A DNA stretch of 64,000 nt, from contig JAGLPU010000006.1 of assembly GCA_023137175.1 (NCBI GenBank), positions 1 through 64,000 of the forward strand, written 5' to 3'. Below the pieces are notes generated by a model. It saw only the letters and a list, made by a program, of their open reading frames with translations, was not told where the DNA came from and did not search any database. Origin of the DNA: Candidatus Parcubacteria bacterium (GTDB lineage Bacteria > Patescibacteriota > Minisyncoccia > Minisyncoccales > JAGLPU01). Made by a program: the position numbers and the translations under genes. Below, one piece after another: positions 1 through 64,000 of this stretch; the stretch's first letter is position 1, and each line of letters starts with the position of its first letter.

Positions 1-1253
1 AAGCTGCCAGACAAAATAAGATCACTAAAGAAATGAGGATCGTTGCCAAGAAAGAGGGAATAAAGCCTGATCTGTTGAGAAAAAAAATAGCTCAGGGATT
101 GATTGTTATTCCGGCTAATGCCAATCATAAAAATCTAGATCCCATCGGAATAGGTTTTGATCTAAAAGTAAAAATAAATGCCAATATCGGCACTTCGCCG
201 ACAAAATCAGATATCCAAACAGAATTAAATAAATTGAAAATAGCGATCGATGCGGGCGCTGATGCAATGATGGATCTGAGCACCAGCAAGGATATAGATA
301 AAATCAGAAAAAGAATAATTAATAAATGCACTGTTCCCTTGGGAACAGTTCCTCTTTATCAGACCGTCGTAGAAGCCGGAGACATAGATAGAATCAATAT
401 AGATCTTTATCTTGATGTTTTGGAAAAACAGGCCAAAGACGGAGTTGATTTTTTTACCATCCATGCCGGAGTTACTCAAAAAGCATTGCCTTTAGTTAAA
501 AAGAGAGTGATGAAATGTATTAGCCGGGGAGGCTCTTTTTTAATGGCTTGGATGAGAGATAATCAACGAGAAAACTTCCTTTACGAGCATTTTGATAAAA
601 TTTTAGACATTGCCCAAAAGCACGATATTACCATAAGTCTCGGAGACGGATTAAGGCCCGGCTGCATTGCTGACGCCACTGATAAGGCTCAGATTCAAGA
701 ATTGAAAATATTAGGCCAGCTGGCCAAGAAAGCGCAGAAAAGAGGAGTGCAAGCAATAATAGAAGGACCGGGGCATGTTCCTTTAAACGAAGTAGAAAAA
801 AATGTTGCCTTAGAAAAAAAATACTGTCACAATGCTCCTTTTTATGTTTTAGGACCTTTACCCACGGATATAGCTACCGGATACGACCATATCGCCGGAG
901 CTATCGGAGGAGCTTTGGCTGCTTGGAAAGGAGTAAGTTTTCTCTGCTATCTTACTCCTAAAGAGCATATCGGATTACCAGACCTTGATGATGTCAGAGA
1001 AGGAGTTGTGGTAACAAAGATCGCCGCTCATATCGCCGACCTGGCCAAAGGAAATAAAGAAGCTGTTGCCAGGAACTATAAAATGGCGCAAGCCAGAGAA
1101 AAGATAGACTGGAAAGGAATGGCGAAATTCACAGTTGACAAAGAAAAATTTCTTAATTTAAGAAAACAGGAAGTAAAAAAGAACGCTAAACTGGGGAAAG
1201 CGAAGTATTGTTCAATGTGCGGACCATTCTGCGTTTTCAAAACTTTTAAATAA
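1..1253 (+). CDS. thiC: Phosphomethylpyrimidine synthase ThiC (5' end cut by window edge)
   Basis: ThiC is the radical SAM enzyme that converts aminoimidazole ribotide to HMP-phosphate, the pyrimidine half of thiamin. The reading frame is open to the left edge. Codons before the Met at position 33 (reading AARQNKITKEM) match the usual ThiC N-terminus, so the true start lies outside the window. Visible family segments are VIPANANHKNL, GTVPLYQ, FFTIHAGV, ISLGDGLRPG, EGPGHVPL and GPLPTDIATGYDHI. The C-terminal cluster-binding motif is CSMCGPFC, spaced CX2CX3C, one residue shorter than the CX2CX4C of the E. coli-type enzyme; I recall shorter spacing in clostridial or archaeal-type ThiC but cannot verify it. 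idi follows after 8 bases. No other thiamin gene is visible. Confidence 0.93.
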   Translation, partial: AARQNKITKEMRIVAKKEGIKPDLLRKKIAQGLIVIPANANHKNLDPIGIGFDLKVKINANIGTSPTKSDIQTELNKLKIAIDAGADAMMDLSTSKDIDKIRKRIINKCTVPLGTVPLYQTVVEAGDIDRINIDLYLDVLEKQAKDGVDFFTIHAGVTQKALPLVKKRVMKCISRGGSFLMAWMRDNQRENFLYEHFDKILDIAQKHDITISLGDGLRPGCIADATDKAQIQELKILGQLAKKAQKRGVQAIIEGPGHVPLNEVEKNVALEKKYCHNAPFYVLGPLPTDIATGYDHIAGAIGGALAAWKGVSFLCYLTPKEHIGLPDLDDVREGVVVTKIAAHIADLAKGNKEAVARNYKMAQAREKIDWKGMAKFTVDKEKFLNLRKQEVKKNAKLGKAKYCSMCGPFCVFKTFK

Positions 1254-1261
1254 ATAATAAT

Positions 1262-1762
1262 ATGAAAGATATAATTCTAGTTGACGAAAACGATAACGAA
1301 ATCGGCAAGGGAGAGAAAATGGCAGTCCATCTTGAGGGCAAACTGCATCGCGCTTTCTCTATTTTTGTTTTCAATTCTCAAGGAGAGATGATGCTGCAGC
1401 AAAGGGCAAGCACAAAATACCATTCTCCCGGACTTTGGACCAACGCTTGCTGTTCTCACCCCCGCCCAGGTGAAGCTTTAGAGGAAGCCGCTAAAAGAAG
1501 ACTAAAAGAAGAAATGGGCTTTGAATGCGAACTGCAAAAGATCTTCAGCTTTATTTACAAGGCTAAAGTGGAAGAATTAACGGAACACGAATTTGACCAT
1601 GTCTTTATCGGAAAATTTGATCAAGAACCGATACTGAATAAAGAAGAAGCTGACAACTGGAAATGGATAGACCCGAAAAAATTAGTTGAAGACGTAATAA
1701 AAAATCCCAAAGAATATACTTGCTGGTTTAAAATAATATTAACTAAAATATATGACAAATAA
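1262..1762 (+). CDS. idi: Isopentenyl-diphosphate delta-isomerase, type 1
   Basis: Interconverts IPP and DMAPP in isoprenoid supply, for example for the undecaprenyl carrier used by the mraY/murG genes in this window. It is a Nudix-fold enzyme of 166 aa, normal for bacterial type 1 Idi. The catalytic Cys lies in TNACCSHPRPGE (about residues 60-71), followed by the Nudix helix EEAAKRRLKEEMG. The acid of EHEFDHVF (about residue 110) matches the catalytic Glu region. The gene starts 8 bases after thiC without a clear Shine-Dalgarno site and overlaps the next gene by 11 bases, so it is probably co-transcribed. No MEP or mevalonate pathway genes are visible. Confidence 0.93.
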   Translation: MKDIILVDENDNEIGKGEKMAVHLEGKLHRAFSIFVFNSQGEMMLQQRASTKYHSPGLWTNACCSHPRPGEALEEAAKRRLKEEMGFECELQKIFSFIYKAKVEELTEHEFDHVFIGKFDQEPILNKEEADNWKWIDPKKLVEDVIKNPKEYTCWFKIILTKIYDK

Positions 1763-2180
1763 CAATCATTCTTGCCCGGCAATTTTGTTCGTTTGCCTTG
1801 ACTGGAGACTGCATCCGGAAATAGAAAATTACTTTAAAGAAGAATATGATAATTACGACCTTTGTGTCAGCGCCGGCTCTCTTAAGGATTTGATAGCTGA
1901 GAATACTAAAGATTATTTCCTAAGCCAAATTGAATGTTCCCGCAAGCTGCACAATTCTCAAACTGTAATTCTCACCATGCACCAAGACTGTGGCGCTTAT
2001 GGTGGAACGGCTAATTTTGAAGATGCTGAAGACGAATTCAGGCATTACCAGAAAGTAATGGACGAAGCCGAAAAAATTGTTTTACAAAAATTTCCAAAAG
2101 CAAATGTGGTAAAATATTTCATCGGATTAGAATTTAAAGAAAATAAATGGGTTTCCGACCCTAAAAAAATAAATGACTAA
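1752..2180 (+). CDS. Small beta-carbonic-anhydrase-like zinc protein
   Basis: A 142-aa protein with the two zinc-ligand motifs of beta-carbonic anhydrases in the right order: C15-L-D17-W-R19 (CxDxR) and H77-Q-D-C80 (HxxC) followed by GAYGG. It is much shorter than typical beta-CAs (about 200 aa), with little beyond the core fold, so CO2 hydration is plausible but unproven. It overlaps idi by 11 bases and the UMP kinase gene by 8 bases, which suggests translational coupling. Confidence 0.7.
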   Translation: MTNNNHSCPAILFVCLDWRLHPEIENYFKEEYDNYDLCVSAGSLKDLIAENTKDYFLSQIECSRKLHNSQTVILTMHQDCGAYGGTANFEDAEDEFRHYQKVMDEAEKIVLQKFPKANVVKYFIGLEFKENKWVSDPKKIND

Positions 2181-2856
2181 AAAATTCATTATTGCTTTGG
2201 GCGGTTCAATAATCTGCCCTAAAGACATTAACACAAACTTTCTGCGTAAATTTTCTTTATTTATAAAAAAAGAGGTTAAAAAAGGAAATAAGTTTATCAT
2301 TGTTATTGGCGGGGGAAACATTTCCCGCATTTATCAGGAAGCTGCTTCAAAAATCACCAAACTTTCCGATGAAAACAAAGATTGGCTTGGTATTCATGCT
2401 ACCAGGCTTAACGCCCGCCTACTTAAAATAATATTTAAACAGGAAGCAAATCCCATGATTTTTGACCAGCAGTTTAAAATCAAAAGCTTTGGCAAATTTT
2501 CCATAATCATCGGTTCCGGGTGGAAACCGGGCTGGTCAACTGATTTCGTCACTACTCAAATTGCTGTTGACTATGGAATCAACGAAGTGATTATTCTAGG
2601 TAAACCAGACCATGTTTATACTGCCGATCCCCGCAAAGACAAAACCGCTCAACCAATAGAAGAAATAAGTTGGTCTGACTACCAAAAACTTATTCCTAAA
2701 AAGTGGATTCCCGGCATGCACGCTCCGGTAGATCCGGTCGCGGCTGCTTTGGCAAAAAAGAAAAAATTGAAAGTAATTGTAGCTAATGCCACGGATTTAA
2801 ATAATTTAGAAAAAATTCTTAAACAAGAAAAATTTATAGGAACCACATTATATTAA
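2173..2856 (+). CDS. pyrH: Uridylate (UMP) kinase, archaeal-type
   Basis: Phosphorylates UMP to UDP in pyrimidine nucleotide synthesis. This is an amino-acid-kinase fold protein of 227 aa, with phosphate-binding IALGGSI at the N-terminus, VIGGGNISR near residue 46, an ATP-side segment around YTADPRKD, and a C-terminal GTTLY as in the archaeal PyrH family. The archaeal-type enzyme occurs in CPR bacteria in place of the classical bacterial one. It overlaps the preceding gene by 8 bases; the hydrolase gene starts one base after its stop. carAB and pyrG elsewhere in the window belong to the same pathway. Confidence 0.9.
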   Translation: MTKKFIIALGGSIICPKDINTNFLRKFSLFIKKEVKKGNKFIIVIGGGNISRIYQEAASKITKLSDENKDWLGIHATRLNARLLKIIFKQEANPMIFDQQFKIKSFGKFSIIIGSGWKPGWSTDFVTTQIAVDYGINEVIILGKPDHVYTADPRKDKTAQPIEEISWSDYQKLIPKKWIPGMHAPVDPVAAALAKKKKLKVIVANATDLNNLEKILKQEKFIGTTLY

Positions 2857-2857
2857 T

Positions 2858-3604
2858 ATGCACACTCTAAGGACAAAATTCAAAAATGAAATTATCGCTG
2901 AGTTTTTGATTCCAAAACGAAAATCAGCCAAAGTGATTATTTTTTGTGACGGATTGCCCAGTGTTCCGTCCAAAAAACCATTGCTGGAATTCTTTGCCAA
3001 AAAAGGATATTGGGTTTTTCATCCCCGCTATCGGGGAACATGGGAAAGCGAAGGCAAGTTTTTACAAAAGTCTCCGGAAAAAGACATTCTAGACGTGATT
3101 GACCAGTTGCCTAAAGGATTTAAAGACTTGTATGACGGAACAATTCACAAAATAAATCCTAAAACCATTTATATCTTTGGTGGTAGTGCCGGCGGGCCGG
3201 CTGCTATTCTTGCCTCTCGGAATCCGACTGTTACTAAAGCAGTGGTTTTCGCGCCAGTAGTGGATTGGAACACACCCACTGAAACTGTAACTATTGACAG
3301 TTTGGCAAAATTCACTAAAATTGGATTTGGTAATGGTTACAGGCTTGCCAAAAACGGCTGGGACAAATTAAAGACCGGAAAGTTCTATAATCCAATAAAT
3401 CATATTAAAGAAATAAATGGCAGAAAAATATTCATTATTCATGCCAAAGACGATACAACTGTTTTGTGGAAGCCAGTAGAAAAATTCGCTAAAGAGATAG
3501 GTTGCAAGCTGCTCCTAACGAAAAAAGGAGAACATTTCTCGTCATCAAATTTCATTGAACCCTATTTCTATAAACAAATCAAAAAATTTCTAAAAACTGC
3601 TTGA
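2858..3604 (+). CDS. Alpha/beta hydrolase of the S9/dienelactone-hydrolase type
   Basis: A 248-aa alpha/beta hydrolase. The nucleophile elbow is GGSAGG (Ser near residue 110), preceded by an HPRYRGTWESEG segment typical of the fold. The acid is probably the Asp of HAKDDTTV and the His lies in KKGEHFSS near the C-terminus, completing the triad. No signal peptide or membrane segment is seen, so it is cytosolic. The substrate cannot be told; it could be an esterase or an acyl-peptidase-like enzyme. It is last in the thiC-idi-CA-pyrH run, one base after pyrH. Confidence 0.8.
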   Translation: MHTLRTKFKNEIIAEFLIPKRKSAKVIIFCDGLPSVPSKKPLLEFFAKKGYWVFHPRYRGTWESEGKFLQKSPEKDILDVIDQLPKGFKDLYDGTIHKINPKTIYIFGGSAGGPAAILASRNPTVTKAVVFAPVVDWNTPTETVTIDSLAKFTKIGFGNGYRLAKNGWDKLKTGKFYNPINHIKEINGRKIFIIHAKDDTTVLWKPVEKFAKEIGCKLLLTKKGEHFSSSNFIEPYFYKQIKKFLKTA

Positions 3605-3640
3605 TAATCTTTCAAACTATAATATTAAACTTATTCTAAG

Positions 3641-3919
3641 ATGCACTGGTTTACCGTAATAATTATCTATATGCTTCTTTTCGCTTTTACCACTTTTATT
3701 GCTCATAAAAAGGGTGGTGTTTGGGCGAAAAATGAAGGAGAGGGAATCGGCGGCCTTCTTATGAAGAGTTTTATCTTATGGATATATTTGGCCGGTTTTG
3801 TGGGAATTATAATCAGCTATACGGCGATCAAAGGAAACCCTGCTTTCTTTATCACATTGGGAGAAAAACTTGAGACCATGACGGCAAGTTTTATTTCCTT
3901 GTTGTCTTTGCCTTTTTAA
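3641..3919 (+). CDS. Small membrane protein, unknown function
   Basis: A 92-aa protein with a hydrophobic segment at residues 3-20, a short charged loop (HKKGGVWAKNEGEG), a second segment at about 45-65 and a weaker hydrophobic C-terminus. I do not recognise a family. It lies 36 bases after the hydrolase gene and converges with efp, overlapping its 3' end by 4 bases. No Shine-Dalgarno site is visible, as for the housekeeping genes here. Confidence 0.6.
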   Translation: MHWFTVIIIYMLLFAFTTFIAHKKGGVWAKNEGEGIGGLLMKSFILWIYLAGFVGIIISYTAIKGNPAFFITLGEKLETMTASFISLLSLPF

Positions 3920-4479
3920 TCAATTCTTCTCACGTATTCCTGCTTCTGAGTATTAATCTCAATCACATCTCCCTCTTTTATAAAAAGAGGCGCGTTTACG
4001 CCAGCTCCTGTTTCAAGCACCACCATTTTATTGCCGGGCTGCGCGCGATTTCCCTGAACAGCCGGAGGAGCTTCCACTACTTTTAAAGAAATCTTTATTG
4101 GCAGGGTAATGCTAACCTGCTGGTCTTGAAAGACAACGCTTTCCACGATTTGATCGGCCTTAAGAAACTTTGCTTGTCCGCCAACTTGATCCTCGGATAG
4201 GCTGAACCTTTGAGAAGGATCATTGGGCTGGCAGAAAAAATATTGGCCCTTGCTCGTATATAGAAATTTCACTTTCTTTCTTTTTATTTCCGCTTCTTCA
4301 AAATTATCAGAAGCATGAAAAGTTTTGGAAACGACACTGCCGTTAATAAGGTTTTTTAGTTTAGTCTGCAGAACAGAATGGCCCCGGCCCTTAAACATCT
4401 TGCTGGCTTCCATTATTTCATATGGCTGTCCGTCCATAATTATACTTATTCCTTTTTCCAGTTCGTTGAATGAAATCAT
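3916..4479 (-). CDS. efp: Translation elongation factor P
   Basis: EF-P relieves ribosome stalling at polyproline stretches. All three beta domains are recognisable: an N-terminal KOW-like domain with the modification loop FKGRGHSV, an OB domain, and a C-terminal GVNAPLFIKEGDVIEI segment. I place the start at the Met at 4479; an earlier Met at 4500 would overlap the upstream gene. From 4479 the loop residue aligned with the modified Lys34 of E. coli EF-P is Arg at position 32, as in the rhamnosylated EarP-type factors. No EarP is visible nearby. It is the last gene of an operon with the 143-aa protein and PadR. Confidence 0.93.
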   Translation of the reverse strand: MISFNELEKGISIIMDGQPYEIMEASKMFKGRGHSVLQTKLKNLINGSVVSKTFHASDNFEEAEIKRKKVKFLYTSKGQYFFCQPNDPSQRFSLSEDQVGGQAKFLKADQIVESVVFQDQQVSITLPIKISLKVVEAPPAVQGNRAQPGNKMVVLETGAGVNAPLFIKEGDVIEINTQKQEYVRRID

Positions 4480-4481
4480 GA

Positions 4482-4913
4482 TTATTTTATTATTTTCCAT
4501 TCTATTTCGGCTTCCTTGCCGGCAAACTCAAGCCATTGTCCTCCCTTATCAATGACATACCATCTCTGTTTGGCCTGGCTCCAGACCATTGGGTCTCCGA
4601 AATAAAAAGGTTTTTTAACTATTTCTTTCGGTTTTAACTTGTCCAGTTCCAACCACTTTTTAAACACTGTTTCAATCGCATAATCCAAGTCTCTTGACTT
4701 GGCCCACTCAGCAACCTTGCTAATTGCTTTTTTAGCATTAGCAACCGAACCTGCCAGCTCTAAAAGCTGTTTGGCCGGTTTGGTAAAGCGGGAATAGATA
4801 ATCTTCTGCTTCTTGGCGTCTTTTTTTATTTCTTCCAAACTCAACCCTTTGCTGTAGAAATAATGATTAACTATTTGCTGAATATCGCTTTCTTTTTTTT
4901 CTTCTTTTGCCAT
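4482..4913 (-). CDS. Conserved-looking hypothetical protein between padR and efp
   Basis: A 143-aa soluble protein, mostly helical for the first 95 residues (Lys/Glu/Ala-rich), then an aromatic-rich C-terminal part with FYFGDPMVWSQAKQRWYV and GGQWLEF. I do not recognise a family. It starts 2 bases after the PadR stop and ends 2 bases before the efp start, so it should be co-translated with both. A role in regulation or translation is only suggested by context. Confidence 0.75.
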   Translation of the reverse strand: MAKEEKKESDIQQIVNHYFYSKGLSLEEIKKDAKKQKIIYSRFTKPAKQLLELAGSVANAKKAISKVAEWAKSRDLDYAIETVFKKWLELDKLKPKEIVKKPFYFGDPMVWSQAKQRWYVIDKGGQWLEFAGKEAEIEWKIIK

Positions 4914-4915
4914 GG

Positions 4916-5221
4916 TTACTTTAGCTCTTTTAACAGCTCCTTATAAAAATCTTTTGCTTTGGCAAGTTCATCTTTTCCTTTTTTGGTAATCTGATAAATT
5001 CTTTTCACTTCTTTTGTCTTGCTTTTCACGAATCCATGGCTTTCCAATCTGTAAAGAACACGATAAGGAGTAATCTTGCCCGGCCTAAAATTAAAAGTGT
5101 CCTGAATTAGATTCTGCAACTCCCAAGCATAAGCGTTTTCTCTTTTTTCAAGCAGAAAAAGAATATAAAGCCAAAGGTTGTCCTTGGTGTTGGATTTTTC
5201 TAAATGTTGAAAAGGCAGCAT
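4916..5221 (-). CDS. PadR-like winged-helix regulator (copy 1)
   Basis: A 101-aa winged-helix protein of PadR type: MLPFQHLEKSNTKDNLWLYI leads into the HTH (AWELQNLIQD, ITPYRVLYRLESHGFV), then wing KRIYQITKKGKDEL and a short dimerisation helix. The first gene of the padR-hypothetical-efp operon, it is divergent from ino1 across a 69-base spacer holding a promoter and a palindrome. It is clearly paralogous to the protein at 6450-6749, with the shared N-terminal pattern M-x-PFQ-x4-K-x-NT. The effector is unknown. Confidence 0.85.
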   Translation of the reverse strand: MLPFQHLEKSNTKDNLWLYILFLLEKRENAYAWELQNLIQDTFNFRPGKITPYRVLYRLESHGFVKSKTKEVKRIYQITKKGKDELAKAKDFYKELLKELK

Positions 5222-5227
5222 AAGGGG

Positions 5228-5255
5228 TTGACAAACTATTTTACCACGGTAAAAT
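5228..5255 (+). promoter_or_regulatory. Promoter with palindromic operator, upstream of ino1
   Basis: TTGACA at 5228-5233 and TAAAAT at 5250-5255 with a 16-base spacer form a good sigma70-type promoter toward ino1. A 7-bp inverted repeat, TTTTACC-AC-GGTAAAA (5239-5254), overlaps the -10 box. That is a natural place for a repressor such as the divergently encoded PadR protein to bind. Binding is inference. Confidence 0.7.
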
Positions 5256-5290
5256 AGATTAATAATACTATTAACTATAATCTAGCAAAT

Positions 5291-6394
5291 ATGGCAAAAG
5301 AAATCAAAATAGCTATTGCGGGAATAGGGAACTGTGCTTCCAGTTTAATTCAAGGCATCCGTTATTACAAGGACATTAAGGATGACGATGAATTGGTGCC
5401 AGGGCTGATGCATAATGTTATCGGAGACTACAAAATCGGGAATATAAAACTGGTTGCTGCTTTTGATATTGATAAAAGAAAAGTGGGCAAAGATGTTTCT
5501 CAGGCAATTTGGGAAAAGCCAAACTGCACTAAAGTTATCTGTTCTGATGTTCCTAATCTTGGAGTAAAGGTAAAAATGGGTCGTGTCTTGGACGGAGTGG
5601 CGGACCACATGAAAGATTATCCAGACGACAAAACTTTCCTTGTTTCCACAGAAAAACCAGTGGATGTTGCCGAAGAATTGAAAAAATCGGGCGCTGATAT
5701 ATTGGTAAACTATATGCCGGTCGGCTCGCAAAAAGCGACTGAGTTCTACGCCGATGCAGCTTTAAAGGCAGGTTGCGCTTTTATTAACTGCATGCCGGTC
5801 TTTATTGTTTCTGATGACAAATGGGCGGAAAAATTCACTGATAAAAACATACCTTGTATTGGAGATGATGTGAAAGGCCAGGTTGGAGCAACAATTGTTC
5901 ATCGCATTCTTACTCATCTTTTCGCGGAAAGAGGAGTAAAGATAGACCATTCTTATCAGTTGAATTTCGGCGGCAATACTGACTTTTTAAACATGCTTTC
6001 ACGCAAACGTCTTAAGTCAAAGAAAATCTCCAAGACAGAGAGCGTTGAATCACAATTGTCAAAAAGGCTAAGTTATGATGACCTTCATATCGGCCCTTCT
6101 GACTGGGTGCCCTTTCTTAAAGACAATAAACTTTGTATGATAAGAATAGAGGGCAAAAAATTCGGAAACATTCCGGTTGAACTTGACCTCAAGCTGTCAG
6201 TTGAAGACTCTCCTAATTCTGCAGGAGTTATTATAGATGCCATTAGGATGTTAAAGATTGCTTTGGACAGGGGAATAGGAGGACCTTTGCTTTCTCCTTC
6301 CGCTTACTTCATGAAGCATCCTCCTCAGCAGTTCACTGATGAAAAATCCAGGGAAATGGTGGAAGAATTCATTTTAAACAAAAGAGAAAGATAA
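5291..6394 (+). CDS. ino1: Myo-inositol-1-phosphate synthase (Ino1, actinobacterial/archaeal-like)
   Basis: Converts glucose-6-phosphate to inositol-1-phosphate with NAD, the first step to inositol lipids. The 367-aa protein starts with the NAD-binding AIAGIGNCASSLIQG, followed by VPGLMH and LVAAFDIDKRKVG, then DVKGQVGATIVHR and FGGNTDFLNML, typical of the short Ino1 form. Length is normal. It is divergent from the padR-efp operon behind the promoter at 5228. A second PadR paralogue, a menorin-like protein and a CDP-alcohol phosphatidyltransferase follow on the same strand, pointing to inositol phospholipid synthesis. Confidence 0.93.
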   Translation: MAKEIKIAIAGIGNCASSLIQGIRYYKDIKDDDELVPGLMHNVIGDYKIGNIKLVAAFDIDKRKVGKDVSQAIWEKPNCTKVICSDVPNLGVKVKMGRVLDGVADHMKDYPDDKTFLVSTEKPVDVAEELKKSGADILVNYMPVGSQKATEFYADAALKAGCAFINCMPVFIVSDDKWAEKFTDKNIPCIGDDVKGQVGATIVHRILTHLFAERGVKIDHSYQLNFGGNTDFLNMLSRKRLKSKKISKTESVESQLSKRLSYDDLHIGPSDWVPFLKDNKLCMIRIEGKKFGNIPVELDLKLSVEDSPNSAGVIIDAIRMLKIALDRGIGGPLLSPSAYFMKHPPQQFTDEKSREMVEEFILNKRER

Positions 6395-6411
6395 TAATAA
6401 TTTAATAAGAT

Positions 6412-6437
6412 AATAATTTAACAAAAGTTAAATTATT
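6412..6437. promoter_or_regulatory. Perfect 11-bp inverted repeat upstream of second PadR gene
   Basis: AATAATTTAAC (6412-6422), a 4-base AAAA centre, and GTTAAATTATT (6427-6437) form a perfect inverted repeat 13 bases before the PadR start. It has no T-tract and is very AT-rich, so it reads better as an operator than as a terminator. Its half-site differs from that of the 5239-5254 palindrome, so the two PadR proteins may see different sites. Confidence 0.55.
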
Positions 6438-6449
6438 TGACCACTAACT

Positions 6450-6749
6450 ATGGAACCATTTCAAAGATTTAAAAAAACAAACACTGAAGGAAACCTTTGG
6501 ATATATGTCCTTTCTTTAGCAAAAGAAATAGAGATTTGCGACGAAGATGTTTCCCGGCTGATTTTTGAAAAGTTTGGGTTTTTGCCCGGCGGACTTTTAA
6601 TCAAAAAAGTTTTATTCCTTTTGAAAAGGGGAGGGTATATAAAGGCTGAAAAATACCAGGGGAAGAAAGCCTACAGCACCACGGAAAAAGGCATGGCAGA
6701 ACTGGAAAACATAAAAGAATTCTGCCAAGATCTATTGCAGAAGATTTAA
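6450..6749 (+). CDS. PadR-like winged-helix regulator (copy 2)
   Basis: A 99-aa paralogue of the PadR protein at 4916-5221: MEPFQRFKKTNTEGNLWIYVL, then a winged helix with KKVLFLLKRGGYIKAEKYQGKKAY and a C-terminal helix. The recognition-helix region is diverged (GGLLIKKVLFLL against ITPYRVLYRLES). It sits between ino1 and the DUF2181 gene behind a perfect palindrome, so it may autoregulate and control the lipid genes. The ligand is unknown. Confidence 0.8.
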   Translation: MEPFQRFKKTNTEGNLWIYVLSLAKEIEICDEDVSRLIFEKFGFLPGGLLIKKVLFLLKRGGYIKAEKYQGKKAYSTTEKGMAELENIKEFCQDLLQKI

Positions 6750-6820
6750 TTGATAGCCTTGTTCCTTTAAACAATGTGTTATTGTTTAAAAATAATATAA
6801 CTAAATGGAGATAATATACT

Positions 6821-7576
6821 ATGGAACAGAACATTAAAATAGGACAAAAAGGATATCCAAAAATCTTTGAGGCTGATAACCTCGGAGCAATCTGTTGGTC
6901 TCATGCCGTGAACAGTATGGAAAAACTGAAAAAGTATTTAAACAATCCGGAGATAGACTTTCTTGAATTCGACATTCGGTTGTCAACAAACGGAAGGATC
7001 ATTGCCGCTCATCCGCCAGCAATGGAAAGTAATCTGCCTTTTGAATATATTTTGGAACAAGCAACTAATTCTAAACAAGGAATAAAGTTAGACTTTAAGG
7101 ACCCTGAAATTTTGATTCCTTGCTTGAAAATGCTGGCAGAGGCAAATCTAGAACAGCCGGTAATGTTAAACGCGGATATTCTGCAAGGAAACAAAGCCAA
7201 TATTGCCAAATTCAATCCGGTCGGATTTCTTGTTTTATGCAAAAAGCATTATCCGCAAGGATTATTGTCTATCGGCTGGACAACCACAAACAACCCAGAT
7301 TTAAGATACACAGAAGAAAATATAGATGAAATGCTTGAATTATGCAAAGAAGTGGAAGGGGGAAACCTTACCTTCCCTGTTCGAGCTTGCTTATTGCCTA
7401 AAAGCTGGGAACAGCTTCGGAGGCTACTAGCTGAAAAGCCAGGCTCCACGCTTACTGTTTGGAACAATGAACCGGTAAGTGAAGAGTTGGCGGATGAGAT
7501 TAAAGAAAATACAGATCCAGAAAGAACATTCTATGATTTCATAGACAGTGAAGGCAATCCGCTAAGGCTAATATAA
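6821..7576 (+). CDS. Menorin/FAM151-like DUF2181 protein (PLC-like barrel)
   Basis: A 251-aa protein matching what I know of the FAM151/menorin family (DUF2181), whose fold resembles glycerophosphodiester phosphodiesterases: WSHAVNS (26-32), LEFDIRL (48-54), AHPP (63-66), GIKLDFK (87-93), NADIL (117-121) and SIGWTT (150-155). Eukaryotic members act in dendrite patterning; bacterial roles are not established to my knowledge. No signal peptide is seen. Its position between ino1 and a CDP-alcohol phosphatidyltransferase suggests a lipid or phosphodiester substrate. The family call rests on remembered motifs. Confidence 0.72.
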   Translation: MEQNIKIGQKGYPKIFEADNLGAICWSHAVNSMEKLKKYLNNPEIDFLEFDIRLSTNGRIIAAHPPAMESNLPFEYILEQATNSKQGIKLDFKDPEILIPCLKMLAEANLEQPVMLNADILQGNKANIAKFNPVGFLVLCKKHYPQGLLSIGWTTTNNPDLRYTEENIDEMLELCKEVEGGNLTFPVRACLLPKSWEQLRRLLAEKPGSTLTVWNNEPVSEELADEIKENTDPERTFYDFIDSEGNPLRLI

Positions 7577-7587
7577 AAAATGCAATT

Positions 7588-8199
7588 ATGCTAGATTCAC
7601 GCAGACATTTATTCAAAGAATTGGAGAAAACTATCGCTAAAGTTTTCTCTCCTTTGCCAATAACTCCAAATCAGTATACTCTGATTGCTTTTTTGTCTAT
7701 TCTCGTAACTTTATACTTCCTAATTAAACAAAATATAATATTAGCAATCATTTTCTTTTTTATCGCCGGATTTCTTGATTTGGTTGACGGCGCAGTTGCC
7801 AGGCATAAAAACATGGTTACTAAGACAGGAGCTTATTTAGATACAATAGTTGACCGTTATATAGAAAGTATTTTACTTTTAGGAATGTTATTCCTGCCAT
7901 TGCCAGAAATTTTCCTGCCTGCTTATATTTGGATTTTTTTGGTTTTATTTGGTTCAGTTATGACAACTTACGCCAAAGCCGCAGCTAAAGAAAAAAACCT
8001 GGTAGACCAGGAAATGAAAGGAGGACTTTTATCTCGCGGAGAAAGAATAATATTATTAGTAATGGCTTTAACACTAACAATATTCAATATTACCTATGCA
8101 GTTTATGTTTTAATAATATTGGCAGTGCTTTCCAATTTTACTGCTCTACAAAGAATAAATTCCGGCGTTAGGTTAAGTATACGGGTAGAAAAAAAATAA
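7588..8199 (+). CDS. CDP-alcohol phosphatidyltransferase (candidate PI-phosphate synthase)
   Basis: An integral membrane enzyme of 203 aa that joins a CDP-lipid to an alcohol. The full signature is present: D64-xx-D67-G-xx-A-R-x8-G81-xxx-D85-xxx-D89, and about six hydrophobic helices are visible. With ino1 two genes upstream, inositol-1-phosphate is the best guess for the acceptor, giving phosphatidylinositol-phosphate or a related lipid; glycerol-3-phosphate is the main alternative. It begins 11 bases after the DUF2181 gene and converges with the PHP gene with no gap. Confidence 0.87.
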   Translation: MLDSRRHLFKELEKTIAKVFSPLPITPNQYTLIAFLSILVTLYFLIKQNIILAIIFFFIAGFLDLVDGAVARHKNMVTKTGAYLDTIVDRYIESILLLGMLFLPLPEIFLPAYIWIFLVLFGSVMTTYAKAAAKEKNLVDQEMKGGLLSRGERIILLVMALTLTIFNITYAVYVLIILAVLSNFTALQRINSGVRLSIRVEKK

Positions 8200-8859
8200 T
8201 TAATTTTTAATAAAACAATTCTTTATTTTTGCCAAAGCGGGAATAGCGGCATACAACAAAGGAGCTTTACTGCCCTTTGTTTTTGTTTGCCCCGCCAAGA
8301 TACCTTTCTTAAACTCATCTAGATTACTAACCCCATCCACTATCGTATAAGCATAGCCAACCCCGGCATAGAAGTGAGCATCGCTGCCGGCAGTCATCGT
8401 CAGATTATTTTCTTGAGCATAAGCCAGCGCTTTCTTGTCAGCTCCGCCAAAAGGAAGTCGGGCATTAAAGACTTCAATGCCATCTATTAAATCTTTACAT
8501 TTATTCAAATCTTCTTTAAAACGTTGGCCATAATGAAAGGGATGGGGAATTATAGCCACTCCTCCTTGTTCTTTTATTTCTTTAATGACCTTAACAGCGT
8601 CTTCTCCTTTACCCTTGATTTCTTTAGTTAAAAAAAGCCCTAAAACATCGCCTTGTTTTGTTTTGATTTCTTCGCCCAAAACTATCAACATGTTTAATCC
8701 TTTTGCCGCTTTAATAGCGTCGTCCCAACCCTTGGTCGTATCATGGTCTGTAATAGCAATGCCATCAAGCCCTTTTACTTGAGCTGCTTTAAGCATCTTT
8801 CTAGGAGAACAAAGAGCGTCGTAAGAGTAATAACTATGGGTGTGAAGGTCTATTTTCAT
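8200..8859 (-). CDS. PHP-domain phosphoesterase
   Basis: A metal-dependent phosphoesterase of the polymerase-and-histidinol-phosphatase superfamily, about 219 aa from the Met at 8859 (MKIDLHTHSYYS). Metal ligands are visible in HTHSYYS, the ITDHD motif, the Glu of LGEEI, HPFHYG and the late AGSDAH. The substrate is unknown; family members cleave nucleotide or sugar phosphates. As a neighbour of the inositol block it could supply an inositol-phosphate phosphatase, but that is only context. It converges with the phosphatidyltransferase gene. Confidence 0.82.
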   Translation of the reverse strand: MKIDLHTHSYYSYDALCSPRKMLKAAQVKGLDGIAITDHDTTKGWDDAIKAAKGLNMLIVLGEEIKTKQGDVLGLFLTKEIKGKGEDAVKVIKEIKEQGGVAIIPHPFHYGQRFKEDLNKCKDLIDGIEVFNARLPFGGADKKALAYAQENNLTMTAGSDAHFYAGVGYAYTIVDGVSNLDEFKKGILAGQTKTKGSKAPLLYAAIPALAKIKNCFIKN

Positions 8860-8867
8860 ACAAAGTC

Positions 8868-8897
8868 TTGACAAATAACTTAACTATGGTTTATAAT
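8868..8897 (+). promoter_or_regulatory. Consensus promoter for the 40-aa ORF
   Basis: TTGACA (8868-8873), an 18-base spacer and TATAAT (8892-8897), on the plus strand, directed at the small gene at 8956. Both boxes are perfect matches to the sigma70 consensus. Confidence 0.75.
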
Positions 8898-8955
8898 ATA
8901 TTTATGGATTAGCATAGATCATTTAAAAATAATCCAACTACGAGGAGGCGAGCAA

Positions 8956-9078
8956 ATGATAGATGAAAAATTACAAAAAAGTTTTGATGACGATAAATTT
9001 ATTGCTATTTTATCGGGAGCAGGAACGATATTCCTGGAAAGCATCTTCTCTATATATGATTGGATCAGAAAATTATGA
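8956..9078 (+). CDS. 40-aa orphan peptide with own promoter, SD and terminator
   Basis: ATG at 8956 preceded by a strong Shine-Dalgarno (GAGGAGG, 8943-8949) encodes 40 residues: acidic start MIDEKLQKSFDDDKF, then a hydrophobic or amphipathic stretch IAILSGAGTIFLESIFSIY and a basic end DWIRKL. A consensus promoter (8868) and a hairpin terminator (9084) bracket it, so it is a complete monocistronic unit. No family is recognised; a small membrane-associated peptide is likely. Confidence 0.65.
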   Translation: MIDEKLQKSFDDDKFIAILSGAGTIFLESIFSIYDWIRKL

Positions 9079-9083
9079 ATTAT

Positions 9084-9104
9084 GCCCACTTCTTGGGCTT
9101 TTTT
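9084..9104 (+). terminator. Intrinsic terminator of the 40-aa ORF
   Basis: Stem GCCCA (9084-9088) / TGGGC (9094-9098), loop CTTCT, then a run of six T. Confidence 0.75.
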
Positions 9105-9111
9105 CTTTTCT

Positions 9112-9143
9112 AATAAAATAATAGCCCATTTGGGCTATTTTTG
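9112..9143 (-). terminator. Hairpin terminator, probably bidirectional
   Basis: ATAGCCCA (9121-9128) and TGGGCTAT (9131-9138) form a perfect 8-bp stem with a T-rich flank on each strand. It lies just past the stop of the minus-strand zinc-ribbon gene. Confidence 0.65.
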
Positions 9144-9148
9144 AAAGG

Positions 9149-9412
9149 CTACTTTCCACACTGACATAATTTTATTTCCAGTTCTGTAAATTTTTTCGGA
9201 TCTGTAAAAGTCAGGCTGCATCCATCGCATTTATATACAGCGTCTGGAATCGGGGACGGCATTGCCATTGGACCAGGGCTCAGATTAACTTGACTACACT
9301 TAACGCTGCCGCAGAATGGACAACAAAATTTATCTTCCTCCTTTTTCTCTGTTGGAGGATATTTAATCGGCAGTTTTGGCCTTTTTCCTTTTTCATTTCC
9401 ATCGGAACTCAT
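9149..9412 (-). CDS. Small zinc-ribbon protein
   Basis: An 87-aa protein with a polar, Lys/Pro-rich N-terminus (about 28 residues), then CCPFCGS, CDGC and a final CQCGK. The CPxC...CxxC arrangement is a typical zinc ribbon, with extra Cys at the end. A strong Shine-Dalgarno (GAGAGGTGAT) lies just upstream of the ATG, and a terminator follows, so it is a stand-alone gene. Function unknown; it could be a nucleic-acid or partner-protein binder. Confidence 0.72.
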   Translation of the reverse strand: MSSDGNEKGKRPKLPIKYPPTEKKEEDKFCCPFCGSVKCSQVNLSPGPMAMPSPIPDAVYKCDGCSLTFTDPKKFTELEIKLCQCGK

Positions 9413-9532
9413 ATTATCACCTCTCTATCCTTATAGCTCTATTTAAAAGAACTTAATTTAAATTACCACAAACAATCACCTTGTCAATTAAAGTTTTGGC
9501 TTTTAAAAAAATTATGATAGGATAGTAAAGAT

Positions 9533-10600
9533 ATGAAATCAGGATACTTAATACTAAAAGACGGCACCATATTCAAAGGGAAGATTCAGGGATGCCAAAA
9601 GGAAGCGCAAGGAGAAGTTGTTTTTACCACTGGAATGACCGGCTATCCGGAAACCCTGACAGACCCTTCCTATCACGGCCAGATTTTAACTTTTACTTAT
9701 CCTTTGATCGGCAACTATGGAATTCTGAAAGAAGCTTTGGAATCAGATAAAATTCATCTGTCAGGAGTGGTAGTTTCTGAAATATGCGAAAAGCCCTCGC
9801 ATCACAATCGCCAGTTTTCAATTCACGACTGGTGTTTGAAAAACAATATTCCTGTTTTAACAGATATAGACACCAGGATATTGACTGAAAAACTAAGAAA
9901 TCATGGCACCATAATTGGTGGCATTTTTTTTGAGCAAAAAAACAACTTTGAATTCAAAGACGCTAATGAAGGAAATTTAGCCAAATGCGTTTCTTGCGAT
10001 GATGTTAAAGTATATACTGACGGTGAATATAAGAACACTGTTTTGTTGTATGACTGTGGAGTAAAGATGAGCATTATTAGATCTCTTTTAAAACGGAAAA
10101 TAAGAGTGATAAAAGTTCCCTGGGATTATGATCATAAAAAGGTGACGGATAAATTTGACGGAGTGTTGATCTCCAACGGCCCCGGAGATCCGGAGAAAGT
10201 TATTGCCTTAATTGAAAGAGTTAAAGAGATCATAGCCGCTGACATCCCTGTTTTGGGAATCTGTTTGGGAAACCAAATCCTGGCTTTATCTTTAGGCGCT
10301 GAAACATACAAGCTCAAATTCGGACATCGTTCACAAAATCAGCCGGTAATGGATTTAAAAACCCAGAAATGCCACATCACCAGCCAAAACCACGGCTTTG
10401 CCGTTAGGCCGGAAAGCTTGCCAACAGATGTTAAGGAATGGTTTAAGAATTTAAACGACAATACCTGCGAGGGTATTTATCACACAAAAAAACCAATTCT
10501 CGGAGTCCAATTCCACCCGGAAGCCAATCCAGGACCGACTGACACTAATTGGATCTTTGATTTATTCTTAGAAAATATGAACAAACATGCCAAATCTTAA
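9533..10600 (+). CDS. carA: Carbamoyl-phosphate synthase small subunit
   Basis: Glutaminase subunit that feeds ammonia to CarB for carbamoyl phosphate, used for pyrimidines and arginine. The CPSase_sm N-terminal half (GEVVFTTGMTGYPETLTDPSY) is followed by a class I glutamine amidotransferase domain with ISNGPGDP, the nucleophile Cys of GICLGNQ, and the His-Glu pair of VQFHPEANPGP. At 355 aa it is slightly short of the E. coli length. carB overlaps it by 14 bases. No Shine-Dalgarno or clear promoter was found upstream. Confidence 0.97.
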   Translation: MKSGYLILKDGTIFKGKIQGCQKEAQGEVVFTTGMTGYPETLTDPSYHGQILTFTYPLIGNYGILKEALESDKIHLSGVVVSEICEKPSHHNRQFSIHDWCLKNNIPVLTDIDTRILTEKLRNHGTIIGGIFFEQKNNFEFKDANEGNLAKCVSCDDVKVYTDGEYKNTVLLYDCGVKMSIIRSLLKRKIRVIKVPWDYDHKKVTDKFDGVLISNGPGDPEKVIALIERVKEIIAADIPVLGICLGNQILALSLGAETYKLKFGHRSQNQPVMDLKTQKCHITSQNHGFAVRPESLPTDVKEWFKNLNDNTCEGIYHTKKPILGVQFHPEANPGPTDTNWIFDLFLENMNKHAKS

Positions 10601-13600
10601 AAAAGTAATTCTTTTGGGCTCCGGAGCCTTGAAAATAGGAGAAGCCGGAGAGTTTGATTATTCCGGCTCCCAGGCTTTAAAATCCCTCAAAGAAGAGGGA
10701 ATCAAGACTGTTCTGATAAATCCCAATATTGCCACTATTCAAACTTCAAAAGGATTGGCCGATAAAATATATTTCCTGCCGGTTAACGCCGAATTTGTGA
10801 AAAAGATCATTCTCAAAGAAAAGCCGGATGGCCTTCTGCTTTCTTTTGGCGGACAAACTGCTTTGAACTGCGGCTTGGAACTGGAAGAATTTTTAACAGA
10901 AGAGAAAATTAAAATACTTGGCACTCCTATTGAATCTATTAAGGTCACTGAAGACCGAGATTTATTTAAGCAAAAACTGGCCGAGATAAATGTGAAGACA
11001 GCCAAGAGCAGAGCAGTGGGCAGTATAGAAAAAGCGATCAGAGCCGGAGAAGAGATAGGCTATCCGGTTTTAATCAGAAGCGGCTATTCTTTGGGCGGCC
11101 AAGGTTCCGGCGTTGCCAGTAATAAAAGCCAATTGGAAGAGATAGCCAAAACCTCTTTGCTGCACTCTTCTCAAATATTAATAGAAGAATACTTAAAAGG
11201 CTGGAAAGAAATTGAATATGAAGTAGTCAGAGATATAGACGGCAATACGATCACTGTTTGTAATATGGAAAATATGGACCCTATGGGAGTGCATACCGGA
11301 GAAAGTATTGTGGTCGCTCCGTCGCAAACCTTATCCAATAAGGAATACCACACTCTGAGAGAGATAGCTTTAAAAACCATTAACCATCTTAAGATAGTGG
11401 GGGAATGCAATATTCAGTACGCTTTAAATCCCAACTCTTCAGAAGTGGAATACCGGGTAATAGAAGTGAACGCCCGTCTTTCCCGCTCTTCAGCCTTAGC
11501 TTCCAAAGCAACCGGCTATCCTCTGGCTTTTGTCGCCTGCAAGCTTGGAATGGGATACAAACTGGCGGATTTGAAAAACAAAGTTACTCAAGCAACTTGC
11601 ACCTTTTTTGAGCCGGCTCTGGATTATCTGGTAGTCAAAATCCCTCGCTGGGATTTGGAAAAATTCAGCAAAGCTTCTTTTGAAATAGGCTCTTCAATGA
11701 AAAGCGTGGGAGAAGTCATGGCCATTGGCAGAAACTTTGAAGAAGCTTTCCAAAAAGCTAACCGGATGATCGGGCTTGATCAAAACGGATTAGTATCTTC
11801 TTTGAATAAATTAAAACAGAAATATCCCAACACTGATTTCAAGCTGCAAGAAGAAGGTCGGAAAAAGATCATTAACCTGATAAAAACTCCTAATTCCTAC
11901 CGTGTCCTGGCAATAGTGGAAGGGCTGAAAAAGGGAATAACTCCTCAAGAGATTAGCCGAATCTCCTACATAGATGAATGGTTCATTTATAAGATAAAGA
12001 ACATCGTGGATTGGATGAGTACCATTGCCGAGTCTTCTCAATTAAATAAAGAATCTTTGGCCAAAGCAAAATCTCTGGGATTTTCCGACAAGCAAATCGC
12101 TGTTTTAAGAAAAGGAAAAGAAATAGAAATAGAAAGCTTAAGAAAAAGATATAGACTATTTCCAAAGGTAAACCAGATAGACACTTTGGCTGCGGAATAT
12201 CCGGCCCAAACAAACTATCTCTACCTCACTTATAAAGATAAAGGAGAACAAAATAAAATAGAAGAGAATAAAAAAATAATTATCTTAGGTTCCGGAGTAT
12301 ATAGGATAGGCTCTTCGGTGGAATTTGACTGGTGCGCTGTCTCCTGCGCCTTGATTCTTAAAAAGCTCGGCTATCAAACCATTATAATAAACAACAATCC
12401 GGAAACCGTTTCCACTGACTATGATATTTGCGATAAACTGTATTTTGAAGAACTTAGTTTTGAAACAGTAAAATCAATCTATGAAAAAGAAAAACCTTTG
12501 GGAGTTGTCCTGGCTATGGGCGGACAGGAGTCAAATAATCTGGCAGTAAAACTTTCGCAGGCCGGATTAAAAGTGCTGGGAACCGACCCCGCTGACATCA
12601 ACAGGGCGGAAGACAGATATGAGTTTTCCCAACTTTTACAGAATCTAAAAATATCCCAGCCCGAATGGAAACAGATGACAAAAATTGAAGAAATAAAAAA
12701 ATTTACTGCGAAAGTCGGCTATCCGGTATTAATCAGGCCCTCTTATGTTTTAAGCGGCTCGGCCATGAATGTGGCTTTAAATGAAAAAGACCTTGAAAAC
12801 TATCTTAAGGAAGCAACCTATATCTCCCAAGACCATCCCATAGTTGTTTCGAAGTTCATTACCGGAGCCAAAGAAATTGAAGTTGACGCCGTTGCTCACA
12901 AAGGAGAAATAAAAGCAACTGTTATTGGCGAACATGTTGAAAATGCCGGCGTTCATTCCGGAGACGCCACCATTGTTGTGCCTCCCCAAAAGATCTATAT
13001 TGAAACAATAAACAAAATCAAAGATATAGTAAGTTCCATCGCCCAAGCCTTGAATATCAGCGGACCTTTTAATATTCAATTCTTAGCCAAAGACAATGAG
13101 GTAAAAGTGATAGAATGCAATTTAAGGGCTTCGCGCAGTTTTCCTTTTTCTTCAAAGATCACCGGCATCAATTTAATTGAGTTGGCCACTTACGCCATTC
13201 TGGGCCAGCAAATTCCCAAACTGCCCATTCCTTTAGACTTGGATTGGGTAGGAGTAAAAGCCCCACAGTTTTCCTTTTTTAGAATTAAAGGAGCCGACCC
13301 GATACTAAAAGTGGAAATGGCTTCTACGGGAGAAGCTGGCTGCTTTGGAGAAAATGTTTACGAAGCTTATTTAAAATCAATAATTTCCACAGGGTTCAAG
13401 CTGCCTGAGAAATCAATCATGCTCAGTCTGGGCGGAGAGAAGAATAAAATAAGGTTCTTGGAACAGGCCTTAACTTTGGCAGAACTGGGATACAAGATAT
13501 ATGCCACTCATTCCACAAATGAATTCTTAAAGCAAAAAGGAATAAATTCGGAAAAACTCTATAAAATTCATGAACATAATGAACCGAATGTAAAAACCTT

Positions 13601-13865
13601 TCTGGAAGAGAAAAAAATAGATTTGGTCATTAATATTACAGACAGATTCTTCAAAAAAGAAATCGAAGACGATTATATGATCAGAAGGGGAGCCATTGAC
13701 TGCAATACTCCTTTATTGACCGACCTGAAAGCCTCTAAATTATTTGTGCTGGCATTGAGTAAATTGAAGCGGGGAGAGATAAACCTAGAAATCAAATCTG
13801 AAGAGGAATATCATCAGCCCGTAAAAGAAAACGATATCCAGCCCCCTCTATTCATGCCTGAATAA
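10587..13865 (+). CDS. carB: Carbamoyl-phosphate synthase large subunit
   Basis: Forms carbamoyl phosphate from bicarbonate, ammonia and two ATP. At 1092 aa it has the full duplicated architecture: a first synthetase half beginning VILLGSGALKIGEAGEFDYSGSQ, an oligomerisation region, a second half beginning near residue 565 with IILGSGVYRIGSSVEFDW, and a C-terminal MGS-like regulatory domain (SLGGEKNKIRFLEQALTLAE to the end). The ATP-grasp motifs (GYPVLIRSGYSLGGQG, GYPVLIRPSYVLSGSAM) are intact in both halves. It overlaps carA. With pyrH and pyrG in the same window, de novo pyrimidine capacity is more extensive than in many small CPR genomes. Confidence 0.97.
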   Translation: MPNLKKVILLGSGALKIGEAGEFDYSGSQALKSLKEEGIKTVLINPNIATIQTSKGLADKIYFLPVNAEFVKKIILKEKPDGLLLSFGGQTALNCGLELEEFLTEEKIKILGTPIESIKVTEDRDLFKQKLAEINVKTAKSRAVGSIEKAIRAGEEIGYPVLIRSGYSLGGQGSGVASNKSQLEEIAKTSLLHSSQILIEEYLKGWKEIEYEVVRDIDGNTITVCNMENMDPMGVHTGESIVVAPSQTLSNKEYHTLREIALKTINHLKIVGECNIQYALNPNSSEVEYRVIEVNARLSRSSALASKATGYPLAFVACKLGMGYKLADLKNKVTQATCTFFEPALDYLVVKIPRWDLEKFSKASFEIGSSMKSVGEVMAIGRNFEEAFQKANRMIGLDQNGLVSSLNKLKQKYPNTDFKLQEEGRKKIINLIKTPNSYRVLAIVEGLKKGITPQEISRISYIDEWFIYKIKNIVDWMSTIAESSQLNKESLAKAKSLGFSDKQIAVLRKGKEIEIESLRKRYRLFPKVNQIDTLAAEYPAQTNYLYLTYKDKGEQNKIEENKKIIILGSGVYRIGSSVEFDWCAVSCALILKKLGYQTIIINNNPETVSTDYDICDKLYFEELSFETVKSIYEKEKPLGVVLAMGGQESNNLAVKLSQAGLKVLGTDPADINRAEDRYEFSQLLQNLKISQPEWKQMTKIEEIKKFTAKVGYPVLIRPSYVLSGSAMNVALNEKDLENYLKEATYISQDHPIVVSKFITGAKEIEVDAVAHKGEIKATVIGEHVENAGVHSGDATIVVPPQKIYIETINKIKDIVSSIAQALNISGPFNIQFLAKDNEVKVIECNLRASRSFPFSSKITGINLIELATYAILGQQIPKLPIPLDLDWVGVKAPQFSFFRIKGADPILKVEMASTGEAGCFGENVYEAYLKSIISTGFKLPEKSIMLSLGGEKNKIRFLEQALTLAELGYKIYATHSTNEFLKQKGINSEKLYKIHEHNEPNVKTFLEEKKIDLVINITDRFFKKEIEDDYMIRRGAIDCNTPLLTDLKASKLFVLALSKLKRGEINLEIKSEEEYHQPVKENDIQPPLFMPE

Positions 13866-13888
13866 AAAAAAGAAGGGGATTACCCTTC
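13861..13888 (-). terminator. Terminator downstream of the lipoprotein gene
   Basis: Read on the minus strand: GAAGGG, a 5-base loop, CCCTTC, then a run of T. The stem includes the last codons and the stop of the lipoprotein gene. Confidence 0.7.
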
Positions 13889-14311
13889 ATTGACTATTCT
13901 TACATCAGAGATACATTCTGAACGAGATGCAGAACAAATGTGTACTGTAATCCTGTGTATTTTGCCTTCCTGCCATTCCTCATCAAACCCAGAAAACCAG
14001 CTATTTGGCTTTATCAAGAGCCTCTGTTCTCCATCAGCAAATGTTACTAATCCAATAGTGCCCTTAGGATCTCTTTCCACTTTAGTTACTCTTCCAAAGA
14101 TATAACTAAAGCCTAAAAATCGCACTGTTCTTGTCTGATAGGCATTTTTATCAATCGGCGGCGGGGACATCATCCCTTTTATTTCCGACATTGTCATTTC
14201 TTGTCCTATTATCGTTGTAGCTTTTTCCTCTTCTTCTGTTTCTTCAGTGCAGCCGCTTGCTATAATCACGCTAAGCAATAACGCCAACAACAAAATCTTT
14301 CCTATCTTCAT
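13880..14311 (-). CDS. Predicted lipoprotein, unknown function
   Basis: From the ATG at 14311, chosen because GAGGTG lies 6 bases upstream, the protein has 143 aa: signal peptide MKIGKILLLALLLSVIIASGC with a lipobox Cys at 21, an acidic Thr/Glu linker, and a small beta-rich domain with FIFGRVTKVERD-like and TFADGEQRLL segments. Two Cys near the C-terminus may form a disulfide. The FADGE-LL segment and preceding G-x-VT pattern recur in the neighbour at 14414-14860, so the two are probably paralogues with an OB-like domain. It has its own promoter and terminator. Confidence 0.75.
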   Translation of the reverse strand: MKIGKILLLALLLSVIIASGCTEETEEEEKATTIIGQEMTMSEIKGMMSPPPIDKNAYQTRTVRFLGFSYIFGRVTKVERDPKGTIGLVTFADGEQRLLIKPNSWFSGFDEEWQEGKIHRITVHICSASRSECISDVRIVNEG

Positions 14312-14362
14312 ATCCAACACCTCTTTTATTTTTAATATTAGCTTAAGCTAAATACTGTTATT

Positions 14363-14391
14363 AACATACTGCAAAACAAGCTATTTGTCAA
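14363..14391 (-). promoter_or_regulatory. Promoter of the lipoprotein gene
   Basis: On the minus strand: TTGACA (14386-14391), a 17-base spacer, TATGTT (14363-14368). Confidence 0.65.
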
Positions 14392-14413
14392 AAAAAAGAG
14401 AGAACTAATGTCC

Positions 14414-14860
14414 CTAATTAATAACTTCAATGCTCGTTATGCGTCCGGCGTTGCCAAGACGATATCTATATGCCATTATTTTGGTTGTGCTGTTCTTTCG
14501 CCAATCACGCCCCTCAGCTCTATATAATAAAAGTTCTTCGCCGTCAGCAAAAAATATCGTGTCCTCAATTTCTTTTGTCCCCCAAAACGTTCTGCTTGAT
14601 CGAGTTTTAATATCTGTTACATTCCCAATTATAGCAATATAGGTAATATTCTTGCCGGCATCAAGATAACAACTTGCCGATTCATGTATTATTGTTGTGC
14701 CATTATAGGTGGGAATACTCTCTAAAAAATCATTCTCGCATTTTTCCAACTCATTTTGTCTTTGCCACTCTTTAGTATTTTCATGCCAAAGAAAGGCGAC
14801 TACGATCAGCACAATCAGCGCTACTACAATTGTATATTTTGAGTCCCTACTCATACCCAT
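14414..14860 (-). CDS. Membrane-anchored protein, paralogue of neighbouring lipoprotein
   Basis: Start set at the ATG at 14860, 5-6 bases after AGAGGTGG. The protein has 148 aa: N-terminal anchor YTIVVALIVLIVVAFLW at residues 9-25, then an exported domain with IAIIGNVTDIKT, TIFFADGEELLLY and GRITSIEVIN. The G-NVT and FADGE-LL blocks match the lipoprotein at 13880-14311. It has a promoter with TTGACA and TATATT. Function unknown. Confidence 0.72.
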   Translation of the reverse strand: MGMSRDSKYTIVVALIVLIVVAFLWHENTKEWQRQNELEKCENDFLESIPTYNGTTIIHESASCYLDAGKNITYIAIIGNVTDIKTRSSRTFWGTKEIEDTIFFADGEELLLYRAEGRDWRKNSTTKIMAYRYRLGNAGRITSIEVIN

Positions 14861-14908
14861 TTCTTCCACCTCTTTTGTTTTTAAAGAGCATTCACTCTTT
14901 AGGTACTT

Positions 14909-14936
14909 AATATAGCAAATATTCTTGAGCTGTCAA
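14909..14936 (-). promoter_or_regulatory. Promoter of the membrane-anchored protein
   Basis: On the minus strand: TTGACA (14931-14936), a 16-base spacer, TATATT (14909-14914). Confidence 0.7.
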
Positions 14937-14972
14937 CTTCAAAAATAATACTCATTATGATAAACTACCTTA

Positions 14973-15542
14973 ATGGAAACAAGACATCGCATTTTTTTAG
15001 CAATAAATCTGGCGGAAAAAATAAAAAGAAGATTGGAAAATTATCAGAAAGAAATTGAAAGTTCTTTCAATTTTTTAGATTGCGAAAGCCCGATACGGTG
15101 GACAAGAATAAATAACCTGCATATCACTTTGGTTTTTGTCGGCGATGTCTTTACTCAAGATTTGGATGAAATTTTGCAGGCAGCCAGAAAAGGAACTGAA
15201 GACCAAACTCCTTTTGAATTAAAACTAAATAAAATTTGTCTTGCTCCTCCCAATAAATCTCCACGAATGATCTGGCTGGCAGGAGAAAGAAATCAACAAC
15301 TGGAGACAATTAAAAACAGTCTTGAAAAAGCATTGCTGGGTTCTTCCAGTGGCCCATCATCGCCCCACATTACTTTAGGAAAAATAAGACAATGGCAATG
15401 GAAGCGAATAGACCCTGAAGAAATGCCTCAAATTGATAAAGAAATACCTTTGAATATATTAGTAGATTCAATTGATATAATGGAAAGCGAATCAAAAAAG
15501 GGAGGCCCTCAATATACAATCTTAGAATCAATTAAATTATGA
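14973..15542 (+). CDS. thpR: RNA 2',3'-cyclic phosphodiesterase (ThpR/LigT)
   Basis: A two-histidine (2H) phosphoesterase of 189 aa that opens 2',3'-cyclic phosphates on RNA ends. Both catalytic HxT motifs are present: HITLVFVG at residue 50 and HITLGKIR at about residue 132, each in the expected half of the duplicated fold. Length is normal. It overlaps murC by 4 bases (ATGA), so it opens the murein gene run. Confidence 0.92.
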   Translation: METRHRIFLAINLAEKIKRRLENYQKEIESSFNFLDCESPIRWTRINNLHITLVFVGDVFTQDLDEILQAARKGTEDQTPFELKLNKICLAPPNKSPRMIWLAGERNQQLETIKNSLEKALLGSSSGPSSPHITLGKIRQWQWKRIDPEEMPQIDKEIPLNILVDSIDIMESESKKGGPQYTILESIKL

Positions 15543-16837
15543 AAATACATTTTATTGGCATTAGCGGTATTGGCGTTTCAGCCTTGGCCCAATATTATCT
15601 CAGCAAAAAAGAACAGGTCAGCGGTTCTGACCTGGTTTCTTCTGAAATAGCAGAAATTCTGAAAAAAAAGGGAGCTAAAGTTTCTATCGGCTCGAATAAA
15701 GCCAAAAACATTCCTTTAGACGCTGACCTGGTAATTTACAGTCCGGCAGTAAAAAAAGACAATCCTGAATTTAAACAAGCTAAAAAATTAAAGATCAGAC
15801 TTTTGAGCTATCCCGAGGCGTTAGGAGAATTAACCAAAGAACATTTTACCATAGCCGTGGCCGGAACTCATGGAAAAAGCACCACCACCTCAATGCTGGC
15901 CCTGGTTCTAATTAAGGCTGGTTTAGACCCTACCGTAATTGTCGGCACCAAGCTTAAAGAATTCGGCAATAGTAACTTCCGCTTGGGCAGATCAAAATAT
16001 CTACTTATTGAAGCCTGCGAACATGAAGCGTCTTTTTTAAACTATTATCCTCAAATTATTGTCCTTACCAATATTGAAGCAGACCACCTTGATTATTATA
16101 AGAATATGAGGAATGTTTTAAAAGCTTTTAAAACTTTTGTTTCTCAAATGCCTGAAAAGGGAATTCTGATAGGGAATAAAGACGATGCCAATATTCTTAG
16201 CATGGCTAAAAACTTTAAAGCTTATTCTTTGAAACAAGAAGAAGCAAAAAAAATAAAGAAAGTACTGCCGGTTCCGGGAGAGCACAATATATATAACGCG
16301 CTAGCTGCTTTAACAACTGCTCGCGCTCTAAAAATTCCAGACAAAGACACTTTGTCCTCCCTGTCAAAATACAAAGGCTGCTGGCGCCGCTTTGAAATCT
16401 TTGAAACCAAAGATTATACTTTGGTTAGCGACTATGCCCATCATCCGACTGAGATCAAAGCTACTTTGGCAGCCGCAAGAGAAAAATTTCCTAAAAAGAA
16501 AATTTGTTGTGTTTTCCAGCCTCATCAGTACCAAAGAACCTTTTTACTGGCCAAGGATTTTATAAAAAACTTCAGCGAGGCTTTGAATAAAAATCAGGTA
16601 AATGAGTTGATCCTGATTGATGTTTACGATGTTGCCGGACGGGAAGGAGGGATCTTCAAGAAAAAAATATCCAGTGAAAAGATCGTTAAAGAAATAAAAA
16701 AGAAAAATAAAAGCGATAATTCTGTTTTATACATTCCCACTATTAAAAAAGTAGAAAAACGTCTGGTAAACAAAGAAGTGATAATAGTTATGGGAGCCGG
16801 GGATATTTACAACCTAAGCTGCCGTCTTTCCACTTGA
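15539..16837 (+). CDS. murC: UDP-N-acetylmuramate--L-alanine ligase
   Basis: Adds L-Ala to UDP-MurNAc, the first amino acid of the stem peptide. The 432-aa Mur ligase begins with HFIGISGIGVSALAQ and SGSD (UDP-sugar binding), has the ATP loop VAGTHGKSTTT at 108-117, the central-domain NIEADHLDYY, and the C-terminal SDYAHHPTEI. Order and length fit MurC rather than MurD or MurF. It overlaps thpR by 4 bases. Confidence 0.96.
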   Translation: MKIHFIGISGIGVSALAQYYLSKKEQVSGSDLVSSEIAEILKKKGAKVSIGSNKAKNIPLDADLVIYSPAVKKDNPEFKQAKKLKIRLLSYPEALGELTKEHFTIAVAGTHGKSTTTSMLALVLIKAGLDPTVIVGTKLKEFGNSNFRLGRSKYLLIEACEHEASFLNYYPQIIVLTNIEADHLDYYKNMRNVLKAFKTFVSQMPEKGILIGNKDDANILSMAKNFKAYSLKQEEAKKIKKVLPVPGEHNIYNALAALTTARALKIPDKDTLSSLSKYKGCWRRFEIFETKDYTLVSDYAHHPTEIKATLAAAREKFPKKKICCVFQPHQYQRTFLLAKDFIKNFSEALNKNQVNELILIDVYDVAGREGGIFKKKISSEKIVKEIKKKNKSDNSVLYIPTIKKVEKRLVNKEVIIVMGAGDIYNLSCRLST

Positions 16838-16916
16838 CTTCAGTGGCCTAAAAGTATTATTCTTAAGATAGACCTTCTAAAGTCGAAATAAAGAAGTTAA
16901 ATTTAATTATTTGAAT

Positions 16917-17117
16917 ATGAGTACTTTAATTATAGCAATTATAGTTGTAGTAGTAGTCGGAGTAGCATATCTTTTGCTTAAAAAGAAACCTGAAGAAGCA
17001 GAGACAGAAGCTCCACAAGAACCTCAACAGGCCGCTCCGATGGCAGAAGAAGCAACCCCTGCAGAAGAAGTCACATCAGAAGAAGAGACTTCAGATGAAG
17101 AAAAAAAAGAAGAGTAA
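16917..17117 (+). CDS. Small membrane-anchored acidic protein
   Basis: From the ATG at 16917 (an upstream TTG is less likely) it encodes 66 aa: an N-terminal transmembrane helix TLIIAIIVVVVVGVAYLLL, a KKKP stop-transfer, then an extremely Glu/Ala/Pro/Thr-rich disordered tail ending EEKKEE. The low-complexity tail gives no family. A terminator follows. It could tether or space a partner at the membrane. Confidence 0.65.
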   Translation: MSTLIIAIIVVVVVGVAYLLLKKKPEEAETEAPQEPQQAAPMAEEATPAEEVTSEEETSDEEKKEE

Positions 17118-17138
17118 ATTGTAAACATCGTTACTATT

Positions 17139-17180
17139 TAATAAAAGAGTAATCGCTTAAGGCCTTTGCTCTTTTATTTT
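17139..17180 (+). terminator. Intrinsic terminator before aspS
   Basis: AATAAAAGAG (17139-17148) pairs perfectly with CTCTTTTATT (17168-17177) around a 19-base loop and runs into T. A TTG in this T-run could be read as an aspS start, but it lies inside the terminator, favouring the ATG at 17210. Confidence 0.65.
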
Positions 17181-17209
17181 TGGCCGAAATAATCTACAAT
17201 AAAAACACT

Positions 17210-18595
17210 ATGAAAAGAATATTTAACATAGAAACACCAAAACACATAGGGGAGGAAGTAAAAATCAGCGGGTGGGTCCATTCTCTGCGCTTCCACGGCA
17301 AGCTTATCTTTATTGATCTTAGAGACAAAACAGGCCTGGTGCAAGTGGTCATTACTCCTAAAGCTGAAAGCTATGAAACAGCTAAAAGCATTCGTCCGGA
17401 ATGGGTGATAACAATAAACGGTAAAGTGAATGAACGGCCGGAAAAAATGGTCAATGATAAAATCGCCACCGGTAAAGTGGAAATCTCAGGCGAAACATTG
17501 GAAGTTTTGTCCCAAGCGAAAACACTGCCCTTTGCGATTGACACTGACGGTAAAGAGATCGCCGAAGAAAAAAGATTAAAATACCGCTATCTTGATCTAA
17601 GAAGGGAAAGAATGAGAAAGAATTTGGAATTGCGCCAGGAAGTAACTTTTTTAACGCGCAGTTTTTTAAAAAAGGAAGGATTTTTAGAAGTGGAAACACC
17701 TATTCTAACCAAATCAACTCCTGAAGGAGCCAGAGACTTTATAGTGCCGGCTCGGCTTCAACCGGGAAAATTCTACGCTTTACCGCAAAGCGCACAGCAA
17801 TACAAACAACTGTTAATGGTTTCCGGAATAGAAAGATATTTCCAAGTTTCCCGCTGTCTGCGAGATGAAGACCCCAGAGGCAACCGGCAGGCAGAGCACA
17901 CTCAACTCGATATTGAAATGTCTTTTGTTAATCAAGAAGATATTCTTGATTTGACTGAAAGATTGATCACTAAAATTGTGGAAGAACTTACAGACAAGAA
18001 ACTGACCTTTAAACCTTTCTTGCGGATAAGCTATAAAGAGGCAATGGAAAAGTATAAGAGTGACAAGCCTGACCTAAGGAAAAATCCGGACGATCCCAAT
18101 GAGCTGGCTTTTGTTTGGGTTTTAGATTGGCCACTTTTTGAATGGAATGAAAAAGAAAAAAGATTGGACTCTATGCACCATATTTTCACCTCTCCCCAGG
18201 AAAAAGACATTCCTTTATTAGAGACAGACCCACTTAAAGCTCACTCTTGGCAGCATGATCTAGCTTGTAACGGCAACGAAGTGGCAGGAGGCAGTATCCG
18301 TAATCATAGGCCTGATATCCAGAGAAAAATCCTGGAACTGGTGGGAATTAAAAAAGAAGAAATAGAAGAAAAATTCGGACATATACTCAAATCTTTTGAA
18401 TACGGAGTTCCTCCTCACGGAGGAATAGCTCCGGGTCTAGACAGACTGATAATGCTTTTGTGTAATGAACCCAATATCAGGGAAGTAATGGCTTTCCCTA
18501 AAACTGGAGACAATCGCGACCTGATGATGGATGCTCCTTCATCCATAAGCGAAGAACAACTTAAAGAGGTTCATTTGAAGATAACTAAAAAATAG
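17210..18595 (+). CDS. aspS: Aspartyl-tRNA synthetase lacking the GAD insertion
   Basis: Charges tRNA-Asp (or tRNA-Asx). From the ATG at 17210 it has 461 aa: OB anticodon-binding domain (ISGWVHSLRFHGKLIFIDLRDKTG), then the class II core with motif 2 (FQVSRCLRDEDPRGNRQAEHTQLD), KYKSDKPDLR, FVWVLDWPLFEW and motif 3 (PPHGGIAPGLDRL). In E. coli-type AspRS about 120 residues of GAD domain separate SDKPDLR from the WVIDFPMF segment. Here only about 13 residues do, so the enzyme is bacterial in sequence but cut down to archaeal-like size (about 590 is usual). No gat genes are visible to judge discrimination. Confidence 0.94.
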   Translation: MKRIFNIETPKHIGEEVKISGWVHSLRFHGKLIFIDLRDKTGLVQVVITPKAESYETAKSIRPEWVITINGKVNERPEKMVNDKIATGKVEISGETLEVLSQAKTLPFAIDTDGKEIAEEKRLKYRYLDLRRERMRKNLELRQEVTFLTRSFLKKEGFLEVETPILTKSTPEGARDFIVPARLQPGKFYALPQSAQQYKQLLMVSGIERYFQVSRCLRDEDPRGNRQAEHTQLDIEMSFVNQEDILDLTERLITKIVEELTDKKLTFKPFLRISYKEAMEKYKSDKPDLRKNPDDPNELAFVWVLDWPLFEWNEKEKRLDSMHHIFTSPQEKDIPLLETDPLKAHSWQHDLACNGNEVAGGSIRNHRPDIQRKILELVGIKKEEIEEKFGHILKSFEYGVPPHGGIAPGLDRLIMLLCNEPNIREVMAFPKTGDNRDLMMDAPSSISEEQLKEVHLKITKK

Positions 18596-18598
18596 CCC

Positions 18599-19576
18599 AT
18601 GGATAAAAATCTTAAGATATTCCTATTTTCTTTTTTAGCTTCTCTGCCTTTATGGTGGGGAGTAAACGTTTCGGAGAATAAACTAGAAGGTTTCTTTCTT
18701 TCACAAATTATTGGAGATAATCCACAAGCAGCCACCGCTCAAATAAACACACATCTGATAGAAAGCCTAACAGCAATTCAAGAACCGGAACAGACTTTGG
18801 AAATTAAAGCAAAATCCGCTATTTCCATTAAGTTTGATTCTCAAGGCAAAAAAGAAATTCTTTTTAAGATGAATGAAAAAGAAAAACTGCCTATTGCCAG
18901 CCTAACAAAGCTGGCAACTGCCTTAACTTCTTTGGATATTTATTCAGCTGAGCAAAAACTAAAAGTTACCAAGGAGGCAGTCGGGCAGCCAGGAGAAAAA
19001 GGCAAATTAAGGCCCGATGAAACTATTTCCGTAAATGAATTACTGAATATGGCTTTGATTGAATCCAGCAATGATGCGGCTTACGCCTTAAGTGAAGGCA
19101 GAACTTTTGAGAATGAATATCTTTCAAATCAAAAAGAGTTTACGGAATTAATGAATTCAAAAATAAAAGAAATTGGACTTCAAAACACGCAGTTCTTTAA
19201 TTCCACCGGGCTAGATAATGATAATGGCTTTAATAATTATTCAACAGCCAACGATTTGGCAAAACTTGCTTATCACATCAGTGAAGAGCAACCAATACTT
19301 TTTGAAATTTCCAATAAAACAGAGTATCAGGCCCTAGATGGTTTAGGGAATCCTCACCATTTAGCGCAAAATATAAATAAATTGATCGGTAAAATTCCCA
19401 ATGTTATTGGAGGAAAAACCGGCTATACTGAAAAATCCGGAGGCTGTATTATTTTAGTGTTAGAGGCTAATGGTTCTTGTATCGTTAATGTGATTTTAGG
19501 AGCAGAGTCACAAGAAACCCGTTTTGAAGAAATGGAAAAATTAATTAACTGGGTTGATCAAACATGCTCGATATAG
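18599..19576 (+). CDS. D-alanyl-D-alanine carboxypeptidase (S11 family)
   Basis: Trims the terminal D-Ala of murein stem peptides. The 325-aa protein has an N-terminal hydrophobic export segment (about residues 6-22), then the penicillin-binding triad: S101-L-T-K104, S156-S-N158, and K-T-G in GGKTGYTEKSGG. Family members with DacA-like activity are often longer, with a C-terminal anchor domain; that domain is absent here. It starts 3 bases after aspS and overlaps mraY by 13 bases. Confidence 0.9.
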   Translation: MDKNLKIFLFSFLASLPLWWGVNVSENKLEGFFLSQIIGDNPQAATAQINTHLIESLTAIQEPEQTLEIKAKSAISIKFDSQGKKEILFKMNEKEKLPIASLTKLATALTSLDIYSAEQKLKVTKEAVGQPGEKGKLRPDETISVNELLNMALIESSNDAAYALSEGRTFENEYLSNQKEFTELMNSKIKEIGLQNTQFFNSTGLDNDNGFNNYSTANDLAKLAYHISEEQPILFEISNKTEYQALDGLGNPHHLAQNINKLIGKIPNVIGGKTGYTEKSGGCIILVLEANGSCIVNVILGAESQETRFEEMEKLINWVDQTCSI

Positions 19577-20625
19577 CTGCCAATGTCATTAAAATCTTTG
19601 CCTTGGCGGTTATTGCCACCGCTATAGCCGCTATCTGGACCCCTTTGCTAATTAACTTTTTATACAAACACCAACTTTGGAGAAAAAGCGCCAGGACAAA
19701 AACAATTACCGGAGACCAGGCTCCCGTTTTCTATAAGTTACATAAAGATAACGAGACCAGAGTGCCTCGCTTTGGCGGTTTACTAATTTGGGTGACAACT
19801 TTATTGGTAGGTCTTCTCTTTTATTCTTTAAGCCAAATTTCTGATAACGCTTGGCTCGAAAAACTTAACTTTCTTTCGCGGGGGCAAACTTGGCTTCCGC
19901 TTTTTGCTTTAGTTTCCGCTTCACTCTTAGGCTTGACCGATGATATTTTGCAAGTTTTTAACAGAGGAAAGTATGTTGCCGGCGGATTGAATTTCACTCA
20001 AAGATTTCTAGTAGTAACCCTTATCGGGCTTATCGGCGCTTGCTGGTTTTATTTCAAGCTTGATTGGGATACGATCCATATTCCTTTAATCAATGATTTC
20101 TATATCGGCCTTTGGTATATTCCTCTTTTTGTCATCACTATGCTTGCCTGCTGGAGCGGGGGAGTCATTGACGGATTGGACGGATTGGCCGGCGGAGCTT
20201 TTGCCATTATTTTTGGCGCCTTCGGCGTCATTTCCCTTACCCAGTCACAATTTGATTTGGCCGCTTTTTGCGCCGTAATCATGGGAACGATTTTAACTTT
20301 CTTGTGGTTCAACATCCCTCCTGCCCGTTTCTATATGGGTGAAACCGGAATACTCGGTTTAACCTCGGCTCTAACCGTAGTGGCTTTTTTAACCGACTCA
20401 GTGATTGTTCTGCCTATTATCGCCGGACTATTGGTGCTGGAGTCAGGCTCAGTTATTCTTCAACTTCTTTCCAAAAAAATAAGGAAAAAGAAAATTTGGC
20501 TTTGCACTCCGATCCATCACCACTTTGAAGCTAAGGGATGGCCGGCCTATAAAGTGACTATGAGGTTCTGGCTGATAGGATTAATTTTAGCCATAATCGG
20601 CGTTGCCATAAAGCTATTAGGATAA
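19564..20625 (+). CDS. mraY: Phospho-N-acetylmuramoyl-pentapeptide transferase
   Basis: Polytopic membrane enzyme that transfers phospho-MurNAc-pentapeptide to undecaprenyl phosphate, making lipid I. Of 353 aa, about ten hydrophobic segments are visible. The catalytic TDD motif is in LLGLTDDILQ, with GGVIDGLDGLAGG and PARFYMGETGILG in the middle and the diagnostic PIHHHFEAKGWPAYKV near the end. It overlaps the carboxypeptidase gene upstream, and its stop overlaps the start of the next gene (TAATG). Confidence 0.96.
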   Translation: MLDIAANVIKIFALAVIATAIAAIWTPLLINFLYKHQLWRKSARTKTITGDQAPVFYKLHKDNETRVPRFGGLLIWVTTLLVGLLFYSLSQISDNAWLEKLNFLSRGQTWLPLFALVSASLLGLTDDILQVFNRGKYVAGGLNFTQRFLVVTLIGLIGACWFYFKLDWDTIHIPLINDFYIGLWYIPLFVITMLACWSGGVIDGLDGLAGGAFAIIFGAFGVISLTQSQFDLAAFCAVIMGTILTFLWFNIPPARFYMGETGILGLTSALTVVAFLTDSVIVLPIIAGLLVLESGSVILQLLSKKIRKKKIWLCTPIHHHFEAKGWPAYKVTMRFWLIGLILAIIGVAIKLLG

Positions 20626-21998
20626 TGAATATCAACTCTCTAAGAAAAAAACATCCTCAGTTCGTGTATAAAGAATATCGCTATAAGGTGTCGGATAAAG
20701 ACCTGATTGTTTCTTTTGTCTTTGAAATATCTCCTAGTATTCGCTTTACTCCCAAAGTAACAATAAAAAATATTAAACGAAAAAACGGGATTGATAATTT
20801 GGTTTTCCATCTGGGATTAATAGAGATGCTAAGCTATTGGAAAGCAACCTGTTCTCCTGAGATTGTTATTGAAGCCGGCAGCTTAAGCAAGGAACAAGTT
20901 AAATGGTGGCATGATTTGATTATCAAGGGAATGGGCCAGTTTTTCTATGAGAATAAAATAAACTTTAAGCAGCCAGATTTTCTCAAAATAAGCTGTCCGC
21001 AAGCCAAGACGGTTCCGCTGAAATTAGTTTTGAGAAAACGAACGCTAATTCCCGTAGGGGACGGAAAAGACTCTTTAACCACTTTGGAAATTTTCCGAAA
21101 ACACAAAAAGCCTTTTAATTGTTTCTGTTTAAGTCCGACCGCAATCACAAAAAAAATAATAAAAAAGGTTGGCTCTAAAACTCCTATTATTGTCAGCCGG
21201 AAAATAGATAAAAAACTGCTGGCTTTAAATCAAGCGGGCTATTTAAACGGACATACTCCCTTTTCCGCTTATCTTGCTTTTTTAAGCGTGCTTTGCGCTG
21301 TAATTTTTGATTATAAACATATTGCTTTTTCCAATGAAAGAAGCGCCAATGAGGGCAATACCGAATATCTTGGAGAAACAATTAATCACCAGTATTCCAA
21401 AACTTTTAGCTTTGAAAAGAAGTTCAGAAGCTATTCCCGAAAACATCTTGTCAACAATATTGAATATTTCAGCTTTTTAAGGCCTTTATATGAAATACAA
21501 ATAGCAAACATTTTCGCCGGCTTTCCTCAATACTTTTCTTTGTTCCTGAGCTGCAACGAAGCCAGAAAAACAGACTCAGGAAGAAAAAAAACAATAAACA
21601 AATGGTGCGGAAATTGCTCAAAATGCTTGTTTGTTTTCGCTATTCTTTATCCTTTTGTTCCTCAAAAAGAAATCATCAACATCTTTGGCAAAAATCTTTT
21701 TACAGATAAAAAACTGCTTCCCATAATGAGAGAACTGATTGAAGCAGATAAAGTAAAACCTTTGGAATGTGTAGGAACCAAAAAAGAAAGCTTGCTCGCT
21801 TTTCACTTAAGCTGGAAAAAACAGAAAGAGAAAGAATTGCCTTTTTTACTGGACTATTTTGCCAAAAACATCCTGACTAAACAGCACAATTTAGATAAGC
21901 AAACGAAGATAATGCTAAATTCCTGGAATAAACAAAATAACCTGCCATTGGAATTTATCAAACTCCTAAAGTTGACAAAAAAACTCAATCAAGTATGA
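20625..21998 (+). CDS. murL: Probable UDP-MurNAc-L-Ala-L-Glu epimerase (MurL family)
   Basis: The 457-aa protein matches what I recall of MurL from Xanthomonas, which epimerises the L-Glu added by MurD2. Visible features: GDGKDS at 145-150 (an ATP-pyrophosphatase-like loop), NERSANEGN at 237-245, a YFSFLRPLYEIQIA segment, FLSCNEA, and a four-Cys-type CGNCSKC at 328-334. There are no membrane segments. It sits between mraY and murD, and the murD product has MurD2-like differences, which supports the call. Alternative: another PP-loop ATPase of unknown role. No murI is seen in the window. Confidence 0.75.
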   Translation: MNINSLRKKHPQFVYKEYRYKVSDKDLIVSFVFEISPSIRFTPKVTIKNIKRKNGIDNLVFHLGLIEMLSYWKATCSPEIVIEAGSLSKEQVKWWHDLIIKGMGQFFYENKINFKQPDFLKISCPQAKTVPLKLVLRKRTLIPVGDGKDSLTTLEIFRKHKKPFNCFCLSPTAITKKIIKKVGSKTPIIVSRKIDKKLLALNQAGYLNGHTPFSAYLAFLSVLCAVIFDYKHIAFSNERSANEGNTEYLGETINHQYSKTFSFEKKFRSYSRKHLVNNIEYFSFLRPLYEIQIANIFAGFPQYFSLFLSCNEARKTDSGRKKTINKWCGNCSKCLFVFAILYPFVPQKEIINIFGKNLFTDKKLLPIMRELIEADKVKPLECVGTKKESLLAFHLSWKKQKEKELPFLLDYFAKNILTKQHNLDKQTKIMLNSWNKQNNLPLEFIKLLKLTKKLNQV

Positions 21999-22055
21999 TA
22001 TTAATATTGCTCTTTTATTTTTAAATATGTGAAAGCTATAAAATGAGGTGTAGAA

Positions 22056-22130
22056 ATGGGAAGTAAAGGAAAGAAAAAAAATGACAAAATAAAAAGGAGG
22101 CAAAGAAAAAAACAGAAAAAGAGAAACTGA
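22056..22130 (+). CDS. 24-aa Lys/Arg-rich peptide (basic triplet, 1)
   Basis: ATG at 22056, 5 bases after GAGGTG. It encodes 24 residues, MGSKGKKKNDKIKRRQRK then KQKKRN, more than half Lys or Arg, and ends TGA at 22128. It is the first of three consecutive short basic reading frames, each with its own GAGGTG. Such composition suits RNA or ribosome binding, like the tiny ribosomal proteins, but there is no specific match. Confidence 0.5.
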   Translation: MGSKGKKKNDKIKRRQRKKQKKRN

Positions 22131-22147
22131 GCTAAGAGGTGTGAAAA

Positions 22148-22246
22148 ATGGCGAAAAACAGTAAAAGAAAGAAAAAACAATACGATGCGCGCATGGAAAA
22201 GGGAAAGAAAAATAAAAGAAAGAAAATTCCAAAACAAAAATACTGA
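22148..22246 (+). CDS. 32-aa Lys/Arg-rich peptide (basic triplet, 2)
   Basis: ATG at 22148, 6 bases after GAGGTG (22136-22141). It encodes 32 residues starting MAKNSKRKKKQYDARMEKGK and ending NKRKKIPKQKY. The KKIPK segment recurs in the next peptide, hinting at a common origin. Its TGA stop overlaps the Shine-Dalgarno of the third frame, so translation is probably coupled. Confidence 0.55.
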   Translation: MAKNSKRKKKQYDARMEKGKKNKRKKIPKQKY

Positions 22247-22256
22247 GGTGCAAAAA

Positions 22257-22409
22257 GTGAAAAACAGAATAAAAGGAAGAGACCGAGTAACAAACCGTAT
22301 AAAGGGTGAGAGACGAAGAAAAAAGATTCCAAAACATATGATGGAAAAAATACCGGGAAAAACAATTGAACCGGCCGATTTCAAAATACTAAAATATATA
22401 GGGCATTAG
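22257..22409 (+). CDS. 50-aa basic peptide (basic triplet, 3)
   Basis: GTG at 22257, 6 bases after GAGGTG (22245-22250). It encodes 50 residues: MKNRIKGRDRVTNRIKGERR, then RKKIPKHMMEKIPGKT and a less basic tail IEPADFKILKYIGH. The stop lies inside the terminator hairpin. The shared KKIPK motif links it to peptide 2. A conserved-looking hydrophobic tail argues for a real protein. Confidence 0.6.
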   Translation: MKNRIKGRDRVTNRIKGERRRKKIPKHMMEKIPGKTIEPADFKILKYIGH

Positions 22410-22421
22410 CCCTTTTTTTTT
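22400..22421 (+). terminator. Terminator of the basic triplet
   Basis: AGGGC, ATTA loop, GCCCT (22400-22413) followed by a run of T. It separates the triplet from murD. Confidence 0.75.
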
Positions 22422-22474
22422 ATTTCATTTTTGTCCGCTTTTATGTATAATATTTTTAAAAGCGAAAATTGCAA

Positions 22475-23764
22475 ATGATTTTGAAAAATTTAGAAAATAA
22501 AAAAATCTTAATTTTGGGGATCGGAAGAGAGGGGATGGATAATTTTAAATTTTTAAGAAAATTATTCCCTGATAAAAAATTAGGATTATCCGACAGATTG
22601 GATTTTGAGGAATTAAATAAAACTGCTCAGAAATTAATTAAAGCCGATAAAAAGGTTGAGCTTTTTTTTGGAGAAAATTATCTTAAAGCTCTTAAAAATT
22701 ATAATGTTATTATTAAATCGCCAGGAATTCCGCCCAAAACAATAAAGCCTTTTATTACTAAAAAACAAAGAATTACTTCGCAGACTGAAATCTTTTTGGA
22801 AAACTGTCCCGGAACTATCATAGGCATTACCGGCACCAAAGGGAAGAGCACCACGGCTTCTTTAATTTATGAAATTTTGCAAACAGGAAAAATTAAAGCT
22901 CATTTAATCGGCAATATCGGCAAGCCGGCACTGTCATACTTAGCAAAAGCTAAAAAAGATGATGTTTATGTTTACGAACTTTCTTCTCATCAGCTGCACA
23001 ACATTAATACCAGTCCTCATATAGCCGTTCTCTTGAACATTTTTCCCGAACACTTAGATTATTCCTCCTTCAAAGAGTATATAAGAGCCAAAAGCAATAT
23101 TACCAAATACCAAACTGCAAAAGATTATCTGGTGTTTAATTCAATAAACAAAATTACCTCAAAAATCGCTGAAGAATCTAAAGCCAGAAAAATTGTTTTT
23201 AATCGCTTAAAATTAAAGGATGAAAAAACTGCTTTGAAAGGAAAGTTTAATTTAAATAACATAAGAGCGGCAATGGCAGTAGGAAGAATACTAGAAGTCC
23301 CTGAAAAAAAGATGGCTATTGCCATTAGAAACTTTGAGCCCTTGTCTCACCGTTTAGAGTTTGTAGGCCTTTATAAAGGCATAAAATTCTATAATGATTC
23401 CTTGTCCACCATTCCGGAAACCACTATAGCCGCTCTGGAAGCAATAGAAGATGTGCAAACAATTATTCTGGGAGGTTTTGACAGGGGACTTGATTTTAGC
23501 GGCTTAGCGACAAAGATAGAACAAAGCAAAATCAAAACCCTTCTTTTATTTCCCTCTACCGGCGAAAAGATTTGGCAGAAAATCAAAAAGAAAAAAAATC
23601 ATTATTTTGTGAAAAATATGGAAGAGGCAGTAAGCTTGGCTTATCAACACACAAATAAAGGAAAAACCTGTTTGTTATCTTGCGCTTCTCCAAGTTTCGG
23701 CCTTTTTAAAGATTATAAAGAAAGAGGAAATTTGTTTAAAAAATATATAAAAAAGCTTGCTTAA
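22475..23764 (+). CDS. murD: UDP-MurNAc-L-Ala glutamate ligase, MurD (MurD2-like)
   Basis: Adds glutamate to UDP-MurNAc-L-Ala. From the ATG at 22475 it has 429 aa: Rossmann-like start [16 protein letters not shown] loop [24 protein letters not shown] and [12 protein letters not shown]. At the position where classical MurD has NDSKATN it reads [12 protein letters not shown] associate that SxSTxP pattern with MurD2 enzymes that use L-Glu and work with MurL, whose probable gene is the next Mur gene upstream. ftsW starts 22 bases downstream. Confidence 0.92.
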
Positions 23765-23786
23765 CTTATTCCTCTAATTCTGTATA

Positions 23787-24959
23787 ATGATAAGTAAGCT
23801 TATGCGTTTATTTTCCCAAACAAAGCAGGGTCATCCTGATTATATCTTAGCGGCTACGGCCGGAATTCTATTGATTTTCGGCATAATAATGCTGGCCGGA
23901 ATTTCAACTTCAGTTTGGCAGACAGAGACAACTAATTCGTTTTTTTCTTTCACTCACCAAATGCTTCTCGGTTTAGTCCCGGGTTTGATTTTAGGAACTC
24001 TGGCTTTTTTCACCCCTATATCTTTTTTAAAAAAATGGGCGCCGCTATTATTGCTAATAAACTTAGTTTTTCTGGCAATGGTATTTTTGCCTAAAATAGG
24101 AATTAGCAGCGGGGGAGCTTCCCGCTGGATAAATTTAGGAGTAGTTTCTTTCCAGCCGTCAGAATTTTTAAAGCTGTCTTTCATTCTTTACTTGGGAGTT
24201 TGGTTAAGCGCCAGGTATCAAAAGGCTAGAACTAAACCCAAAAAACTAAAATTAAACATCAATTTTTTAACAGGGCCGGAAGTAAAAGAAGCTCTTGTCC
24301 CTTTCATGATAATTTTAGGCCTGATTTCTCTAATTCTGATATTGCAGCCGGACGTCGGCACCCTAGGATTAATTGTCATCACGGGGATTCTAATGTATTT
24401 TCTCATTGAAACTTCTATTTGGCACACCATATTAATGATTGCGATAGGGATAACAAGCTTATTCGCTTTAATAAAACTTGCGCCTTATCGAGCACAGCGA
24501 TTTTTAGTGTTTTTAAATCCGGAAACCGATCCCATGGGGATAGGCTACCAAGTAAGACAAGCTTTAATTGCTGTCGGCTCAGGAGGAATATTCGGTTTGG
24601 GGTTGGGAATGTCAGGCCAAAAATTCGGCTTTGTGCCAAGACCAATGTCAGATTCGGTTTTTGCCATTATGGCCGAAGAAATGGGTTTTATCGGTTGCGT
24701 AGTTTTAATCCTGCTTTTTTTAACCTTATTGATGCAAGGGTTTAAAATCGCCAAACAGAGTCGAGATAAATTCTGCCAGCTCACAGCCGCAGGAATTACT
24801 TTATGGATTACTTTGCAAGCTTTTATTAACATCGGCGCAATATTGCAGCTTGTGCCTCTAACAGGCATACCTTTGCCCTTTATCAGTTGTGGCGGTTCGC
24901 ATTTAGTAGTAGAATTAATAGGGATAGGGATTTTACTGAATATTTCAAAAAACACATGA
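23787..24959 (+). CDS. ftsW: SEDS glycosyltransferase FtsW
   Basis: Septal peptidoglycan polymerase/lipid II handling protein of the SEDS family, 390 aa with about ten transmembrane segments. Family signatures are GGASRWINLG, FQPSEFLKLSFILYL, LQPDVGTLGL, GIGYQVRQALIAVGSGGIFGLGLG, DSVFAIMAEEMGF and PLPFISCGGSHL. FtsW rather than RodA is chosen because it lies between murD and murG. Its stop overlaps the murG start (ATGA at 24956). Confidence 0.93.
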   Translation: MISKLMRLFSQTKQGHPDYILAATAGILLIFGIIMLAGISTSVWQTETTNSFFSFTHQMLLGLVPGLILGTLAFFTPISFLKKWAPLLLLINLVFLAMVFLPKIGISSGGASRWINLGVVSFQPSEFLKLSFILYLGVWLSARYQKARTKPKKLKLNINFLTGPEVKEALVPFMIILGLISLILILQPDVGTLGLIVITGILMYFLIETSIWHTILMIAIGITSLFALIKLAPYRAQRFLVFLNPETDPMGIGYQVRQALIAVGSGGIFGLGLGMSGQKFGFVPRPMSDSVFAIMAEEMGFIGCVVLILLFLTLLMQGFKIAKQSRDKFCQLTAAGITLWITLQAFINIGAILQLVPLTGIPLPFISCGGSHLVVELIGIGILLNISKNT

Positions 24960-26086
24960 AAATTTTATTTACTGGTGGGGGAACCGCCGGGCACATTTAT
25001 CCAATAGCTGCCATAACTAGAGAGTTAAGAAGAATTTATCCTCAAAAAAAACTGAAGCTGTTTTATCTTGGGCCTAAGGATGAGTTCAGCGGACTGTTGC
25101 TTTCTCAGGAAGGGATTAAAACTAGATCAACTTCTGCGGGGAAAATTAGAAGATATTTTGGAATAAAAAGCTTTTTTCTAAATATCATTGATATTCTATT
25201 TAGAATTCCTTTGGGAATTATCCAGGCGTTTTGGCATGTTTTTTTCATTGCTCCCGACCTTATTTTCAGCAAGGGCGGCTATGGTTCAGTGGGAACCGTA
25301 ATTTCCGGCTGGATACTGCAAGTCCCGATCATCTTGCACGAATCAGACGCCAGCCCGGGATTGGCTAACAGGTTTTTAAGCAAATTTGCCGCTGAAATTT
25401 TCACTTCCTTTTCAGATAAAAATGTTAAATATTTTGTCAGCCAAAGAGTGGTATTAACAGGAAACCCCGTTAGAAGAGAGATATTGGAAGGAACTCCGGA
25501 AAAAGCCAAAAAACTATTTAATTTATCCGGGAACAAACCTTTAATTTTAATTATAGGAGGTTCTCAAGGGTCACAGAGAATAAATGATACTATACTAACA
25601 CTTCTTCCTAAAATTTTGGAATCATTTGAGTTGATCCATCAAGCAGGAGAAAAAAACTTCAATAAAATTAGAACTGAGGCAAAAGCAGTAATCCCTAAAA
25701 ATCTGGAAAATAATTATCATCTTTTTCCTTTCTTAAAAGAAAACGATATTAAAGAAGCTTATCGCGCCGCTGATTTGATTATTAGCCGCGCCGGGTCAGG
25801 AAGTATTTTTGAAATTGCCGCCCTAAAAAAACCATGTATCTTAATCCCTTTGCCTGAGGCAGCCCAAAACCATCAAACAAAAAATGCTTACGCCTATGTT
25901 AAAAATAATGCCGGTATAATAATTGAAGAAAAAAATCTTACTCCTCATTTCTTTTTGGGAGAATTAGATAATTTATTCCATTATCCGGAAAGGCTTAAGG
26001 CAATGTCAAAAGAAGCAGGAAATTTTTCCAAGCCGGCGGCGGCAAAAATAATAGCTAAATATATTGTAGAATATTTAAAAAATTAA
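24956..26086 (+). CDS. murG: UDP-GlcNAc:lipid I GlcNAc transferase
   Basis: Makes lipid II on the inner membrane face. The start is the ATG at 24956 in the ATGA overlap with ftsW, giving 376 aa beginning MKILFTGGGTAGHIYP, the GGGTAGH donor loop. Further motifs are FSKGGYGSVG, PIILHESDASPGLANR, LIIGGSQGSQRIN and SRAGSGSIFEIAALKKPCILIPLPEAAQNHQ. Length is normal. gltX follows with a 1-base overlap. Confidence 0.96.
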   Translation: MKILFTGGGTAGHIYPIAAITRELRRIYPQKKLKLFYLGPKDEFSGLLLSQEGIKTRSTSAGKIRRYFGIKSFFLNIIDILFRIPLGIIQAFWHVFFIAPDLIFSKGGYGSVGTVISGWILQVPIILHESDASPGLANRFLSKFAAEIFTSFSDKNVKYFVSQRVVLTGNPVRREILEGTPEKAKKLFNLSGNKPLILIIGGSQGSQRINDTILTLLPKILESFELIHQAGEKNFNKIRTEAKAVIPKNLENNYHLFPFLKENDIKEAYRAADLIISRAGSGSIFEIAALKKPCILIPLPEAAQNHQTKNAYAYVKNNAGIIIEEKNLTPHFFLGELDNLFHYPERLKAMSKEAGNFSKPAAAKIIAKYIVEYLKN

Positions 26087-27624
26087 TGTCAGACAAAAAA
26101 GAAAAAAAAGTCAGAGTAAGGATTGCTCCTTCGCCAACAGGAACATTGCATATCGGAACCGCCCGGGTCGCTCTTTTTAATTACCTTTTTGCCAAGCAGT
26201 GTGAAGGAACTTTTATTTTAAGAATTGAAGACACTGATCTGGAAAGGTCTGAAGAATGTTTTGAAAAAAACATAATAGAAGGACTGCAATGGCTTGGGAT
26301 TAAGTGGGACGAAGGAGTTCTTTGCGATCAAGAACAAAACCATATTGGAAATTACGGCCCTTATAAGCAGAGCGAAAGAACTGATATTTATCTAAAACAT
26401 ATTAAAGATCTTTTAAGTAAAGGCAAAGCTTATTACTGTTTTTGTTCAAAAGAAGAACTGAAAACAAAAAAGGAATATCAAATGAGCATTGGCCAGCCGC
26501 CTCATTATGATGAAAAATGCAAGCAGCTTTCTGCGGAGGAAATAGAAAAAAACATAGCCCAAGGAGAACCATTTATTGTCAGATTCAAAACTCCAATAAA
26601 AAAAATAGTTTTTAATGATTCAGTGCGAGGAAAAGTAGAGTTTGATACCAATTTGATTGACGATTTTACCATTGCCAAAGGCAGCGGAGAGAGCATTACC
26701 CCCTTATACCATCTGGCAGTAGTGGTTGACGACCAGGAAATGGAAATAAGCCATGTCATTAGGGGAGAGGACCATATTTCCAATACGCCCAAGCAAATTC
26801 TTCTTCAGGAGGCTTTGGAATTCCCACAACCGAAATACGCCCATCTACCTTTAATCCTGGGACCGGATAAAAGCAAATTAAGCAAAAGGCACGGAGCCGT
26901 GTCCATTAGTGAATACCAACAAGAAGGATACTTGCCGGAAACCATGATTAACTTTATGGCTTTTCTGGGCTGGAACCCTGGAGGGAAAAAAGAAATTTAT
27001 TCCATAGATGAGTTGATTGAAGAATTTTCTTTAGAATGCGTTCATAAAGGGGGAGCAATGTTTAATATCCAAAGATTAAGCTTTCTAAACGCTTTCTATA
27101 TCAGAAAAAAACCGCTGATGGAATTGACCGAACTATGTCTTCCTTATTTGTTAGCTGCCGGATTGATCGAAGAAACAAACGAAGGAGAATTTAAAATCAA
27201 AGAAACAAGCGAAACAATTGATATTGTTTGGCTTTCAAAAATAATTCAAGCTTATCAGGAACGGCTGAAAAAGTTGTCGGAGATACCGGAGTTAACCGAT
27301 CTTTTCTTTAAAGAAATAGAATATGACAAAGAGCTTGTCCGCTGGAAGAATATGGCTGACGAGGATATAAGAAAAGCTCTGGATAAAGCAGAGTCAGTAT
27401 TGGAAAAAATTGAGGCGGAAGATTTTAACAAAGAAAACCTGCAAAATCTTATAATGCCGGAAGCAGAAGCTCTCGGAGCGGGGGACAGAGGAAAGCTTTT
27501 ATGGCCCTTAAGAGCGGTTTTAACAGGAAAAAAAGCCTCAGCCGGGCCTTTTGAAATAATAGAAATTCTGGGAAAAGAAAAAACAATGGAAAGAATTGAA
27601 AAAGCAAAAACTTTGTTTAAATAG
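26086..27624 (+). CDS. gltX: Glutamyl-tRNA synthetase
   Basis: Class I synthetase charging tRNA-Glu, and possibly tRNA-Gln if an amidotransferase exists. The HIGH-type motif lies in SPTGTLHIGTARVALFNYLFAKQ, the KMSKS-type in KLSKRHGAVS, and the bacterial GluRS segment FILRIEDTDLERS near residue 45. At 512 aa it is slightly longer than E. coli GltX, with a helical C-terminal anticodon-binding part. It is last in the murein run; a hairpin follows. Confidence 0.95.
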   Translation: MSDKKEKKVRVRIAPSPTGTLHIGTARVALFNYLFAKQCEGTFILRIEDTDLERSEECFEKNIIEGLQWLGIKWDEGVLCDQEQNHIGNYGPYKQSERTDIYLKHIKDLLSKGKAYYCFCSKEELKTKKEYQMSIGQPPHYDEKCKQLSAEEIEKNIAQGEPFIVRFKTPIKKIVFNDSVRGKVEFDTNLIDDFTIAKGSGESITPLYHLAVVVDDQEMEISHVIRGEDHISNTPKQILLQEALEFPQPKYAHLPLILGPDKSKLSKRHGAVSISEYQQEGYLPETMINFMAFLGWNPGGKKEIYSIDELIEEFSLECVHKGGAMFNIQRLSFLNAFYIRKKPLMELTELCLPYLLAAGLIEETNEGEFKIKETSETIDIVWLSKIIQAYQERLKKLSEIPELTDLFFKEIEYDKELVRWKNMADEDIRKALDKAESVLEKIEAEDFNKENLQNLIMPEAEALGAGDRGKLLWPLRAVLTGKKASAGPFEIIEILGKEKTMERIEKAKTLFK

Positions 27625-27627
27625 AAG

Positions 27628-27651
27628 GAGAGCTGATTAAAATCAGCTCTC
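27628..27651. terminator. Perfect hairpin after gltX
   Basis: GAGAGCTGATT (27628-27638), AA, AATCAGCTCTC (27641-27651): an 11-bp perfect stem a few bases past the gltX stop. There is no long T-tract, so termination is probable but not certain. Confidence 0.5.
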
Positions 27652-27775
27652 ATGTTTGCGTGTGGTTTTCTTCTCCCGGTCCCTGCAGCAAGTTAGACAT
27701 TTATAACGTTTTCACTTGTATTCATGCTCATATCGGCATCACTCCATCTTTTTTATATTTTAATGTTCCAATTGT

Positions 27776-28198
27776 ATGAAAATACTATATAAGATTATCT
27801 TAATTTTGTCAATAGCTTTTCTTCTTCCGGCATTTTCTTTCGCCCAGCAGGAAAAACCGATTGAATTGCCGGAGAACTTTGAAGAAAGCGGCTCTTTCGT
27901 AGGGGAGTTTATAAAAAAAATCCCTCAAGCCTTTGGTGGCGCTTGGGAGAAAGCTAAAGAATTTTGGCAAAATGCTTGGGTTAAGTGGTGGAACGAAAGT
28001 ATTTATCCTTGGTTTCAAAATATTTACCAAAAAATATGCAGCTTTTTTGGCAAAGAGATAGAAGAAAGAAAGCCGATCATTGAAGAAGAGTTTGAGAAAG
28101 AAAAAGAAGAAATAAAGAAAGATATCAGCGAAGAAGCTGATAAAACAAAAAAAGGTTTATGGGAATGGCTAAAGGGATTACTTCAAGAAAACCTTTGA
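27776..28198 (+). CDS. Secreted helical protein, unknown function
   Basis: A 140-aa protein with a clear signal peptide (MKILYKIILILSIAFLLPAFSFAQQ, probable cleavage after FA), then a Trp-rich amphipathic middle (AWEKAKEFWQNAWVKWWNES) and a Glu/Lys coiled-coil-like tail with EEFEKEKEEIKKD. No family is recognised. The Trp-rich helix could associate with the membrane surface. About 150 bases separate it from gltX, with nothing recognisable besides the hairpin. Confidence 0.7.
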   Translation: MKILYKIILILSIAFLLPAFSFAQQEKPIELPENFEESGSFVGEFIKKIPQAFGGAWEKAKEFWQNAWVKWWNESIYPWFQNIYQKICSFFGKEIEERKPIIEEEFEKEKEEIKKDISEEADKTKKGLWEWLKGLLQENL

Positions 28199-28201
28199 TA
28201 T

Positions 28202-28224
28202 AAAAAAAGAGGGTATTAGCCCTC
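28202..28224 (-). terminator. Terminator of the 129-aa membrane protein gene
   Basis: On the minus strand, GAGGG (28220-28224), a 6-base loop, CCCTC (28209-28213), then a run of seven T. Confidence 0.65.
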
Positions 28225-28241
28225 AAAACATGTTTTGATAT

Positions 28242-28631
28242 CTATGAACCGCCTATATCGCTCCCGACTTTTTTTGTGCTGTTGTCCCATTGCTTCACTT
28301 CTGCTTCCCATTTTCTCTCTGCTTGAAATATCAGAATCACTGGAATTAAAATTCCAAACCAGCAGAAACTATTAGAAGTAATAGATACGGCAAGAAAAGA
28401 AACAATAATCGCGCATAATCCCATTAAGCATACAAGCTTATCTTTATTGATTTTATCTAAATAAAATATATCTTTTGTATGCAAGACAGCAGGGAGAAAT
28501 AATACTAACAGACACCACGGGCTACGGATTATCAGCAATAAGATAAAAGTCATAGCTGATACAGCTATCCATATTCCGACCTGAATATAAAAAATCTCTT
28601 TCTTCCTTTCTTCATTTGCTCCTAACATCAT
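28242..28631 (-). CDS. Small polytopic membrane protein
   Basis: A 129-aa protein with about four hydrophobic segments (around residues 18-36, 37-52, 66-84, 88-103) and a polar C-terminus KWEAEVKQWDNSTKK. It has a strong Shine-Dalgarno (GGAGGTTGG) behind an AATATAAAT segment much like the leaders of the 58-60 kb cassettes, and its own terminator. No family is recognised; it belongs to the orphan small-gene set by its signals. Confidence 0.65.
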   Translation of the reverse strand: MMLGANEERKKEIFYIQVGIWIAVSAMTFILLLIIRSPWCLLVLFLPAVLHTKDIFYLDKINKDKLVCLMGLCAIIVSFLAVSITSNSFCWFGILIPVILIFQAERKWEAEVKQWDNSTKKVGSDIGGS

Positions 28632-28714
28632 ATTACCAACCTCCGATTTATATTATGTTTTAAAAGTGCATCTCATTATATACATAATATGTCTAATACA
28701 TCAATGGGGAAGGG

Positions 28715-28743
28715 TTGACAGGGGGTTTTGCCTCATTTATACT
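28715..28743 (+). promoter_or_regulatory. Promoter upstream of xer
   Basis: TTGACA (28715-28720), a 17-base spacer, TATACT (28738-28743). It reads into the dif-like site and the xer gene. Confidence 0.65.
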
Positions 28744-28754
28744 TAATATAGTAA

Positions 28755-28782
28755 GGTTCGCATAATTATACTTAAGCGAACT
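28755..28782. other. Candidate dif (Xer recombination) site
   Basis: 28 bases in the 11-6-11 layout of dif: left arm GGTTCGCATAA (28755-28765), centre TTATAC, right arm TTAAGCGAACT (28772-28782). The left arm matches the E. coli XerC half (GGTGCGCATAA) at 10 of 11 positions. The right arm shares TTA-G and AA with known XerD halves. The two arms are inverted copies at 9 of 11 positions. It lies 69 bases before the xer start, as in single-recombinase systems such as XerS/difSL. Confidence 0.7.
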
Positions 28783-28851
28783 ATAACGACCTTCAAAACG
28801 GCCCTTCTCTTAAATAAGCATTATTTCCGAATACTAAACATCACCTAAAAT

Positions 28852-29781
28852 ATGGAAAAAAACTCTAAACCAATAGAAAAACATCTAACTGACTTCCTGG
28901 ACTGGCTGGAAATTGAAAAAGGATTATCTTCCAAGTCACAGGAAAATTATTCCCGATTTTTAAAAAGTTTTTTTGATTGGCTGAAAGCCAATAAATTAGA
29001 AAATGTTAAACCTCATGGACTAACCGCAGACCATGTTTGGAAATACCGAGTTTCTCTTGCCCGTCAAAAAACCTTAAAAAAAAGCTCTCAAAATTATTAT
29101 TTGATAGCTCTGCGGTCTTTGTTGAATTATTTTGCTGACCGCGATATCCTGTCTTTACCCGCGGAAAAGATAAAACTTGCCAAGATCAAGAAAGAACACA
29201 CTGTTAATTTCCTGACCGTAGAACAGCTCAAGAAATTGTTCGCCGGCCCAAACACCATAAAACCCGCAGGAATGCGCGACAGGGCCATTTTAGAGGTCTT
29301 GTTCTCAACTGGATTGAGAATAGCCGAGCTGGTTAGCTTAAACCGAAACCAAATAAAGCTAAAAAACGAAGAAATTGAAATTGCTATTATTGGCAAAGGC
29401 GGCAATCCCCGCACGGTCTATTTTTCCTCCCGAGCCGTTGATTGGTTAAGAAAATATCTGGCAACCCGAAACGACGACGAAAAAGCTTTGTTTATAAACT
29501 ACAGGAGCAGAAAAGATTTCAGCAGCCGAAGATTGACCGCGCGCTCCATTGAAAAGATTATAAAAAAGTATGCTTTAATGGCCGGACTTCCGGCAATGAC
29601 GACTCCTCATACTTTGCGCCACAGTTTTGCCACGGACCTGCTAAATCAAGGGGCCGATCTAAGGACTGTTCAGGAGTTTCTGGGGCACCGCAGCATCACT
29701 GCCACCCAGATATATACCCACGTAACCTCCAAACGCTTGAAGGATATCCATCACAAGCTCCATAGCGGAAAAGACCTTTAA
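28852..29781 (+). CDS. xerC: Xer-type tyrosine recombinase
   Basis: Resolves chromosome dimers by recombination at dif. The 309-aa protein has an N-terminal SAM-like core-binding domain (to about residue 110) and a C-terminal catalytic domain with all active residues: R156 in STGLRIAEL, K182 in GKGG, H253-xx-R256 in HTLRH, H279 in LGHRS and Y288 in TQIYTH. XerC or XerD cannot be told apart, and it may act alone, as its gene is preceded by the dif-like site. No Shine-Dalgarno is seen. Confidence 0.9.
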   Translation: MEKNSKPIEKHLTDFLDWLEIEKGLSSKSQENYSRFLKSFFDWLKANKLENVKPHGLTADHVWKYRVSLARQKTLKKSSQNYYLIALRSLLNYFADRDILSLPAEKIKLAKIKKEHTVNFLTVEQLKKLFAGPNTIKPAGMRDRAILEVLFSTGLRIAELVSLNRNQIKLKNEEIEIAIIGKGGNPRTVYFSSRAVDWLRKYLATRNDDEKALFINYRSRKDFSSRRLTARSIEKIIKKYALMAGLPAMTTPHTLRHSFATDLLNQGADLRTVQEFLGHRSITATQIYTHVTSKRLKDIHHKLHSGKDL

Positions 29782-29842
29782 TTATTTTGACAAATTCCCT
29801 ATTTTCTGATAATATTATTTCATAAATTTATAATATAAAACT

Positions 29843-30115
29843 ATGTCAAAGACTAAAGCCACAGGCGCCACAAAACTAGGTAGAGATTCTGAAGCCAAAC
29901 GATTAGGAGTAAAACTTTATGCCGGCGAAAAAGCAAAAGCCGGAAGCATTATTATCCGTCAGAGAGGCACAAAATTTCTACCCGGTAAAAATGTCAAAAG
30001 AGGCAGCGATGACACCCTTTACTCAGTTAAAGAAGGTGTGATTAAGTTTACAACTAAAAAAATCACAAAATTTGACGGCAATCAAAGAATCGCCAAAGTT
30101 GTGAATGTGGAATAA
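29843..30115 (+). CDS. rpmA: Ribosomal protein bL27
   Basis: Large-subunit protein whose N-terminal tail reaches toward the peptidyl-transferase centre. It has 90 aa with the family core [12 protein letters not shown], then [24 protein letters not shown] and an IKF-containing C-terminus. The N-terminal tail reads [10 protein letters not shown] instead of the usual MAHKKGGGS, keeping Lys and Gly but differing in order. No rplU is adjacent. A terminator follows. Confidence 0.95.
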
Positions 30116-30135
30116 AATAGCTTCAATTTTAAATC

Positions 30136-30164
30136 AAAAAAAAACGCTGTTAAGCGTTTTTTTT
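30136..30164 (+). terminator. Terminator of rpmA
   Basis: A-rich AAAACGC, loop TGTTAA, GCGTTTT with a run of eight T. The flanking A-run makes it usable on both strands, also for the convergent small gene. Confidence 0.75.
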
Positions 30165-30175
30165 GATGAATAAAC

Positions 30176-30340
30176 TTATTCAAGCTCTTGATCATATTCT
30201 ACTCTTATCGGCTCTTTCGCCTCTTCAAAAGCGACTATATATCCAATGCTGAAACTCAATAAAGATATTAATACAACCCCAATTAATAAAATCACTTCTT
30301 CGTGGTGTTTTTTGACAATTTCTATTATCCTTGATAGCAT
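30176..30340 (-). CDS. Small single-pass membrane protein
   Basis: From the ATG at 30340, 54 aa: basic amphipathic start MLSRIIEIVKKHHEE, one transmembrane helix VILLIGVVLISLLSFSIGYIVA, and an exported tail EEAKEPIRVEYDQELE. An upstream TTG at 30361 would add 7 residues. The tail resembles short membrane proteins I have seen in Parcubacteria, but I cannot name a family. It converges with rpmA. Confidence 0.5.
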   Translation of the reverse strand: MLSRIIEIVKKHHEEVILLIGVVLISLLSFSIGYIVAFEEAKEPIRVEYDQELE

Positions 30341-30378
30341 TTTCTTATAGAATTTTAACAATTAGGAGGTTGAAGAAA

Positions 30379-30483
30379 ATGGTAAATGTTCGTTGCCCTA
30401 AGTGCGAAACACTTATGGTAGAAATAACAGATGGGGTTTTCAGATGTCCTGAATGTAAGGCAAAAATAACCAAAAAATATTAA
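30379..30483 (+). CDS. 34-aa mini zinc-ribbon peptide
   Basis: ATG at 30379, 9 bases after AGGAGG (30364-30369). It encodes 34 residues, MVNVRCPKCETLMVEITDGV then FRCPECKAKITKKY. The two CPxC pairs (CPKC and CPEC, 16 residues apart) are a complete minimal zinc ribbon. A hairpin follows at once. It joins the strong-SD orphan set. Confidence 0.65.
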   Translation: MVNVRCPKCETLMVEITDGVFRCPECKAKITKKY

Positions 30484-30507
30484 CAGCGATAAAACGCTGT
30501 TTTATTT
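30482..30507 (+). terminator. Terminator of the mini zinc ribbon
   Basis: AACAGCG (30482-30488), loop ATAAAA, CGCTGTT (30495-30501), then TTATTTT. It overlaps the 3' end of pyrG on the other strand. Confidence 0.65.
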
Positions 30508-32121
30508 TAAGCAGGCTTTTACAAACTCCCTGAATAATGGATGCGGCCTAGTTGGCCTTGATTTAAATTCTGGATGAAATTGGGTTGCAACGAAAAAAGG
30601 ATGATCTTTAAGCTCTATGATTTCCACCAAATCTTTTTCCGGATTTATGCCTGCCAATACTAAGCCTTTTGAGGTAAGAGCATCTCTGAAGTCATTATTA
30701 AATTCATAGCGATGGCGATGCCTTTCGGAAATCAGGGAATCCTTATAAGCTTTGGAGCTTATGGTTCCGGAAGCAAGCTTGCAAGGATATTCTCCAAGCC
30801 TCATTGTTCCGCCGTATTTCTTTTGAGACAATAGATCTTTTTGTTCTGGAATCACATCAATCACCGGCTCTTGACAATCCGGGGAAACTTCAGTGGAATT
30901 TGCTTTTTGCAAACCGCAAACATTACGGGCAAACTCTATCACTGCCAGCTGCATTCCAAAACAAAGACCTAAAAACGGTATTTTTTCTTTTCTACAAAAT
31001 TCTATCGCTTTTATCTTTCCCTCCACTCCCCTGGTTCCAAAACCTCCGGGAACGATTATGCCGTCATATTTTTTCAATTCTTTAAGTTTTGAAATATCGT
31101 CTATGTAATCATCCGCTGACAGCCAGCTGATCTCAGGCTTGTATTTGGAAAACCAAGCCGCATGTTTGACCGCTTCAATCACTGAGATATAGGAATCAGT
31201 TAAAATGAACTTTCCTGATTCAAAATACTTCCCCACTATGCCGATCTTAACCGGCTTGTCCGCGGTCTTGATAACATCTACAAGTTTTTCCCAATCTTTT
31301 AAGTCTGTTGTTTTCTTTGCTCTTAATCCTAATTTATTTAAAATTCTTTGTCCTAAATTATCTTTTTCAAAGTTTAAAGGAATTTCATAAATTGATTTGA
31401 CATCCGGCGCGGAAATAATATATTCTTTTTCCAAGTTGCAAAAAACAGAGATCTTTCTTTTGCGAGGCTCATCCAACGGAACAGGCGCCCTAGCTAGGAT
31501 CATATCAGGCTGAATGCCGGTCATATTCAAAGACCTTACGGCATATTGGGTCGGTTTAGTCTTCATCTCCCCTATCATTTCAGGAACAGGCAGATAGCTC
31601 ACTAAAATAAAAAAGACATCCTTGGGATGGCTTAATCTAAGCATTCTGGCCGCTTCCAAAAACAGCATGTTCTGGTATTCTCCGACTGTGCCGCCAATCT
31701 CAACTAAAATAAAATCAGCTTCGGTTTTCTTAGCTGCTTTTTTAATGCGAGAAATAACTTCGTTTGGAATATCAGGCACCACTTCAACGCATTTTCCTTT
31801 ATATTCCAAGTTACGCTCTTTATTGATAACGGCCTGATAAACCCTTCCTGTGGTAAGATAATTGTCAGTGGTTAAATTCCTGTCTAAAAATCTTTCGTAG
31901 TTCCCTATATCTTGGTCGCATTCTACTCCGTCTTGAGTGACGAAAGTTTCTCCATGCTCAATAGGATTCATTGTTCCGGCGTCCACATTGATATAAGGGT
32001 CAATTTTAAGGGCTGTGACTTCAAATCCTTTACTTTGCAGAATCTTTCCAATTGAAGCAATAGCCACTCCTTTGCCAATACCAGACATTACTCCGCCAGC
32101 AACAAAAATATACCGCGCCAT
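30502..32121 (-). CDS. pyrG: CTP synthase
   Basis: Aminates UTP to CTP using glutamine. Of 539 aa from the ATG at 32121 (MARYIFVAGGVMSGIGKGV; another ATG lies 2 codons upstream). The synthetase domain has the SGIGKG loop, INVDAGTMNPIEHGE and EIGGTVGEYQN. The C-terminal glutamine amidotransferase has GGFGTRGVEGK, the Cys of FLGLCFGMQ and the His-Glu of ATQFHPEFKSRP. Length is normal. Confidence 0.97.
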   Translation of the reverse strand: MARYIFVAGGVMSGIGKGVAIASIGKILQSKGFEVTALKIDPYINVDAGTMNPIEHGETFVTQDGVECDQDIGNYERFLDRNLTTDNYLTTGRVYQAVINKERNLEYKGKCVEVVPDIPNEVISRIKKAAKKTEADFILVEIGGTVGEYQNMLFLEAARMLRLSHPKDVFFILVSYLPVPEMIGEMKTKPTQYAVRSLNMTGIQPDMILARAPVPLDEPRKRKISVFCNLEKEYIISAPDVKSIYEIPLNFEKDNLGQRILNKLGLRAKKTTDLKDWEKLVDVIKTADKPVKIGIVGKYFESGKFILTDSYISVIEAVKHAAWFSKYKPEISWLSADDYIDDISKLKELKKYDGIIVPGGFGTRGVEGKIKAIEFCRKEKIPFLGLCFGMQLAVIEFARNVCGLQKANSTEVSPDCQEPVIDVIPEQKDLLSQKKYGGTMRLGEYPCKLASGTISSKAYKDSLISERHRHRYEFNNDFRDALTSKGLVLAGINPEKDLVEIIELKDHPFFVATQFHPEFKSRPTRPHPLFREFVKACLK

Positions 32122-32190
32122 AAGCATTTTATCGCAAACTGCAAATTATTATAAAAGAATTTATAGCTAACTTGCTAATTTACCAATGAA

Positions 32191-32634
32191 TTATTTATCT
32201 TCAACGACAATTATTTTAATTTCCGCTTCTAAATTATGGTCAAATTTAATCTTAACTGAAAATTCGCCGCATTCCTTGATCGGCTCCATTTCTATTTGAG
32301 TTTTTTTGACTTCGGTCCCCAACTTTTTTATTTCCTCAACAACTTTCTGCGGAGTGATTGATTCAAAGAGCTGTCCTTTATCTCCAACTTTAAGAGAAAT
32401 GGTAATTTCCTGGCCGTCAATCGCTGAAGCGACTTCCTGAATCTTTTTAAGACCTTCTTCCATTTGTTTTTCAGCAATTTCCTTTTGCATTTCCACCCAT
32501 TTTAAAGCTTCCGGAGTTGCTTGTCTCACTAACCCCTGAGGGAGAAGAGAATTGCGGACATAACCGTCTTTAACTTCTTTAACCTCGTGTTTCTTTCCTA
32601 AAGTATCTATGTCTTGTAATAGAATAACTTTCAT
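32191..32634 (-). CDS. rplI: Ribosomal protein bL9
   Basis: Large-subunit protein of 147 aa. The N-terminal KOW-like domain is typical (MKVILLQDIDTLGKKHEVKEVKDGYVRNSLLPQGLV), followed by a long connecting helix and the C-terminal domain. Presence of L9 is of taxonomic use, because several CPR groups (Microgenomates, for example) are reported to lack it. Acylphosphatase lies 13 bases upstream on the same strand. Confidence 0.95.
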   Translation of the reverse strand: MKVILLQDIDTLGKKHEVKEVKDGYVRNSLLPQGLVRQATPEALKWVEMQKEIAEKQMEEGLKKIQEVASAIDGQEITISLKVGDKGQLFESITPQKVVEEIKKLGTEVKKTQIEMEPIKECGEFSVKIKFDHNLEAEIKIIVVEDK

Positions 32635-32647
32635 ATAATTAAATTCA

Positions 32648-32920
32648 TTAATATTTTACAATAAACCTTTTATAATTTTTAACTGCTTTTTCCCATTCTA
32701 CCTCAACTTTTGTCACTTTTGCAAGGGGTGGGCCAGAGTTGCACCATTTAACCAGCTTTTCTAAATCTTTAGCCGAACCAACGGCGACAATTTTGACTGA
32801 ACCAGCAGACTCGTTTTTAACCCAGCCGGTCAAGCCCAACTTTCTTGCCGTTTTAGCGGTCTCTAAACGGTAGAAAACACCTTGGACTTTCCCCTGCGCA
32901 ATGATAGTGCATTTGTGCAT
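32648..32920 (-). CDS. acyP: Acylphosphatase
   Basis: Hydrolyses acyl phosphates. A 90-aa protein with the motif GKVQGVFYR holding the catalytic Arg and GWVKN holding the catalytic Asn, then G-SVKIVAVGS. The usual GVGFR is here GVFYR. Length and motif spacing fit the family. It lies between ctpA and rplI in a minus-strand run. Confidence 0.92.
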   Translation of the reverse strand: MHKCTIIAQGKVQGVFYRLETAKTARKLGLTGWVKNESAGSVKIVAVGSAKDLEKLVKWCNSGPPLAKVTKVEVEWEKAVKNYKRFIVKY

Positions 32921-32941
32921 TATAGCAGTTCTTAGAAAAAT

Positions 32942-34135
32942 TTAAAGCTCCTTAAGTATTTCCATGGCTTTCTCTAATTGAGGGTCAATCCCTTCGTCAT
33001 AATCCTCAATGGTCATTTCAATTTCTATGTCCGGCGTCAAGCCGACTTCGCTGATAGAACTGCCATTAGGAGTAAGCCATCTGGCTACGGTAACTTTTAA
33101 TCCTGAACCGTCACCAAGGTCTTTAAACTCCTGGACCGATCCTTTGCCGAAAGAAGTTTCTCCAATAAGCTTAATTCCCCTATTGTCGCGCAATGCGCCA
33201 GCCATAATCTCTGAAGCGGAAGCTGAACCTTGGTTTATTAAAATAACTATTGGATAATCTAAAAATCTGCTGCTGCCACTCGCCTTGTATTCTTTTTGTT
33301 CTCCGTCTCCAAAATCTTCAATTGTTATAATCTCCCCTTTCTCTAAGAACCAACCGGTAATGTCTTGAGCCACTTGCAAATAGCCTCCCGGGTTATTGCG
33401 CAAATCCAGAACTATTTTCTCCGCCGGACTATCTAAAACTTCCCTGGCTATATTTTTAAAATCAACATTGGCTTCTTCTGAAAAATGGTAAAGCTTGATA
33501 TATGCGATATTATCCTCTTTCTCCTCCCATTTAAGCGAAGGAACTTTAATTACTCCCCTGATAACTTTAATTTCTTGTGTTTCAGCCCATCCGTCTCGAA
33601 AAATAGTAAGGATAACCTCTGTTCCTTTAACTCCCCTGATAAGCTTTACTGCTTCTTCAATGGATATATCCCTGGTGGAAGTATCATCTATCTTAACAAT
33701 CACATCGCCGGAACGAAATCCAGCTTTTTGCGCCGGAGTTCCCTCCAAAGGAGCAATAACAGTAAGCTGGTCGTCCCTTATCCCTATTTCCATGCCCACT
33801 CCTTCAAACACTCCTTTTACATCTTCTTTAAATATTTTAGCTTCTTCAGGAGGGAAGAAAGAGCTGTAAGGGTCGTCTAAGCTGTCCACCATCCCAGCAA
33901 CAGCCCCATAAACCATTTCTTGATAACCCAATTTTTCGGGATATTTTTTCTCAAGCAGCAGCCAAACATCCCAAAACAAAGAAAAGTCAACATCTTCCGG
34001 CTGGCCCAGCTCTTGGTTTTCAACTCCACCAACTAATAGAACCGAGTCTCTTGTGCTGCCAAGCATATAACCAAAAACAAAGGTTGTTATGATAGTGATT
34101 ATTACTATGAATGAAAGTAAGTTTTTATTTTGCAT
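32942..34135 (-). CDS. ctpA: C-terminal processing protease CtpA (S41)
   Basis: Exported serine protease with an N-terminal membrane anchor (residues 7-24). The domain order is an S41 N-terminal region with DDPYSSFF, a PDZ domain at about 107-185 (GVGMEIG, GFRSGDVIVKID), and the catalytic domain with LDLRNNPGGYL, the Ser in GSASASE (303-309) and the Lys in SFGKGSVQ (near 331). It lies 21 bases before the acylphosphatase start. Confidence 0.95.
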   Translation of the reverse strand: MQNKNLLSFIVIITIITTFVFGYMLGSTRDSVLLVGGVENQELGQPEDVDFSLFWDVWLLLEKKYPEKLGYQEMVYGAVAGMVDSLDDPYSSFFPPEEAKIFKEDVKGVFEGVGMEIGIRDDQLTVIAPLEGTPAQKAGFRSGDVIVKIDDTSTRDISIEEAVKLIRGVKGTEVILTIFRDGWAETQEIKVIRGVIKVPSLKWEEKEDNIAYIKLYHFSEEANVDFKNIAREVLDSPAEKIVLDLRNNPGGYLQVAQDITGWFLEKGEIITIEDFGDGEQKEYKASGSSRFLDYPIVILINQGSASASEIMAGALRDNRGIKLIGETSFGKGSVQEFKDLGDGSGLKVTVARWLTPNGSSISEVGLTPDIEIEMTIEDYDEGIDPQLEKAMEILKEL

Positions 34136-34238
34136 ATATATCTTATTAACAAACTTCTAATAAAAAACCTATAACTCCTGTTATGAATTATACACTATAT
34201 TGATTTTGAACACAAAAGGGGACCTCATTGTAAACAAA

Positions 34239-34269
34239 AAAGTGACAGAGGCCGGGCCTCTGTCACTTT
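34239..34269 (-). repeat. Terminator hairpin repeat, copy 1 (after hicA)
   Basis: AAAGTGACAGAGGCC, one G, GGCCTCTGTCACTTT: a 15-bp perfect stem with T-tract on the minus strand. It is nearly identical to the hairpin at 34845-34875; the pair flanks hicBA in direct orientation. Confidence 0.8.
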
Positions 34270-34301
34270 CTCCGTATATTAAAAAATACTTCTCTTAATC
34301 T

Positions 34302-34535
34302 TTATTTCTTTTTCATTGCTTTTTCAAATTCTTTTCTATCAATGCCAGCTTCTCTCAAAATACTGGCTAGTGTTCCTTTTGGTAAATCTTTTTTATGAAA
34401 CGGGGCAACTGCTCTCTTTTTGTTTTTTGGATTATAGAAAATAAAATGGCTTCCCGTGGTATGATCCAGTTCAAAGCCAAAATATTTTAAGATTTTAATT
34501 AATTTTTTGGAAGTGAGCGAAGATAGCTTAGGCAT
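34302..34535 (-). CDS. hicA: HicA-family mRNA interferase toxin
   Basis: A 77-aa toxin with a double-stranded-RNA-binding-like fold: LTSKKLIKILKYFGFELDH, the catalytic His in TTGSHFIF (residue 30), then APFHKKDLPKGTLASILREAGI. Length and motifs are typical. It lies 3 bases after the hicB stop, so the operon order is antitoxin first, the reverse of many hicAB loci. Confidence 0.92.
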   Translation of the reverse strand: MPKLSSLTSKKLIKILKYFGFELDHTTGSHFIFYNPKNKKRAVAPFHKKDLPKGTLASILREAGIDRKEFEKAMKKK

Positions 34536-34538
34536 AAA

Positions 34539-34784
34539 TTAAGCGCAAACAGGATTTTTTTTAATCTCTATTGAAGTAAAAAAGCTTTCCTCATCAGTTG
34601 GAATCGGTTCTTTGTGTTTTTTCAAACTAATAATATAACCTTTAATCGCATCAGTAGCCATCTTTTTAGCTTCTCCCAAATCCTTTCCATAGGTAACGCA
34701 ACCAGAAAGACTTGGAACAATTACCGTAAATCCACCTTCTGGCTCTGGACGAAAAATTACATTATAGCGAAATATCTTCTTCAT
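34539..34784 (-). CDS. hicB: HicB-family antitoxin
   Basis: An 81-aa HicB with the partial RNase H-like fold: YNVIFRPEPEGGFTVIVPSLSGCVTYGKDLGEAKKMATDAIKGYI, the standard HicB core. The C-terminus is short and shows no separate HTH or ribbon-helix-helix DNA-binding domain. It is upstream of hicA in a two-gene unit inserted between two copies of one terminator hairpin, next to tRNA-Lys. Confidence 0.92.
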   Translation of the reverse strand: MKKIFRYNVIFRPEPEGGFTVIVPSLSGCVTYGKDLGEAKKMATDAIKGYIISLKKHKEPIPTDEESFFTSIEIKKNPVCA

Positions 34785-34844
34785 ACCTTTAATTTAATTG
34801 ATTTTTGAATTACTGTCAAACAATATAGCCGCATTGCAAATAAA

Positions 34845-34875
34845 AAAGTGACAGAGGCCCAGCCTCTGTCACTTT
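34845..34875 (-). repeat. Terminator hairpin repeat, copy 2 (after tRNA-Lys)
   Basis: AAAGTGACAGAGGC (34845-34858), CCA, GCCTCTGTCACTTT (34862-34875), with a T-tract on the minus strand. It differs from copy 1 only at the centre. It is the likely original terminator of the dnaJ/tRNA transcript. Confidence 0.8.
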
Positions 34876-34884
34876 CATATTATG

Positions 34885-34958
34885 TGCGTCCAGTAGGAAT
34901 CGAACCTACAACCATCACCTTAAAAGGGTGCTGCTCTGCCTGGTTGAGCTATGGACGC
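34885..34958 (-). tRNA. tRNA-Lys (anticodon UUU)
   Basis: A 74-nt cloverleaf: acceptor GCGTCCA/TGGACGC, D arm GCTC...GAGC, anticodon loop CTTTTAA (UUU at 34-36), T arm GTAGG-TTCGAAT-CCTAC, discriminator A. The 27-43 pair in the anticodon stem is G-A. CCA is not encoded. It lies 17 bases past the dnaJ stop and before a terminator. Confidence 0.95.
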
Positions 34959-34974
34959 AAGAGCCGCTAAGCGG

Positions 34975-36066
34975 CTATAGTCCTTGTTTTTTTAACTTTT
35001 CTAAAAGTTCCTTCTGTTCTTTTGTTAATTTCTTCGGTGTTTCAACGGCTAATTCAATATACATGTCTCCTCTTCCAAAACCGGAAAAATGAGGAACGCC
35101 TCTGCGAGAAATCCGCATGATCTTTCCCGATTCAGTCCCTTCCGGAATTTTAAGATTAACCCTATCTCCTTCCAAAGTCAATACTTCAAGATTGCCTCCC
35201 AAAACAGCCGTGGAAAAATGAATCGGCATTACGGTATATAGATGATCGCCTTCTCTTTTGAATACAGAATGCTGTTTGACAAGAACTCTGGCATATAGGT
35301 CTCCCGGTTCTCCTCCCCTTCTGCCGGCTTCCCCTTTGCCGGAAACTCTTAACACCTGATTAGTGTCCACTCCGGCCGGAATAACTATTTTGAATTTCTC
35401 TTCTTTTTTAAACCTTCCTTCCCCTTTGCAGACATTGCAAGGCTTTTCAGGCTTTGTTCCTTCTCCGCCACATTCCGGACAAACAATATAGCGGGCGACT
35501 TGTCCAAAAATCGTTCTCTTTATCTGCTGCACCTCTCCTGTCCCCCTACAAGAAAAACATTCTTTTACTTTAGTGCCAGGCTCAGCCCCTGTCCCTTGGC
35601 AACGAGAACAAGCAATCAGTCTGTATAAGGATATTTCTTTTTCTTGTTTGGCTAAAACATCTTTCAGGGAAATTTCTATATCAATCTCTATGTCTTTCCC
35701 TCTCCTGACATCCTTTTTCTTATGTCCCCCGCCAAAACCGAAAATCTCTCCAAACATATCTCCCAAATTATCAAATTCTGTTTCTTCTCCACTGAATTTG
35801 TCTCTCATCGCTTCAAAGTCAAAACCAAAACCGGCAGAACCGGCGCCAGGGCCTGCTCCACCCTCAAAAACCCGGCCGAATTGGTCATACTGCGCCTTTT
35901 TCTCTTTATTGGAAAGAGTTTGGTAGGCTTCATTAATTTCTTTGAATTTCTGTTCGTCCCCTCCTTTGTCAGGATGATATTTATGGGCCAGCTTGCGGTA
36001 TGCCTTTTTGATCTCTTCCACGGAAGCGCTTTTAGTAACGCCTAAAATTTGATAATAGTCTTTCAT
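34975..36066 (-). CDS. dnaJ: Chaperone DnaJ
   Basis: Hsp40 co-chaperone that stimulates DnaK. The 363-aa protein has the J domain with HPD ([12 protein letters not shown]), a Gly/Phe-rich linker, four zinc-binding repeats ([32 protein letters not shown]) and the C-terminal substrate-binding domains. It lies 19 bases downstream of dnaK. Confidence 0.97.
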
Positions 36067-36085
36067 ATATTATGAGATAATTGCA

Positions 36086-38008
36086 TTATTTTTGCTCTTT
36101 GCCTTCTTCTTTATTTTCTTCTTCAGGTTTTTGCTCTTTACCTTCTTCCTCTTTAGAGTCTTCCTCCTGAGGCTTGCCTTCTTCAGCAGCCGGTTTCTGT
36201 TCCTGAGCTTGTTTGTACAAATCAGCTCCGACTTTCTGAATCGCCTCGGACAACTCAGTTGTTTTAGTCTTTATCTCTTCTATATTATCGCCTTCTTTGC
36301 TTTTTTTCAAGTCTTCAATTTTCTGCTCTATTTCTTTTTTAATATCTTCAGCTATTTTGTCTCCGGATTCTTTAATGGTCTTTTCGCAACTGTTGATCAA
36401 TGAATCAGCATTATTTTTTGTTTCTATCGCTTCTTTTTTCTTTTTATCCTCTTCAGCGTGAACCTCGGCATCTTTTTTCATCTTTTCTATTTCTTCTTCG
36501 GAAACACCGGCAGAGCTTTCAATTCTTACTGACTGCGATTTGCCAGTAGCTTTATCTTTGGCCGAAACCTCAAGAATACCATTGGCGTCAATGTCAAAAG
36601 AAACCTCAATCTGAGGAATTCCACGGCCTGACGGAGGAAGACCATCCAGCATAAACCTGCCTAAGGTCTTATTATCAGCGGCCATTGGCCTTTCTCCCTG
36701 TAAAACATGTATTTCCACTGAAGGCTGATTGTCAGCGGCAGTAGAAAACACCTGAGTCTTGTTAGTCGGAATAGTGGTATTTTTTGCAATTAATGGAGTA
36801 GCTACTCCTCCCAATGTCTCAATGCCCAAAGAAAGAGGATTAACATCCAGAAGTAAAATATCTTTCACATCTCCCTGCAGGATTCCAGCCTGCACGGCAG
36901 CGCCAATGGCAACCACTTCGTCAGGATTAATTTCTTTGTTTGGCTCTTTGCCGAAAAGATTCTTAATCTCTTCCTGAATCTTAGGCATTCTCGTTTGTCC
37001 GCCGACTAAAACTATTTCTTCTATGTCTTTAACTCCATAATCCGCATCTTTCAAAACCTTTTTTATCAGTTCCATAGACCTGTCAATATATTCGCCCACC
37101 AGCTTCTCAAATTCAGCGCGAGTCATTTTGTAGTAAAGATGCTTTGGTCCGGCAGAATCAGAAGTAATAAAAGGAAGATTGATCTCCGCTTCCAAAGTAG
37201 TGGACAATTCAATCTTAGCCCGTTCAGCCACTTCTTTTAAGCGCTGTAAAGCCAAATTATCTTTGGACAGATCAATGCCGTTGTCTTTATTGAATTTTTC
37301 AACCAGCCAATCAATGATTTTTTGGTCAAAATCGTCTCCTCCCAAATGAGTGTCTCCGCCAGTGGATTTTACTTCTATGGTGTCTCCACTGACATCAAGC
37401 ACGGAAACATCAAATGTTCCTCCTCCAAAATCGTAAACCACGATCTGTTGGTCTTTCTTTTTAGACATTCCGTATGCCAATGCGGCGGCTGTCGGTTCAT
37501 TGATAACCCTTTTTACTTTAAAACCGGCTATTTCTCCGGCTACTTTAGTCGCTTTTCTCTGAGAGTCGTCAAAGTAGGCGGGACAAGTAATAATGGCTTC
37601 GTCAAACTTCTCAGCCATTTTTTCTTCAGCATCTTGTTTTAATTTCTGCAGAATCATGGCTGAAACCTCCGGAGATTTATACCATTTATCTCCCATCTTC
37701 ACTTCTATGCCTCCATCTGCGGCCTCTTTTATCTCATAAGGCAACAGCTTCCTGTCTTTTTGCACTTCAGCATCGGAAAACCGTCTGCCGATAAATCTTT
37801 TCACGGAGAAGATAGTATTCTCGGGGTTGGTAACCTGTTGTCTCTTGGCCAACACTCCCACCAGCCTTTCATTATTTTTGGTCATAGCAACCACTGAAGG
37901 AGTTGTTCTGTCTCCTTCTTTGTTTTCGATTATCTTTGGTTCGCCGTTCTCAATCACTGCCATGGCGGAAAAAGTTGTGCCTAAATCAATACCTAAAATT
38001 TTTGACAT
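36086..38008 (-). CDS. dnaK: Chaperone DnaK (Hsp70)
   Basis: From the ATG at 38008 ([18 protein letters not shown]) it has 640 aa, normal for DnaK; an earlier in-frame Met would add 12 unlikely residues. Nucleotide-binding motifs include [25 protein letters not shown] and LVGGQTRMP. The substrate-binding domain has [13 protein letters not shown], and the C-terminal lid ends in a long Glu/Lys/Pro tail rather than EEVD. Order grpE-DUF3467-dnaK-dnaJ. No CIRCE element was seen upstream of grpE. Confidence 0.97.
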
Positions 38009-38095
38009 ATTATTTGAAACATAAGACCCAAAAACAAAAAACATAAATCATTCAGGTTTTTTGCTCAAGTCCTGCTCTTAATTAATTTGGAATTA

Positions 38096-38386
38096 TTATT
38101 TGGTGTCCGGATTAAAACCGATTGCCGGTTCAATGGATTTTGACTCACCCACGCTGCCAAACTTTTCTTCGTATTTGGCCAAGTTCTCCTGCAATGCCTT
38201 GATCAGTTTCTTTAAATGGCGGGGGCTCAGAACTACTCGGGAAGCTAAAACTCCCTGCGGCGGGGAAACAAGAAAGAAATCTAAAATAAACTCCTCTTGA
38301 GTGTGAATCACTTGCATTAAGTTGGAATAAGCGCCTTTTAAATCTTCGTCTTTAACTTTGATTTGTAATTGTTTTTGTTCAGTCAT
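38096..38386 (-). CDS. DUF3467 protein
   Basis: A 96-aa protein with the DUF3467 pattern: AYSNLMQVIHTQEEFILDFFLVSPPQGVLASRVVLSPRHLKKLIKALQENLAKYEEKFG. The function of this family is not known to me. It overlaps grpE by 4 bases and precedes dnaK, so it belongs to the chaperone operon. Confidence 0.85.
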   Translation of the reverse strand: MTEQKQLQIKVKDEDLKGAYSNLMQVIHTQEEFILDFFLVSPPQGVLASRVVLSPRHLKKLIKALQENLAKYEEKFGSVGESKSIEPAIGFNPDTK

Positions 38387-38847
38387 ATTGATACTTTAAC
38401 CTTGGCCGGACGAATAACTTTGCCGTCCAATATATACCCCTTCTGGACTTCTTCAACCACTGTGCCGCTTTCTTCTTCTGCTTTCACTTCTTCGATCACT
38501 TCGCAGAAATTAGGGTCAAATTGGCTGTTTAGCGCTGTTATTTCCTCCAAACCTTGGCTCTTTAAATAATTTTTTAATTGAATTTTAATCTTTAATAATC
38601 CGTCAACATTGGGATCTTTTTTCAAGTCTTCCGGCATGATCTTTTCCGCTAAAGCGAAATTGTCCAATATCAGCAGATCATTCAAAACCATTTCTTCCTG
38701 CTTGTATTTGAGAATCTCGTTGATCCGGGCTGATTCTTCCTTCTTATAGTTCATGAAATCAGCTTTCGCTCTTTGCCAGCCGGCCAGATATTCGTCTCTT
38801 TGTTTTTCGCATTCTTTTAGTTTGTCCTGCTTTTTTTCTTTCTTCAT
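38383..38847 (-). CDS. grpE: Nucleotide exchange factor GrpE
   Basis: Exchanges ADP on DnaK. The 154-aa protein has the N-terminal long helix with RDEYLAGWQRAKADFMNYKKE, the four-helix-bundle part, and the C-terminal beta domain ending VEEVQKGYILDGKVIRPAKVKVS. Slightly short for the family. It is the first gene of the minus-strand heat-shock operon and divergent from corA. Confidence 0.94.
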   Translation of the reverse strand: MKKEKKQDKLKECEKQRDEYLAGWQRAKADFMNYKKEESARINEILKYKQEEMVLNDLLILDNFALAEKIMPEDLKKDPNVDGLLKIKIQLKNYLKSQGLEEITALNSQFDPNFCEVIEEVKAEEESGTVVEEVQKGYILDGKVIRPAKVKVSI

Positions 38848-38947
38848 GATAAGATTATTATAACAAATAAAAAGTAATAGTCAACCTAATTTAATTATCC
38901 CCAATCAGGCTGTTTAAAATTTTTGCCGACTATGATAATATAACAAT

Positions 38948-39862
38948 ATGCACAGAATTATCAAGGGGCCAAAGGTGACTTGGGTAGATATCTATAACCC
39001 GAACAAAGACGATATTAAATATTTAAAAAGGGAATTTAATTTTCATCCTTTGGTTTTGGGCGAATTAATCCCCATGGGCTACAGGCCTAAAGTGGAACGG
39101 CACACAGATTATCTTTTTATGATATTGCATTACCCTATTTTCAGCAAAGAAAAAAGGCAGACCAAGCCAAGGGAGCTGGATATTATTGTTTGCAAGAATG
39201 TAATAATTACCAGCCATTACCAGTCTATCCTTCCTTTGAAGAGCTTATTTGACACCTGCAACCTTTACGAAGATTCAAGAAAAACATATATGTCTGAAGA
39301 CGCCGGCCAATTCCTTTTCTACATTCTGAACGCTTTTTGGGAAAATTGTTTGGTGAAACTGAACAGTATTAATAAGCGGCTGACCAGTATAGAAAAAGAA
39401 ATCTTCCGGGGCAAGGAAAAGGAAATGGTTTTGGAAATATCTTTGGTAAAAACGGATATTATAAACTTCTGGAGGATCATTGAACCGCAAAAAGAAACTT
39501 TGGAATCTCTTTCCAATGAAGGAACAAAATTCTTTGGCCACAAGTCTTCCGCTTATTTCTACGATGTTTTAGGAACTTTCGGACAAACCTGGAACAGTAT
39601 CAAGGCCTACAAGGAAACTATTTTGGCTTTGGAAGACACCAACCAGTCTCTGTTGTCCAGTAAGATCAATGAAATAATGAAAGTGCTTACCACCTTTTCG
39701 GTAATTTTTCTGCCGCTGACTCTTATGGCTTCCATGTGGGGAATGAACTTCGGTAAAATGCCTTTTATAAATTCCGAGAGCGGATTTTATCTAATTACAG
39801 CCATAATGGGTCTTGTCTTAGGACTAATGCTGATTTATTTCCGTAAAAGAAACTGGCTATAA
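38948..39862 (+). CDS. corA: CorA-type Mg2+ transporter
   Basis: Pentameric magnesium/cobalt channel. The 304-aa protein has a cytoplasmic N-terminal domain with long helices and two C-terminal transmembrane segments. The GMN signature is in SMWGMNFGKMP after the first segment, and the C-terminus is basic (YFRKRNWL). Its stop overlaps the start of the glycosyltransferase gene (TAATG). Confidence 0.93.
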   Translation: MHRIIKGPKVTWVDIYNPNKDDIKYLKREFNFHPLVLGELIPMGYRPKVERHTDYLFMILHYPIFSKEKRQTKPRELDIIVCKNVIITSHYQSILPLKSLFDTCNLYEDSRKTYMSEDAGQFLFYILNAFWENCLVKLNSINKRLTSIEKEIFRGKEKEMVLEISLVKTDIINFWRIIEPQKETLESLSNEGTKFFGHKSSAYFYDVLGTFGQTWNSIKAYKETILALEDTNQSLLSSKINEIMKVLTTFSVIFLPLTLMASMWGMNFGKMPFINSESGFYLITAIMGLVLGLMLIYFRKRNWL

Positions 39863-41577
39863 TGTCTAATCGTTTAACTAATCTCTTAGCTGTCGTTCTA
39901 CTGGCATTCATGTTTTTGCTGGCTGTTTTTAGCATGAAAGATGATGCTGTCACTTATGACGAAGCAGCCCATCTGCCTGCCGGATACTCCTATTTAACCC
40001 AAAAAGATATGCGGCTGAATCCGGAACATCCGCCGTTGATAAAAGATCTGTCAGCCCTTCCCCTTCTGTTTATAAAAGACATTAATTTCCCGTCTGATAT
40101 TGATGCCTGGCAAAAAGATGCCAACGGACAATGGGTTTTCGGCAGCCACTTCCTTCACCAAAGCAGCAACCCCACAGATAAAATGATCTTTTGGGGAAGA
40201 ATACCAATAGTTCTACTACTGATGCTGTTGGGCTTTTACATCTTTAAATGGGCCAGAGAACTGGCAGGAAACAAGGGCGGACTCTTGGCTTTATTCTTAT
40301 TCAGCTTTTCTCCCACTTTCTTGGCTCACGGCAGATTGGTGACAACTGACACTGGAGCCGCCATGGCTTTTTTCATTGCCACTTATTATTTCGTAAAATC
40401 TCTGCAAAGACCAACTAAAAGAAACATTGTTATCGCCGGAATCTTTTTCGGACTGGCGCAGCTCTGCAAATTCTCTTTGGTTCTACTTCTTCCCCTCTTT
40501 GGCATCCTCCTTCTTATTTGGGCAGGAGCCAATTCCAAAAACTTCAAAATCTTTTCTCAAAGATCAATCTTCAGCATCGGACGCACTGTCTTAGTCGGCC
40601 TTATCGGCCTAACATTGGTCTGGTCGGTTTATCAATATCATGTCTGGGGCTATCCTCCGGAAAAGCAAGTTCAGGACACCAGAGTCTTGCTTGAATCGCA
40701 TCCTTTGCAAGACGTGGCCTGGGCCGCAGATAAACCGATATTGAGGCCAATGGCTCAATACCTGTTGGGAGCGATAATGGTTTTCCAAAGGGCATCCGGA
40801 GGGCACACCACCTTTTTTCTAGGCGAAATTTCCGATGAGGGCTGGAAAAACTACTTCCCTATTGTTTATGCTATTAAAGTGCCGCTGGCTTTTCATATTC
40901 TGACCCTGATCGCCCTTTTAAGCGTTACCTTATCAATCAGGAGGGGCAGCCTCCAAAAAACAAAAGAGTGGGTGAAAGCCCACTTCCCGGAACTATCAAT
41001 GCTTATCTTTATCGCTATTTATTGGGCAACGAGCTTAAGCAGCAACCTTAATATAGGGGTGCGCCATTTATTGCCAACTTTCCCGTTTGTTATAGTGCTT
41101 GTTTCGGTGGTGATCGCTAAACTGACAAAAAACATTTATGCCAACTTTGCTTTAGCAGGCCTTATTATTTGGCAGGCAGTTTCAGTGGTCTCTGTATATC
41201 CGCACTTCCTCGCTTATTTCAACGAATCAGTCGGCGGACCGGACAAAGGATACCTTTACACTGTTGACTCCAATCTGGACTGGGGACAGGATTTAAGAAG
41301 ACTAGTACAATGGACTGACGACAAAGAAATCAATCAAATCCATCTTGACTATTTTGGCGGCAGTGACGCTAAATATTATTTAAAAGATAAATACAACCCT
41401 TGGTGGGCTTCGCGTAATCCCGAGGAATTACCTCCTAATAGTTATCTGGCAGTCTCAGCCACTCTTTTGCAGGGTGGACACGGCTCCACTCCGAAGAACA
41501 GCGGCTATCTCTGGCTTGACCAATACGAGCCAGTGACAAAGATAGGCTACTCAATCTTCGTTTACTATATTGAGTAG
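39862..41577 (+). CDS. GT39/PMT-like membrane glycosyltransferase
   Basis: A 571-aa polytopic protein. The first extracytoplasmic loop reads DDAVTYDEAAHLPAGYSYL, then DMRLNPEHPPLIKDLSALP, with the acidic YDE and NPEHPP features of the ArnT/PMT (GT-C) superfamily that use polyprenyl-phosphate sugars. About eleven transmembrane stretches are visible, and a C-terminal exported part includes SNLDWGQDLRRLVQWT. The acceptor (protein, glycan or lipid) is unknown. It is coupled to corA by a 1-base overlap. Confidence 0.82.
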   Translation: MSNRLTNLLAVVLLAFMFLLAVFSMKDDAVTYDEAAHLPAGYSYLTQKDMRLNPEHPPLIKDLSALPLLFIKDINFPSDIDAWQKDANGQWVFGSHFLHQSSNPTDKMIFWGRIPIVLLLMLLGFYIFKWARELAGNKGGLLALFLFSFSPTFLAHGRLVTTDTGAAMAFFIATYYFVKSLQRPTKRNIVIAGIFFGLAQLCKFSLVLLLPLFGILLLIWAGANSKNFKIFSQRSIFSIGRTVLVGLIGLTLVWSVYQYHVWGYPPEKQVQDTRVLLESHPLQDVAWAADKPILRPMAQYLLGAIMVFQRASGGHTTFFLGEISDEGWKNYFPIVYAIKVPLAFHILTLIALLSVTLSIRRGSLQKTKEWVKAHFPELSMLIFIAIYWATSLSSNLNIGVRHLLPTFPFVIVLVSVVIAKLTKNIYANFALAGLIIWQAVSVVSVYPHFLAYFNESVGGPDKGYLYTVDSNLDWGQDLRRLVQWTDDKEINQIHLDYFGGSDAKYYLKDKYNPWWASRNPEELPPNSYLAVSATLLQGGHGSTPKNSGYLWLDQYEPVTKIGYSIFVYYIE

Positions 41578-41663
41578 TAATAAAAAACAGTATTTTGGCA
41601 ATTTTGAAATATTTTTATTCTTACTGTTTGGCTCTGTATATAAGCGACATTAGAACCGCAATT

Positions 41664-41692
41664 TAAAAAAAGAAGTCAGGGTTTTAGCCTGA
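41664..41692 (-). terminator. Terminator of the 221-aa protein gene
   Basis: On the minus strand GTCAGG, a 7-base loop, CCTGAC, then CTTCTTTTTTT. Confidence 0.7.
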
Positions 41693-41696
41693 CAAA

Positions 41697-42362
41697 TTAT
41701 TTCTTTTTGTTTTTGGTTTTCTTAGTTTCTATAAGAGCTTTTCGTTTTTTGTTTATGCTCTTCCAAGTAGAAGTCCGTCTCAGTCCCAAATCTTTGGCTC
41801 GCTTCACGCGAAGCGTGTCAATGATTTTATATACATACGGCTTCTCTGGTAACCCAAGTTTTTTTGCTATGATCTGCCAGTTGGATTCCTCAGGCAATTC
41901 AAGTTCCTTAGCAATAACCGCACGGATTGCATCCATTATCTGTTCCGGACCTACTGCTAAATGACCAGGGTCAAGCTTAAGAGTTTTTTGTACTTCTGAC
42001 CAATCCACTTGCGAGTCCAAATGCAGCACTCCAGCATACCTATTCTTGGTGCGGAGACTCCAGTCTCGCACGCTCGTCATCTCGCCTGATATATCTGCAG
42101 CTTCTTCTTCTGAGTCTTTCCTTCTTCTCATTTCCTGATTTAGTATTCTACTAATATCAAGAAGCACATTATTATTTAGAAAGCTAAGACGCTTTGCAAT
42201 CTTTTCTGCGGTAAGTTTCTGTTTTTCTAAGCGAACGCCAGACTCCATTTTTCTCTCCTTTCCCTCAGTTTCTTTGCTGATTACTATGACTAGACTTTTT
42301 GGGTAGCCAGTGTATCCTCCTGCTTCAGCCACATTTTCATCACGACAAACAATTATCTTCAT
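41697..42362 (-). CDS. Hypothetical protein, probable DNA-binding helical repeats
   Basis: A 221-aa, highly charged protein. After a short N-terminal part (MKIIVCRDENVAEAGGYTGY) come helical segments, and the last 90 residues hold repeated HTH-like pieces: NWQIIAKKLGLPEKPYVYKI and TWKSINKKRKALIETKK, with a lysine-rich end. I do not recognise a family. It is expressed from a consensus promoter with an overlapping palindrome and has a strong Shine-Dalgarno (AGAGGTG), so it may autoregulate. Confidence 0.65.
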   Translation of the reverse strand: MKIIVCRDENVAEAGGYTGYPKSLVIVISKETEGKERKMESGVRLEKQKLTAEKIAKRLSFLNNNVLLDISRILNQEMRRRKDSEEEAADISGEMTSVRDWSLRTKNRYAGVLHLDSQVDWSEVQKTLKLDPGHLAVGPEQIMDAIRAVIAKELELPEESNWQIIAKKLGLPEKPYVYKIIDTLRVKRAKDLGLRRTSTWKSINKKRKALIETKKTKNKKK

Positions 42363-42441
42363 TCTAAAACACCTCTTTTTTATATTTTTCGATCATCAAT
42401 AAACTATTATGCTAAAAATCTTTGGCATCTTATTAACGAAC

Positions 42442-42476
42442 TGTATAAATTATACAATATCTATCTATTTTGTCAA
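42442..42476 (-). promoter_or_regulatory. Perfect-consensus promoter with palindrome over the -10
   Basis: On the minus strand: TTGACA (42471-42476), a 16-base spacer, TATAAT (42449-42454). TGTATAA-A-TTATACA (42442-42456) is a 15-base palindrome covering the -10 box, a likely operator. The surrounding 42363-42537 holds nothing else that I recognise. Confidence 0.75.
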
Positions 42477-42530
42477 CAGCTTAGAAGCATTTTAATATGC
42501 ATATGACACAGCGACAAATTTTAATGCCAT

Positions 42531-42556
42531 AAAAAATCCAAGAAAGAATTCTTGGG
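42531..42556 (-). terminator. Terminator of the 55-aa membrane ORF
   Basis: CCAAGAA (42538-42544), AGAA, TTCTTGG (42549-42555), with a T-run on the minus strand. Confidence 0.6.
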
Positions 42557-42612
42557 TTAATTTAACTCCGGAAAATAGACGACGCTAGAGCCTGCATTGT
42601 AAGTTTAAGTGA

Positions 42613-42780
42613 TTAAACCTTCTTGTGTGTCAGAACCAACATGACCAACCCAACCACATTAAGACCAGCGAAGGTCAAAGTAAAATAGCGGGATTCAGGA
42701 ATAGTAAGTAATTCAGTAGCCAGAAGGCCGAAGGTTCCTATAGCAAGCAAGACGAATGGTATGAATTTAATGTTTTTCAT
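42613..42780 (-). CDS. 55-aa two-helix membrane protein
   Basis: ATG at 42780 (minus) encodes 55 residues: MKNIKFIPFVLLAIGTFGLL, a short loop TELLTIPESRYF, a second hydrophobic stretch TFAGLNVVGLVMLVL, and a basic end THKKV. Two transmembrane helices fit well. There is no clear Shine-Dalgarno. A terminator follows. No family recognised. Confidence 0.55.
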   Translation of the reverse strand: MKNIKFIPFVLLAIGTFGLLATELLTIPESRYFTLTFAGLNVVGLVMLVLTHKKV

Positions 42781-42818
42781 ATGTTTTTATTGTATCATAA
42801 AAAGGTACCTGACCCCAT

Positions 42819-42932
42819 TTACTTTATATTTTTTAACTTCTTCTCAATCTCCAAATATTCAGGTTTAAAAAACTCCGCATCAAACCTGTACGCTTCTTGA
42901 ATATCTGATTTTTTTATGATTGAAATTTGCAT
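42819..42932 (-). pseudogene. Truncated type I restriction specificity (hsdS) N-terminus
   Basis: 37 codons from the ATG at 42932: MQISIIKKSDIQEAYRFDAE, then FFKPEYLEIEKKLKNIK and stop. The RFDAEFFKPEYLEIEKKL segment is what I expect at the start of many HsdS proteins, which normally run to about 400 aa, so this is a stub. It starts 2 bases after the OLD-like gene's stop, so the two may once have been one locus. Confidence 0.55.
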
Positions 42933-42934
42933 AG

Positions 42935-44641
42935 TTAATCTTTTATATCCAAAATTTCCTTTATTTTTAAAATTAGAGGTTGAAAATTTTTAAATGTGTT
43001 TATATTGATTTCTTTTTGGATTTTCTCTAAAAATTTTTTCTTATCAAAAGTTTTTTCTGTTTTAACGCCTGAATATGGAAGTGGTATTTCCCTATCAGAG
43101 TAAACATCGTCTGTAAATAAAGAATCAGGATATAAATTTTCAATTCCAACAGCTTTGCCGTCTTTATCTTTTGCTTTTGTATTAGTCGAATTTTCCATAA
43201 AACAGAATTTTTTAAAACTATCCGTTTCGTCAATATCTTCTATTTTAGAAGTAGTGTCACAGTCCCAAACAAAAAGAAATTTTCCAGTATAATCACCTGA
43301 CGACATTACATCAAAAGCATTTTTCAATTGTTGCCCTCTTTTATCTGGCGAACCTTCTATTATTTTTATCTGATCAAGTAAATTGTTGTCTAAAATTTGG
43401 ATAGCTTTTTTGATATGTTCTGTATTGTTTCCTTCTGTAATAATTTGTAATTTTTTCGTACCATCAATATTTTTTTGTATTTTCAATCCTTTTTCAAAAG
43501 TTATAATACCCTCACTTAAAAGATTGATTGCATCTGCTTGTGATATTTTATTGATTTTTTTTAGTTCCTTTCCTTTTTGAACTTCAAATAATGACTTTTC
43601 GGACGCAAGTGCAACAGTAGTAGGAGAGTGAGTAGCAAGAATAACTTTACATCTATTTTTAATAAATACATTTTCTATCACATCTAATAAATGTTGAATC
43701 ATAGATGGATGAAGCGAAGCATCTATTTCATCAAGAAGTAATAATTCCGGAAATTTTGACTTATTGTCTTGATATACTGTAATTGCCAATGCACATAATA
43801 TTTTTTCGCCAGATGATAAATCGTCAAAATCAATTTCTTCATTATCTATATGAAGTTTTACTTGAAATAACACCGCTTGACTATTTATAAGATCACCTGC
43901 ATTAAACTTTGGATGTGTAATTGTATGAGGTAATCCAAATTCCACAAACATATTATTAACAAAATTCCACGGAGATTGTTCTTGTAACTTTTTGATTTTG
44001 TCACCCTTAAGCCCTTCTCCCCCATCTTTTTTGAATAATTTTGCGACCGTTAGTTTTTTTTGATAATCAAGAAATACTTCACTTAAACTCTCTAATAGTT
44101 CATAATCATCTGGATTATAGTTTGCAAACTTAAAAAACTCTACCTGCGTAATTTCGGAAGCATATTTGTCAGATTCAAATATTCCCGTTTTAAGCAGTTT
44201 CTTTATTTTTGGATTATTTTGTGTTTGATCATTTATGAATTTTATAATACTCTTTTTTTGTTGTGCATATTGCTCTTTTTGAGCTTCTGATACTTTGGCA
44301 TCATAGGGATATTTTTTTTCTGTTACGATTGTTTTAATTTGATCGTCATAGTTTTGGAATATTTGTTTTTGAGAATTTAAAATATTCCATGCCTGTAACT
44401 TTTCATCATCAAGATTTCTCGGTGCCACATTTTGTTGGTTCTTTATGAGAAATGTTTGAAGATTGAAATATGAAATTTTTTCTTTCGGAATACTGTCAGC
44501 AAAAACAAAACCTTCTTGCATTGCTTTTAGCAGATGGGTTTTTCCAGATCCATTTACTCCTAAAAATATAGAAAAATCTTTAATGTCAGTTTCATTAAAG
44601 TTAATAATGGATTTATATTTCTGATTAAATTTTACTTTCAT
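42935..44641 (-). CDS. OLD-like ATPase with TOPRIM-type C-terminus
   Basis: A 568-aa ABC-type ATPase: Walker A GVNGSGKT (28-35), a long variable helical insert, signature LSSGEK (275-280), Walker B LLLLDEID (300-307) and switch ATHSPTT. The C-terminal 170 residues carry ITEGNNTE (401-408) and VWDCDT (458-463), placed like the Glu and DxD motifs of TOPRIM domains. This is the OLD nuclease architecture found in anti-phage systems. Catalysis is not assured because the motif is diverged. It sits downstream of a restriction-modification pair and next to an hsdS stub. Confidence 0.75.
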   Translation of the reverse strand: MKVKFNQKYKSIINFNETDIKDFSIFLGVNGSGKTHLLKAMQEGFVFADSIPKEKISYFNLQTFLIKNQQNVAPRNLDDEKLQAWNILNSQKQIFQNYDDQIKTIVTEKKYPYDAKVSEAQKEQYAQQKKSIIKFINDQTQNNPKIKKLLKTGIFESDKYASEITQVEFFKFANYNPDDYELLESLSEVFLDYQKKLTVAKLFKKDGGEGLKGDKIKKLQEQSPWNFVNNMFVEFGLPHTITHPKFNAGDLINSQAVLFQVKLHIDNEEIDFDDLSSGEKILCALAITVYQDNKSKFPELLLLDEIDASLHPSMIQHLLDVIENVFIKNRCKVILATHSPTTVALASEKSLFEVQKGKELKKINKISQADAINLLSEGIITFEKGLKIQKNIDGTKKLQIITEGNNTEHIKKAIQILDNNLLDQIKIIEGSPDKRGQQLKNAFDVMSSGDYTGKFLFVWDCDTTSKIEDIDETDSFKKFCFMENSTNTKAKDKDGKAVGIENLYPDSLFTDDVYSDREIPLPYSGVKTEKTFDKKKFLEKIQKEININTFKNFQPLILKIKEILDIKD

Positions 44642-44682
44642 AATTTTATTTCCTTAAAAATTAATCCCTCCAAAAACTTAAC

Positions 44683-44802
44683 CTATTCTCCTTCCCCCCA
44701 CTTCTCAAAAGCAAAAGCTATGTCATCTAAATCGTGTTTTTGTTTTAGGTGTCCGTGCTCGTCAAGTTTTTTCTCCATTTTTGTCAATTTCATAAACTTC
44801 AT
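44683..44802 (-). CDS. 39-aa charged ORF in defence island
   Basis: ATG at 44802 (minus) gives 39 residues: MKFMKLTKMEKKLDEHGHLK, then QKHDLDDIAFAFEKWGEGE. The composition looks protein-like, but there is no good Shine-Dalgarno and no family. It may be the end of a decayed gene, since the frame also extends upstream without a Met. Confidence 0.35.
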   Translation of the reverse strand: MKFMKLTKMEKKLDEHGHLKQKHDLDDIAFAFEKWGEGE

Positions 44803-44841
44803 CCCCTGAATTATCCTTGCCTGAATTTTCGCTCACATAAA

Positions 44842-45366
44842 TTATTTTGGCACTGGCAATCCTATTTTCTGTAATGGCAAATAATGGAAATAATAGGAAC
44901 AACCATTTACTGAAATAATATAATCTAAAACATCTTTATATTCAGGTTTTTTAAACCAGTCATTCAAGATATAGATATATTGCACTTCAATATTTAACTG
45001 CGATAAAAGCTTTCTATATTGTTTTATTTTAAAATCGCAGGTTTGTAATTTTTCATCCGTAGATCCCGCGACTTCTTGAAATTTTATTTCTAAAATAAAT
45101 ATTGTGTTATTCACAATTACGAATATTGCATCATCTGGTAAAAGTCTCTTGGAAATGAGTTTTTTATAATCCACGCCATTTTCTTCTAAATATTTATACA
45201 ATCCATATTTTTTAAAAGACAAAGCAACTTTTTCGCCATTGTAAAAAATTGCATTTCCATTAACACTATAATTTTGTTGACTTCCTATAAAAGTTAAAAA
45301 ATCAACCTTGCCCTCAAAATGAAGTCCTGTTTTTGTATTAGCTCCACCAATTCCACCTTTTTTCAT
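44842..45366 (-). CDS. Putative type II restriction endonuclease (PD-(D/E)XK)
   Basis: A 174-aa protein beginning MKKGGIGGANTKTGLHFEGK. The catalytic motif is P-D-D (77-79) followed 14 residues later by E93-I-K95 in IFILEIKFQEV, a standard PD-(D/E)XK arrangement. The segment STDEKLQTCDFKIKQYRKLL follows. It lies 24 bases after the methyltransferase gene on the same strand, which makes it the likely cognate restriction enzyme. The recognition site is unknown. Confidence 0.78.
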   Translation of the reverse strand: MKKGGIGGANTKTGLHFEGKVDFLTFIGSQQNYSVNGNAIFYNGEKVALSFKKYGLYKYLEENGVDYKKLISKRLLPDDAIFVIVNNTIFILEIKFQEVAGSTDEKLQTCDFKIKQYRKLLSQLNIEVQYIYILNDWFKKPEYKDVLDYIISVNGCSYYFHYLPLQKIGLPVPK

Positions 45367-45390
45367 AATTTTTTTGTTAGTTAATAAAAC

Positions 45391-46239
45391 TTATTTTAAA
45401 TTTTTTAATTCCTTAAACCTTTTTGCAGATAAATCTAAATATTTTATTTCCAAATCAATCCCGATAAATTTTCTGTGATTTAAAAAAGAAGCTAAGCCTG
45501 TCGTTGATGATCCTGTAAATGGATCAAGGACAATGTCATTTTTATTTGTGCTTGCCAAAATAATTCTGACCAACAAATTAATTGGCTTTTGCGTTGGATG
45601 TTTTCCGAATTTTTTTTCTAACGGTTTTGGCGTTCCCATTGCCCAAACACTTCTCATTTGCAGTCCTGGCTTTTTAATAAAATCCTCTGGCCACTCGCCG
45701 TTTTTCATTAAGTCATAATTAAATTTATGCTTTGTCTTAATCGGTTTTTCAGTTTTTGCACTAATTGTATTTTTTCTCGCCCAAATAAGTGTTTCGTGAC
45801 TAGCAGTAAAAAAACGGCAGCTTAGATTTGGCGAAGCATTTGGCTTGAACCAAGCTATATCATTTAAAATATGAAATTTATTAATTTGCAACGCAAAACC
45901 GCATTGATAAATTGAGTGATAAGTTCCTGAAATCCAAATCGTTCCGCCTGGTTTTAAAACTCTATGGCAAGCCTTTGTCCATTCTAAGTGAAAATCAAAA
46001 TCTTTTTTTAATCCATTGCTCAAATCCCAATTACCCTTTTTGACACTTACCATTTTACCATTCTGGCAACTAAAAGTTCCTGACGACAAAAAATAAGGCG
46101 GATCCGCAAAAATCATATCAATGGAATTTGCTGGAATTTGCTCTAAAATTTTTAAACAGTCACTTTTATACAACACAAAATTATCCTTTTGAAAATAAGG
46201 TTTTTCTTTAATTTTACTTAAAACTTTTTGATTTTCCAT
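45391..46239 (-). CDS. DNA methyltransferase, beta class (M2.DpnII/HinfI-like)
   Basis: A 282-aa amino-methyltransferase. The catalytic motif IV is FADPPYF (D46-PPY) and the SAM-binding motif I VLDPFTGSSTTG is near the C-terminus, the beta-class order. Between them are GKMVSVKKGNWD, ILNDIAWFKPNASPNLSCR and GKHPTQKP, close to the DpnA/M2.DpnII and M.HinfI group I remember, so N6-adenine is the likely target. It precedes the putative restriction enzyme gene and protects host DNA from it. Confidence 0.9.
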   Translation of the reverse strand: MENQKVLSKIKEKPYFQKDNFVLYKSDCLKILEQIPANSIDMIFADPPYFLSSGTFSCQNGKMVSVKKGNWDLSNGLKKDFDFHLEWTKACHRVLKPGGTIWISGTYHSIYQCGFALQINKFHILNDIAWFKPNASPNLSCRFFTASHETLIWARKNTISAKTEKPIKTKHKFNYDLMKNGEWPEDFIKKPGLQMRSVWAMGTPKPLEKKFGKHPTQKPINLLVRIILASTNKNDIVLDPFTGSSTTGLASFLNHRKFIGIDLEIKYLDLSAKRFKELKNLK

Positions 46240-46319
46240 GTTGTTATAGTAATATTATAGCTTCTAAACAGGGGAAAGTAAAACAAAAAAACATCTTAAA
46301 TAAGAGATATTTTATGTCT

Positions 46320-46715
46320 TTAATATCTGTATTTACAAATTTTTTCTATAAATTTACAAATCTTATTTTTATTAATATATTCTAAAGAAATATCAATCTC
46401 CTTAATTATTCTTGGAAGATTTTGCTCCTTCCAGTCCTCTTTGAGTCCTTCTAGGATTCTCCTAGAAATTTCGTAGTATTCTGGAAAATTCCTTAGTTCA
46501 TAGACAATTGCAATTTGTCTATCTAATTTTAGAGGAATTCCTGGTTCTTCGGGCTCAACCAATTCCTTTATTAACTGATGATACACGGTAAAACGTTTAT
46601 CTCTTAAATATTCTTTAAATTTAAAAAACGCCCAAAGTGCAGGAATAAGAGCGATAACGATTGTCGTAATTACGGGATAGGCTTCTAATTTATTTATTAT
46701 ATCTAATAGAGTCAT
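46320..46715 (-). CDS. Single-pass membrane protein with cytosolic helical domain
   Basis: A 131-aa protein: an N-terminal transmembrane segment VITTIVIALIPALWAFFKF, a basic EYLRDKRF, then helical LDRQIAIVYELRNFPEYYEISRRILEGLKEDW. Short proteins of this kind are common beside nucleases in accessory regions, but I cannot name a family. It overlaps the Mrr-like gene by 26 bases. Confidence 0.6.
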   Translation of the reverse strand: MTLLDIINKLEAYPVITTIVIALIPALWAFFKFKEYLRDKRFTVYHQLIKELVEPEEPGIPLKLDRQIAIVYELRNFPEYYEISRRILEGLKEDWKEQNLPRIIKEIDISLEYINKNKICKFIEKICKYRY

Positions 46716-47505
46716 TATTAGAAATTAATTTTGTTTTGATAGCTTCTATGTCTGTTCTTTCTAAATTCTCCAAAAATTTATCAAATTTATTAAAATCAAT
46801 TATATCAATTAGAAAATATTCATTTATATTATTTTTAGCTATATCTAAATAGGCATAGTTTACTTCTAACTGGAAACTCTCATCTGTTTTGGAATAATCA
46901 TTTTCATCCCATAGATCAGCTTGATAAATTTTATCAAAATTATTAAAAAGTATTAATGGATAATTTACTGTTTTTAAAATTTTAATGATTTTTCCGGTAG
47001 GTTTTTGTTGTAATGTAGGTGCTGAGTTCTTATAATAAATCATCCCATTCAAACTTTGATTCAATGCCTTATAAACTGGCTCATTTTCAAATAGTTTGCT
47101 TTTTGCAGAAGCAAATAGTTTAGCGGCTTGCTTATTTTTTAAATAATGATGATTTTTTATCAAAATATTTTCATTCGGATGCTTGTGCCCGGTGTCTTTA
47201 ATAATTCTTTTTATAGTTTTTTCATTGTCTCTATCGTCAAACCAAAAAACATTCGGCTCATCTATGTATTTACACTCTATGAAAAATCTTATATTTAAAT
47301 CTCCAATCTTTCGGAAAGAAGATTCAATTGCAAATTTTTTCTCCGCTATTATGTCTATTTCTCTTGCCTTATTTGTCTGATTATCATTATAATATGGACT
47401 AATCAAAACTTCCCAATTATTTTTTTTTAAAAAATTTATAACTTGATAATGAAAAGTGTTTCCGCTTTTTTTGATTAACTCTTTTACTGAATCTTCTTTT
47501 TTCAT
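46690..47505 (-). CDS. Mrr-like restriction endonuclease-fold protein
   Basis: From the ATG at 47505, 271 aa. The N-terminal 80 residues show the Mrr-type nuclease pattern: NTFHYQVINFLKKNNWEVLISPYYND, then REIDIIAEK (acidic residue) and FFIECKY (ECK). The remaining 190 residues have no recognised domain. A restriction-like nuclease acting on modified or foreign DNA is plausible. It is first in the minus-strand defence island. Confidence 0.65.
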   Translation of the reverse strand: MKKEDSVKELIKKSGNTFHYQVINFLKKNNWEVLISPYYNDNQTNKAREIDIIAEKKFAIESSFRKIGDLNIRFFIECKYIDEPNVFWFDDRDNEKTIKRIIKDTGHKHPNENILIKNHHYLKNKQAAKLFASAKSKLFENEPVYKALNQSLNGMIYYKNSAPTLQQKPTGKIIKILKTVNYPLILFNNFDKIYQADLWDENDYSKTDESFQLEVNYAYLDIAKNNINEYFLIDIIDFNKFDKFLENLERTDIEAIKTKLISNNDSIRYNK

Positions 47506-47596
47506 ATTTTGATTTATTAGTTGAATCATCAAAAGTGACACTTCTTTCTCTTAAACTACCATTTTTGACTTTAAAAAACAAGCAGATTTTGAACAA

Positions 47597-47625
47597 AAAA
47601 AAAGCGGTCCGGATGGACCTTTTTG
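47597..47625 (-). terminator. Terminator after the surface-protein operon
   Basis: GGTCC (47606-47610), GGAT, GGACC (47615-47619) with a long T-run on the minus strand. Confidence 0.7.
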
Positions 47626-47646
47626 TTTATTCTGCAAAGGGCTATT

Positions 47647-48735
47647 TCACTGATAACAAATTTCTAAGTTGGAAAAACTGCCTTCCGGATCAGCTGGCCA
47701 AGCGTCAGAAGTATAAAAAACCAAATAGACCTTGTCTAACCCGGAAACATTGATTTCGAAATCGCAATTTTTAGAAGCGGTATATTTAGCCACTCCGCAT
47801 TTATCTAAAAGTCCAGGATGAGTATTGGAAACGGAACATTTGGCAACTGTATCTTGAGTGTATCCTTTGTTGCATTCCGAGCTCAAAGCCGGATTGGGAT
47901 TTTCAGAAACTGCCCAAAGGCTGACATAATCGTCATATTTCACACCAACTCCCCCGCTCTCAACAAAGAATTTATCATGAACATAAAGGCCTAAATCGGC
48001 TTTAATTCTTAACTTACTGGCCCCATTGGTGGAAATTTCTTTAACATAATGCTCCCGCCAACGGGAGATTGAATCAAGGCAACGGATGGAAAATTTATCA
48101 TCCGCCGCTACTCTGGAATAACTATTGCAGGGAAAATTAGAATCATAAAGCCAATAAGTTTGATAATTTGAAGAAAGATTGATTGACTTGCACTCGCCGC
48201 TGACAAATGGCGCAGGCGTCGACATAGTCTCCGGCTCAGTGGATAAAGTGGCTGACATCACGCCAGTGTCTATTATTTTTTGAATAGCGCTTTTAACTTC
48301 GGGCTCACTCTCTATGCCAAGCAAGACGAGAATCCCTAATTCATTCGGATTTGATTCCGGAAACGTCATAAAAACCGATGAATCGTTTTCTAAAACAACC
48401 CAATCCGAAATCTCATTAATTATTTTCTTTTCTCCTTCTGTCCCGGCCACCAAGCTTAATTTTGCTCCTGCAACTGCTTCCGCACTGTCATACGCTAACT
48501 TTATTAAAAAACTGTCAGGCAGAGAAAGTATCGTGCATTTTTCGCCTTTAATCGGTCTTGCTCCTGATACGGCCTCAAATTCCTGCAAAGTAAGAGGCGT
48601 AAGCGGCTCGCAGACTGCTTCAGGCGCTAATTCTTCTTTGGTTCCCGAGAACCAAACCCCAACCGCAATTATCAAGATTAAAATTGTTCCGCCAATAATT
48701 AATGATTTTTTAGATTCTAAAATATTTTTTATCAT
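47647..48735 (-). CDS. Membrane-anchored exported protein, unknown
   Basis: From the ATG in an ATGA overlap at 48735, 362 aa: an N-terminal anchor (SLIIGGTILILIIAVGVWFS), then an exported part with paired Cys. The first half resembles a scaffold domain with FLIKLAYDSAEAVAGAKLSL; the second, after a Thr/Pro linker, is Cys-containing and beta-rich (CKSINLSSNYQTYWLYDSNF, CDFEINVSGLDKVYLVFY). No family is recognised. It is co-transcribed with the Cys-rich protein and probably acts with it at the cell surface. Confidence 0.7.
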   Translation of the reverse strand: MIKNILESKKSLIIGGTILILIIAVGVWFSGTKEELAPEAVCEPLTPLTLQEFEAVSGARPIKGEKCTILSLPDSFLIKLAYDSAEAVAGAKLSLVAGTEGEKKIINEISDWVVLENDSSVFMTFPESNPNELGILVLLGIESEPEVKSAIQKIIDTGVMSATLSTEPETMSTPAPFVSGECKSINLSSNYQTYWLYDSNFPCNSYSRVAADDKFSIRCLDSISRWREHYVKEISTNGASKLRIKADLGLYVHDKFFVESGGVGVKYDDYVSLWAVSENPNPALSSECNKGYTQDTVAKCSVSNTHPGLLDKCGVAKYTASKNCDFEINVSGLDKVYLVFYTSDAWPADPEGSFSNLEICYQ

Positions 48736-51224
48736 ATGCAAAACATCCATTTGCATGGTTTTTCTTTAATGGTAATAAATTCGCTGACTTCTGACTTTTC
48801 AAAATTTTTCTCATATTGTTCCGGCTTGAGAATAATATCAATCAGTCCCGGCTCCTTGTCTATAAATTCCTCGTCTGTCGTGGAATAAACCAAACCCTTG
48901 ATATTCAATTTTTCTGTTTCCTTTGGGATAATTTTTGAATAGACTATAAACTCTGACTGCGGAGACATGACCACATATTTTCCTCCCATAGTTTTGGTTA
49001 AATTCGTCAGGAAATTTCCCAATATTGAATGCAATCCGCCTGACCAGTTAAAGCCCATGTTATATTCTTCTACTTCAAATTCTCCGTCCGAGGAAAAAGA
49101 AATTTCAGGAACCACGGCTATATTGTGACTGGATATGTTTTCTATATTCAATGTCGCCAGAAAGGCTTCTCCTTTGATCGCTTCAAGATTTTCCTTTTTA
49201 ACTGTCTTCCCTTGAATCTCAAGACATATTTTCAAACCCTTGTGTCCAGTGCAGAAAGAGATGTCGTCTTTTATCTCATTGTATGCTTCGCTGAATTCAG
49301 TCTGGTGATATGTCTGCTTTTCATAAATTTTTTGAGCTATCTCTTCATCTTCCACTTTTTTAAATTCTTGGGATATTGTTTTAACGCACTGAAAATTTTT
49401 GTCGCATATCCCCTCGGGGCAATCCCAACTATTAATACATGTCCCTTCTACAATCTCGCCGTTTTTACACATTTGGGGCATATATTCGCTAAAAAAAGTT
49501 GTTTCCAACAACCCTTTCGGGACAACAAAAGTTCCGCTCGGCGCAATGCCCCCTAACGCCTCATGAACGCTATAAATCGTATTGTTATAATCTGAAGGAT
49601 ACATAAAATATTTTCCCGGCGCGCAACAAGCATTTTGAAAGCCGCAGTCCGCAGGACAATTTTCACAATCTTCGTTCAGCCAATATTCGCAGTAGTTTTT
49701 GTTCCCGCAAACTGCTTTTTCTTCAGGAACGGAAACCTCTTCATCAACGCCTTCCTGTTTTTCCGCGCAAGTCCAAGTATCATGGTCGCAATGCCCGCTG
49801 ACACACATTGCTGACCCGTAATCACCGCACTTTTCTCCAATTTGCCACTTATACCGGCAGCTGTATGAATCCTGCTCACAGTATTCGTTATCTCGGCAAT
49901 CAGAATGATCGTTGCAACAAACCTGCCCATATTCGCAACAAATCGCGGCTTTGTCGCCGCAAGTGTCGGACAGACATTCATCATCTTCCGTACACTTTTG
50001 GCCTAGCGGTTTAGCCGGCTCGCAAAAATGATAGAAAGAAGAGCAATATTCATCTAAGCCACAATGGTTATGCGAAAAACAACACTCCTTTCCCGCAGCG
50101 CAACAGCGATAATTGCGGCAATTATCTGATTTACATTCTGAATCTTTGTCGCAATATTCTCCGTTTGATTTTTTAATTTCCTCCGCATCTTCTTTGCAAT
50201 AATTGTAAAGACAGCTTTCTCCCGCAGAACAATCAGAGTCCGAGCAACAATCCAACCCTCCGTCCTGCACATACTTTTCTCCAACGGTTTTTTGCTTGCC
50301 GTCACAGCAAACATAATAATAGGTATATTCTCCGCTTTTATAGGCGCCTGTATCACGATTACTCACACAACCCTTCCAATCTTGACTGCCGCTTATCATC
50401 ACAGAATCCGGATGGATGCAACATCCCCCGGCACAAGCACAATCTCCAGCGCAGTCATAACAATTCTCCCCGCTTTCGCATAAACCGTTTCCGCAAACAG
50501 GTCCACAGCTCCCACAATCCGAAGAACAAGAAGAACACGTTTCTCCGCTATCACAGGTCCCGTCGCCACAATAAGAACTCTTTGCGCAAGTATGGCCGCT
50601 GCACACTTCTCCTATATTACAATCATAACCTGAACAACAATCCCCGTAATATTCCGCTCCATAGCAGCAAATATAGTTTGAAGAAATATTTTCTCTATGG
50701 CTGACACAACCCTTAGAATCAGCGTAAGAAGAACTCGGAGAACAACATTCAGTGCCAAAAGCGCATCCGCAATCCGACGAACAACTTGAACAATCCTCCC
50801 CTCTTTCGCATGAACCGTTTCCGCAAACAGGACCTGAAACAGAATTCGCTTCAATGGTCCAGCTTTGGCTCTCGTAATCTCCGCAATAACCGCAATACCA
50901 ACTCACCTGAAAATTTAATCTCTGTCCAGCTGACACGTTAACATAACAGCTTGAGTCCCAATCGCACAAATCAATGCTCAAATCAGCGCAGCTGCTTGGA
51001 TTAGTGGTGCCTTGCGCTTTTAGGGAAACTTTGCTGCCGGAATACGAATAAGGAATATCTACATAATAATTTGATTTACCGCCGTAGCATTCAGAACCAT
51101 ATTTGGAATTGTCCAATTCAACTTCGTATGAAGTATCAGCAAATAATACATTGGTTAAAAAAAGCTGTAAAAAAATACTTAGAATAAAAATAATTACTAC
51201 TCCCTTGATGTTAAAATATCTCAT
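48732..51224 (-). CDS. Large Cys-rich secreted surface protein
   Basis: From the ATG at 51224, 830 aa with a signal peptide (MRYFNIKGVVIIFILSIFLQ to about FAD). A beta-rich N-terminal domain is followed by at least four CGxGxCxxGExCxxCxxDC-type repeats (for example CGNGSCERGEDCSSCSSDCG, CGDGTCDSGETCSSCSSDCG, CGNGLCESGENCYDCAGDC) and several CxxDxDCxxxxxC units of another kind. The last 200 residues lack most Cys and read as a separate domain. With so many Cys an oxidising exterior and disulfide formation are implied. Adhesion or host contact is a guess. Confidence 0.75.
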   Translation of the reverse strand: MRYFNIKGVVIIFILSIFLQLFLTNVLFADTSYEVELDNSKYGSECYGGKSNYYVDIPYSYSGSKVSLKAQGTTNPSSCADLSIDLCDWDSSCYVNVSAGQRLNFQVSWYCGYCGDYESQSWTIEANSVSGPVCGNGSCERGEDCSSCSSDCGCAFGTECCSPSSSYADSKGCVSHRENISSNYICCYGAEYYGDCCSGYDCNIGEVCSGHTCAKSSYCGDGTCDSGETCSSCSSDCGSCGPVCGNGLCESGENCYDCAGDCACAGGCCIHPDSVMISGSQDWKGCVSNRDTGAYKSGEYTYYYVCCDGKQKTVGEKYVQDGGLDCCSDSDCSAGESCLYNYCKEDAEEIKKSNGEYCDKDSECKSDNCRNYRCCAAGKECCFSHNHCGLDEYCSSFYHFCEPAKPLGQKCTEDDECLSDTCGDKAAICCEYGQVCCNDHSDCRDNEYCEQDSYSCRYKWQIGEKCGDYGSAMCVSGHCDHDTWTCAEKQEGVDEEVSVPEEKAVCGNKNYCEYWLNEDCENCPADCGFQNACCAPGKYFMYPSDYNNTIYSVHEALGGIAPSGTFVVPKGLLETTFFSEYMPQMCKNGEIVEGTCINSWDCPEGICDKNFQCVKTISQEFKKVEDEEIAQKIYEKQTYHQTEFSEAYNEIKDDISFCTGHKGLKICLEIQGKTVKKENLEAIKGEAFLATLNIENISSHNIAVVPEISFSSDGEFEVEEYNMGFNWSGGLHSILGNFLTNLTKTMGGKYVVMSPQSEFIVYSKIIPKETEKLNIKGLVYSTTDEEFIDKEPGLIDIILKPEQYEKNFEKSEVSEFITIKEKPCKWMFCI

Positions 51225-51316
51225 TTTTTTATTATACCAAATTAAAATAAAAACGCACCTGTCTGCGGTCAAATTCCATAATTTTATTCGCGCCTTATTG
51301 AGATTTAATCAAGTTT

Positions 51317-51360
51317 TTAAAACTTGTAATAAACTTTTTCAAAGCGTAAGTACATATATT
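51317..51360 (-). pseudogene. Remnant of an ftsQ 3' end
   Basis: On the minus strand this reads YMYLRFEKVYYKF then stop, against EYVDLRFEKVYYKF in the intact ftsQ at 52009. About 25 bases are identical and in the same orientation. The two copies flank the Nudix gene, about 700 bases apart. The rest of 51225-51473 holds a possible 29-codon hydrophobic frame at 51382, not called. Confidence 0.65.
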
Positions 51361-51473
51361 TATAAAGATCGTAGATTATATATGCTTGTCTTTGACTTTA
51401 TTTATCCTCTGGCAATTACCGCCGGCATTGCATATAATTTAAAAAACAAACAAAAAAGAATTTACATATAATT

Positions 51474-51932
51474 ATGAAAACAACTATTAAAGTTGCTGTC
51501 GCTGTAACCAATAAAGAAAATAATAGAATATTGTTGTTAAAAGAGTGTTATGACAGTAAAGAAGGCTATAAATGGAATATGGTAAAAGGCACATGCGACA
51601 AGCCCGCCGAATCAATAAAAGACACTGCGATTCGAGAATGTAAGGAGGAAGCCGGAATAAAGATTGAGCTTAAAAACCTTTTAGGAATTTATTCCTACGG
51701 GAGGGATGACAAGCGTTGTTTATTTGTCTTTATTGGTGAAACTAAAGATGATGTGGTTTTAGATAAAAAAGAAGAACAAGCAAAAAGAGGAGAGGATATA
51801 GTTGATTTTAAATGGTTTGCTAAACACGAAATATGCGGAATGTCAGAAAATGAATTTATTAGCAAACAAATATATCATGCAGCTAAGGATTGGTTTGACA
51901 GAAAAAGCTATCCGTTAGATATATTGCGCTAA
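51474..51932 (+). CDS. Nudix hydrolase
   Basis: A 152-aa Nudix protein with VKGTCDKPAESIKDTAIRECKEEAGI. The RExxEEAG part is intact, but the Gly six residues before the first Glu of the box is replaced by Thr, with Gly one position earlier. N-terminal VAVAVTNKENNRILLLKE and WNMVKG fit MutT-like enzymes. The substrate is unknown. It is isolated on the plus strand, closed by a strong terminator, and bounded on one side by an ftsQ fragment, so it looks inserted. Confidence 0.85.
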   Translation: MKTTIKVAVAVTNKENNRILLLKECYDSKEGYKWNMVKGTCDKPAESIKDTAIRECKEEAGIKIELKNLLGIYSYGRDDKRCLFVFIGETKDDVVLDKKEEQAKRGEDIVDFKWFAKHEICGMSENEFISKQIYHAAKDWFDRKSYPLDILR

Positions 51933-51960
51933 CAATACTTTAATAAGACACTATTTCTAA

Positions 51961-51992
51961 CAAAAATCTCAACCAAACGGTTGAGATTTTTG
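51961..51992 (+). terminator. Strong terminator between Nudix and ftsQ
   Basis: CAAAAATCTCAACC, AAAC, GGTTGAGATTTTTG: a 14-bp perfect stem usable on both strands, serving the convergent Nudix and ftsQ genes. Confidence 0.8.
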
Positions 51993-52008
51993 TTTGGGTA
52001 TTAGATAT

Positions 52009-52797
52009 TTAGTTATCGCTGAAAAACTTGTAATAAACTTTTTCAAAACGGAGATCAACATATTCAAGATTTTCTCTGTCTTCAAGGGGAACATGTTTTT
52101 CCAAAAGCATCAGGAATTCGGTTATTTGCCAGCTTATATCTTCTTGAAGATTAAAATAGATTTCCCAGCCCGCAACAACCCTTACATCCAATCTTTCGGG
52201 AGAAACTATCAAAGCTTCTGATAATAGGATATCTGCTTCGGTTAATCTTTTCTCTATCTCCAAAATCTGGTCCAGCCTTTCTTTAGAAATCACATTAACC
52301 CCCAATGTCGGCTCTTCGTTGGTAATCATGTTTTCAATCTCCAAAAGCTCGCTTTCTTCAGCCTCTTCAAACACTATTCCCAACTCATCTAACAGATAAT
52401 GTTTATCGCCTTGGCGCCAAATCGCTGCTCCTGATTTTTCGGCGATAATAATATTGAGTGCATGAGGCAGTTTGCGTTTAATATCAACTCTGCTCACTTG
52501 CGGAAAATCATTCAACACCTGCTTTTTGATTTCATTAAAATCAACCAAAAGGATACTTTTGCTTGAAAAGGACAGAATTTTCTTATCCAGCTCTGCTCTG
52601 GCCACCTTTTCAATCTCCTGAGCCGGCACTTTATTGTTTCCAAAAATATTAATTTCTTTCACCTGAAAAAAAGAATGAAAAACAATAAGATAAAAAGCGC
52701 TTCCGGCTAACAATAAAGAAACAACAGCAATTCTTAAAAAACGATTGCGGAACAACGGCTTAGTCTTTTTTCTTTTATATGATTTTCTAAAATTCAT
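52009..52797 (-). CDS. ftsQ: Cell-division protein FtsQ/DivIB
   Basis: Bitopic divisome protein of 262 aa: basic cytoplasmic N-terminus (NFRKSYKRKKTKPLFRNR), one transmembrane helix (IAVVSLLLAGSAFYLIVF), then a POTRA domain (FQVKEINIFGNNKVPAQEIEKV) and the FtsQ domain with FPQVSRVDIKRKLPHALNI and VFEEAEES. It is first called downstream of femAB-like, outside the dcw cluster that carries ftsW. Confidence 0.9.
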   Translation of the reverse strand: MNFRKSYKRKKTKPLFRNRFLRIAVVSLLLAGSAFYLIVFHSFFQVKEINIFGNNKVPAQEIEKVARAELDKKILSFSSKSILLVDFNEIKKQVLNDFPQVSRVDIKRKLPHALNIIIAEKSGAAIWRQGDKHYLLDELGIVFEEAEESELLEIENMITNEEPTLGVNVISKERLDQILEIEKRLTEADILLSEALIVSPERLDVRVVAGWEIYFNLQEDISWQITEFLMLLEKHVPLEDRENLEYVDLRFEKVYYKFFSDN

Positions 52798-53841
52798 TTA
52801 AAATCCCCGCTTATAATTCCTAATCTTCTCAACGGCCCAATTTAGCCAATACTTGTTTGAAAAAACAAAGTCTTGAGTCTTAATGTATTCCTCTTCATAG
52901 CCGCCAAATCCTGTCTTAAACAAGGTTAAACCGGCCCATGGATGCTTTGTGTCCCTAACCTTTATCTTCTTGTCTTTAATGATAGGAGCAATCCCCCAAA
53001 AATTGTATGTTAAACAGCCTCTGTTCTTTGCCTCTTTTATCGCTTCCCACTGCAAAAGATAAGAAACAGGGATCTTGGGATATTTCTGTGAAGAAGCTCC
53101 CTGATGATAAAATCCATTTCCCTGCCAGAAAATAACCATAGCTGAAGAAATAATCTCCCCTTTATACTTTCCCAAGAAAATAGAAATCTGATTTTCCGCA
53201 TCAAAAGCTTTAAATTCCTTTTCCAAATAGCTCAAAGGGAAAGGAGTGAAATTATGGCGGCTGACTGTTGTTTGATAAATTTTATTAAACTCAGCCACAT
53301 CCTTTAAATCACGGCTCTGAACGATTTCCACTTCAGGATTCTTCTGAGCTTGCTTTATTAAATAACGGGTTGTTTTTCTCATTCCAGCAAGCAGTTGCTC
53401 TTCCGGCAAGCTGATGTTCAGCTTCCAAGTCAAATCAGGATTGATATGGATCGGAGCGTCTCTAAAATTCAAATCTTTAAAGATATTTCTGTTTTCTTCG
53501 TTATACTCCCATAATGAGCTTACTCTTAAAAAGCTAGCATTTTCTTTTTCAGCGACAGTATTTAAATAAGCTAAGAGTGATTGTAATACTTCTTTTTTAT
53601 CTATTCCCGCTTTTAAATTGGGACCATGAGATAAGAATAAAAAGGTTCCTCTTTTGGCTGAGACCTTAGTGATTATGGCAACTCCTATTAAGTCGTTGTC
53701 ATAAATGCCTAAACGCCAAAGCTTATTCCCCAACGCTTGCTGAAATTCTCCCCAATTCCAAGAATTCAGAAATGTTTTTTCTTTGCCTTCAGAAAGAAAG
53801 CCCTCCCATATTTCTTTATTGTTTATTTCTCTAATTTCCAT
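52798..53841 (-). CDS. FemAB/FemX-like peptidoglycan branch aminoacyltransferase
   Basis: A 347-aa protein with two GNAT-like halves. The N-terminus has FLNSWNWGEFQQALG and LFLSHGPNL; the C-terminal half has ISSAMVIFWQGNGFYHQGASS, a YLLQWEAIKEAKNRGCLTYNFWGI segment and a final WAGLTLFKTGFGG. These are the marks of the lipid II bridge-forming FemX family, which uses aminoacyl-tRNA. Which residue is added is unknown. It overlaps the glycosylase gene by one base and abuts ftsQ. Confidence 0.9.
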   Translation of the reverse strand: MEIREINNKEIWEGFLSEGKEKTFLNSWNWGEFQQALGNKLWRLGIYDNDLIGVAIITKVSAKRGTFLFLSHGPNLKAGIDKKEVLQSLLAYLNTVAEKENASFLRVSSLWEYNEENRNIFKDLNFRDAPIHINPDLTWKLNISLPEEQLLAGMRKTTRYLIKQAQKNPEVEIVQSRDLKDVAEFNKIYQTTVSRHNFTPFPLSYLEKEFKAFDAENQISIFLGKYKGEIISSAMVIFWQGNGFYHQGASSQKYPKIPVSYLLQWEAIKEAKNRGCLTYNFWGIAPIIKDKKIKVRDTKHPWAGLTLFKTGFGGYEEEYIKTQDFVFSNKYWLNWAVEKIRNYKRGF

Positions 53842-54383
53842 TATATTTTAGAAACAAAATCATTATTTTTAAGATAAAAGCGCCATTTCTTATCAGCCCA
53901 GTAGGGGCCTGCGTAATCAATGCCAATCCTTTTAGCGGAAACAATCGGTCCGATCTTTTCTTTTCTCGGTTCAAGCCAGATTCTCTTGCTCACAGTCAAG
54001 TCCTCGGCATAAAGGGATTTATTGAATTTTAAGTAAGAACATAGTTTGCCCGGACCATTGGTTGAGCCTTCTGACTCCAAGGCCCTTATAAGAACGCACT
54101 CCGGCTCTTCAGCAGGCCCGGTGCTGATATTAAACTGCCAATACATGCCATATACCAAATAAATGTAAATATGGCCTCCTATCAAGTATTCGGCCTGATT
54201 GCGCTTGGTTCTCTTGCCCAGATAGGCGTGTGAAGCCTTGTCTTTGACAGTGGGATAAACTTCGGTTTCCACTATTTTTCCGATAATCTGTTTCTTTCTC
54301 CAATCCCTAACCACAAAAGTTCCCAATAGATCCTTGGCAACCTTCATGGCAGGCTGAGTATAAAAATCCCGTTCTAGTCTCAT
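53841..54383 (-). CDS. mpg: DNA-3-methyladenine glycosylase (Mpg/AAG family)
   Basis: Removes alkylated purines from DNA. The 180-aa protein has VAKDLLGTFVV, IVETEVYPTVKDKASHAY (catalytic Glu region), TKRNQAEYLIGGHIYIYLVYGMYWQFNIS and GPGKLC, all diagnostic of the AAG fold. Slightly short for the family. It overlaps genes on both sides by one base. Confidence 0.92.
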   Translation of the reverse strand: MRLERDFYTQPAMKVAKDLLGTFVVRDWRKKQIIGKIVETEVYPTVKDKASHAYLGKRTKRNQAEYLIGGHIYIYLVYGMYWQFNISTGPAEEPECVLIRALESEGSTNGPGKLCSYLKFNKSLYAEDLTVSKRIWLEPRKEKIGPIVSAKRIGIDYAGPYWADKKWRFYLKNNDFVSKI

Positions 54384-55609
54384 TATACAGAATTATTTAA
54401 AAATTTTACAATTTTCCCAGCATCTGCCAAAGATATATTTATATGCGTGGGCAGATTAACAATTGACTTGGCTGTCTTTTCCGCTTGCAAACAACTTCCG
54501 GGGATATAGCCCATTTTCTCCTGGCTGGTGTCCGGAGGAACTATTGCTTTTTCTCTCCAGCCGTCATTTAAAATAACTCCTTTTCCCCTGGCTTTGTTCA
54601 GTATTGCATTAGGGTCAGCAACCAAAATTGGATAACGCATAAAAACGCTTTCCTCGCAGCTTATCCCTTTTCCCAATTCTTTTTTATAGAATCCGGCGAT
54701 CTCTTGGCGATGCTGATTAAATCTCTCTAGTTTCTTAAATTGATGTAAAGCTAAAACAGCCAGAGCATCAGGCATTTTCTGAGGAAAATAATCAGGGATC
54801 TCTCCTTGTTTTTCTTTTTTATGAACGGCCTTGGATAAAAGCCGGAGCCAGTGAGAAACAATTAAAATAATCTTTCCCAAATTAAGGAAGTTATAGGAAG
54901 GCAGAATCAAACAGTTCATTAAAACGGGATGCAATAATTGCTGCAATGTCCAGAAGCAGGAAGGCTCTTTAATTTTTGTTTGGAACTTTTCTATTCGCTG
55001 CGCCAATTCAGAATTATTGGTCACTGCCATTCCCCCATAGACTGAAGAAATTATCTTGTCCCTGCCAAAACTAAAAAAAGCAACATCTCCAAAGGTTCCG
55101 CATAATTTCCCTTTATATTTAGCCCCTAAAGAATGGGCGCAGTCTTCAATAAGCAAAAGCTTATGTTCTGAAGCGATCTGCATAATTTCTGCCAGCTTTG
55201 CCGGACAGCCAAAAGTATGCTGAACCATTATGGCCTTAGACCGAGAAGTAATCTTTTTCTTTAAGTCTTCAGGGTCAATATTAAGAGTATTGTCTATATC
55301 CACAAAGACCGGCTTTGCTTTGAGAGCTAAGATAGGATTTACAGCTGAATTGCAAGTGAAGCCCTGAAGCAAAACTTCGTCTTCCTCTTTGATGTCCATT
55401 GCTTCCAAAACAGCCATTAAAGAAGAGCGGCCGCTGTTAAAGGCAAAAGTATGTTTTACTCCCAGATATTCTTTAAATTTGTTTTCCAACTCTTTAGCAG
55501 CCAATTGGCATTTTTGAAATTGGAAAATTAATTTTAAAGCTAAATGAATATCGTCTTTCTCTGTGTTAGGAGATAAAGATATTGTAATCGGTTGAAATTG
55601 CCTGAGCAT
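54383..55609 (-). CDS. DegT/DnrJ/EryC1-type PLP aminotransferase
   Basis: Sugar-aminotransferase family member of 408 aa. HTFAFNSGRSSLMAVLEAM binds the cofactor phosphate; VQHTFGCPA and LIEDCAHSLGAKYKG hold the PLP Asp; the Schiff-base Lys is in SFGRDKIISSVYGGMAVT. A nucleotide-sugar substrate for surface glycans is likely, but it sits inside a cell-wall run (femAB-like, murF-like). It ends in the 1-base overlap with mpg. Confidence 0.88.
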   Translation of the reverse strand: MLRQFQPITISLSPNTEKDDIHLALKLIFQFQKCQLAAKELENKFKEYLGVKHTFAFNSGRSSLMAVLEAMDIKEEDEVLLQGFTCNSAVNPILALKAKPVFVDIDNTLNIDPEDLKKKITSRSKAIMVQHTFGCPAKLAEIMQIASEHKLLLIEDCAHSLGAKYKGKLCGTFGDVAFFSFGRDKIISSVYGGMAVTNNSELAQRIEKFQTKIKEPSCFWTLQQLLHPVLMNCLILPSYNFLNLGKIILIVSHWLRLLSKAVHKKEKQGEIPDYFPQKMPDALAVLALHQFKKLERFNQHRQEIAGFYKKELGKGISCEESVFMRYPILVADPNAILNKARGKGVILNDGWREKAIVPPDTSQEKMGYIPGSCLQAEKTAKSIVNLPTHINISLADAGKIVKFLNNSV

Positions 55610-55614
55610 AATTT

Positions 55615-57288
55615 TTAGTCTTTAGTTAGAGATTCAACCACTTCCTTTGGCACCCTGCTTTCTAAAAGAATAACATCATTCGGCCTAAGAAACTTTTTAA
55701 TTTTGGCTAAAATCAGCTCCGAGTTTTCAAGAAATAAAATGTTTTCTTTTTTCATTCCTTTTTTCATTGCCGCTTTTTTCATTTCTTTAAAATGCTCTTT
55801 GCTGGTGATAATCGCCAATCCGCAGACTTGGCCAATTTTAGCCCCTATTCTTTGGTGGACTTCCGAAGATGTATTTCCAAGCTCAATAAGACATGGCATA
55901 ATGATCGCCTTTCTTCCAGAACAAGCGTTTAAATAATTCAAATGAGAAATTACTCCGTCAGGATTGGCAGAATAAGCAGCGTCAATAACATTTATTCCTT
56001 TAGACTTGAAAAGCTTCATTGCTCCGGGCAAAGGCCTGACTTTTTTACAGGCCTGGGCAATCTCATCCAAGCTCATGCCCAGCTCTTGGGCGCAGCAAAC
56101 AGCAGCTAAGATATTAGGAATATTATGCGTTCCCAATAAATTTACCCTGAAATCAGCGCTATCGCCATTTTGGGAAAAAACCGTGAAAGATATAAAATCA
56201 TTGTCTATCTTTATGTTTTCCGCCCAGACATCCAATTTTTCCTTAACCGAATAAAGCTTTTGATTAACGGTTACTTTTTCTTCTCTGATATACTTGTTGT
56301 CTCCGTTTAAAATAGCTGTTCCGTTTTCAGGCAAGCTGTTGATCAGCTCAAATTTGGCTTTTACGATATTCTCTTGAGAGCCGAAAGTCGCCAAATGCTG
56401 CTCGTTAATGCCGGTTAAAATCCCTATTTTCGGCTTAGTAATGTCACAAAGCAGCTTTATCCCCCCTTTGTTATAAGCGGCCATTTCACAGATAAAAATC
56501 TCGTGCTCCGGCTTTAATTCCTGTAAAATGCATTGCGAAACTCCTATCTCTGAGTTCCTGTGCTTATGGGTTTTTAAAACTTTAAACTTTTCTTCCAGAA
56601 TAACCGCTAGAATCTCTTTGGTTGAGGTTTTCCCATAGCTGCCGGTAATGCCGATCACCGTCAGCCGATTAAAGATAGTTATCTTCTTTTTGGCTTTATT
56701 AATAATCCTGTTTCTGCTTAAAATCGCCAGCGGTTGAAAAAACATAACCACGAAAGAAACAATAACCGGCGTTAAGACATCAAATATTAAAAGATAGAAT
56801 AAGGTTAAAGTCGGATCTGATTTTATTACACATTCTTGTTGGGAAAGCCAAAATAGAAATAAAGCTTGAAGAAAGAAAGAAGCAAGAATCAAGACAATGG
56901 TTTTTTTGGTTAAAACCGGAATTCTTAATTCTTTCAAGAAAACATCTTTAACAATTTTAATAAATTCAAAAGAATACAGTAATAGATTGCCTAAGACCAC
57001 CAAGGAAATTAAGTTGACAAAAACCTTGGAGAAATCTCCCAGAAAAACCACTGAAAAAGGAGAAAGGCTAAAATAAGGAATAAACAAATACCAGCAGAAA
57101 GCAAGCGCTAAAATTGAAAGGAATTTCAATAAAATTCTCCTATTCAAAAAAAGGCTCCTGCCTTTGTCAGTGCGAAAATGAGCCCAAAAACGGCCTAAGT
57201 GGTATTCTTTTAACTGCCAAAGATAAATCCAAAACAAAATGTTTTTGGCAACCATGGCAATCCATAAAAAAGCTAAAATATAAATCAT
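55615..57288 (-). CDS. MurF-like ligase fused to an N-terminal membrane domain
   Basis: A 557-aa protein. Residues 1-200 contain about six hydrophobic segments in place of the small UDP-binding N-terminal domain of soluble MurF. The Mur ligase core follows: GITGSYGKTST at 213-223, THKHRNSEIGVS, ICEMAAYNKGGI, TGINEQHLATFGS, and a C-terminal domain with AYSANPDGV. It is the only MurF-like gene in the window, so it may add D-Ala-D-Ala at the membrane, or act on a lipid-linked substrate. It overlaps the hydrolase gene by 4 bases (ATGA). Confidence 0.85.
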   Translation of the reverse strand: MIYILAFLWIAMVAKNILFWIYLWQLKEYHLGRFWAHFRTDKGRSLFLNRRILLKFLSILALAFCWYLFIPYFSLSPFSVVFLGDFSKVFVNLISLVVLGNLLLYSFEFIKIVKDVFLKELRIPVLTKKTIVLILASFFLQALFLFWLSQQECVIKSDPTLTLFYLLIFDVLTPVIVSFVVMFFQPLAILSRNRIINKAKKKITIFNRLTVIGITGSYGKTSTKEILAVILEEKFKVLKTHKHRNSEIGVSQCILQELKPEHEIFICEMAAYNKGGIKLLCDITKPKIGILTGINEQHLATFGSQENIVKAKFELINSLPENGTAILNGDNKYIREEKVTVNQKLYSVKEKLDVWAENIKIDNDFISFTVFSQNGDSADFRVNLLGTHNIPNILAAVCCAQELGMSLDEIAQACKKVRPLPGAMKLFKSKGINVIDAAYSANPDGVISHLNYLNACSGRKAIIMPCLIELGNTSSEVHQRIGAKIGQVCGLAIITSKEHFKEMKKAAMKKGMKKENILFLENSELILAKIKKFLRPNDVILLESRVPKEVVESLTKD

Positions 57289-58037
57289 AAAAATTCTAAA
57301 ATAATTTTGGCGGTTTTTTCAGGAGCTTCTTTATGAGGACTGTGTCCTTCTCCTGGAACAACTTTTAATTCCGCATTTTTAATTTCTTTTTCCATAATGC
57401 GCCCATATTTCAGTGGCACCATTTTATCCCTTTCTCCCCAAATAAGCAAGGTTTCAGCTTTGATTTGCGGCAATAACAACAATAAGTCCTCATCTAAAAT
57501 CTTTCTCATTGTTTCTTTCATTATTGGGCTAGCTTTAACATAATCTTTATGGGACAAGAAAGAATAAAAAATCTTACGAACAGCATTTTTCAATAATCTA
57601 TTGAAAAAAAAGAAATTACCGATTTTAGCTGTTCCTAAAACAAGTTTTTGCTTTATTGTCAGCTCCGGCTTAATCCCGGCTGCTCCGCATAAAACCAGCT
57701 TTTCAACTTTTTCAGGATATTTCGCGCTTAATTTTATTGCCACCCGTCCGCCAAAAGAATGTCCGATGACTATAAGCTTATCTATTTTAAGAGAACCAAT
57801 AAATTCAATAGTCCAGGCAAGATAGTCATCAAGATTCCAAGCGCTTTCAGGAGTTTCGCTTTTGCCAAAGCCGGGAAAATCAGGACAAATTACTTGAAAA
57901 TCCCGCTGTTTTAAAGTTTGTTCAATTTTTAGCCAAGAGTCCGGAGAACTTCCCCAGCCGTGCAAAATCAAAACCACACGGCCTTTTCCGACAATTCTAT
58001 AACTGGTTTCAATGCCTTTAATTGAAATTTTCTCCAT
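57285..58037 (-). CDS. Alpha/beta hydrolase
   Basis: From the ATG at 58037 (MEKISIKGIETSYRIVG), 250 aa. It has the oxyanion HGWGSS, the nucleophile in GHSFGG, the acid in WGERDKMVP and His in GEGHSPHKE. A cap region between residues 125 and 185 is basic and hydrophobic. The substrate is unknown; an esterase or haloalkane-type fold. The overlap with the membrane MurF-like gene suggests a shared transcript. Confidence 0.85.
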   Translation of the reverse strand: MEKISIKGIETSYRIVGKGRVVLILHGWGSSPDSWLKIEQTLKQRDFQVICPDFPGFGKSETPESAWNLDDYLAWTIEFIGSLKIDKLIVIGHSFGGRVAIKLSAKYPEKVEKLVLCGAAGIKPELTIKQKLVLGTAKIGNFFFFNRLLKNAVRKIFYSFLSHKDYVKASPIMKETMRKILDEDLLLLLPQIKAETLLIWGERDKMVPLKYGRIMEKEIKNAELKVVPGEGHSPHKEAPEKTAKIILEFL

Positions 58038-58046
58038 TTTATTTTC

Positions 58047-58075
58047 TTGACAATCCTCCATAATGTTGTTAATAT
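58047..58075 (+). promoter_or_regulatory. Promoter of cassette A
   Basis: TTGACA (58047-58052), 17 bases, TAATAT (58070-58075), overlapping the divergent hydrolase leader. Confidence 0.65.
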
Positions 58076-58124
58076 ATTATTGCACATTTATATAAGAATA
58101 TCAAAAATATGGAGGTAGATAGAG

Positions 58125-58406
58125 ATGGAAATAGAAACAATATATGTATTTTTGTTTATGAGCTTAGTCATTTTAGGCCCATGGTATATTGGTCTTAGTA
58201 AGCCAGGGAAGAAAATATTTAAAAATGGAGTTGCTTTCTTTGTAGCATGGTTTGCAGGAATAGCGTCTACCCTTCCGATAAGAGCTACTTTTGGAGCTTT
58301 TAATCTATACTCAGTAATAGCGTGGGCTTTTGTTTTCTTAGGCTTTTACTTGCTCTGCAGTATTTTTCCAAGACCGAATCAAACTGTGGGCATGGATCAT
58401 GATTGA
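58125..58406 (+). CDS. Small membrane protein, array cassette A
   Basis: 93 aa, three hydrophobic stretches (about 6-24, 35-52, 60-82) and a polar end PRPNQTVGMDHD. ATG after GGAGGTAGATA, an 11-base leader shared exactly with cassettes B and F. First of six consecutive plus-strand units lying between two minus-strand housekeeping blocks. Family unknown. Confidence 0.7.
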   Translation: MEIETIYVFLFMSLVILGPWYIGLSKPGKKIFKNGVAFFVAWFAGIASTLPIRATFGAFNLYSVIAWAFVFLGFYLLCSIFPRPNQTVGMDHD

Positions 58407-58423
58407 GTGATATCTATTTCTTT

Positions 58424-58448
58424 GGCAACTAAGTTGCCTTTTTATTTT
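58424..58448 (+). terminator. Terminator of cassette A
   Basis: GGCAAC-TAA-GTTGCC (58424-58438) then TTTTTATTTT. Confidence 0.75.
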
Positions 58449-58455
58449 GAAAAGC

Positions 58456-58483
58456 TTGCTTAATTCTTAGAAAATGGTATCAA
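58456..58483 (+). promoter_or_regulatory. Promoter of cassette B
   Basis: TTGCTT, 16 bases, TATCAA. The spacer differs by one base from that of cassette D. Confidence 0.6.
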
Positions 58484-58534
58484 GTTAATACACTATTAGC
58501 AATTTAAAATATAAATATACGGAGGTAGATAAGA

Positions 58535-58771
58535 ATGGATTTGATTTATTTGATTTTGTACGTAGCTTTAATATTGCTTTCTCTTCATTTTTGTAAAGAT
58601 AAAGAAGGAGCATTAATAGTATGGTTTGTTGCGATGATGTTATCCCTAACTTTAATATTCTGCATCGGCCCCGGCATATATCCAATAATAACTTTTTTTG
58701 CTGTGTTTCTAAGCATCTATCCTTTTCTTTTCCTGTTGACTGAAAAGGATCCGTCGCCTATCTGCAGTTAA
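58535..58771 (+). CDS. Small membrane protein, array cassette B
   Basis: 78 aa with three hydrophobic segments (MDLIYLILYVALILLSLHF; ALIVWFVAMMLSLTLIF; IITFFAVFLSIYPFLFLL), a CKDKEG loop and a short acidic tail. It shares the MDLI start with cassette C. It has the GGAGGTAGATA leader and its own promoter and terminator. Confidence 0.7.
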   Translation: MDLIYLILYVALILLSLHFCKDKEGALIVWFVAMMLSLTLIFCIGPGIYPIITFFAVFLSIYPFLFLLTEKDPSPICS

Positions 58772-58810
58772 TTAATCTAGTTCTATAAATCATATATAAA
58801 ACTATAAAAG

Positions 58811-58837
58811 GCAACACTTAAGTTGCTTTCTTTTTTT
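58811..58837 (+). terminator. Terminator of cassette B (repeat of C)
   Basis: GCAAC-ACTTAA-GTTGC, then TTTC and a T-run, then AAAAAGCTTG. About 40 bases here match the end of cassette C almost exactly. Confidence 0.75.
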
Positions 58838-58844
58838 AAAAAGC

Positions 58845-58873
58845 TTGACAAATCTATACATACGTGTTATTAA
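58845..58873 (+). promoter_or_regulatory. Promoter of cassette C
   Basis: TTGACA (58845-58850), 17 bases, TATTAA (58868-58873). Confidence 0.65.
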
Positions 58874-58911
58874 TATAGTACATTTACATAAAAAAACGGA
58901 GGTAGGAAATA

Positions 58912-59175
58912 ATGGATTTGATTAGTCTTGTTTTAACCAACCCAATTTGGATAGGAGTATATATCATAGGACTGGTAATGGTAAAAATAATGTTTCAATA
59001 CGACTGCAAAAACGGAAAAGAATATTTAGTTGCTATTGCTTGGCCAGTGCTTCTTGTAATACTTGGTTGCGTTGTCGTAATATACTGCGCGCACAGAGCA
59101 ATAAGTCTATTTTGCTCTACTTTAAAAAAAATTGAAACAAAAATTATTTCTCTATTTGTAAAGGGCAACACTTAA
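58912..59175 (+). CDS. Small membrane protein, array cassette C
   Basis: 87 aa: MDLISLVLTNPIWIGVYIIG, a QYDCKNGKEY loop, a second helix IAWPVLLVILGCVVVIY, and an amphipathic basic tail (TLKKIETKIISLFVKGNT). The last codons and stop (GGCAACACTTAA) are part of the terminator hairpin, so the reading frame has run into the cassette end. Shine-Dalgarno GGAGGTAGG. Function unknown. Confidence 0.7.
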   Translation: MDLISLVLTNPIWIGVYIIGLVMVKIMFQYDCKNGKEYLVAIAWPVLLVILGCVVVIYCAHRAISLFCSTLKKIETKIISLFVKGNT

Positions 59176-59192
59176 GTTGCTTTCTTTTTTTT
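59165..59192 (+). terminator. Terminator of cassette C (repeat of B)
   Basis: GCAAC (59165-59169), ACTTAA, GTTGC (59176-59180), then TTTC and a T-run. It contains the cassette C stop codon. Confidence 0.75.
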
Positions 59193-59200
59193 AAAAAAGC

Positions 59201-59228
59201 TTGCTTAATTCTCAGAAAATGGTATTAA
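59201..59228 (+). promoter_or_regulatory. Promoter of cassette D
   Basis: TTGCTT (59201-59206), 16 bases, TATTAA (59223-59228). Confidence 0.6.
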
Positions 59229-59273
59229 GAAATTGCACATTTAAATTATAAAAGGACAAATTGAGGTGATAAA

Positions 59274-59444
59274 ATGGATCAAGAAACTATAATAAAGTTG
59301 GTTGGAATATTAGAAGAAAACCTTGTTGGCCCGCTTTGGGAAAGTTTTGTACAAATAGTAGGTACGATATTTATAGGAGTGCTGTTCATACTCATAATGG
59401 TTGGGTTCATAGAAGGAGCAATGGAAGAAGCAGATAAGATGTAA
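59274..59444 (+). CDS. Small membrane protein, array cassette D
   Basis: 56 aa from the ATG at 59274, preceded by GAGGTGAT: amphipathic start MDQETIIKLVGILEENLVGP, one transmembrane helix IVGTIFIGVLFILIMVGFI, and an acidic end EGAMEEADKM. Too short for most gene finders. Its promoter spacer is nearly that of cassette B. Function unknown. Confidence 0.65.
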   Translation: MDQETIIKLVGILEENLVGPLWESFVQIVGTIFIGVLFILIMVGFIEGAMEEADKM

Positions 59445-59482
59445 ATGCTGTCCTAATTCTATTTCGCTCTGATAAACATTAA

Positions 59483-59510
59483 GGTAACATCTGGTTGCCT
59501 TTTTCTTTTT
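59483..59510 (+). terminator. Terminator of cassette D
   Basis: GGTAAC-ATCTG-GTTGCC (59483-59499) then TTTTTCTTTTT. Confidence 0.7.
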
Positions 59511-59517
59511 AGAAAGT

Positions 59518-59545
59518 TTGACTTTTTAGTAAAAAAGTATAGAAT
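59518..59545 (+). promoter_or_regulatory. Promoter of cassette E
   Basis: TTGACT (59518-59523), 16 bases, TAGAAT (59540-59545). Confidence 0.6.
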
Positions 59546-59586
59546 TGTACTATTAGTAACTTAAAAATAAATATGGGGTGAAAGAA

Positions 59587-59874
59587 ATGAGTGAAATGGG
59601 CGGTAATCTCTTCAAATTTTGTGGAATAGTCCTATTTTTCTGAGTAGGAGAAAGCTTCATTATACTATTCCAATCATCATGGACGATGTGGATAGCAATT
59701 TACAGTATAATGTCTGTATTAATGTATCTCAGTGTGAAAATATCTCTTGAAGGAACTGCTGAGCAAGACGACAGTTGCGCCTTATTTTGGCTTTCTGCTT
59801 TATGGGCAGCAACAACTTTTGTTTGGCTACGGATTTTAACAGACTATTTCTTTGAAAAAATAAAGAGCTTTTAA
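59587..59874 (+). pseudogene. Cassette E, paralogue of F broken by an in-frame TGA
   Basis: From the ATG at 59587 (leader GGGGTGAAAGAA) the frame reads MSEMGGNLFKFCGIVLFF, TGA at 59641, then VGESFIILFQSS and onward to DYFFEKIKSF and stop. Cassette F reads VLFFW-LAESF at the same place and ends DYFFKKIKSS, so a Trp codon TGG has become TGA. Other genes here end in TGA, so read-through is not the default. Either a fresh pseudogene, a sequencing error, or restart at an internal Met (MWIAIYS). Confidence 0.7.
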
Positions 59875-59892
59875 GCTCTTTTTTATTTTTCC
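59862..59892 (+). terminator. Terminator of cassette E
   Basis: AAAGAGCTT-TT-AAGCTCTTT then TTTATTTTT; contains the final stop codon. Same sequence family as the terminator of F. Confidence 0.75.
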
Positions 59893-59897
59893 AAAAC

Positions 59898-59925
59898 TTG
59901 ACTTTTCCCTATAAAATGGTATTAA
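59898..59925 (+). promoter_or_regulatory. Promoter of cassette F
   Basis: TTGACT (59898-59903), 16 bases, TATTAA (59920-59925). Confidence 0.6.
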
Positions 59926-59973
59926 GTTAATACAAAGTATAGTAACTTAAAATATAAATGGAGGTAGATAAAA

Positions 59974-60255
59974 ATGTACGAAGACGATATATTAAGTGCT
60001 TTGCTCGGAATTTCTGGAGGAGTCCTATTTTTCTGGTTAGCAGAAAGCTTTGCCATTATTACTGGTCTTCCAGTAATGGTATATCTAGTATTTTATACCG
60101 TAATGGCTTGCTTAATGTACTTTAGCCTGAAAATAGTCCTCAAAGAAAAAGGAGAAGGAAAGTATTTTTGCCTTTCTATTATTTGGACAGCAATAAGTTT
60201 TATTTGGTTGTTGAGTGTAGCCGACTATTTCTTTAAAAAAATAAAGAGCTCTTAA
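59974..60255 (+). CDS. Small membrane protein, array cassette F
   Basis: 93 aa with three hydrophobic segments (LLGISGGVLFFWLAESFAII; VMVYLVFYTVMACLMYFSL; LSIIWTAISFIWLLSVADYFF) and a basic end KKIKSS. Paralogue of the broken cassette E: the VLFF, KI-L and DYFF-KIKS blocks align. It has the GGAGGTAGATA leader, as in A and B. Function unknown; a small channel-like or immunity-like role cannot be judged from sequence. Confidence 0.72.
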   Translation: MYEDDILSALLGISGGVLFFWLAESFAIITGLPVMVYLVFYTVMACLMYFSLKIVLKEKGEGKYFCLSIIWTAISFIWLLSVADYFFKKIKSS

Positions 60256-60270
60256 GCTCTTTTTTTATTT
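60243..60270 (+). terminator. Terminator of cassette F
   Basis: AAAGAGCT-CTTA-AGCTCTTT (60243-60262) then a T-run. It reaches the 3' end of the convergent serS. Confidence 0.75.
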
Positions 60271-61533
60271 TCCAATAACTTCTTTGTTGAGATATTTTTG
60301 CAAAGCCTTCGGTACTTTTATACTACCGTCTTTTTGCTGATAGTTTTCAATAATGGCAATTATTATCCTGCCAATGGCAAAAGCGGTTCCATTAAGAGTA
60401 TGGATAAATTCCAGTTTTCCTGTTTCCTTATTGCGATAGCGCATATTAAGGCTGCGAGCCTGAAAATCAGTGCAATTAGAAGTGGAATGAGTTTCCCGAT
60501 AGCAATTGGCAGTAGGCAGCCAGGCTTCTACGTCATACTTTACTGCCGCCGGCGCGCCTAAATCACCTGTGCAAATTTGCAATACTTGATAAGGAATTTC
60601 TAATTCCTGCATTAGTTTTTCTTCCATCGCTAAAATAAGCTGATGCTCTTCTTTTGATGAGGCCGGATTACAGAAACTAAACATCTCCACTTTATCAAAC
60701 TGATGAACTCTTAGAATGCCCTTAGTGTCTTTGCCATAGCTCCCCGCTTCTCTCCGAAAACAAGTGGAAAAAGCGGCATATCTTTTAGGTAAATCTTTTT
60801 CTTCAAAAATCTCGTCCCGGTGCATTGGCCCGATTGACTGTTCACTGGTGCCCACTAAAACTAAACCGTCTTTTTCTAGTTGATAAACTTCATCTGAATC
60901 TTCTCTTTCAAAATAGCCCATATCTTTCATATTCTCTTTTTTGATCATTACGGGCGGCACAACCGGAACAAAGCCTTCTTTGGTTAAAGTGTTGAAAATG
61001 AAATTGATCAAAGCAAATTCCAATAGAGCAATGTCTCCCTTCAAATAGCCGAATCTGGCTCCGGAAACTTTAGCCGCTCTTTTGACATCAATCATGTCTA
61101 AATTCTCGGCGATTGTTAAATAGTCCTTCGGTTCAAAATCAAAATTCGGCTTTTTGCCGACTTCTCTAATAGATATGTTCTCTTTATCGTCCTTGCCTTC
61201 CGGAACCTCATCTAGGGGCATATTAGGCACCTTGAAGAGTAGGCTACTGAATTCCTGATCAATTATTTTAAATTCTTGCTGCAGCTTGTCACTTTTTTCA
61301 TCTACTTCTTTCATCGCCGCAATAATCTTTTGCTTTTCTTTTTCCTCACCCGCATCAACAATTTCCTTGCCAGCCTTATTTTTTTCAGCGCTAAAACTGT
61401 CTAAGCTGGTCATTAGTTCTCTTCTCTTTTCGTCCAGCTCAAAAAGCCGGTCAATATCAATTTTTACTTGTTTTTTTTGACAGCCTTTTATAACTGCCTC
61501 TTTATTCTCTCTAATGTATTTTATATCAAGCAT
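60265..61533 (-). CDS. serS: Seryl-tRNA synthetase
   Basis: Class II synthetase of 422 aa with the long N-terminal tRNA-binding coiled coil (residues 1-105) and core motifs: TSEQSIGPMHRDEI, FSTCFRREAGSYGKDTKGILRVHQFDKVE (motif 2) and HTLNGTAFAIGRIIIAIIENYQ (motif 3). Normal bacterial type. greA lies 21 bases upstream on the same strand. Confidence 0.96.
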   Translation of the reverse strand: MLDIKYIRENKEAVIKGCQKKQVKIDIDRLFELDEKRRELMTSLDSFSAEKNKAGKEIVDAGEEKEKQKIIAAMKEVDEKSDKLQQEFKIIDQEFSSLLFKVPNMPLDEVPEGKDDKENISIREVGKKPNFDFEPKDYLTIAENLDMIDVKRAAKVSGARFGYLKGDIALLEFALINFIFNTLTKEGFVPVVPPVMIKKENMKDMGYFEREDSDEVYQLEKDGLVLVGTSEQSIGPMHRDEIFEEKDLPKRYAAFSTCFRREAGSYGKDTKGILRVHQFDKVEMFSFCNPASSKEEHQLILAMEEKLMQELEIPYQVLQICTGDLGAPAAVKYDVEAWLPTANCYRETHSTSNCTDFQARSLNMRYRNKETGKLEFIHTLNGTAFAIGRIIIAIIENYQQKDGSIKVPKALQKYLNKEVIGK

Positions 61534-61554
61534 GTGAAGAATCTCTAAATGAAA

Positions 61555-62019
61555 TTATTTTATCTCCAGTATTTTGTATTTAATCTTGCCAGCCGGAGCA
61601 TCAACTTCCACTACCGCCCCTTTAGGTTTATTTAAAAAAGCCTTGCCCAAAGGAGAATCAATAGAAATCTTTCCTTCTAAAGGCGCTGCTTCTTCCGCCC
61701 CAACAATTTTAAATTCTTCGGCATTGGTTTTCTTGGAATCCATGCTGGCTAAAATAACCGAGCCAATTTGAACCCAACCTGTTTTGGGATTAGCCGACAC
61801 AACGGTTGCATCGCTAATCAATTCTTCTAATTCTAAAATCCGGCCCTCCATAAAAGCCTGTGATTCTTTTGCTTCGCTGTATTCGGCGTTTTCACTTAAA
61901 TCTCCGAAAGCAATAGCCTTTTCTAATCTGTCGGCTATTTCTTTTCTTTTATCAGTTTGAAGATATGCCAATTCTTCTTTTAATTTTTTAAACCCTTCCA
62001 GGGTAAAATATTTTTTCAT
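61555..62019 (-). CDS. greA: Transcription elongation factor GreA
   Basis: Rescues backtracked RNA polymerase by stimulating transcript cleavage. The 154-aa protein has an N-terminal coiled-coil hairpin with acidic tip (FGDLSENAEYSEAKE) and a C-terminal FKBP-like domain (SPLGKAFLNKPKGAVVEVDAPAG). Length is typical. Confidence 0.95.
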   Translation of the reverse strand: MKKYFTLEGFKKLKEELAYLQTDKRKEIADRLEKAIAFGDLSENAEYSEAKESQAFMEGRILELEELISDATVVSANPKTGWVQIGSVILASMDSKKTNAEEFKIVGAEEAAPLEGKISIDSPLGKAFLNKPKGAVVEVDAPAGKIKYKILEIK

Positions 62020-62038
62020 ATTCTTTTATAATAGTTAA

Positions 62039-63979
62039 CTAAAAATCATTGTCAATAGAGCCGTCTTCTTCAACCTCCTCTCCGAAGTACCAATTCAGAG
62101 TTTCTTCAGCCACTGGCAATGCCGCTATTTGCCCTTCTTCAACTTCTTCTACGATTATGGTTAAAACTATTTCGGGATTATCGTATGGAGCAAAGACGCT
62201 GACCCAACTATGATAATGATCCTTTCTAGGAATCTGAGCCGTTCCAGTTTTGGCCGCTGCTTCGACCGGCAAAGAATTCAGAGAAACACTTGAACCATAA
62301 ATTACAGCATCTCTCATTCCTTCTCTAACAATCTGCAAGCTCTCTGGAACAATGAAATTCTCTTTGATAATTTTTGGATTATATGTTTCAATCACATTTT
62401 TCTCAGCATCTAATATTTGATGCGCAATTCTGGGCTGATACAGTTTGCCTCCGTTGGCAATTGCGCCGAAAGAAGCAACTACCTGCAGTGGAGTAATGCC
62501 AATGTATCCTTGCCCAATTGAAAGATTATAAGTGTCGCCGAGCCGCCAAATATTGTCCGCTGAATTTTCAAAATAGGCTTCTTTCCAAGCAGGATCTGGA
62601 ATAAGCCCTTTTTTCTCTCCTGGAATATCTATACCAGCTATTTCTCCCCAGCCGAAAAGATGAAGATACTTTTTTATTCTTTCCACTCCCAGTCCATTAA
62701 AATCCTCCAATCCTCCACCGACTAAATAGAAATAAACATTACAGGATTGAGCCAAAGCTTTACGCAAATCAGTCCAGCCATGGACCTTCCAGTCGTGGAA
62801 TACGGAAGGCTTATCAGGGAAATAAGGATTAGGAATGGAAACCTCTCCTGTGCACAATATCTGTTCTGCCGCCGGGATAATGTCTTCTTCTAAAGCAGCG
62901 GCAGCGATTAAAGGTTTGATGACAGAACCAGTAGGATACTCACTGGAAATAACTCGGTTGAAAAAAGAAATATTAGGATCGTTTAAGATTTCTTGAAATT
63001 CTTCTTCAGAAATAGCCTGGCTGAATAAATTATTGTCAAAGCTTGGAACACTTACTGAAGCTAAAATACCTCCTGTGTTGGGATCCAAAGCAACTGCCGC
63101 TCCACCCTTCGCTCCTACTCTCTCAATGCTTTTCCTCAGTTCTTCATCAAGTTTTCTTTGTAAATCAGCATCTAGCCAGAGAACTAAGCTGTTGCCAGGC
63201 TTGGGTAAAGAAATTATTTCTTTTTTGATTGGATTGCCTGAGGCATCTCTTTCGGTTTGAATAATACCTGGATTTTCTTTTAATTCTTCCTCATAAAATT
63301 CTTCCAAGCCAGCCTTTCCTTGTTTATCTTTTCTTCCTATGTATCCTAATAAATGGGAGAAAACCAAGCTGTCAGTATAGTCTCTAACTATGCTTTCCTC
63401 CACTTCAAACCCTGATAGTTCATCTATTTTCGTTTCTAATAGAATTAAAGTTTTATGGTCAATATTTTCAGAAATAATCAAGGAAGAATCTTCAGAAAAC
63501 TCGTCATATAATTCTATTCTCTTCTGCAGTTCATTTGAATCTTCATTGATTATTTTTGCAACTTCTTTCAAAGATTTCAATCTTTCAACTTCGTCATCAG
63601 AAAGACTTTTCTTGTAATAAACCAAATTAAAACTCTGCTGATTAAAAACAAGTTGTTTTAAATTTCTATCATAAATAACCCCTCTGACTGCTTGAGTCTG
63701 ATAAAATTTAAGTTTGTTCTTTTCAGCCAAAGCAGAAAATTCCTGTCCGTCAATTATTTGAAACTGAAAAGTTTTGCCGAAAAGAACCAGCATTATTAGA
63801 AAAAAAACAACTCCAAAAGTCTGAAAAACCCTTTTTGACAAAAGAACTTCCATTTTTTTTTCAGTTATTCCCATCTCTTTCTCTTTCTTCTGAAAAATCG
63901 CATCTAAAAAAATCTCTTCAGGCTCTACATTCTCCTTGAAAGACATTCTTATTTTTTTACCCTTGAGATACTTATCCAT
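62039..63979 (-). CDS. mrdA: Class B penicillin-binding protein (PBP2/MrdA-like)
   Basis: Transpeptidase for cell elongation, 646 aa. A cytoplasmic N-terminus and one transmembrane helix (TFGVVFFLIMLVLFGKTF) lead to the pedestal domain (RGVIYDRN) and the transpeptidase domain with S-V-I-K in YPTGSVIKP, S-C-N in AQSCNVYFYLVGGG and K-T-G in AAKTGTAQIPR. PBP2 rather than PBP3/FtsI is favoured by the pedestal spacing. The start at 63979 is 21 bases from the window edge; a later Met (MSFKENVEPEE) is possible. Confidence 0.92.
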   Translation of the reverse strand: MDKYLKGKKIRMSFKENVEPEEIFLDAIFQKKEKEMGITEKKMEVLLSKRVFQTFGVVFFLIMLVLFGKTFQFQIIDGQEFSALAEKNKLKFYQTQAVRGVIYDRNLKQLVFNQQSFNLVYYKKSLSDDEVERLKSLKEVAKIINEDSNELQKRIELYDEFSEDSSLIISENIDHKTLILLETKIDELSGFEVEESIVRDYTDSLVFSHLLGYIGRKDKQGKAGLEEFYEEELKENPGIIQTERDASGNPIKKEIISLPKPGNSLVLWLDADLQRKLDEELRKSIERVGAKGGAAVALDPNTGGILASVSVPSFDNNLFSQAISEEEFQEILNDPNISFFNRVISSEYPTGSVIKPLIAAAALEEDIIPAAEQILCTGEVSIPNPYFPDKPSVFHDWKVHGWTDLRKALAQSCNVYFYLVGGGLEDFNGLGVERIKKYLHLFGWGEIAGIDIPGEKKGLIPDPAWKEAYFENSADNIWRLGDTYNLSIGQGYIGITPLQVVASFGAIANGGKLYQPRIAHQILDAEKNVIETYNPKIIKENFIVPESLQIVREGMRDAVIYGSSVSLNSLPVEAAAKTGTAQIPRKDHYHSWVSVFAPYDNPEIVLTIIVEEVEEGQIAALPVAEETLNWYFGEEVEEDGSIDNDF

Positions 63980-64000
63980 AAATTGGGAACTGAATATAGT

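What the first reader, a model, noticed from the sequence alone, without database searches (positions are those of the whole stretch)
58047..60270. Tandem array of six small membrane-protein cassettes, each with its own promoter, SD and terminator
Seen: between two minus-strand housekeeping blocks there are six consecutive plus-strand units of 300-420 bases. Each has TTGACA/TTGCTT/TTGACT, 16-17 bases, a TATTAA-like -10, a GGAGGT/GAGGTG leader, a 56-95-codon membrane protein and a hairpin with T-run. Leaders of A, B and F share an identical 11-base string; ends of B and C share about 40 bases; E and F share a terminator. E and F are paralogues, B and C share an N-terminus, while A and D have diverged. 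Inference: repeated duplication and fast divergence of one cassette type, as in surface, immunity or contact systems. I know of no named family.
Basis: partly seen in the sequence, partly recalled or inferred. Interest (0 to 1): 0.87.

Follow-up and report, generated by a model that had tools for sequence, protein, structure and literature searches.

The report
Six-fold small membrane-gene array
A tiny bacterium carries six small membrane-protein genes in a row, each with its own on- and off-switch, where its closest relative has two and more distant relatives have one or none; the switches stayed alike while the proteins between them changed almost beyond recognition.

Summary
The array is real: six plus-strand units, each with a promoter-like element, an SD, a short hydrophobic ORF and a terminator. 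Unit E is broken by an in-frame TGA. The six leaders are clearly related to each other. The ORFs mostly are not; only E and F, and C with a gene of the sister genome, show clear protein homology. The array splits a junction that is otherwise tight and same-strand (SerS then an alpha/beta-hydrolase) across this order. In about a dozen other genomes of the order that junction is opened by one opposite-strand small membrane gene. Its -35 box overlaps the hydrolase start codon, in one register (TTGACn-N6-CAT/CAC) in eight families; none of 32 genomes scored as gap-less has it. Best reading: a resident, fast-diverging small-membrane-protein locus, amplified 1 to 2 to 6 in this genus, whose promoter and terminator frame outlives its ORFs. 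Function is unknown; protection or modulation of the cell envelope is the guess. No known protein family, fold or RNA matched. Type I toxin-antitoxin and mobile-cassette readings were tested and not supported.

The parts
57285..58061 (-). alpha/beta-hydrolase; left neighbour. Its first codons (M-E-D-C-Q) contain the -35 box of unit A on the other strand
   Evidence: Pfam Abhydrolase_1 2.2e-33; register TTGACA-N6-CAT
58047..58075 (+). promoter A: TTGACA-17-TAATAT, overlapping the hydrolase start codon
   Evidence: same register in the sister genome and in seven other families
58125..58406 (+). unit A ORF, 93 aa, 3 predicted TM segments, SD GGAGGTAGATA at 58111
58424..58438 (+). terminator A, GGCAACTAAGTTGCC followed by T-run
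58456..58483 (+). promoter B: TTGCTT-16-TATCAA with TGG before it
   Evidence: leader model hit 62 bits
58535..58771 (+). unit B ORF, 78 aa, 3 predicted TM segments, SD GGAGGTAGATA at 58521
58808..58829 (+). terminator B; its core GGCAACACTTAAGTTGC is identical to that of C
58845..58873 (+). promoter C: TTGACA-17-TATTAA
   Evidence: model hit 41.6 bits
58912..59175 (+). unit C ORF, 87 aa, 2 predicted TM segments; closest to sister unit 1. The stop codon lies inside the terminator hairpin
59162..59183 (+). terminator C
59201..59228 (+). promoter D: TTGCTT-16-TATTAA with TGG before it
   Evidence: model hit 53.4 bits
59274..59444 (+). unit D ORF, 56 aa, 1 predicted TM segment
59481..59501 (+). 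terminator D
59518..59545 (+). promoter E: TTGACT-16-TAGAAT
59587..59874 (+). unit E, 95 codons with an in-frame TGA at 59641-59643; broken paralogue of F
59862..59881 (+). terminator E, copy of terminator F
59898..59925 (+). promoter F: TTGACT-16-TATTAA with TGG before it
   Evidence: model hit 59.2 bits
59974..60255 (+). unit F ORF, 93 aa, 3 predicted TM segments; orthologue-like partner of sister unit 2 (48.9% identity over 94 aa), SD GGAGGTAGATA at 59960
60243..60262 (+). terminator F, bidirectional, shared with the convergent SerS
   Evidence: both strands
60265..61533 (-). seryl-tRNA synthetase; right neighbour, convergent to the array

Best explanation
The array is a genus-level amplification of a small-membrane-protein gene that lives, on the opposite strand, in the junction between SerS and an alpha/beta-hydrolase. 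Each unit is read as an independent transcription unit: its own promoter, an SD, a short hydrophobic ORF and its own terminator. The first promoter is the ancestral one; its -35 box overlaps the hydrolase start codon. Extra units most likely arose by tandem duplication, with recombination between the repeated leaders and terminators changing the number (two in the sister genome, six here). The frame (promoter, leader, terminator) is kept while the ORFs diverge fast under weak purifying selection, and some die (E). The products are predicted 1-3-helix integral membrane proteins. Most likely they act at the cytoplasmic membrane as fast-evolving protective or modulatory proteins, such as immunity to membrane-acting agents or exclusion of phage; this functional step is inference, perhaps 25-30% likely. 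Independent transcription and translation are predicted from sequence, not shown.
For: Same neighbours with 2 units in the same-genus genome. The leader model finds all six window units at 35-62 bits and both sister units at 55-59 bits, and nothing else in the window above 10 bits; the next best hit in its own genome scores 19 bits, before an ordinary gene. Leaders are related in all 28 unit pairs (z 2.4-19), whereas ORFs exceed z 5 only within E/F/sister unit 2. Protein homology: E-F-sister unit 2; C-sister unit 1; sister unit 1-F. dN/dS F versus sister 0.54 (bootstrap 0.27-1.09), hydrolase 0.18, SerS 0.05. Single opposite-strand small TM genes at the same junction in other families: 8 seen in 20 opened gaps against 0.02 expected from shuffles, 0 on the SerS strand; further cases. 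The TTGAC promoter is present in 15 of 26 loci with gap >=130 nt and 0 of 32 without, and the exact register TTGACn-N6-CAY in 11 of 26 versus 0 of 32.
Against: Only two genomes of the genus are held, so direction and tempo of the copy-number change rest on one comparison. Proteins of the other families are not detectably homologous to the array proteins, so common descent of the single genes rests on position and promoter. A, B and D have no clear protein relatives (A-B only z 4.7). No expression data. In three promoter-bearing genomes there is no convincing membrane ORF. Loci with opened gaps were over-sampled on purpose, and the promoter search stretch is shorter in gap-less loci (the 15-base register test is not affected).
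Confidence: 0.6

Rival explanations
1. Gene nursery: the junction keeps a promoter and a terminator, and the ORF between them is repeatedly replaced or born anew from T-rich spacer, hence hydrophobic and unrelated between families. The array is the same process in multiplied form.
For: Same promoter register in eight families over unrelated ORFs of 28 to 113 aa, and over no ORF in three genomes. At the orthologous first position of the array the leaders match (z 19.1) but the ORFs do not (z 1.7). T-rich non-genic DNA readily encodes TM segments in yeast (PMC7005711).
Against: Congeneric single genes keep their ORF (L095/L107 88% identity, dN/dS 0.25; L062/L106 35% identity, dN/dS 0.21 with saturated dS), as genes under selection do. 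Some of the single genes share a weak common pattern (A6). Fast divergence of one old gene looks the same once similarity is lost. Leader A/ORF C fusion by deletion explains the swap without new birth.
Confidence: 0.2
2. Array of immunity or superinfection-exclusion proteins: each paralogue blocks a different membrane-acting bacteriocin, phage or neighbour toxin.
For: Lineage-specific copy number, fast divergence, 2-3 TM size range, separate promoters allowing constitutive expression.
Against: No hit in PADLOC or PHROGs, no phage relative; no toxin or phage gene next to it.
Confidence: 0.15
3. Tandem type I toxin-antitoxin-like loci (as ldr or zor): small hydrophobic toxins with antisense RNAs.
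For: Tandem, hydrophobic, separately transcribed units.
Against: Membrane type I toxins are generally under 60 aa with one TM helix (PMC8309996); five of six products here are 78-95 aa with 2-3 TM segments. No antisense promoter recurs at one position of the units and F has none.
Confidence: 0.05
4. Mobile gene cassettes captured by site-specific recombination (integron-like), the shared ends being recombination sites.
For: Shared ends with hairpins, variable cores.
Against: Each unit carries its own promoter and the hairpins are short terminators with T-runs. The ends differ between E/F and A-D. The only integrase-like ORF seen in the window is about 30 kb away (28852-29781). The location is conserved and the two nearest genomes have the same neighbours.
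Confidence: 0.03

Closest known systems
Tandemly repeated type I toxin-antitoxin loci (ldr/rdl, zor/orz, ibs/sib)
   Same: Small hydrophobic proteins, each in its own transcription unit, repeated head to tail in intergenic DNA
   Different: Products mostly larger with 2-3 TM segments, no recurring antisense promoter, and ORFs diverge far more than flanks
De novo emerging transmembrane ORFs of T-rich intergenic DNA (Vakirlis et al. 2020, yeast; PMC7005711)
   Same: Short, lineage-restricted, TM-rich ORFs in AT-rich spacer
   Different: Here the promoter, SD and terminator are strong and recur across families, in a bacterium, and the unit is amplified
Tandem arrays of small immunity or exclusion membrane proteins (from general knowledge)
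   Same: Copy-number variation, fast divergence, separate expression
   Different: No sequence, fold or neighbourhood link to any described member was found

Membership tests
Type I toxin-antitoxin (Ldr/Zor kind) | Product under about 60 aa with a single TM helix | tested here: not met
   A, B, C, E, F are 78-95 aa with 2-3 TM segments; only D (56 aa, 1 TM) fits
Type I toxin-antitoxin (Ldr/Zor kind) | Antisense RNA gene opposite each toxin mRNA | tested here: not met
   No antisense promoter-like site at a common position; none in F. Transcripts themselves not testable
Type I toxin-antitoxin (Ldr/Zor kind) | Toxicity on overexpression | not testable with these tools
   Needs experiment
Integron gene cassette array | attC-type recombination site at each end and an integrase gene | tested here: not met
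   Only short terminator hairpins at unit ends, no Rfam match above threshold, no integrase beside the array; a tyrosine-recombinase-like ORF lies 30 kb away at 28852-29781 (by inspection)
Any Pfam, NCBIfam, PHROGs or PADLOC family | Score above the family cut-off | tested here: not met
   Best hits E about 0.01, all below cut-off and inconsistent between members
Known membrane protein fold | Foldseek match to PDB or viral models | tested here: inconclusive
   Model of F is three helices at pLDDT 71, pTM 0.44; no match with E below 3
De novo emerged TM gene | Orthologous non-coding ancestor shown | tested here: inconclusive
   Three promoter-bearing genomes lack a membrane ORF, but whether they are ancestral or decayed is not known

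The most novel reading that the evidence does not exclude
A fixed transcription frame, with its -35 box locked in place because it also encodes the first codons of a neighbouring enzyme, serves across a bacterial order as a nursery in which small membrane proteins are repeatedly born, replaced and, in this genus, multiplied.
Probability: 0.2. Interest if true: 0.8.

Novelty: new variant of a known kind. Interest (0 to 1): 0.5.

Why it matters
Very small genomes have little room for lineage-specific duplications, so a six-fold array of separately transcribed membrane proteins points to something under strong or changing pressure at the cell envelope. The locus also offers a comparative series (no gene, promoter without ORF, one gene, two, six) between fixed neighbours, in which turnover or birth of small membrane proteins in bacteria can be followed directly. 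The promoter embedded in the hydrolase start codon is a simple marker for finding further cases.

Tried and rejected
TGA read as Trp to rescue E: rejected, TGA ends 10 of 52 long window ORFs. RNA element or riboswitch in the leaders: only sub-threshold Rfam hits. Genome-wide regulon sharing the leader: the leader model finds no other array, only weak hits before ordinary genes. Relatives elsewhere in the order by profile: none beyond the two genomes of the genus; weaker hits carry stops or lie in long ORFs. Relatives in viral contigs, phages and named genomes: none. Weak PDB sequence hits to a potassium channel (E 0.05): composition-like, not pursued. Profile comparison of array proteins with the single-gene family A6: no match. 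A6 elsewhere in genomes: only at this junction apart from one stop-containing weak hit. The first tally of ORFs downstream of SerS had wrong orientation and was replaced. In one search one locus (L088) has a meaningless negative gap from a spurious alignment; it is among the 32 counted as gap-less.

Full report
Setting. The window lies on a 65-kb contig of a 779-kb genome, about 90% complete. The size and gene set suggest a CPR-type bacterium; its taxonomy was not established. The nearest genome in the set is of the same genus. Its locus matches contig JAUVEE010000020.1 of CSMAG_315; MAGs with that prefix come from a cold-seep catalogue (PMC10491686).

Observation. Between the hydrolase start (58061) and the SerS end (60265) there are six plus-strand units. 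All six ORFs are preceded by a readable -35/-10 pair, with a GGAGGT SD in A, B, C and F and weaker SDs in D and E. Each is followed by one terminator hairpin. Terminators A-D share a GGCAAC..GTTGCC core in varying states, and E and F share AAAGAGCT..AGCTCTTT. Terminator F also serves SerS from the other side. The stops of C, E and F lie inside their terminator stems, so the KIKS ending common to E, F and sister unit 2 is partly terminator sequence. E contains TGA at codon 19, where F has TGG and sister unit 2 has TGT.

More than chance. Thirteen of 15 leader pairs exceed the best of 192 comparisons with other upstream regions in the window, and 14 of 15 exceed all 300 dinucleotide shuffles. 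A sequence-only model of the leader finds the six units at 35-62 bits and nothing else above 10 bits in the window; its own units match by construction. In the rest of the genome the best other hit is 19 bits, before a gene whose counterpart in the sister genome is also hit, so it reflects an ordinary promoter plus SD.

Frame versus core. For the six units and the two of the sister genome, leaders are related in every pair (z 2.4-19.1). ORF DNA is related strongly only within E/F/sister unit 2 (z 20-24), then sister unit 1 with sister unit 2 (4.9) and with F (3.3). The 3' ends fall into groups A/B/C and E/F/sister unit 2. At protein level, with shuffles that keep local hydrophobicity, E-F-sister unit 2, C-sister unit 1 and F-sister unit 1 are clear, A-B is suggestive (z 4.7), and D has no relative. 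Leaders A and sister unit 1 are orthologous by position and similarity (z 19.1), yet the ORF behind the sister leader resembles C, not A. Deletion between repeated leaders, or insertion of units, explains this without further assumptions; which occurred is not known.

Sister genome. It has hydrolase, two plus-strand units of 96 aa each, then SerS. dN/dS of F versus sister unit 2 is 0.54 (0.27-1.09), of the hydrolase 0.18 and of SerS 0.05. This means relaxed or fast evolution; positive selection is not shown.

Order-wide comparison, which changes the picture. SerS and the hydrolase are neighbours on one strand in most genomes of this order in which both were located on one contig, usually less than about 120 bases apart. 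At sequence level 58 loci were scored: 32 with gap under 130 nt and 26 with larger gaps, the latter deliberately over-sampled. Larger gaps often contain one opposite-strand small TM ORF with an SD. They occur in G023 and G064 (108 and 113 aa, one genus), G058 (79 aa), G199 (96 aa), G142 (54 aa), G245 and G124 (93 aa, one genus), G007 (85 aa) and, with a weaker SD, G045 (94 aa); similar ORFs sit beside SerS in G082 and G138. In 20 gaps the strict test finds 8 on the array strand, 0 on the SerS strand, and 0.02 expected; one of the eight, in G246, is doubtful.

Promoter in the start codon. In 11 of the 26 opened loci, from eight families, the array strand carries TTGACn, exactly six bases, then CAT or CAC, which is the hydrolase start codon read backwards. 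The hydrolase there begins M-x-x-Cys/Ser/Gly-Gln. None of the 32 loci scored as gap-less shows it (Fisher 3e-5 for the register, 3e-7 for any TTGAC promoter; genomes are related, so these are not strict probabilities). G245, G124 and G007 have TTGAC about two bases beyond the start codon instead. In G123, G046 and G068 the promoter and a terminator-like hairpin remain but no convincing membrane ORF lies between; G240 has a 28-aa TM peptide.

Are the single genes the same gene? Five of them can be laid into one loose alignment (A6), which finds only this junction apart from one stop-containing weak hit. A6 and the array profile do not match, and no cross-family protein pair passes a strict test. 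Common descent is therefore inferred from place and promoter, not shown by protein sequence.

Function. Nothing in Pfam, NCBIfam, PHROGs, PADLOC, Rfam, PDB or BFVD matches. The model of F is three helices at moderate confidence (pLDDT 71, pTM 0.44), and that of the A6 family two helices at low confidence. I infer small integral membrane proteins made independently of each other. A protective or modulatory role at the envelope is the likeliest guess, but it is a guess.

Verdict.

Noticed in passing
window 42935-47541 (-): Low-GC block (mostly 0.26-0.33) with an AAA_21 ATPase resembling defence ATPases (AriA, MAD3, PtuA; NCBIfam scores below cut-off), a type II-like DNA methyltransferase (PADLOC 2.5e-91) and orphans: a probable defence island.
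   Followed up: partly
L092 (G123), L116 (G046), L093 (G068), SerS-hydrolase gap: Conserved divergent promoter and a terminator-like hairpin with roughly 100-130 nt between and no convincing ORF: possible small RNA or decayed gene.
   Followed up: partly
window 48732-51272 (-): 846-aa Cys-rich protein with repeated CGNGxCExGExCxxCxxDC motifs, no NCBIfam match.
   Followed up: no
window 5291-6394 (+) and 2173-2856 (+): Inositol-3-phosphate synthase-like protein (below curated cut-off) and an archaeal-type UMP kinase.
   Followed up: no
L014 2459-3928 and 9723-10496: The sister genome has a LysS-like gene between GreA and SerS and an extra transglutaminase-like gene after the aminotransferase, absent at these places in the window (names by inspection).
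   Followed up: no
L089 (G103) and L104 (G042): In two genomes the SerS-hydrolase gap holds a same-strand nucleotidyltransferase-like gene of about 135 aa instead (name by inspection).
   Followed up: no
window 28242-28631 (-): 129-aa orphan membrane protein, no Pfam match.
   Followed up: no
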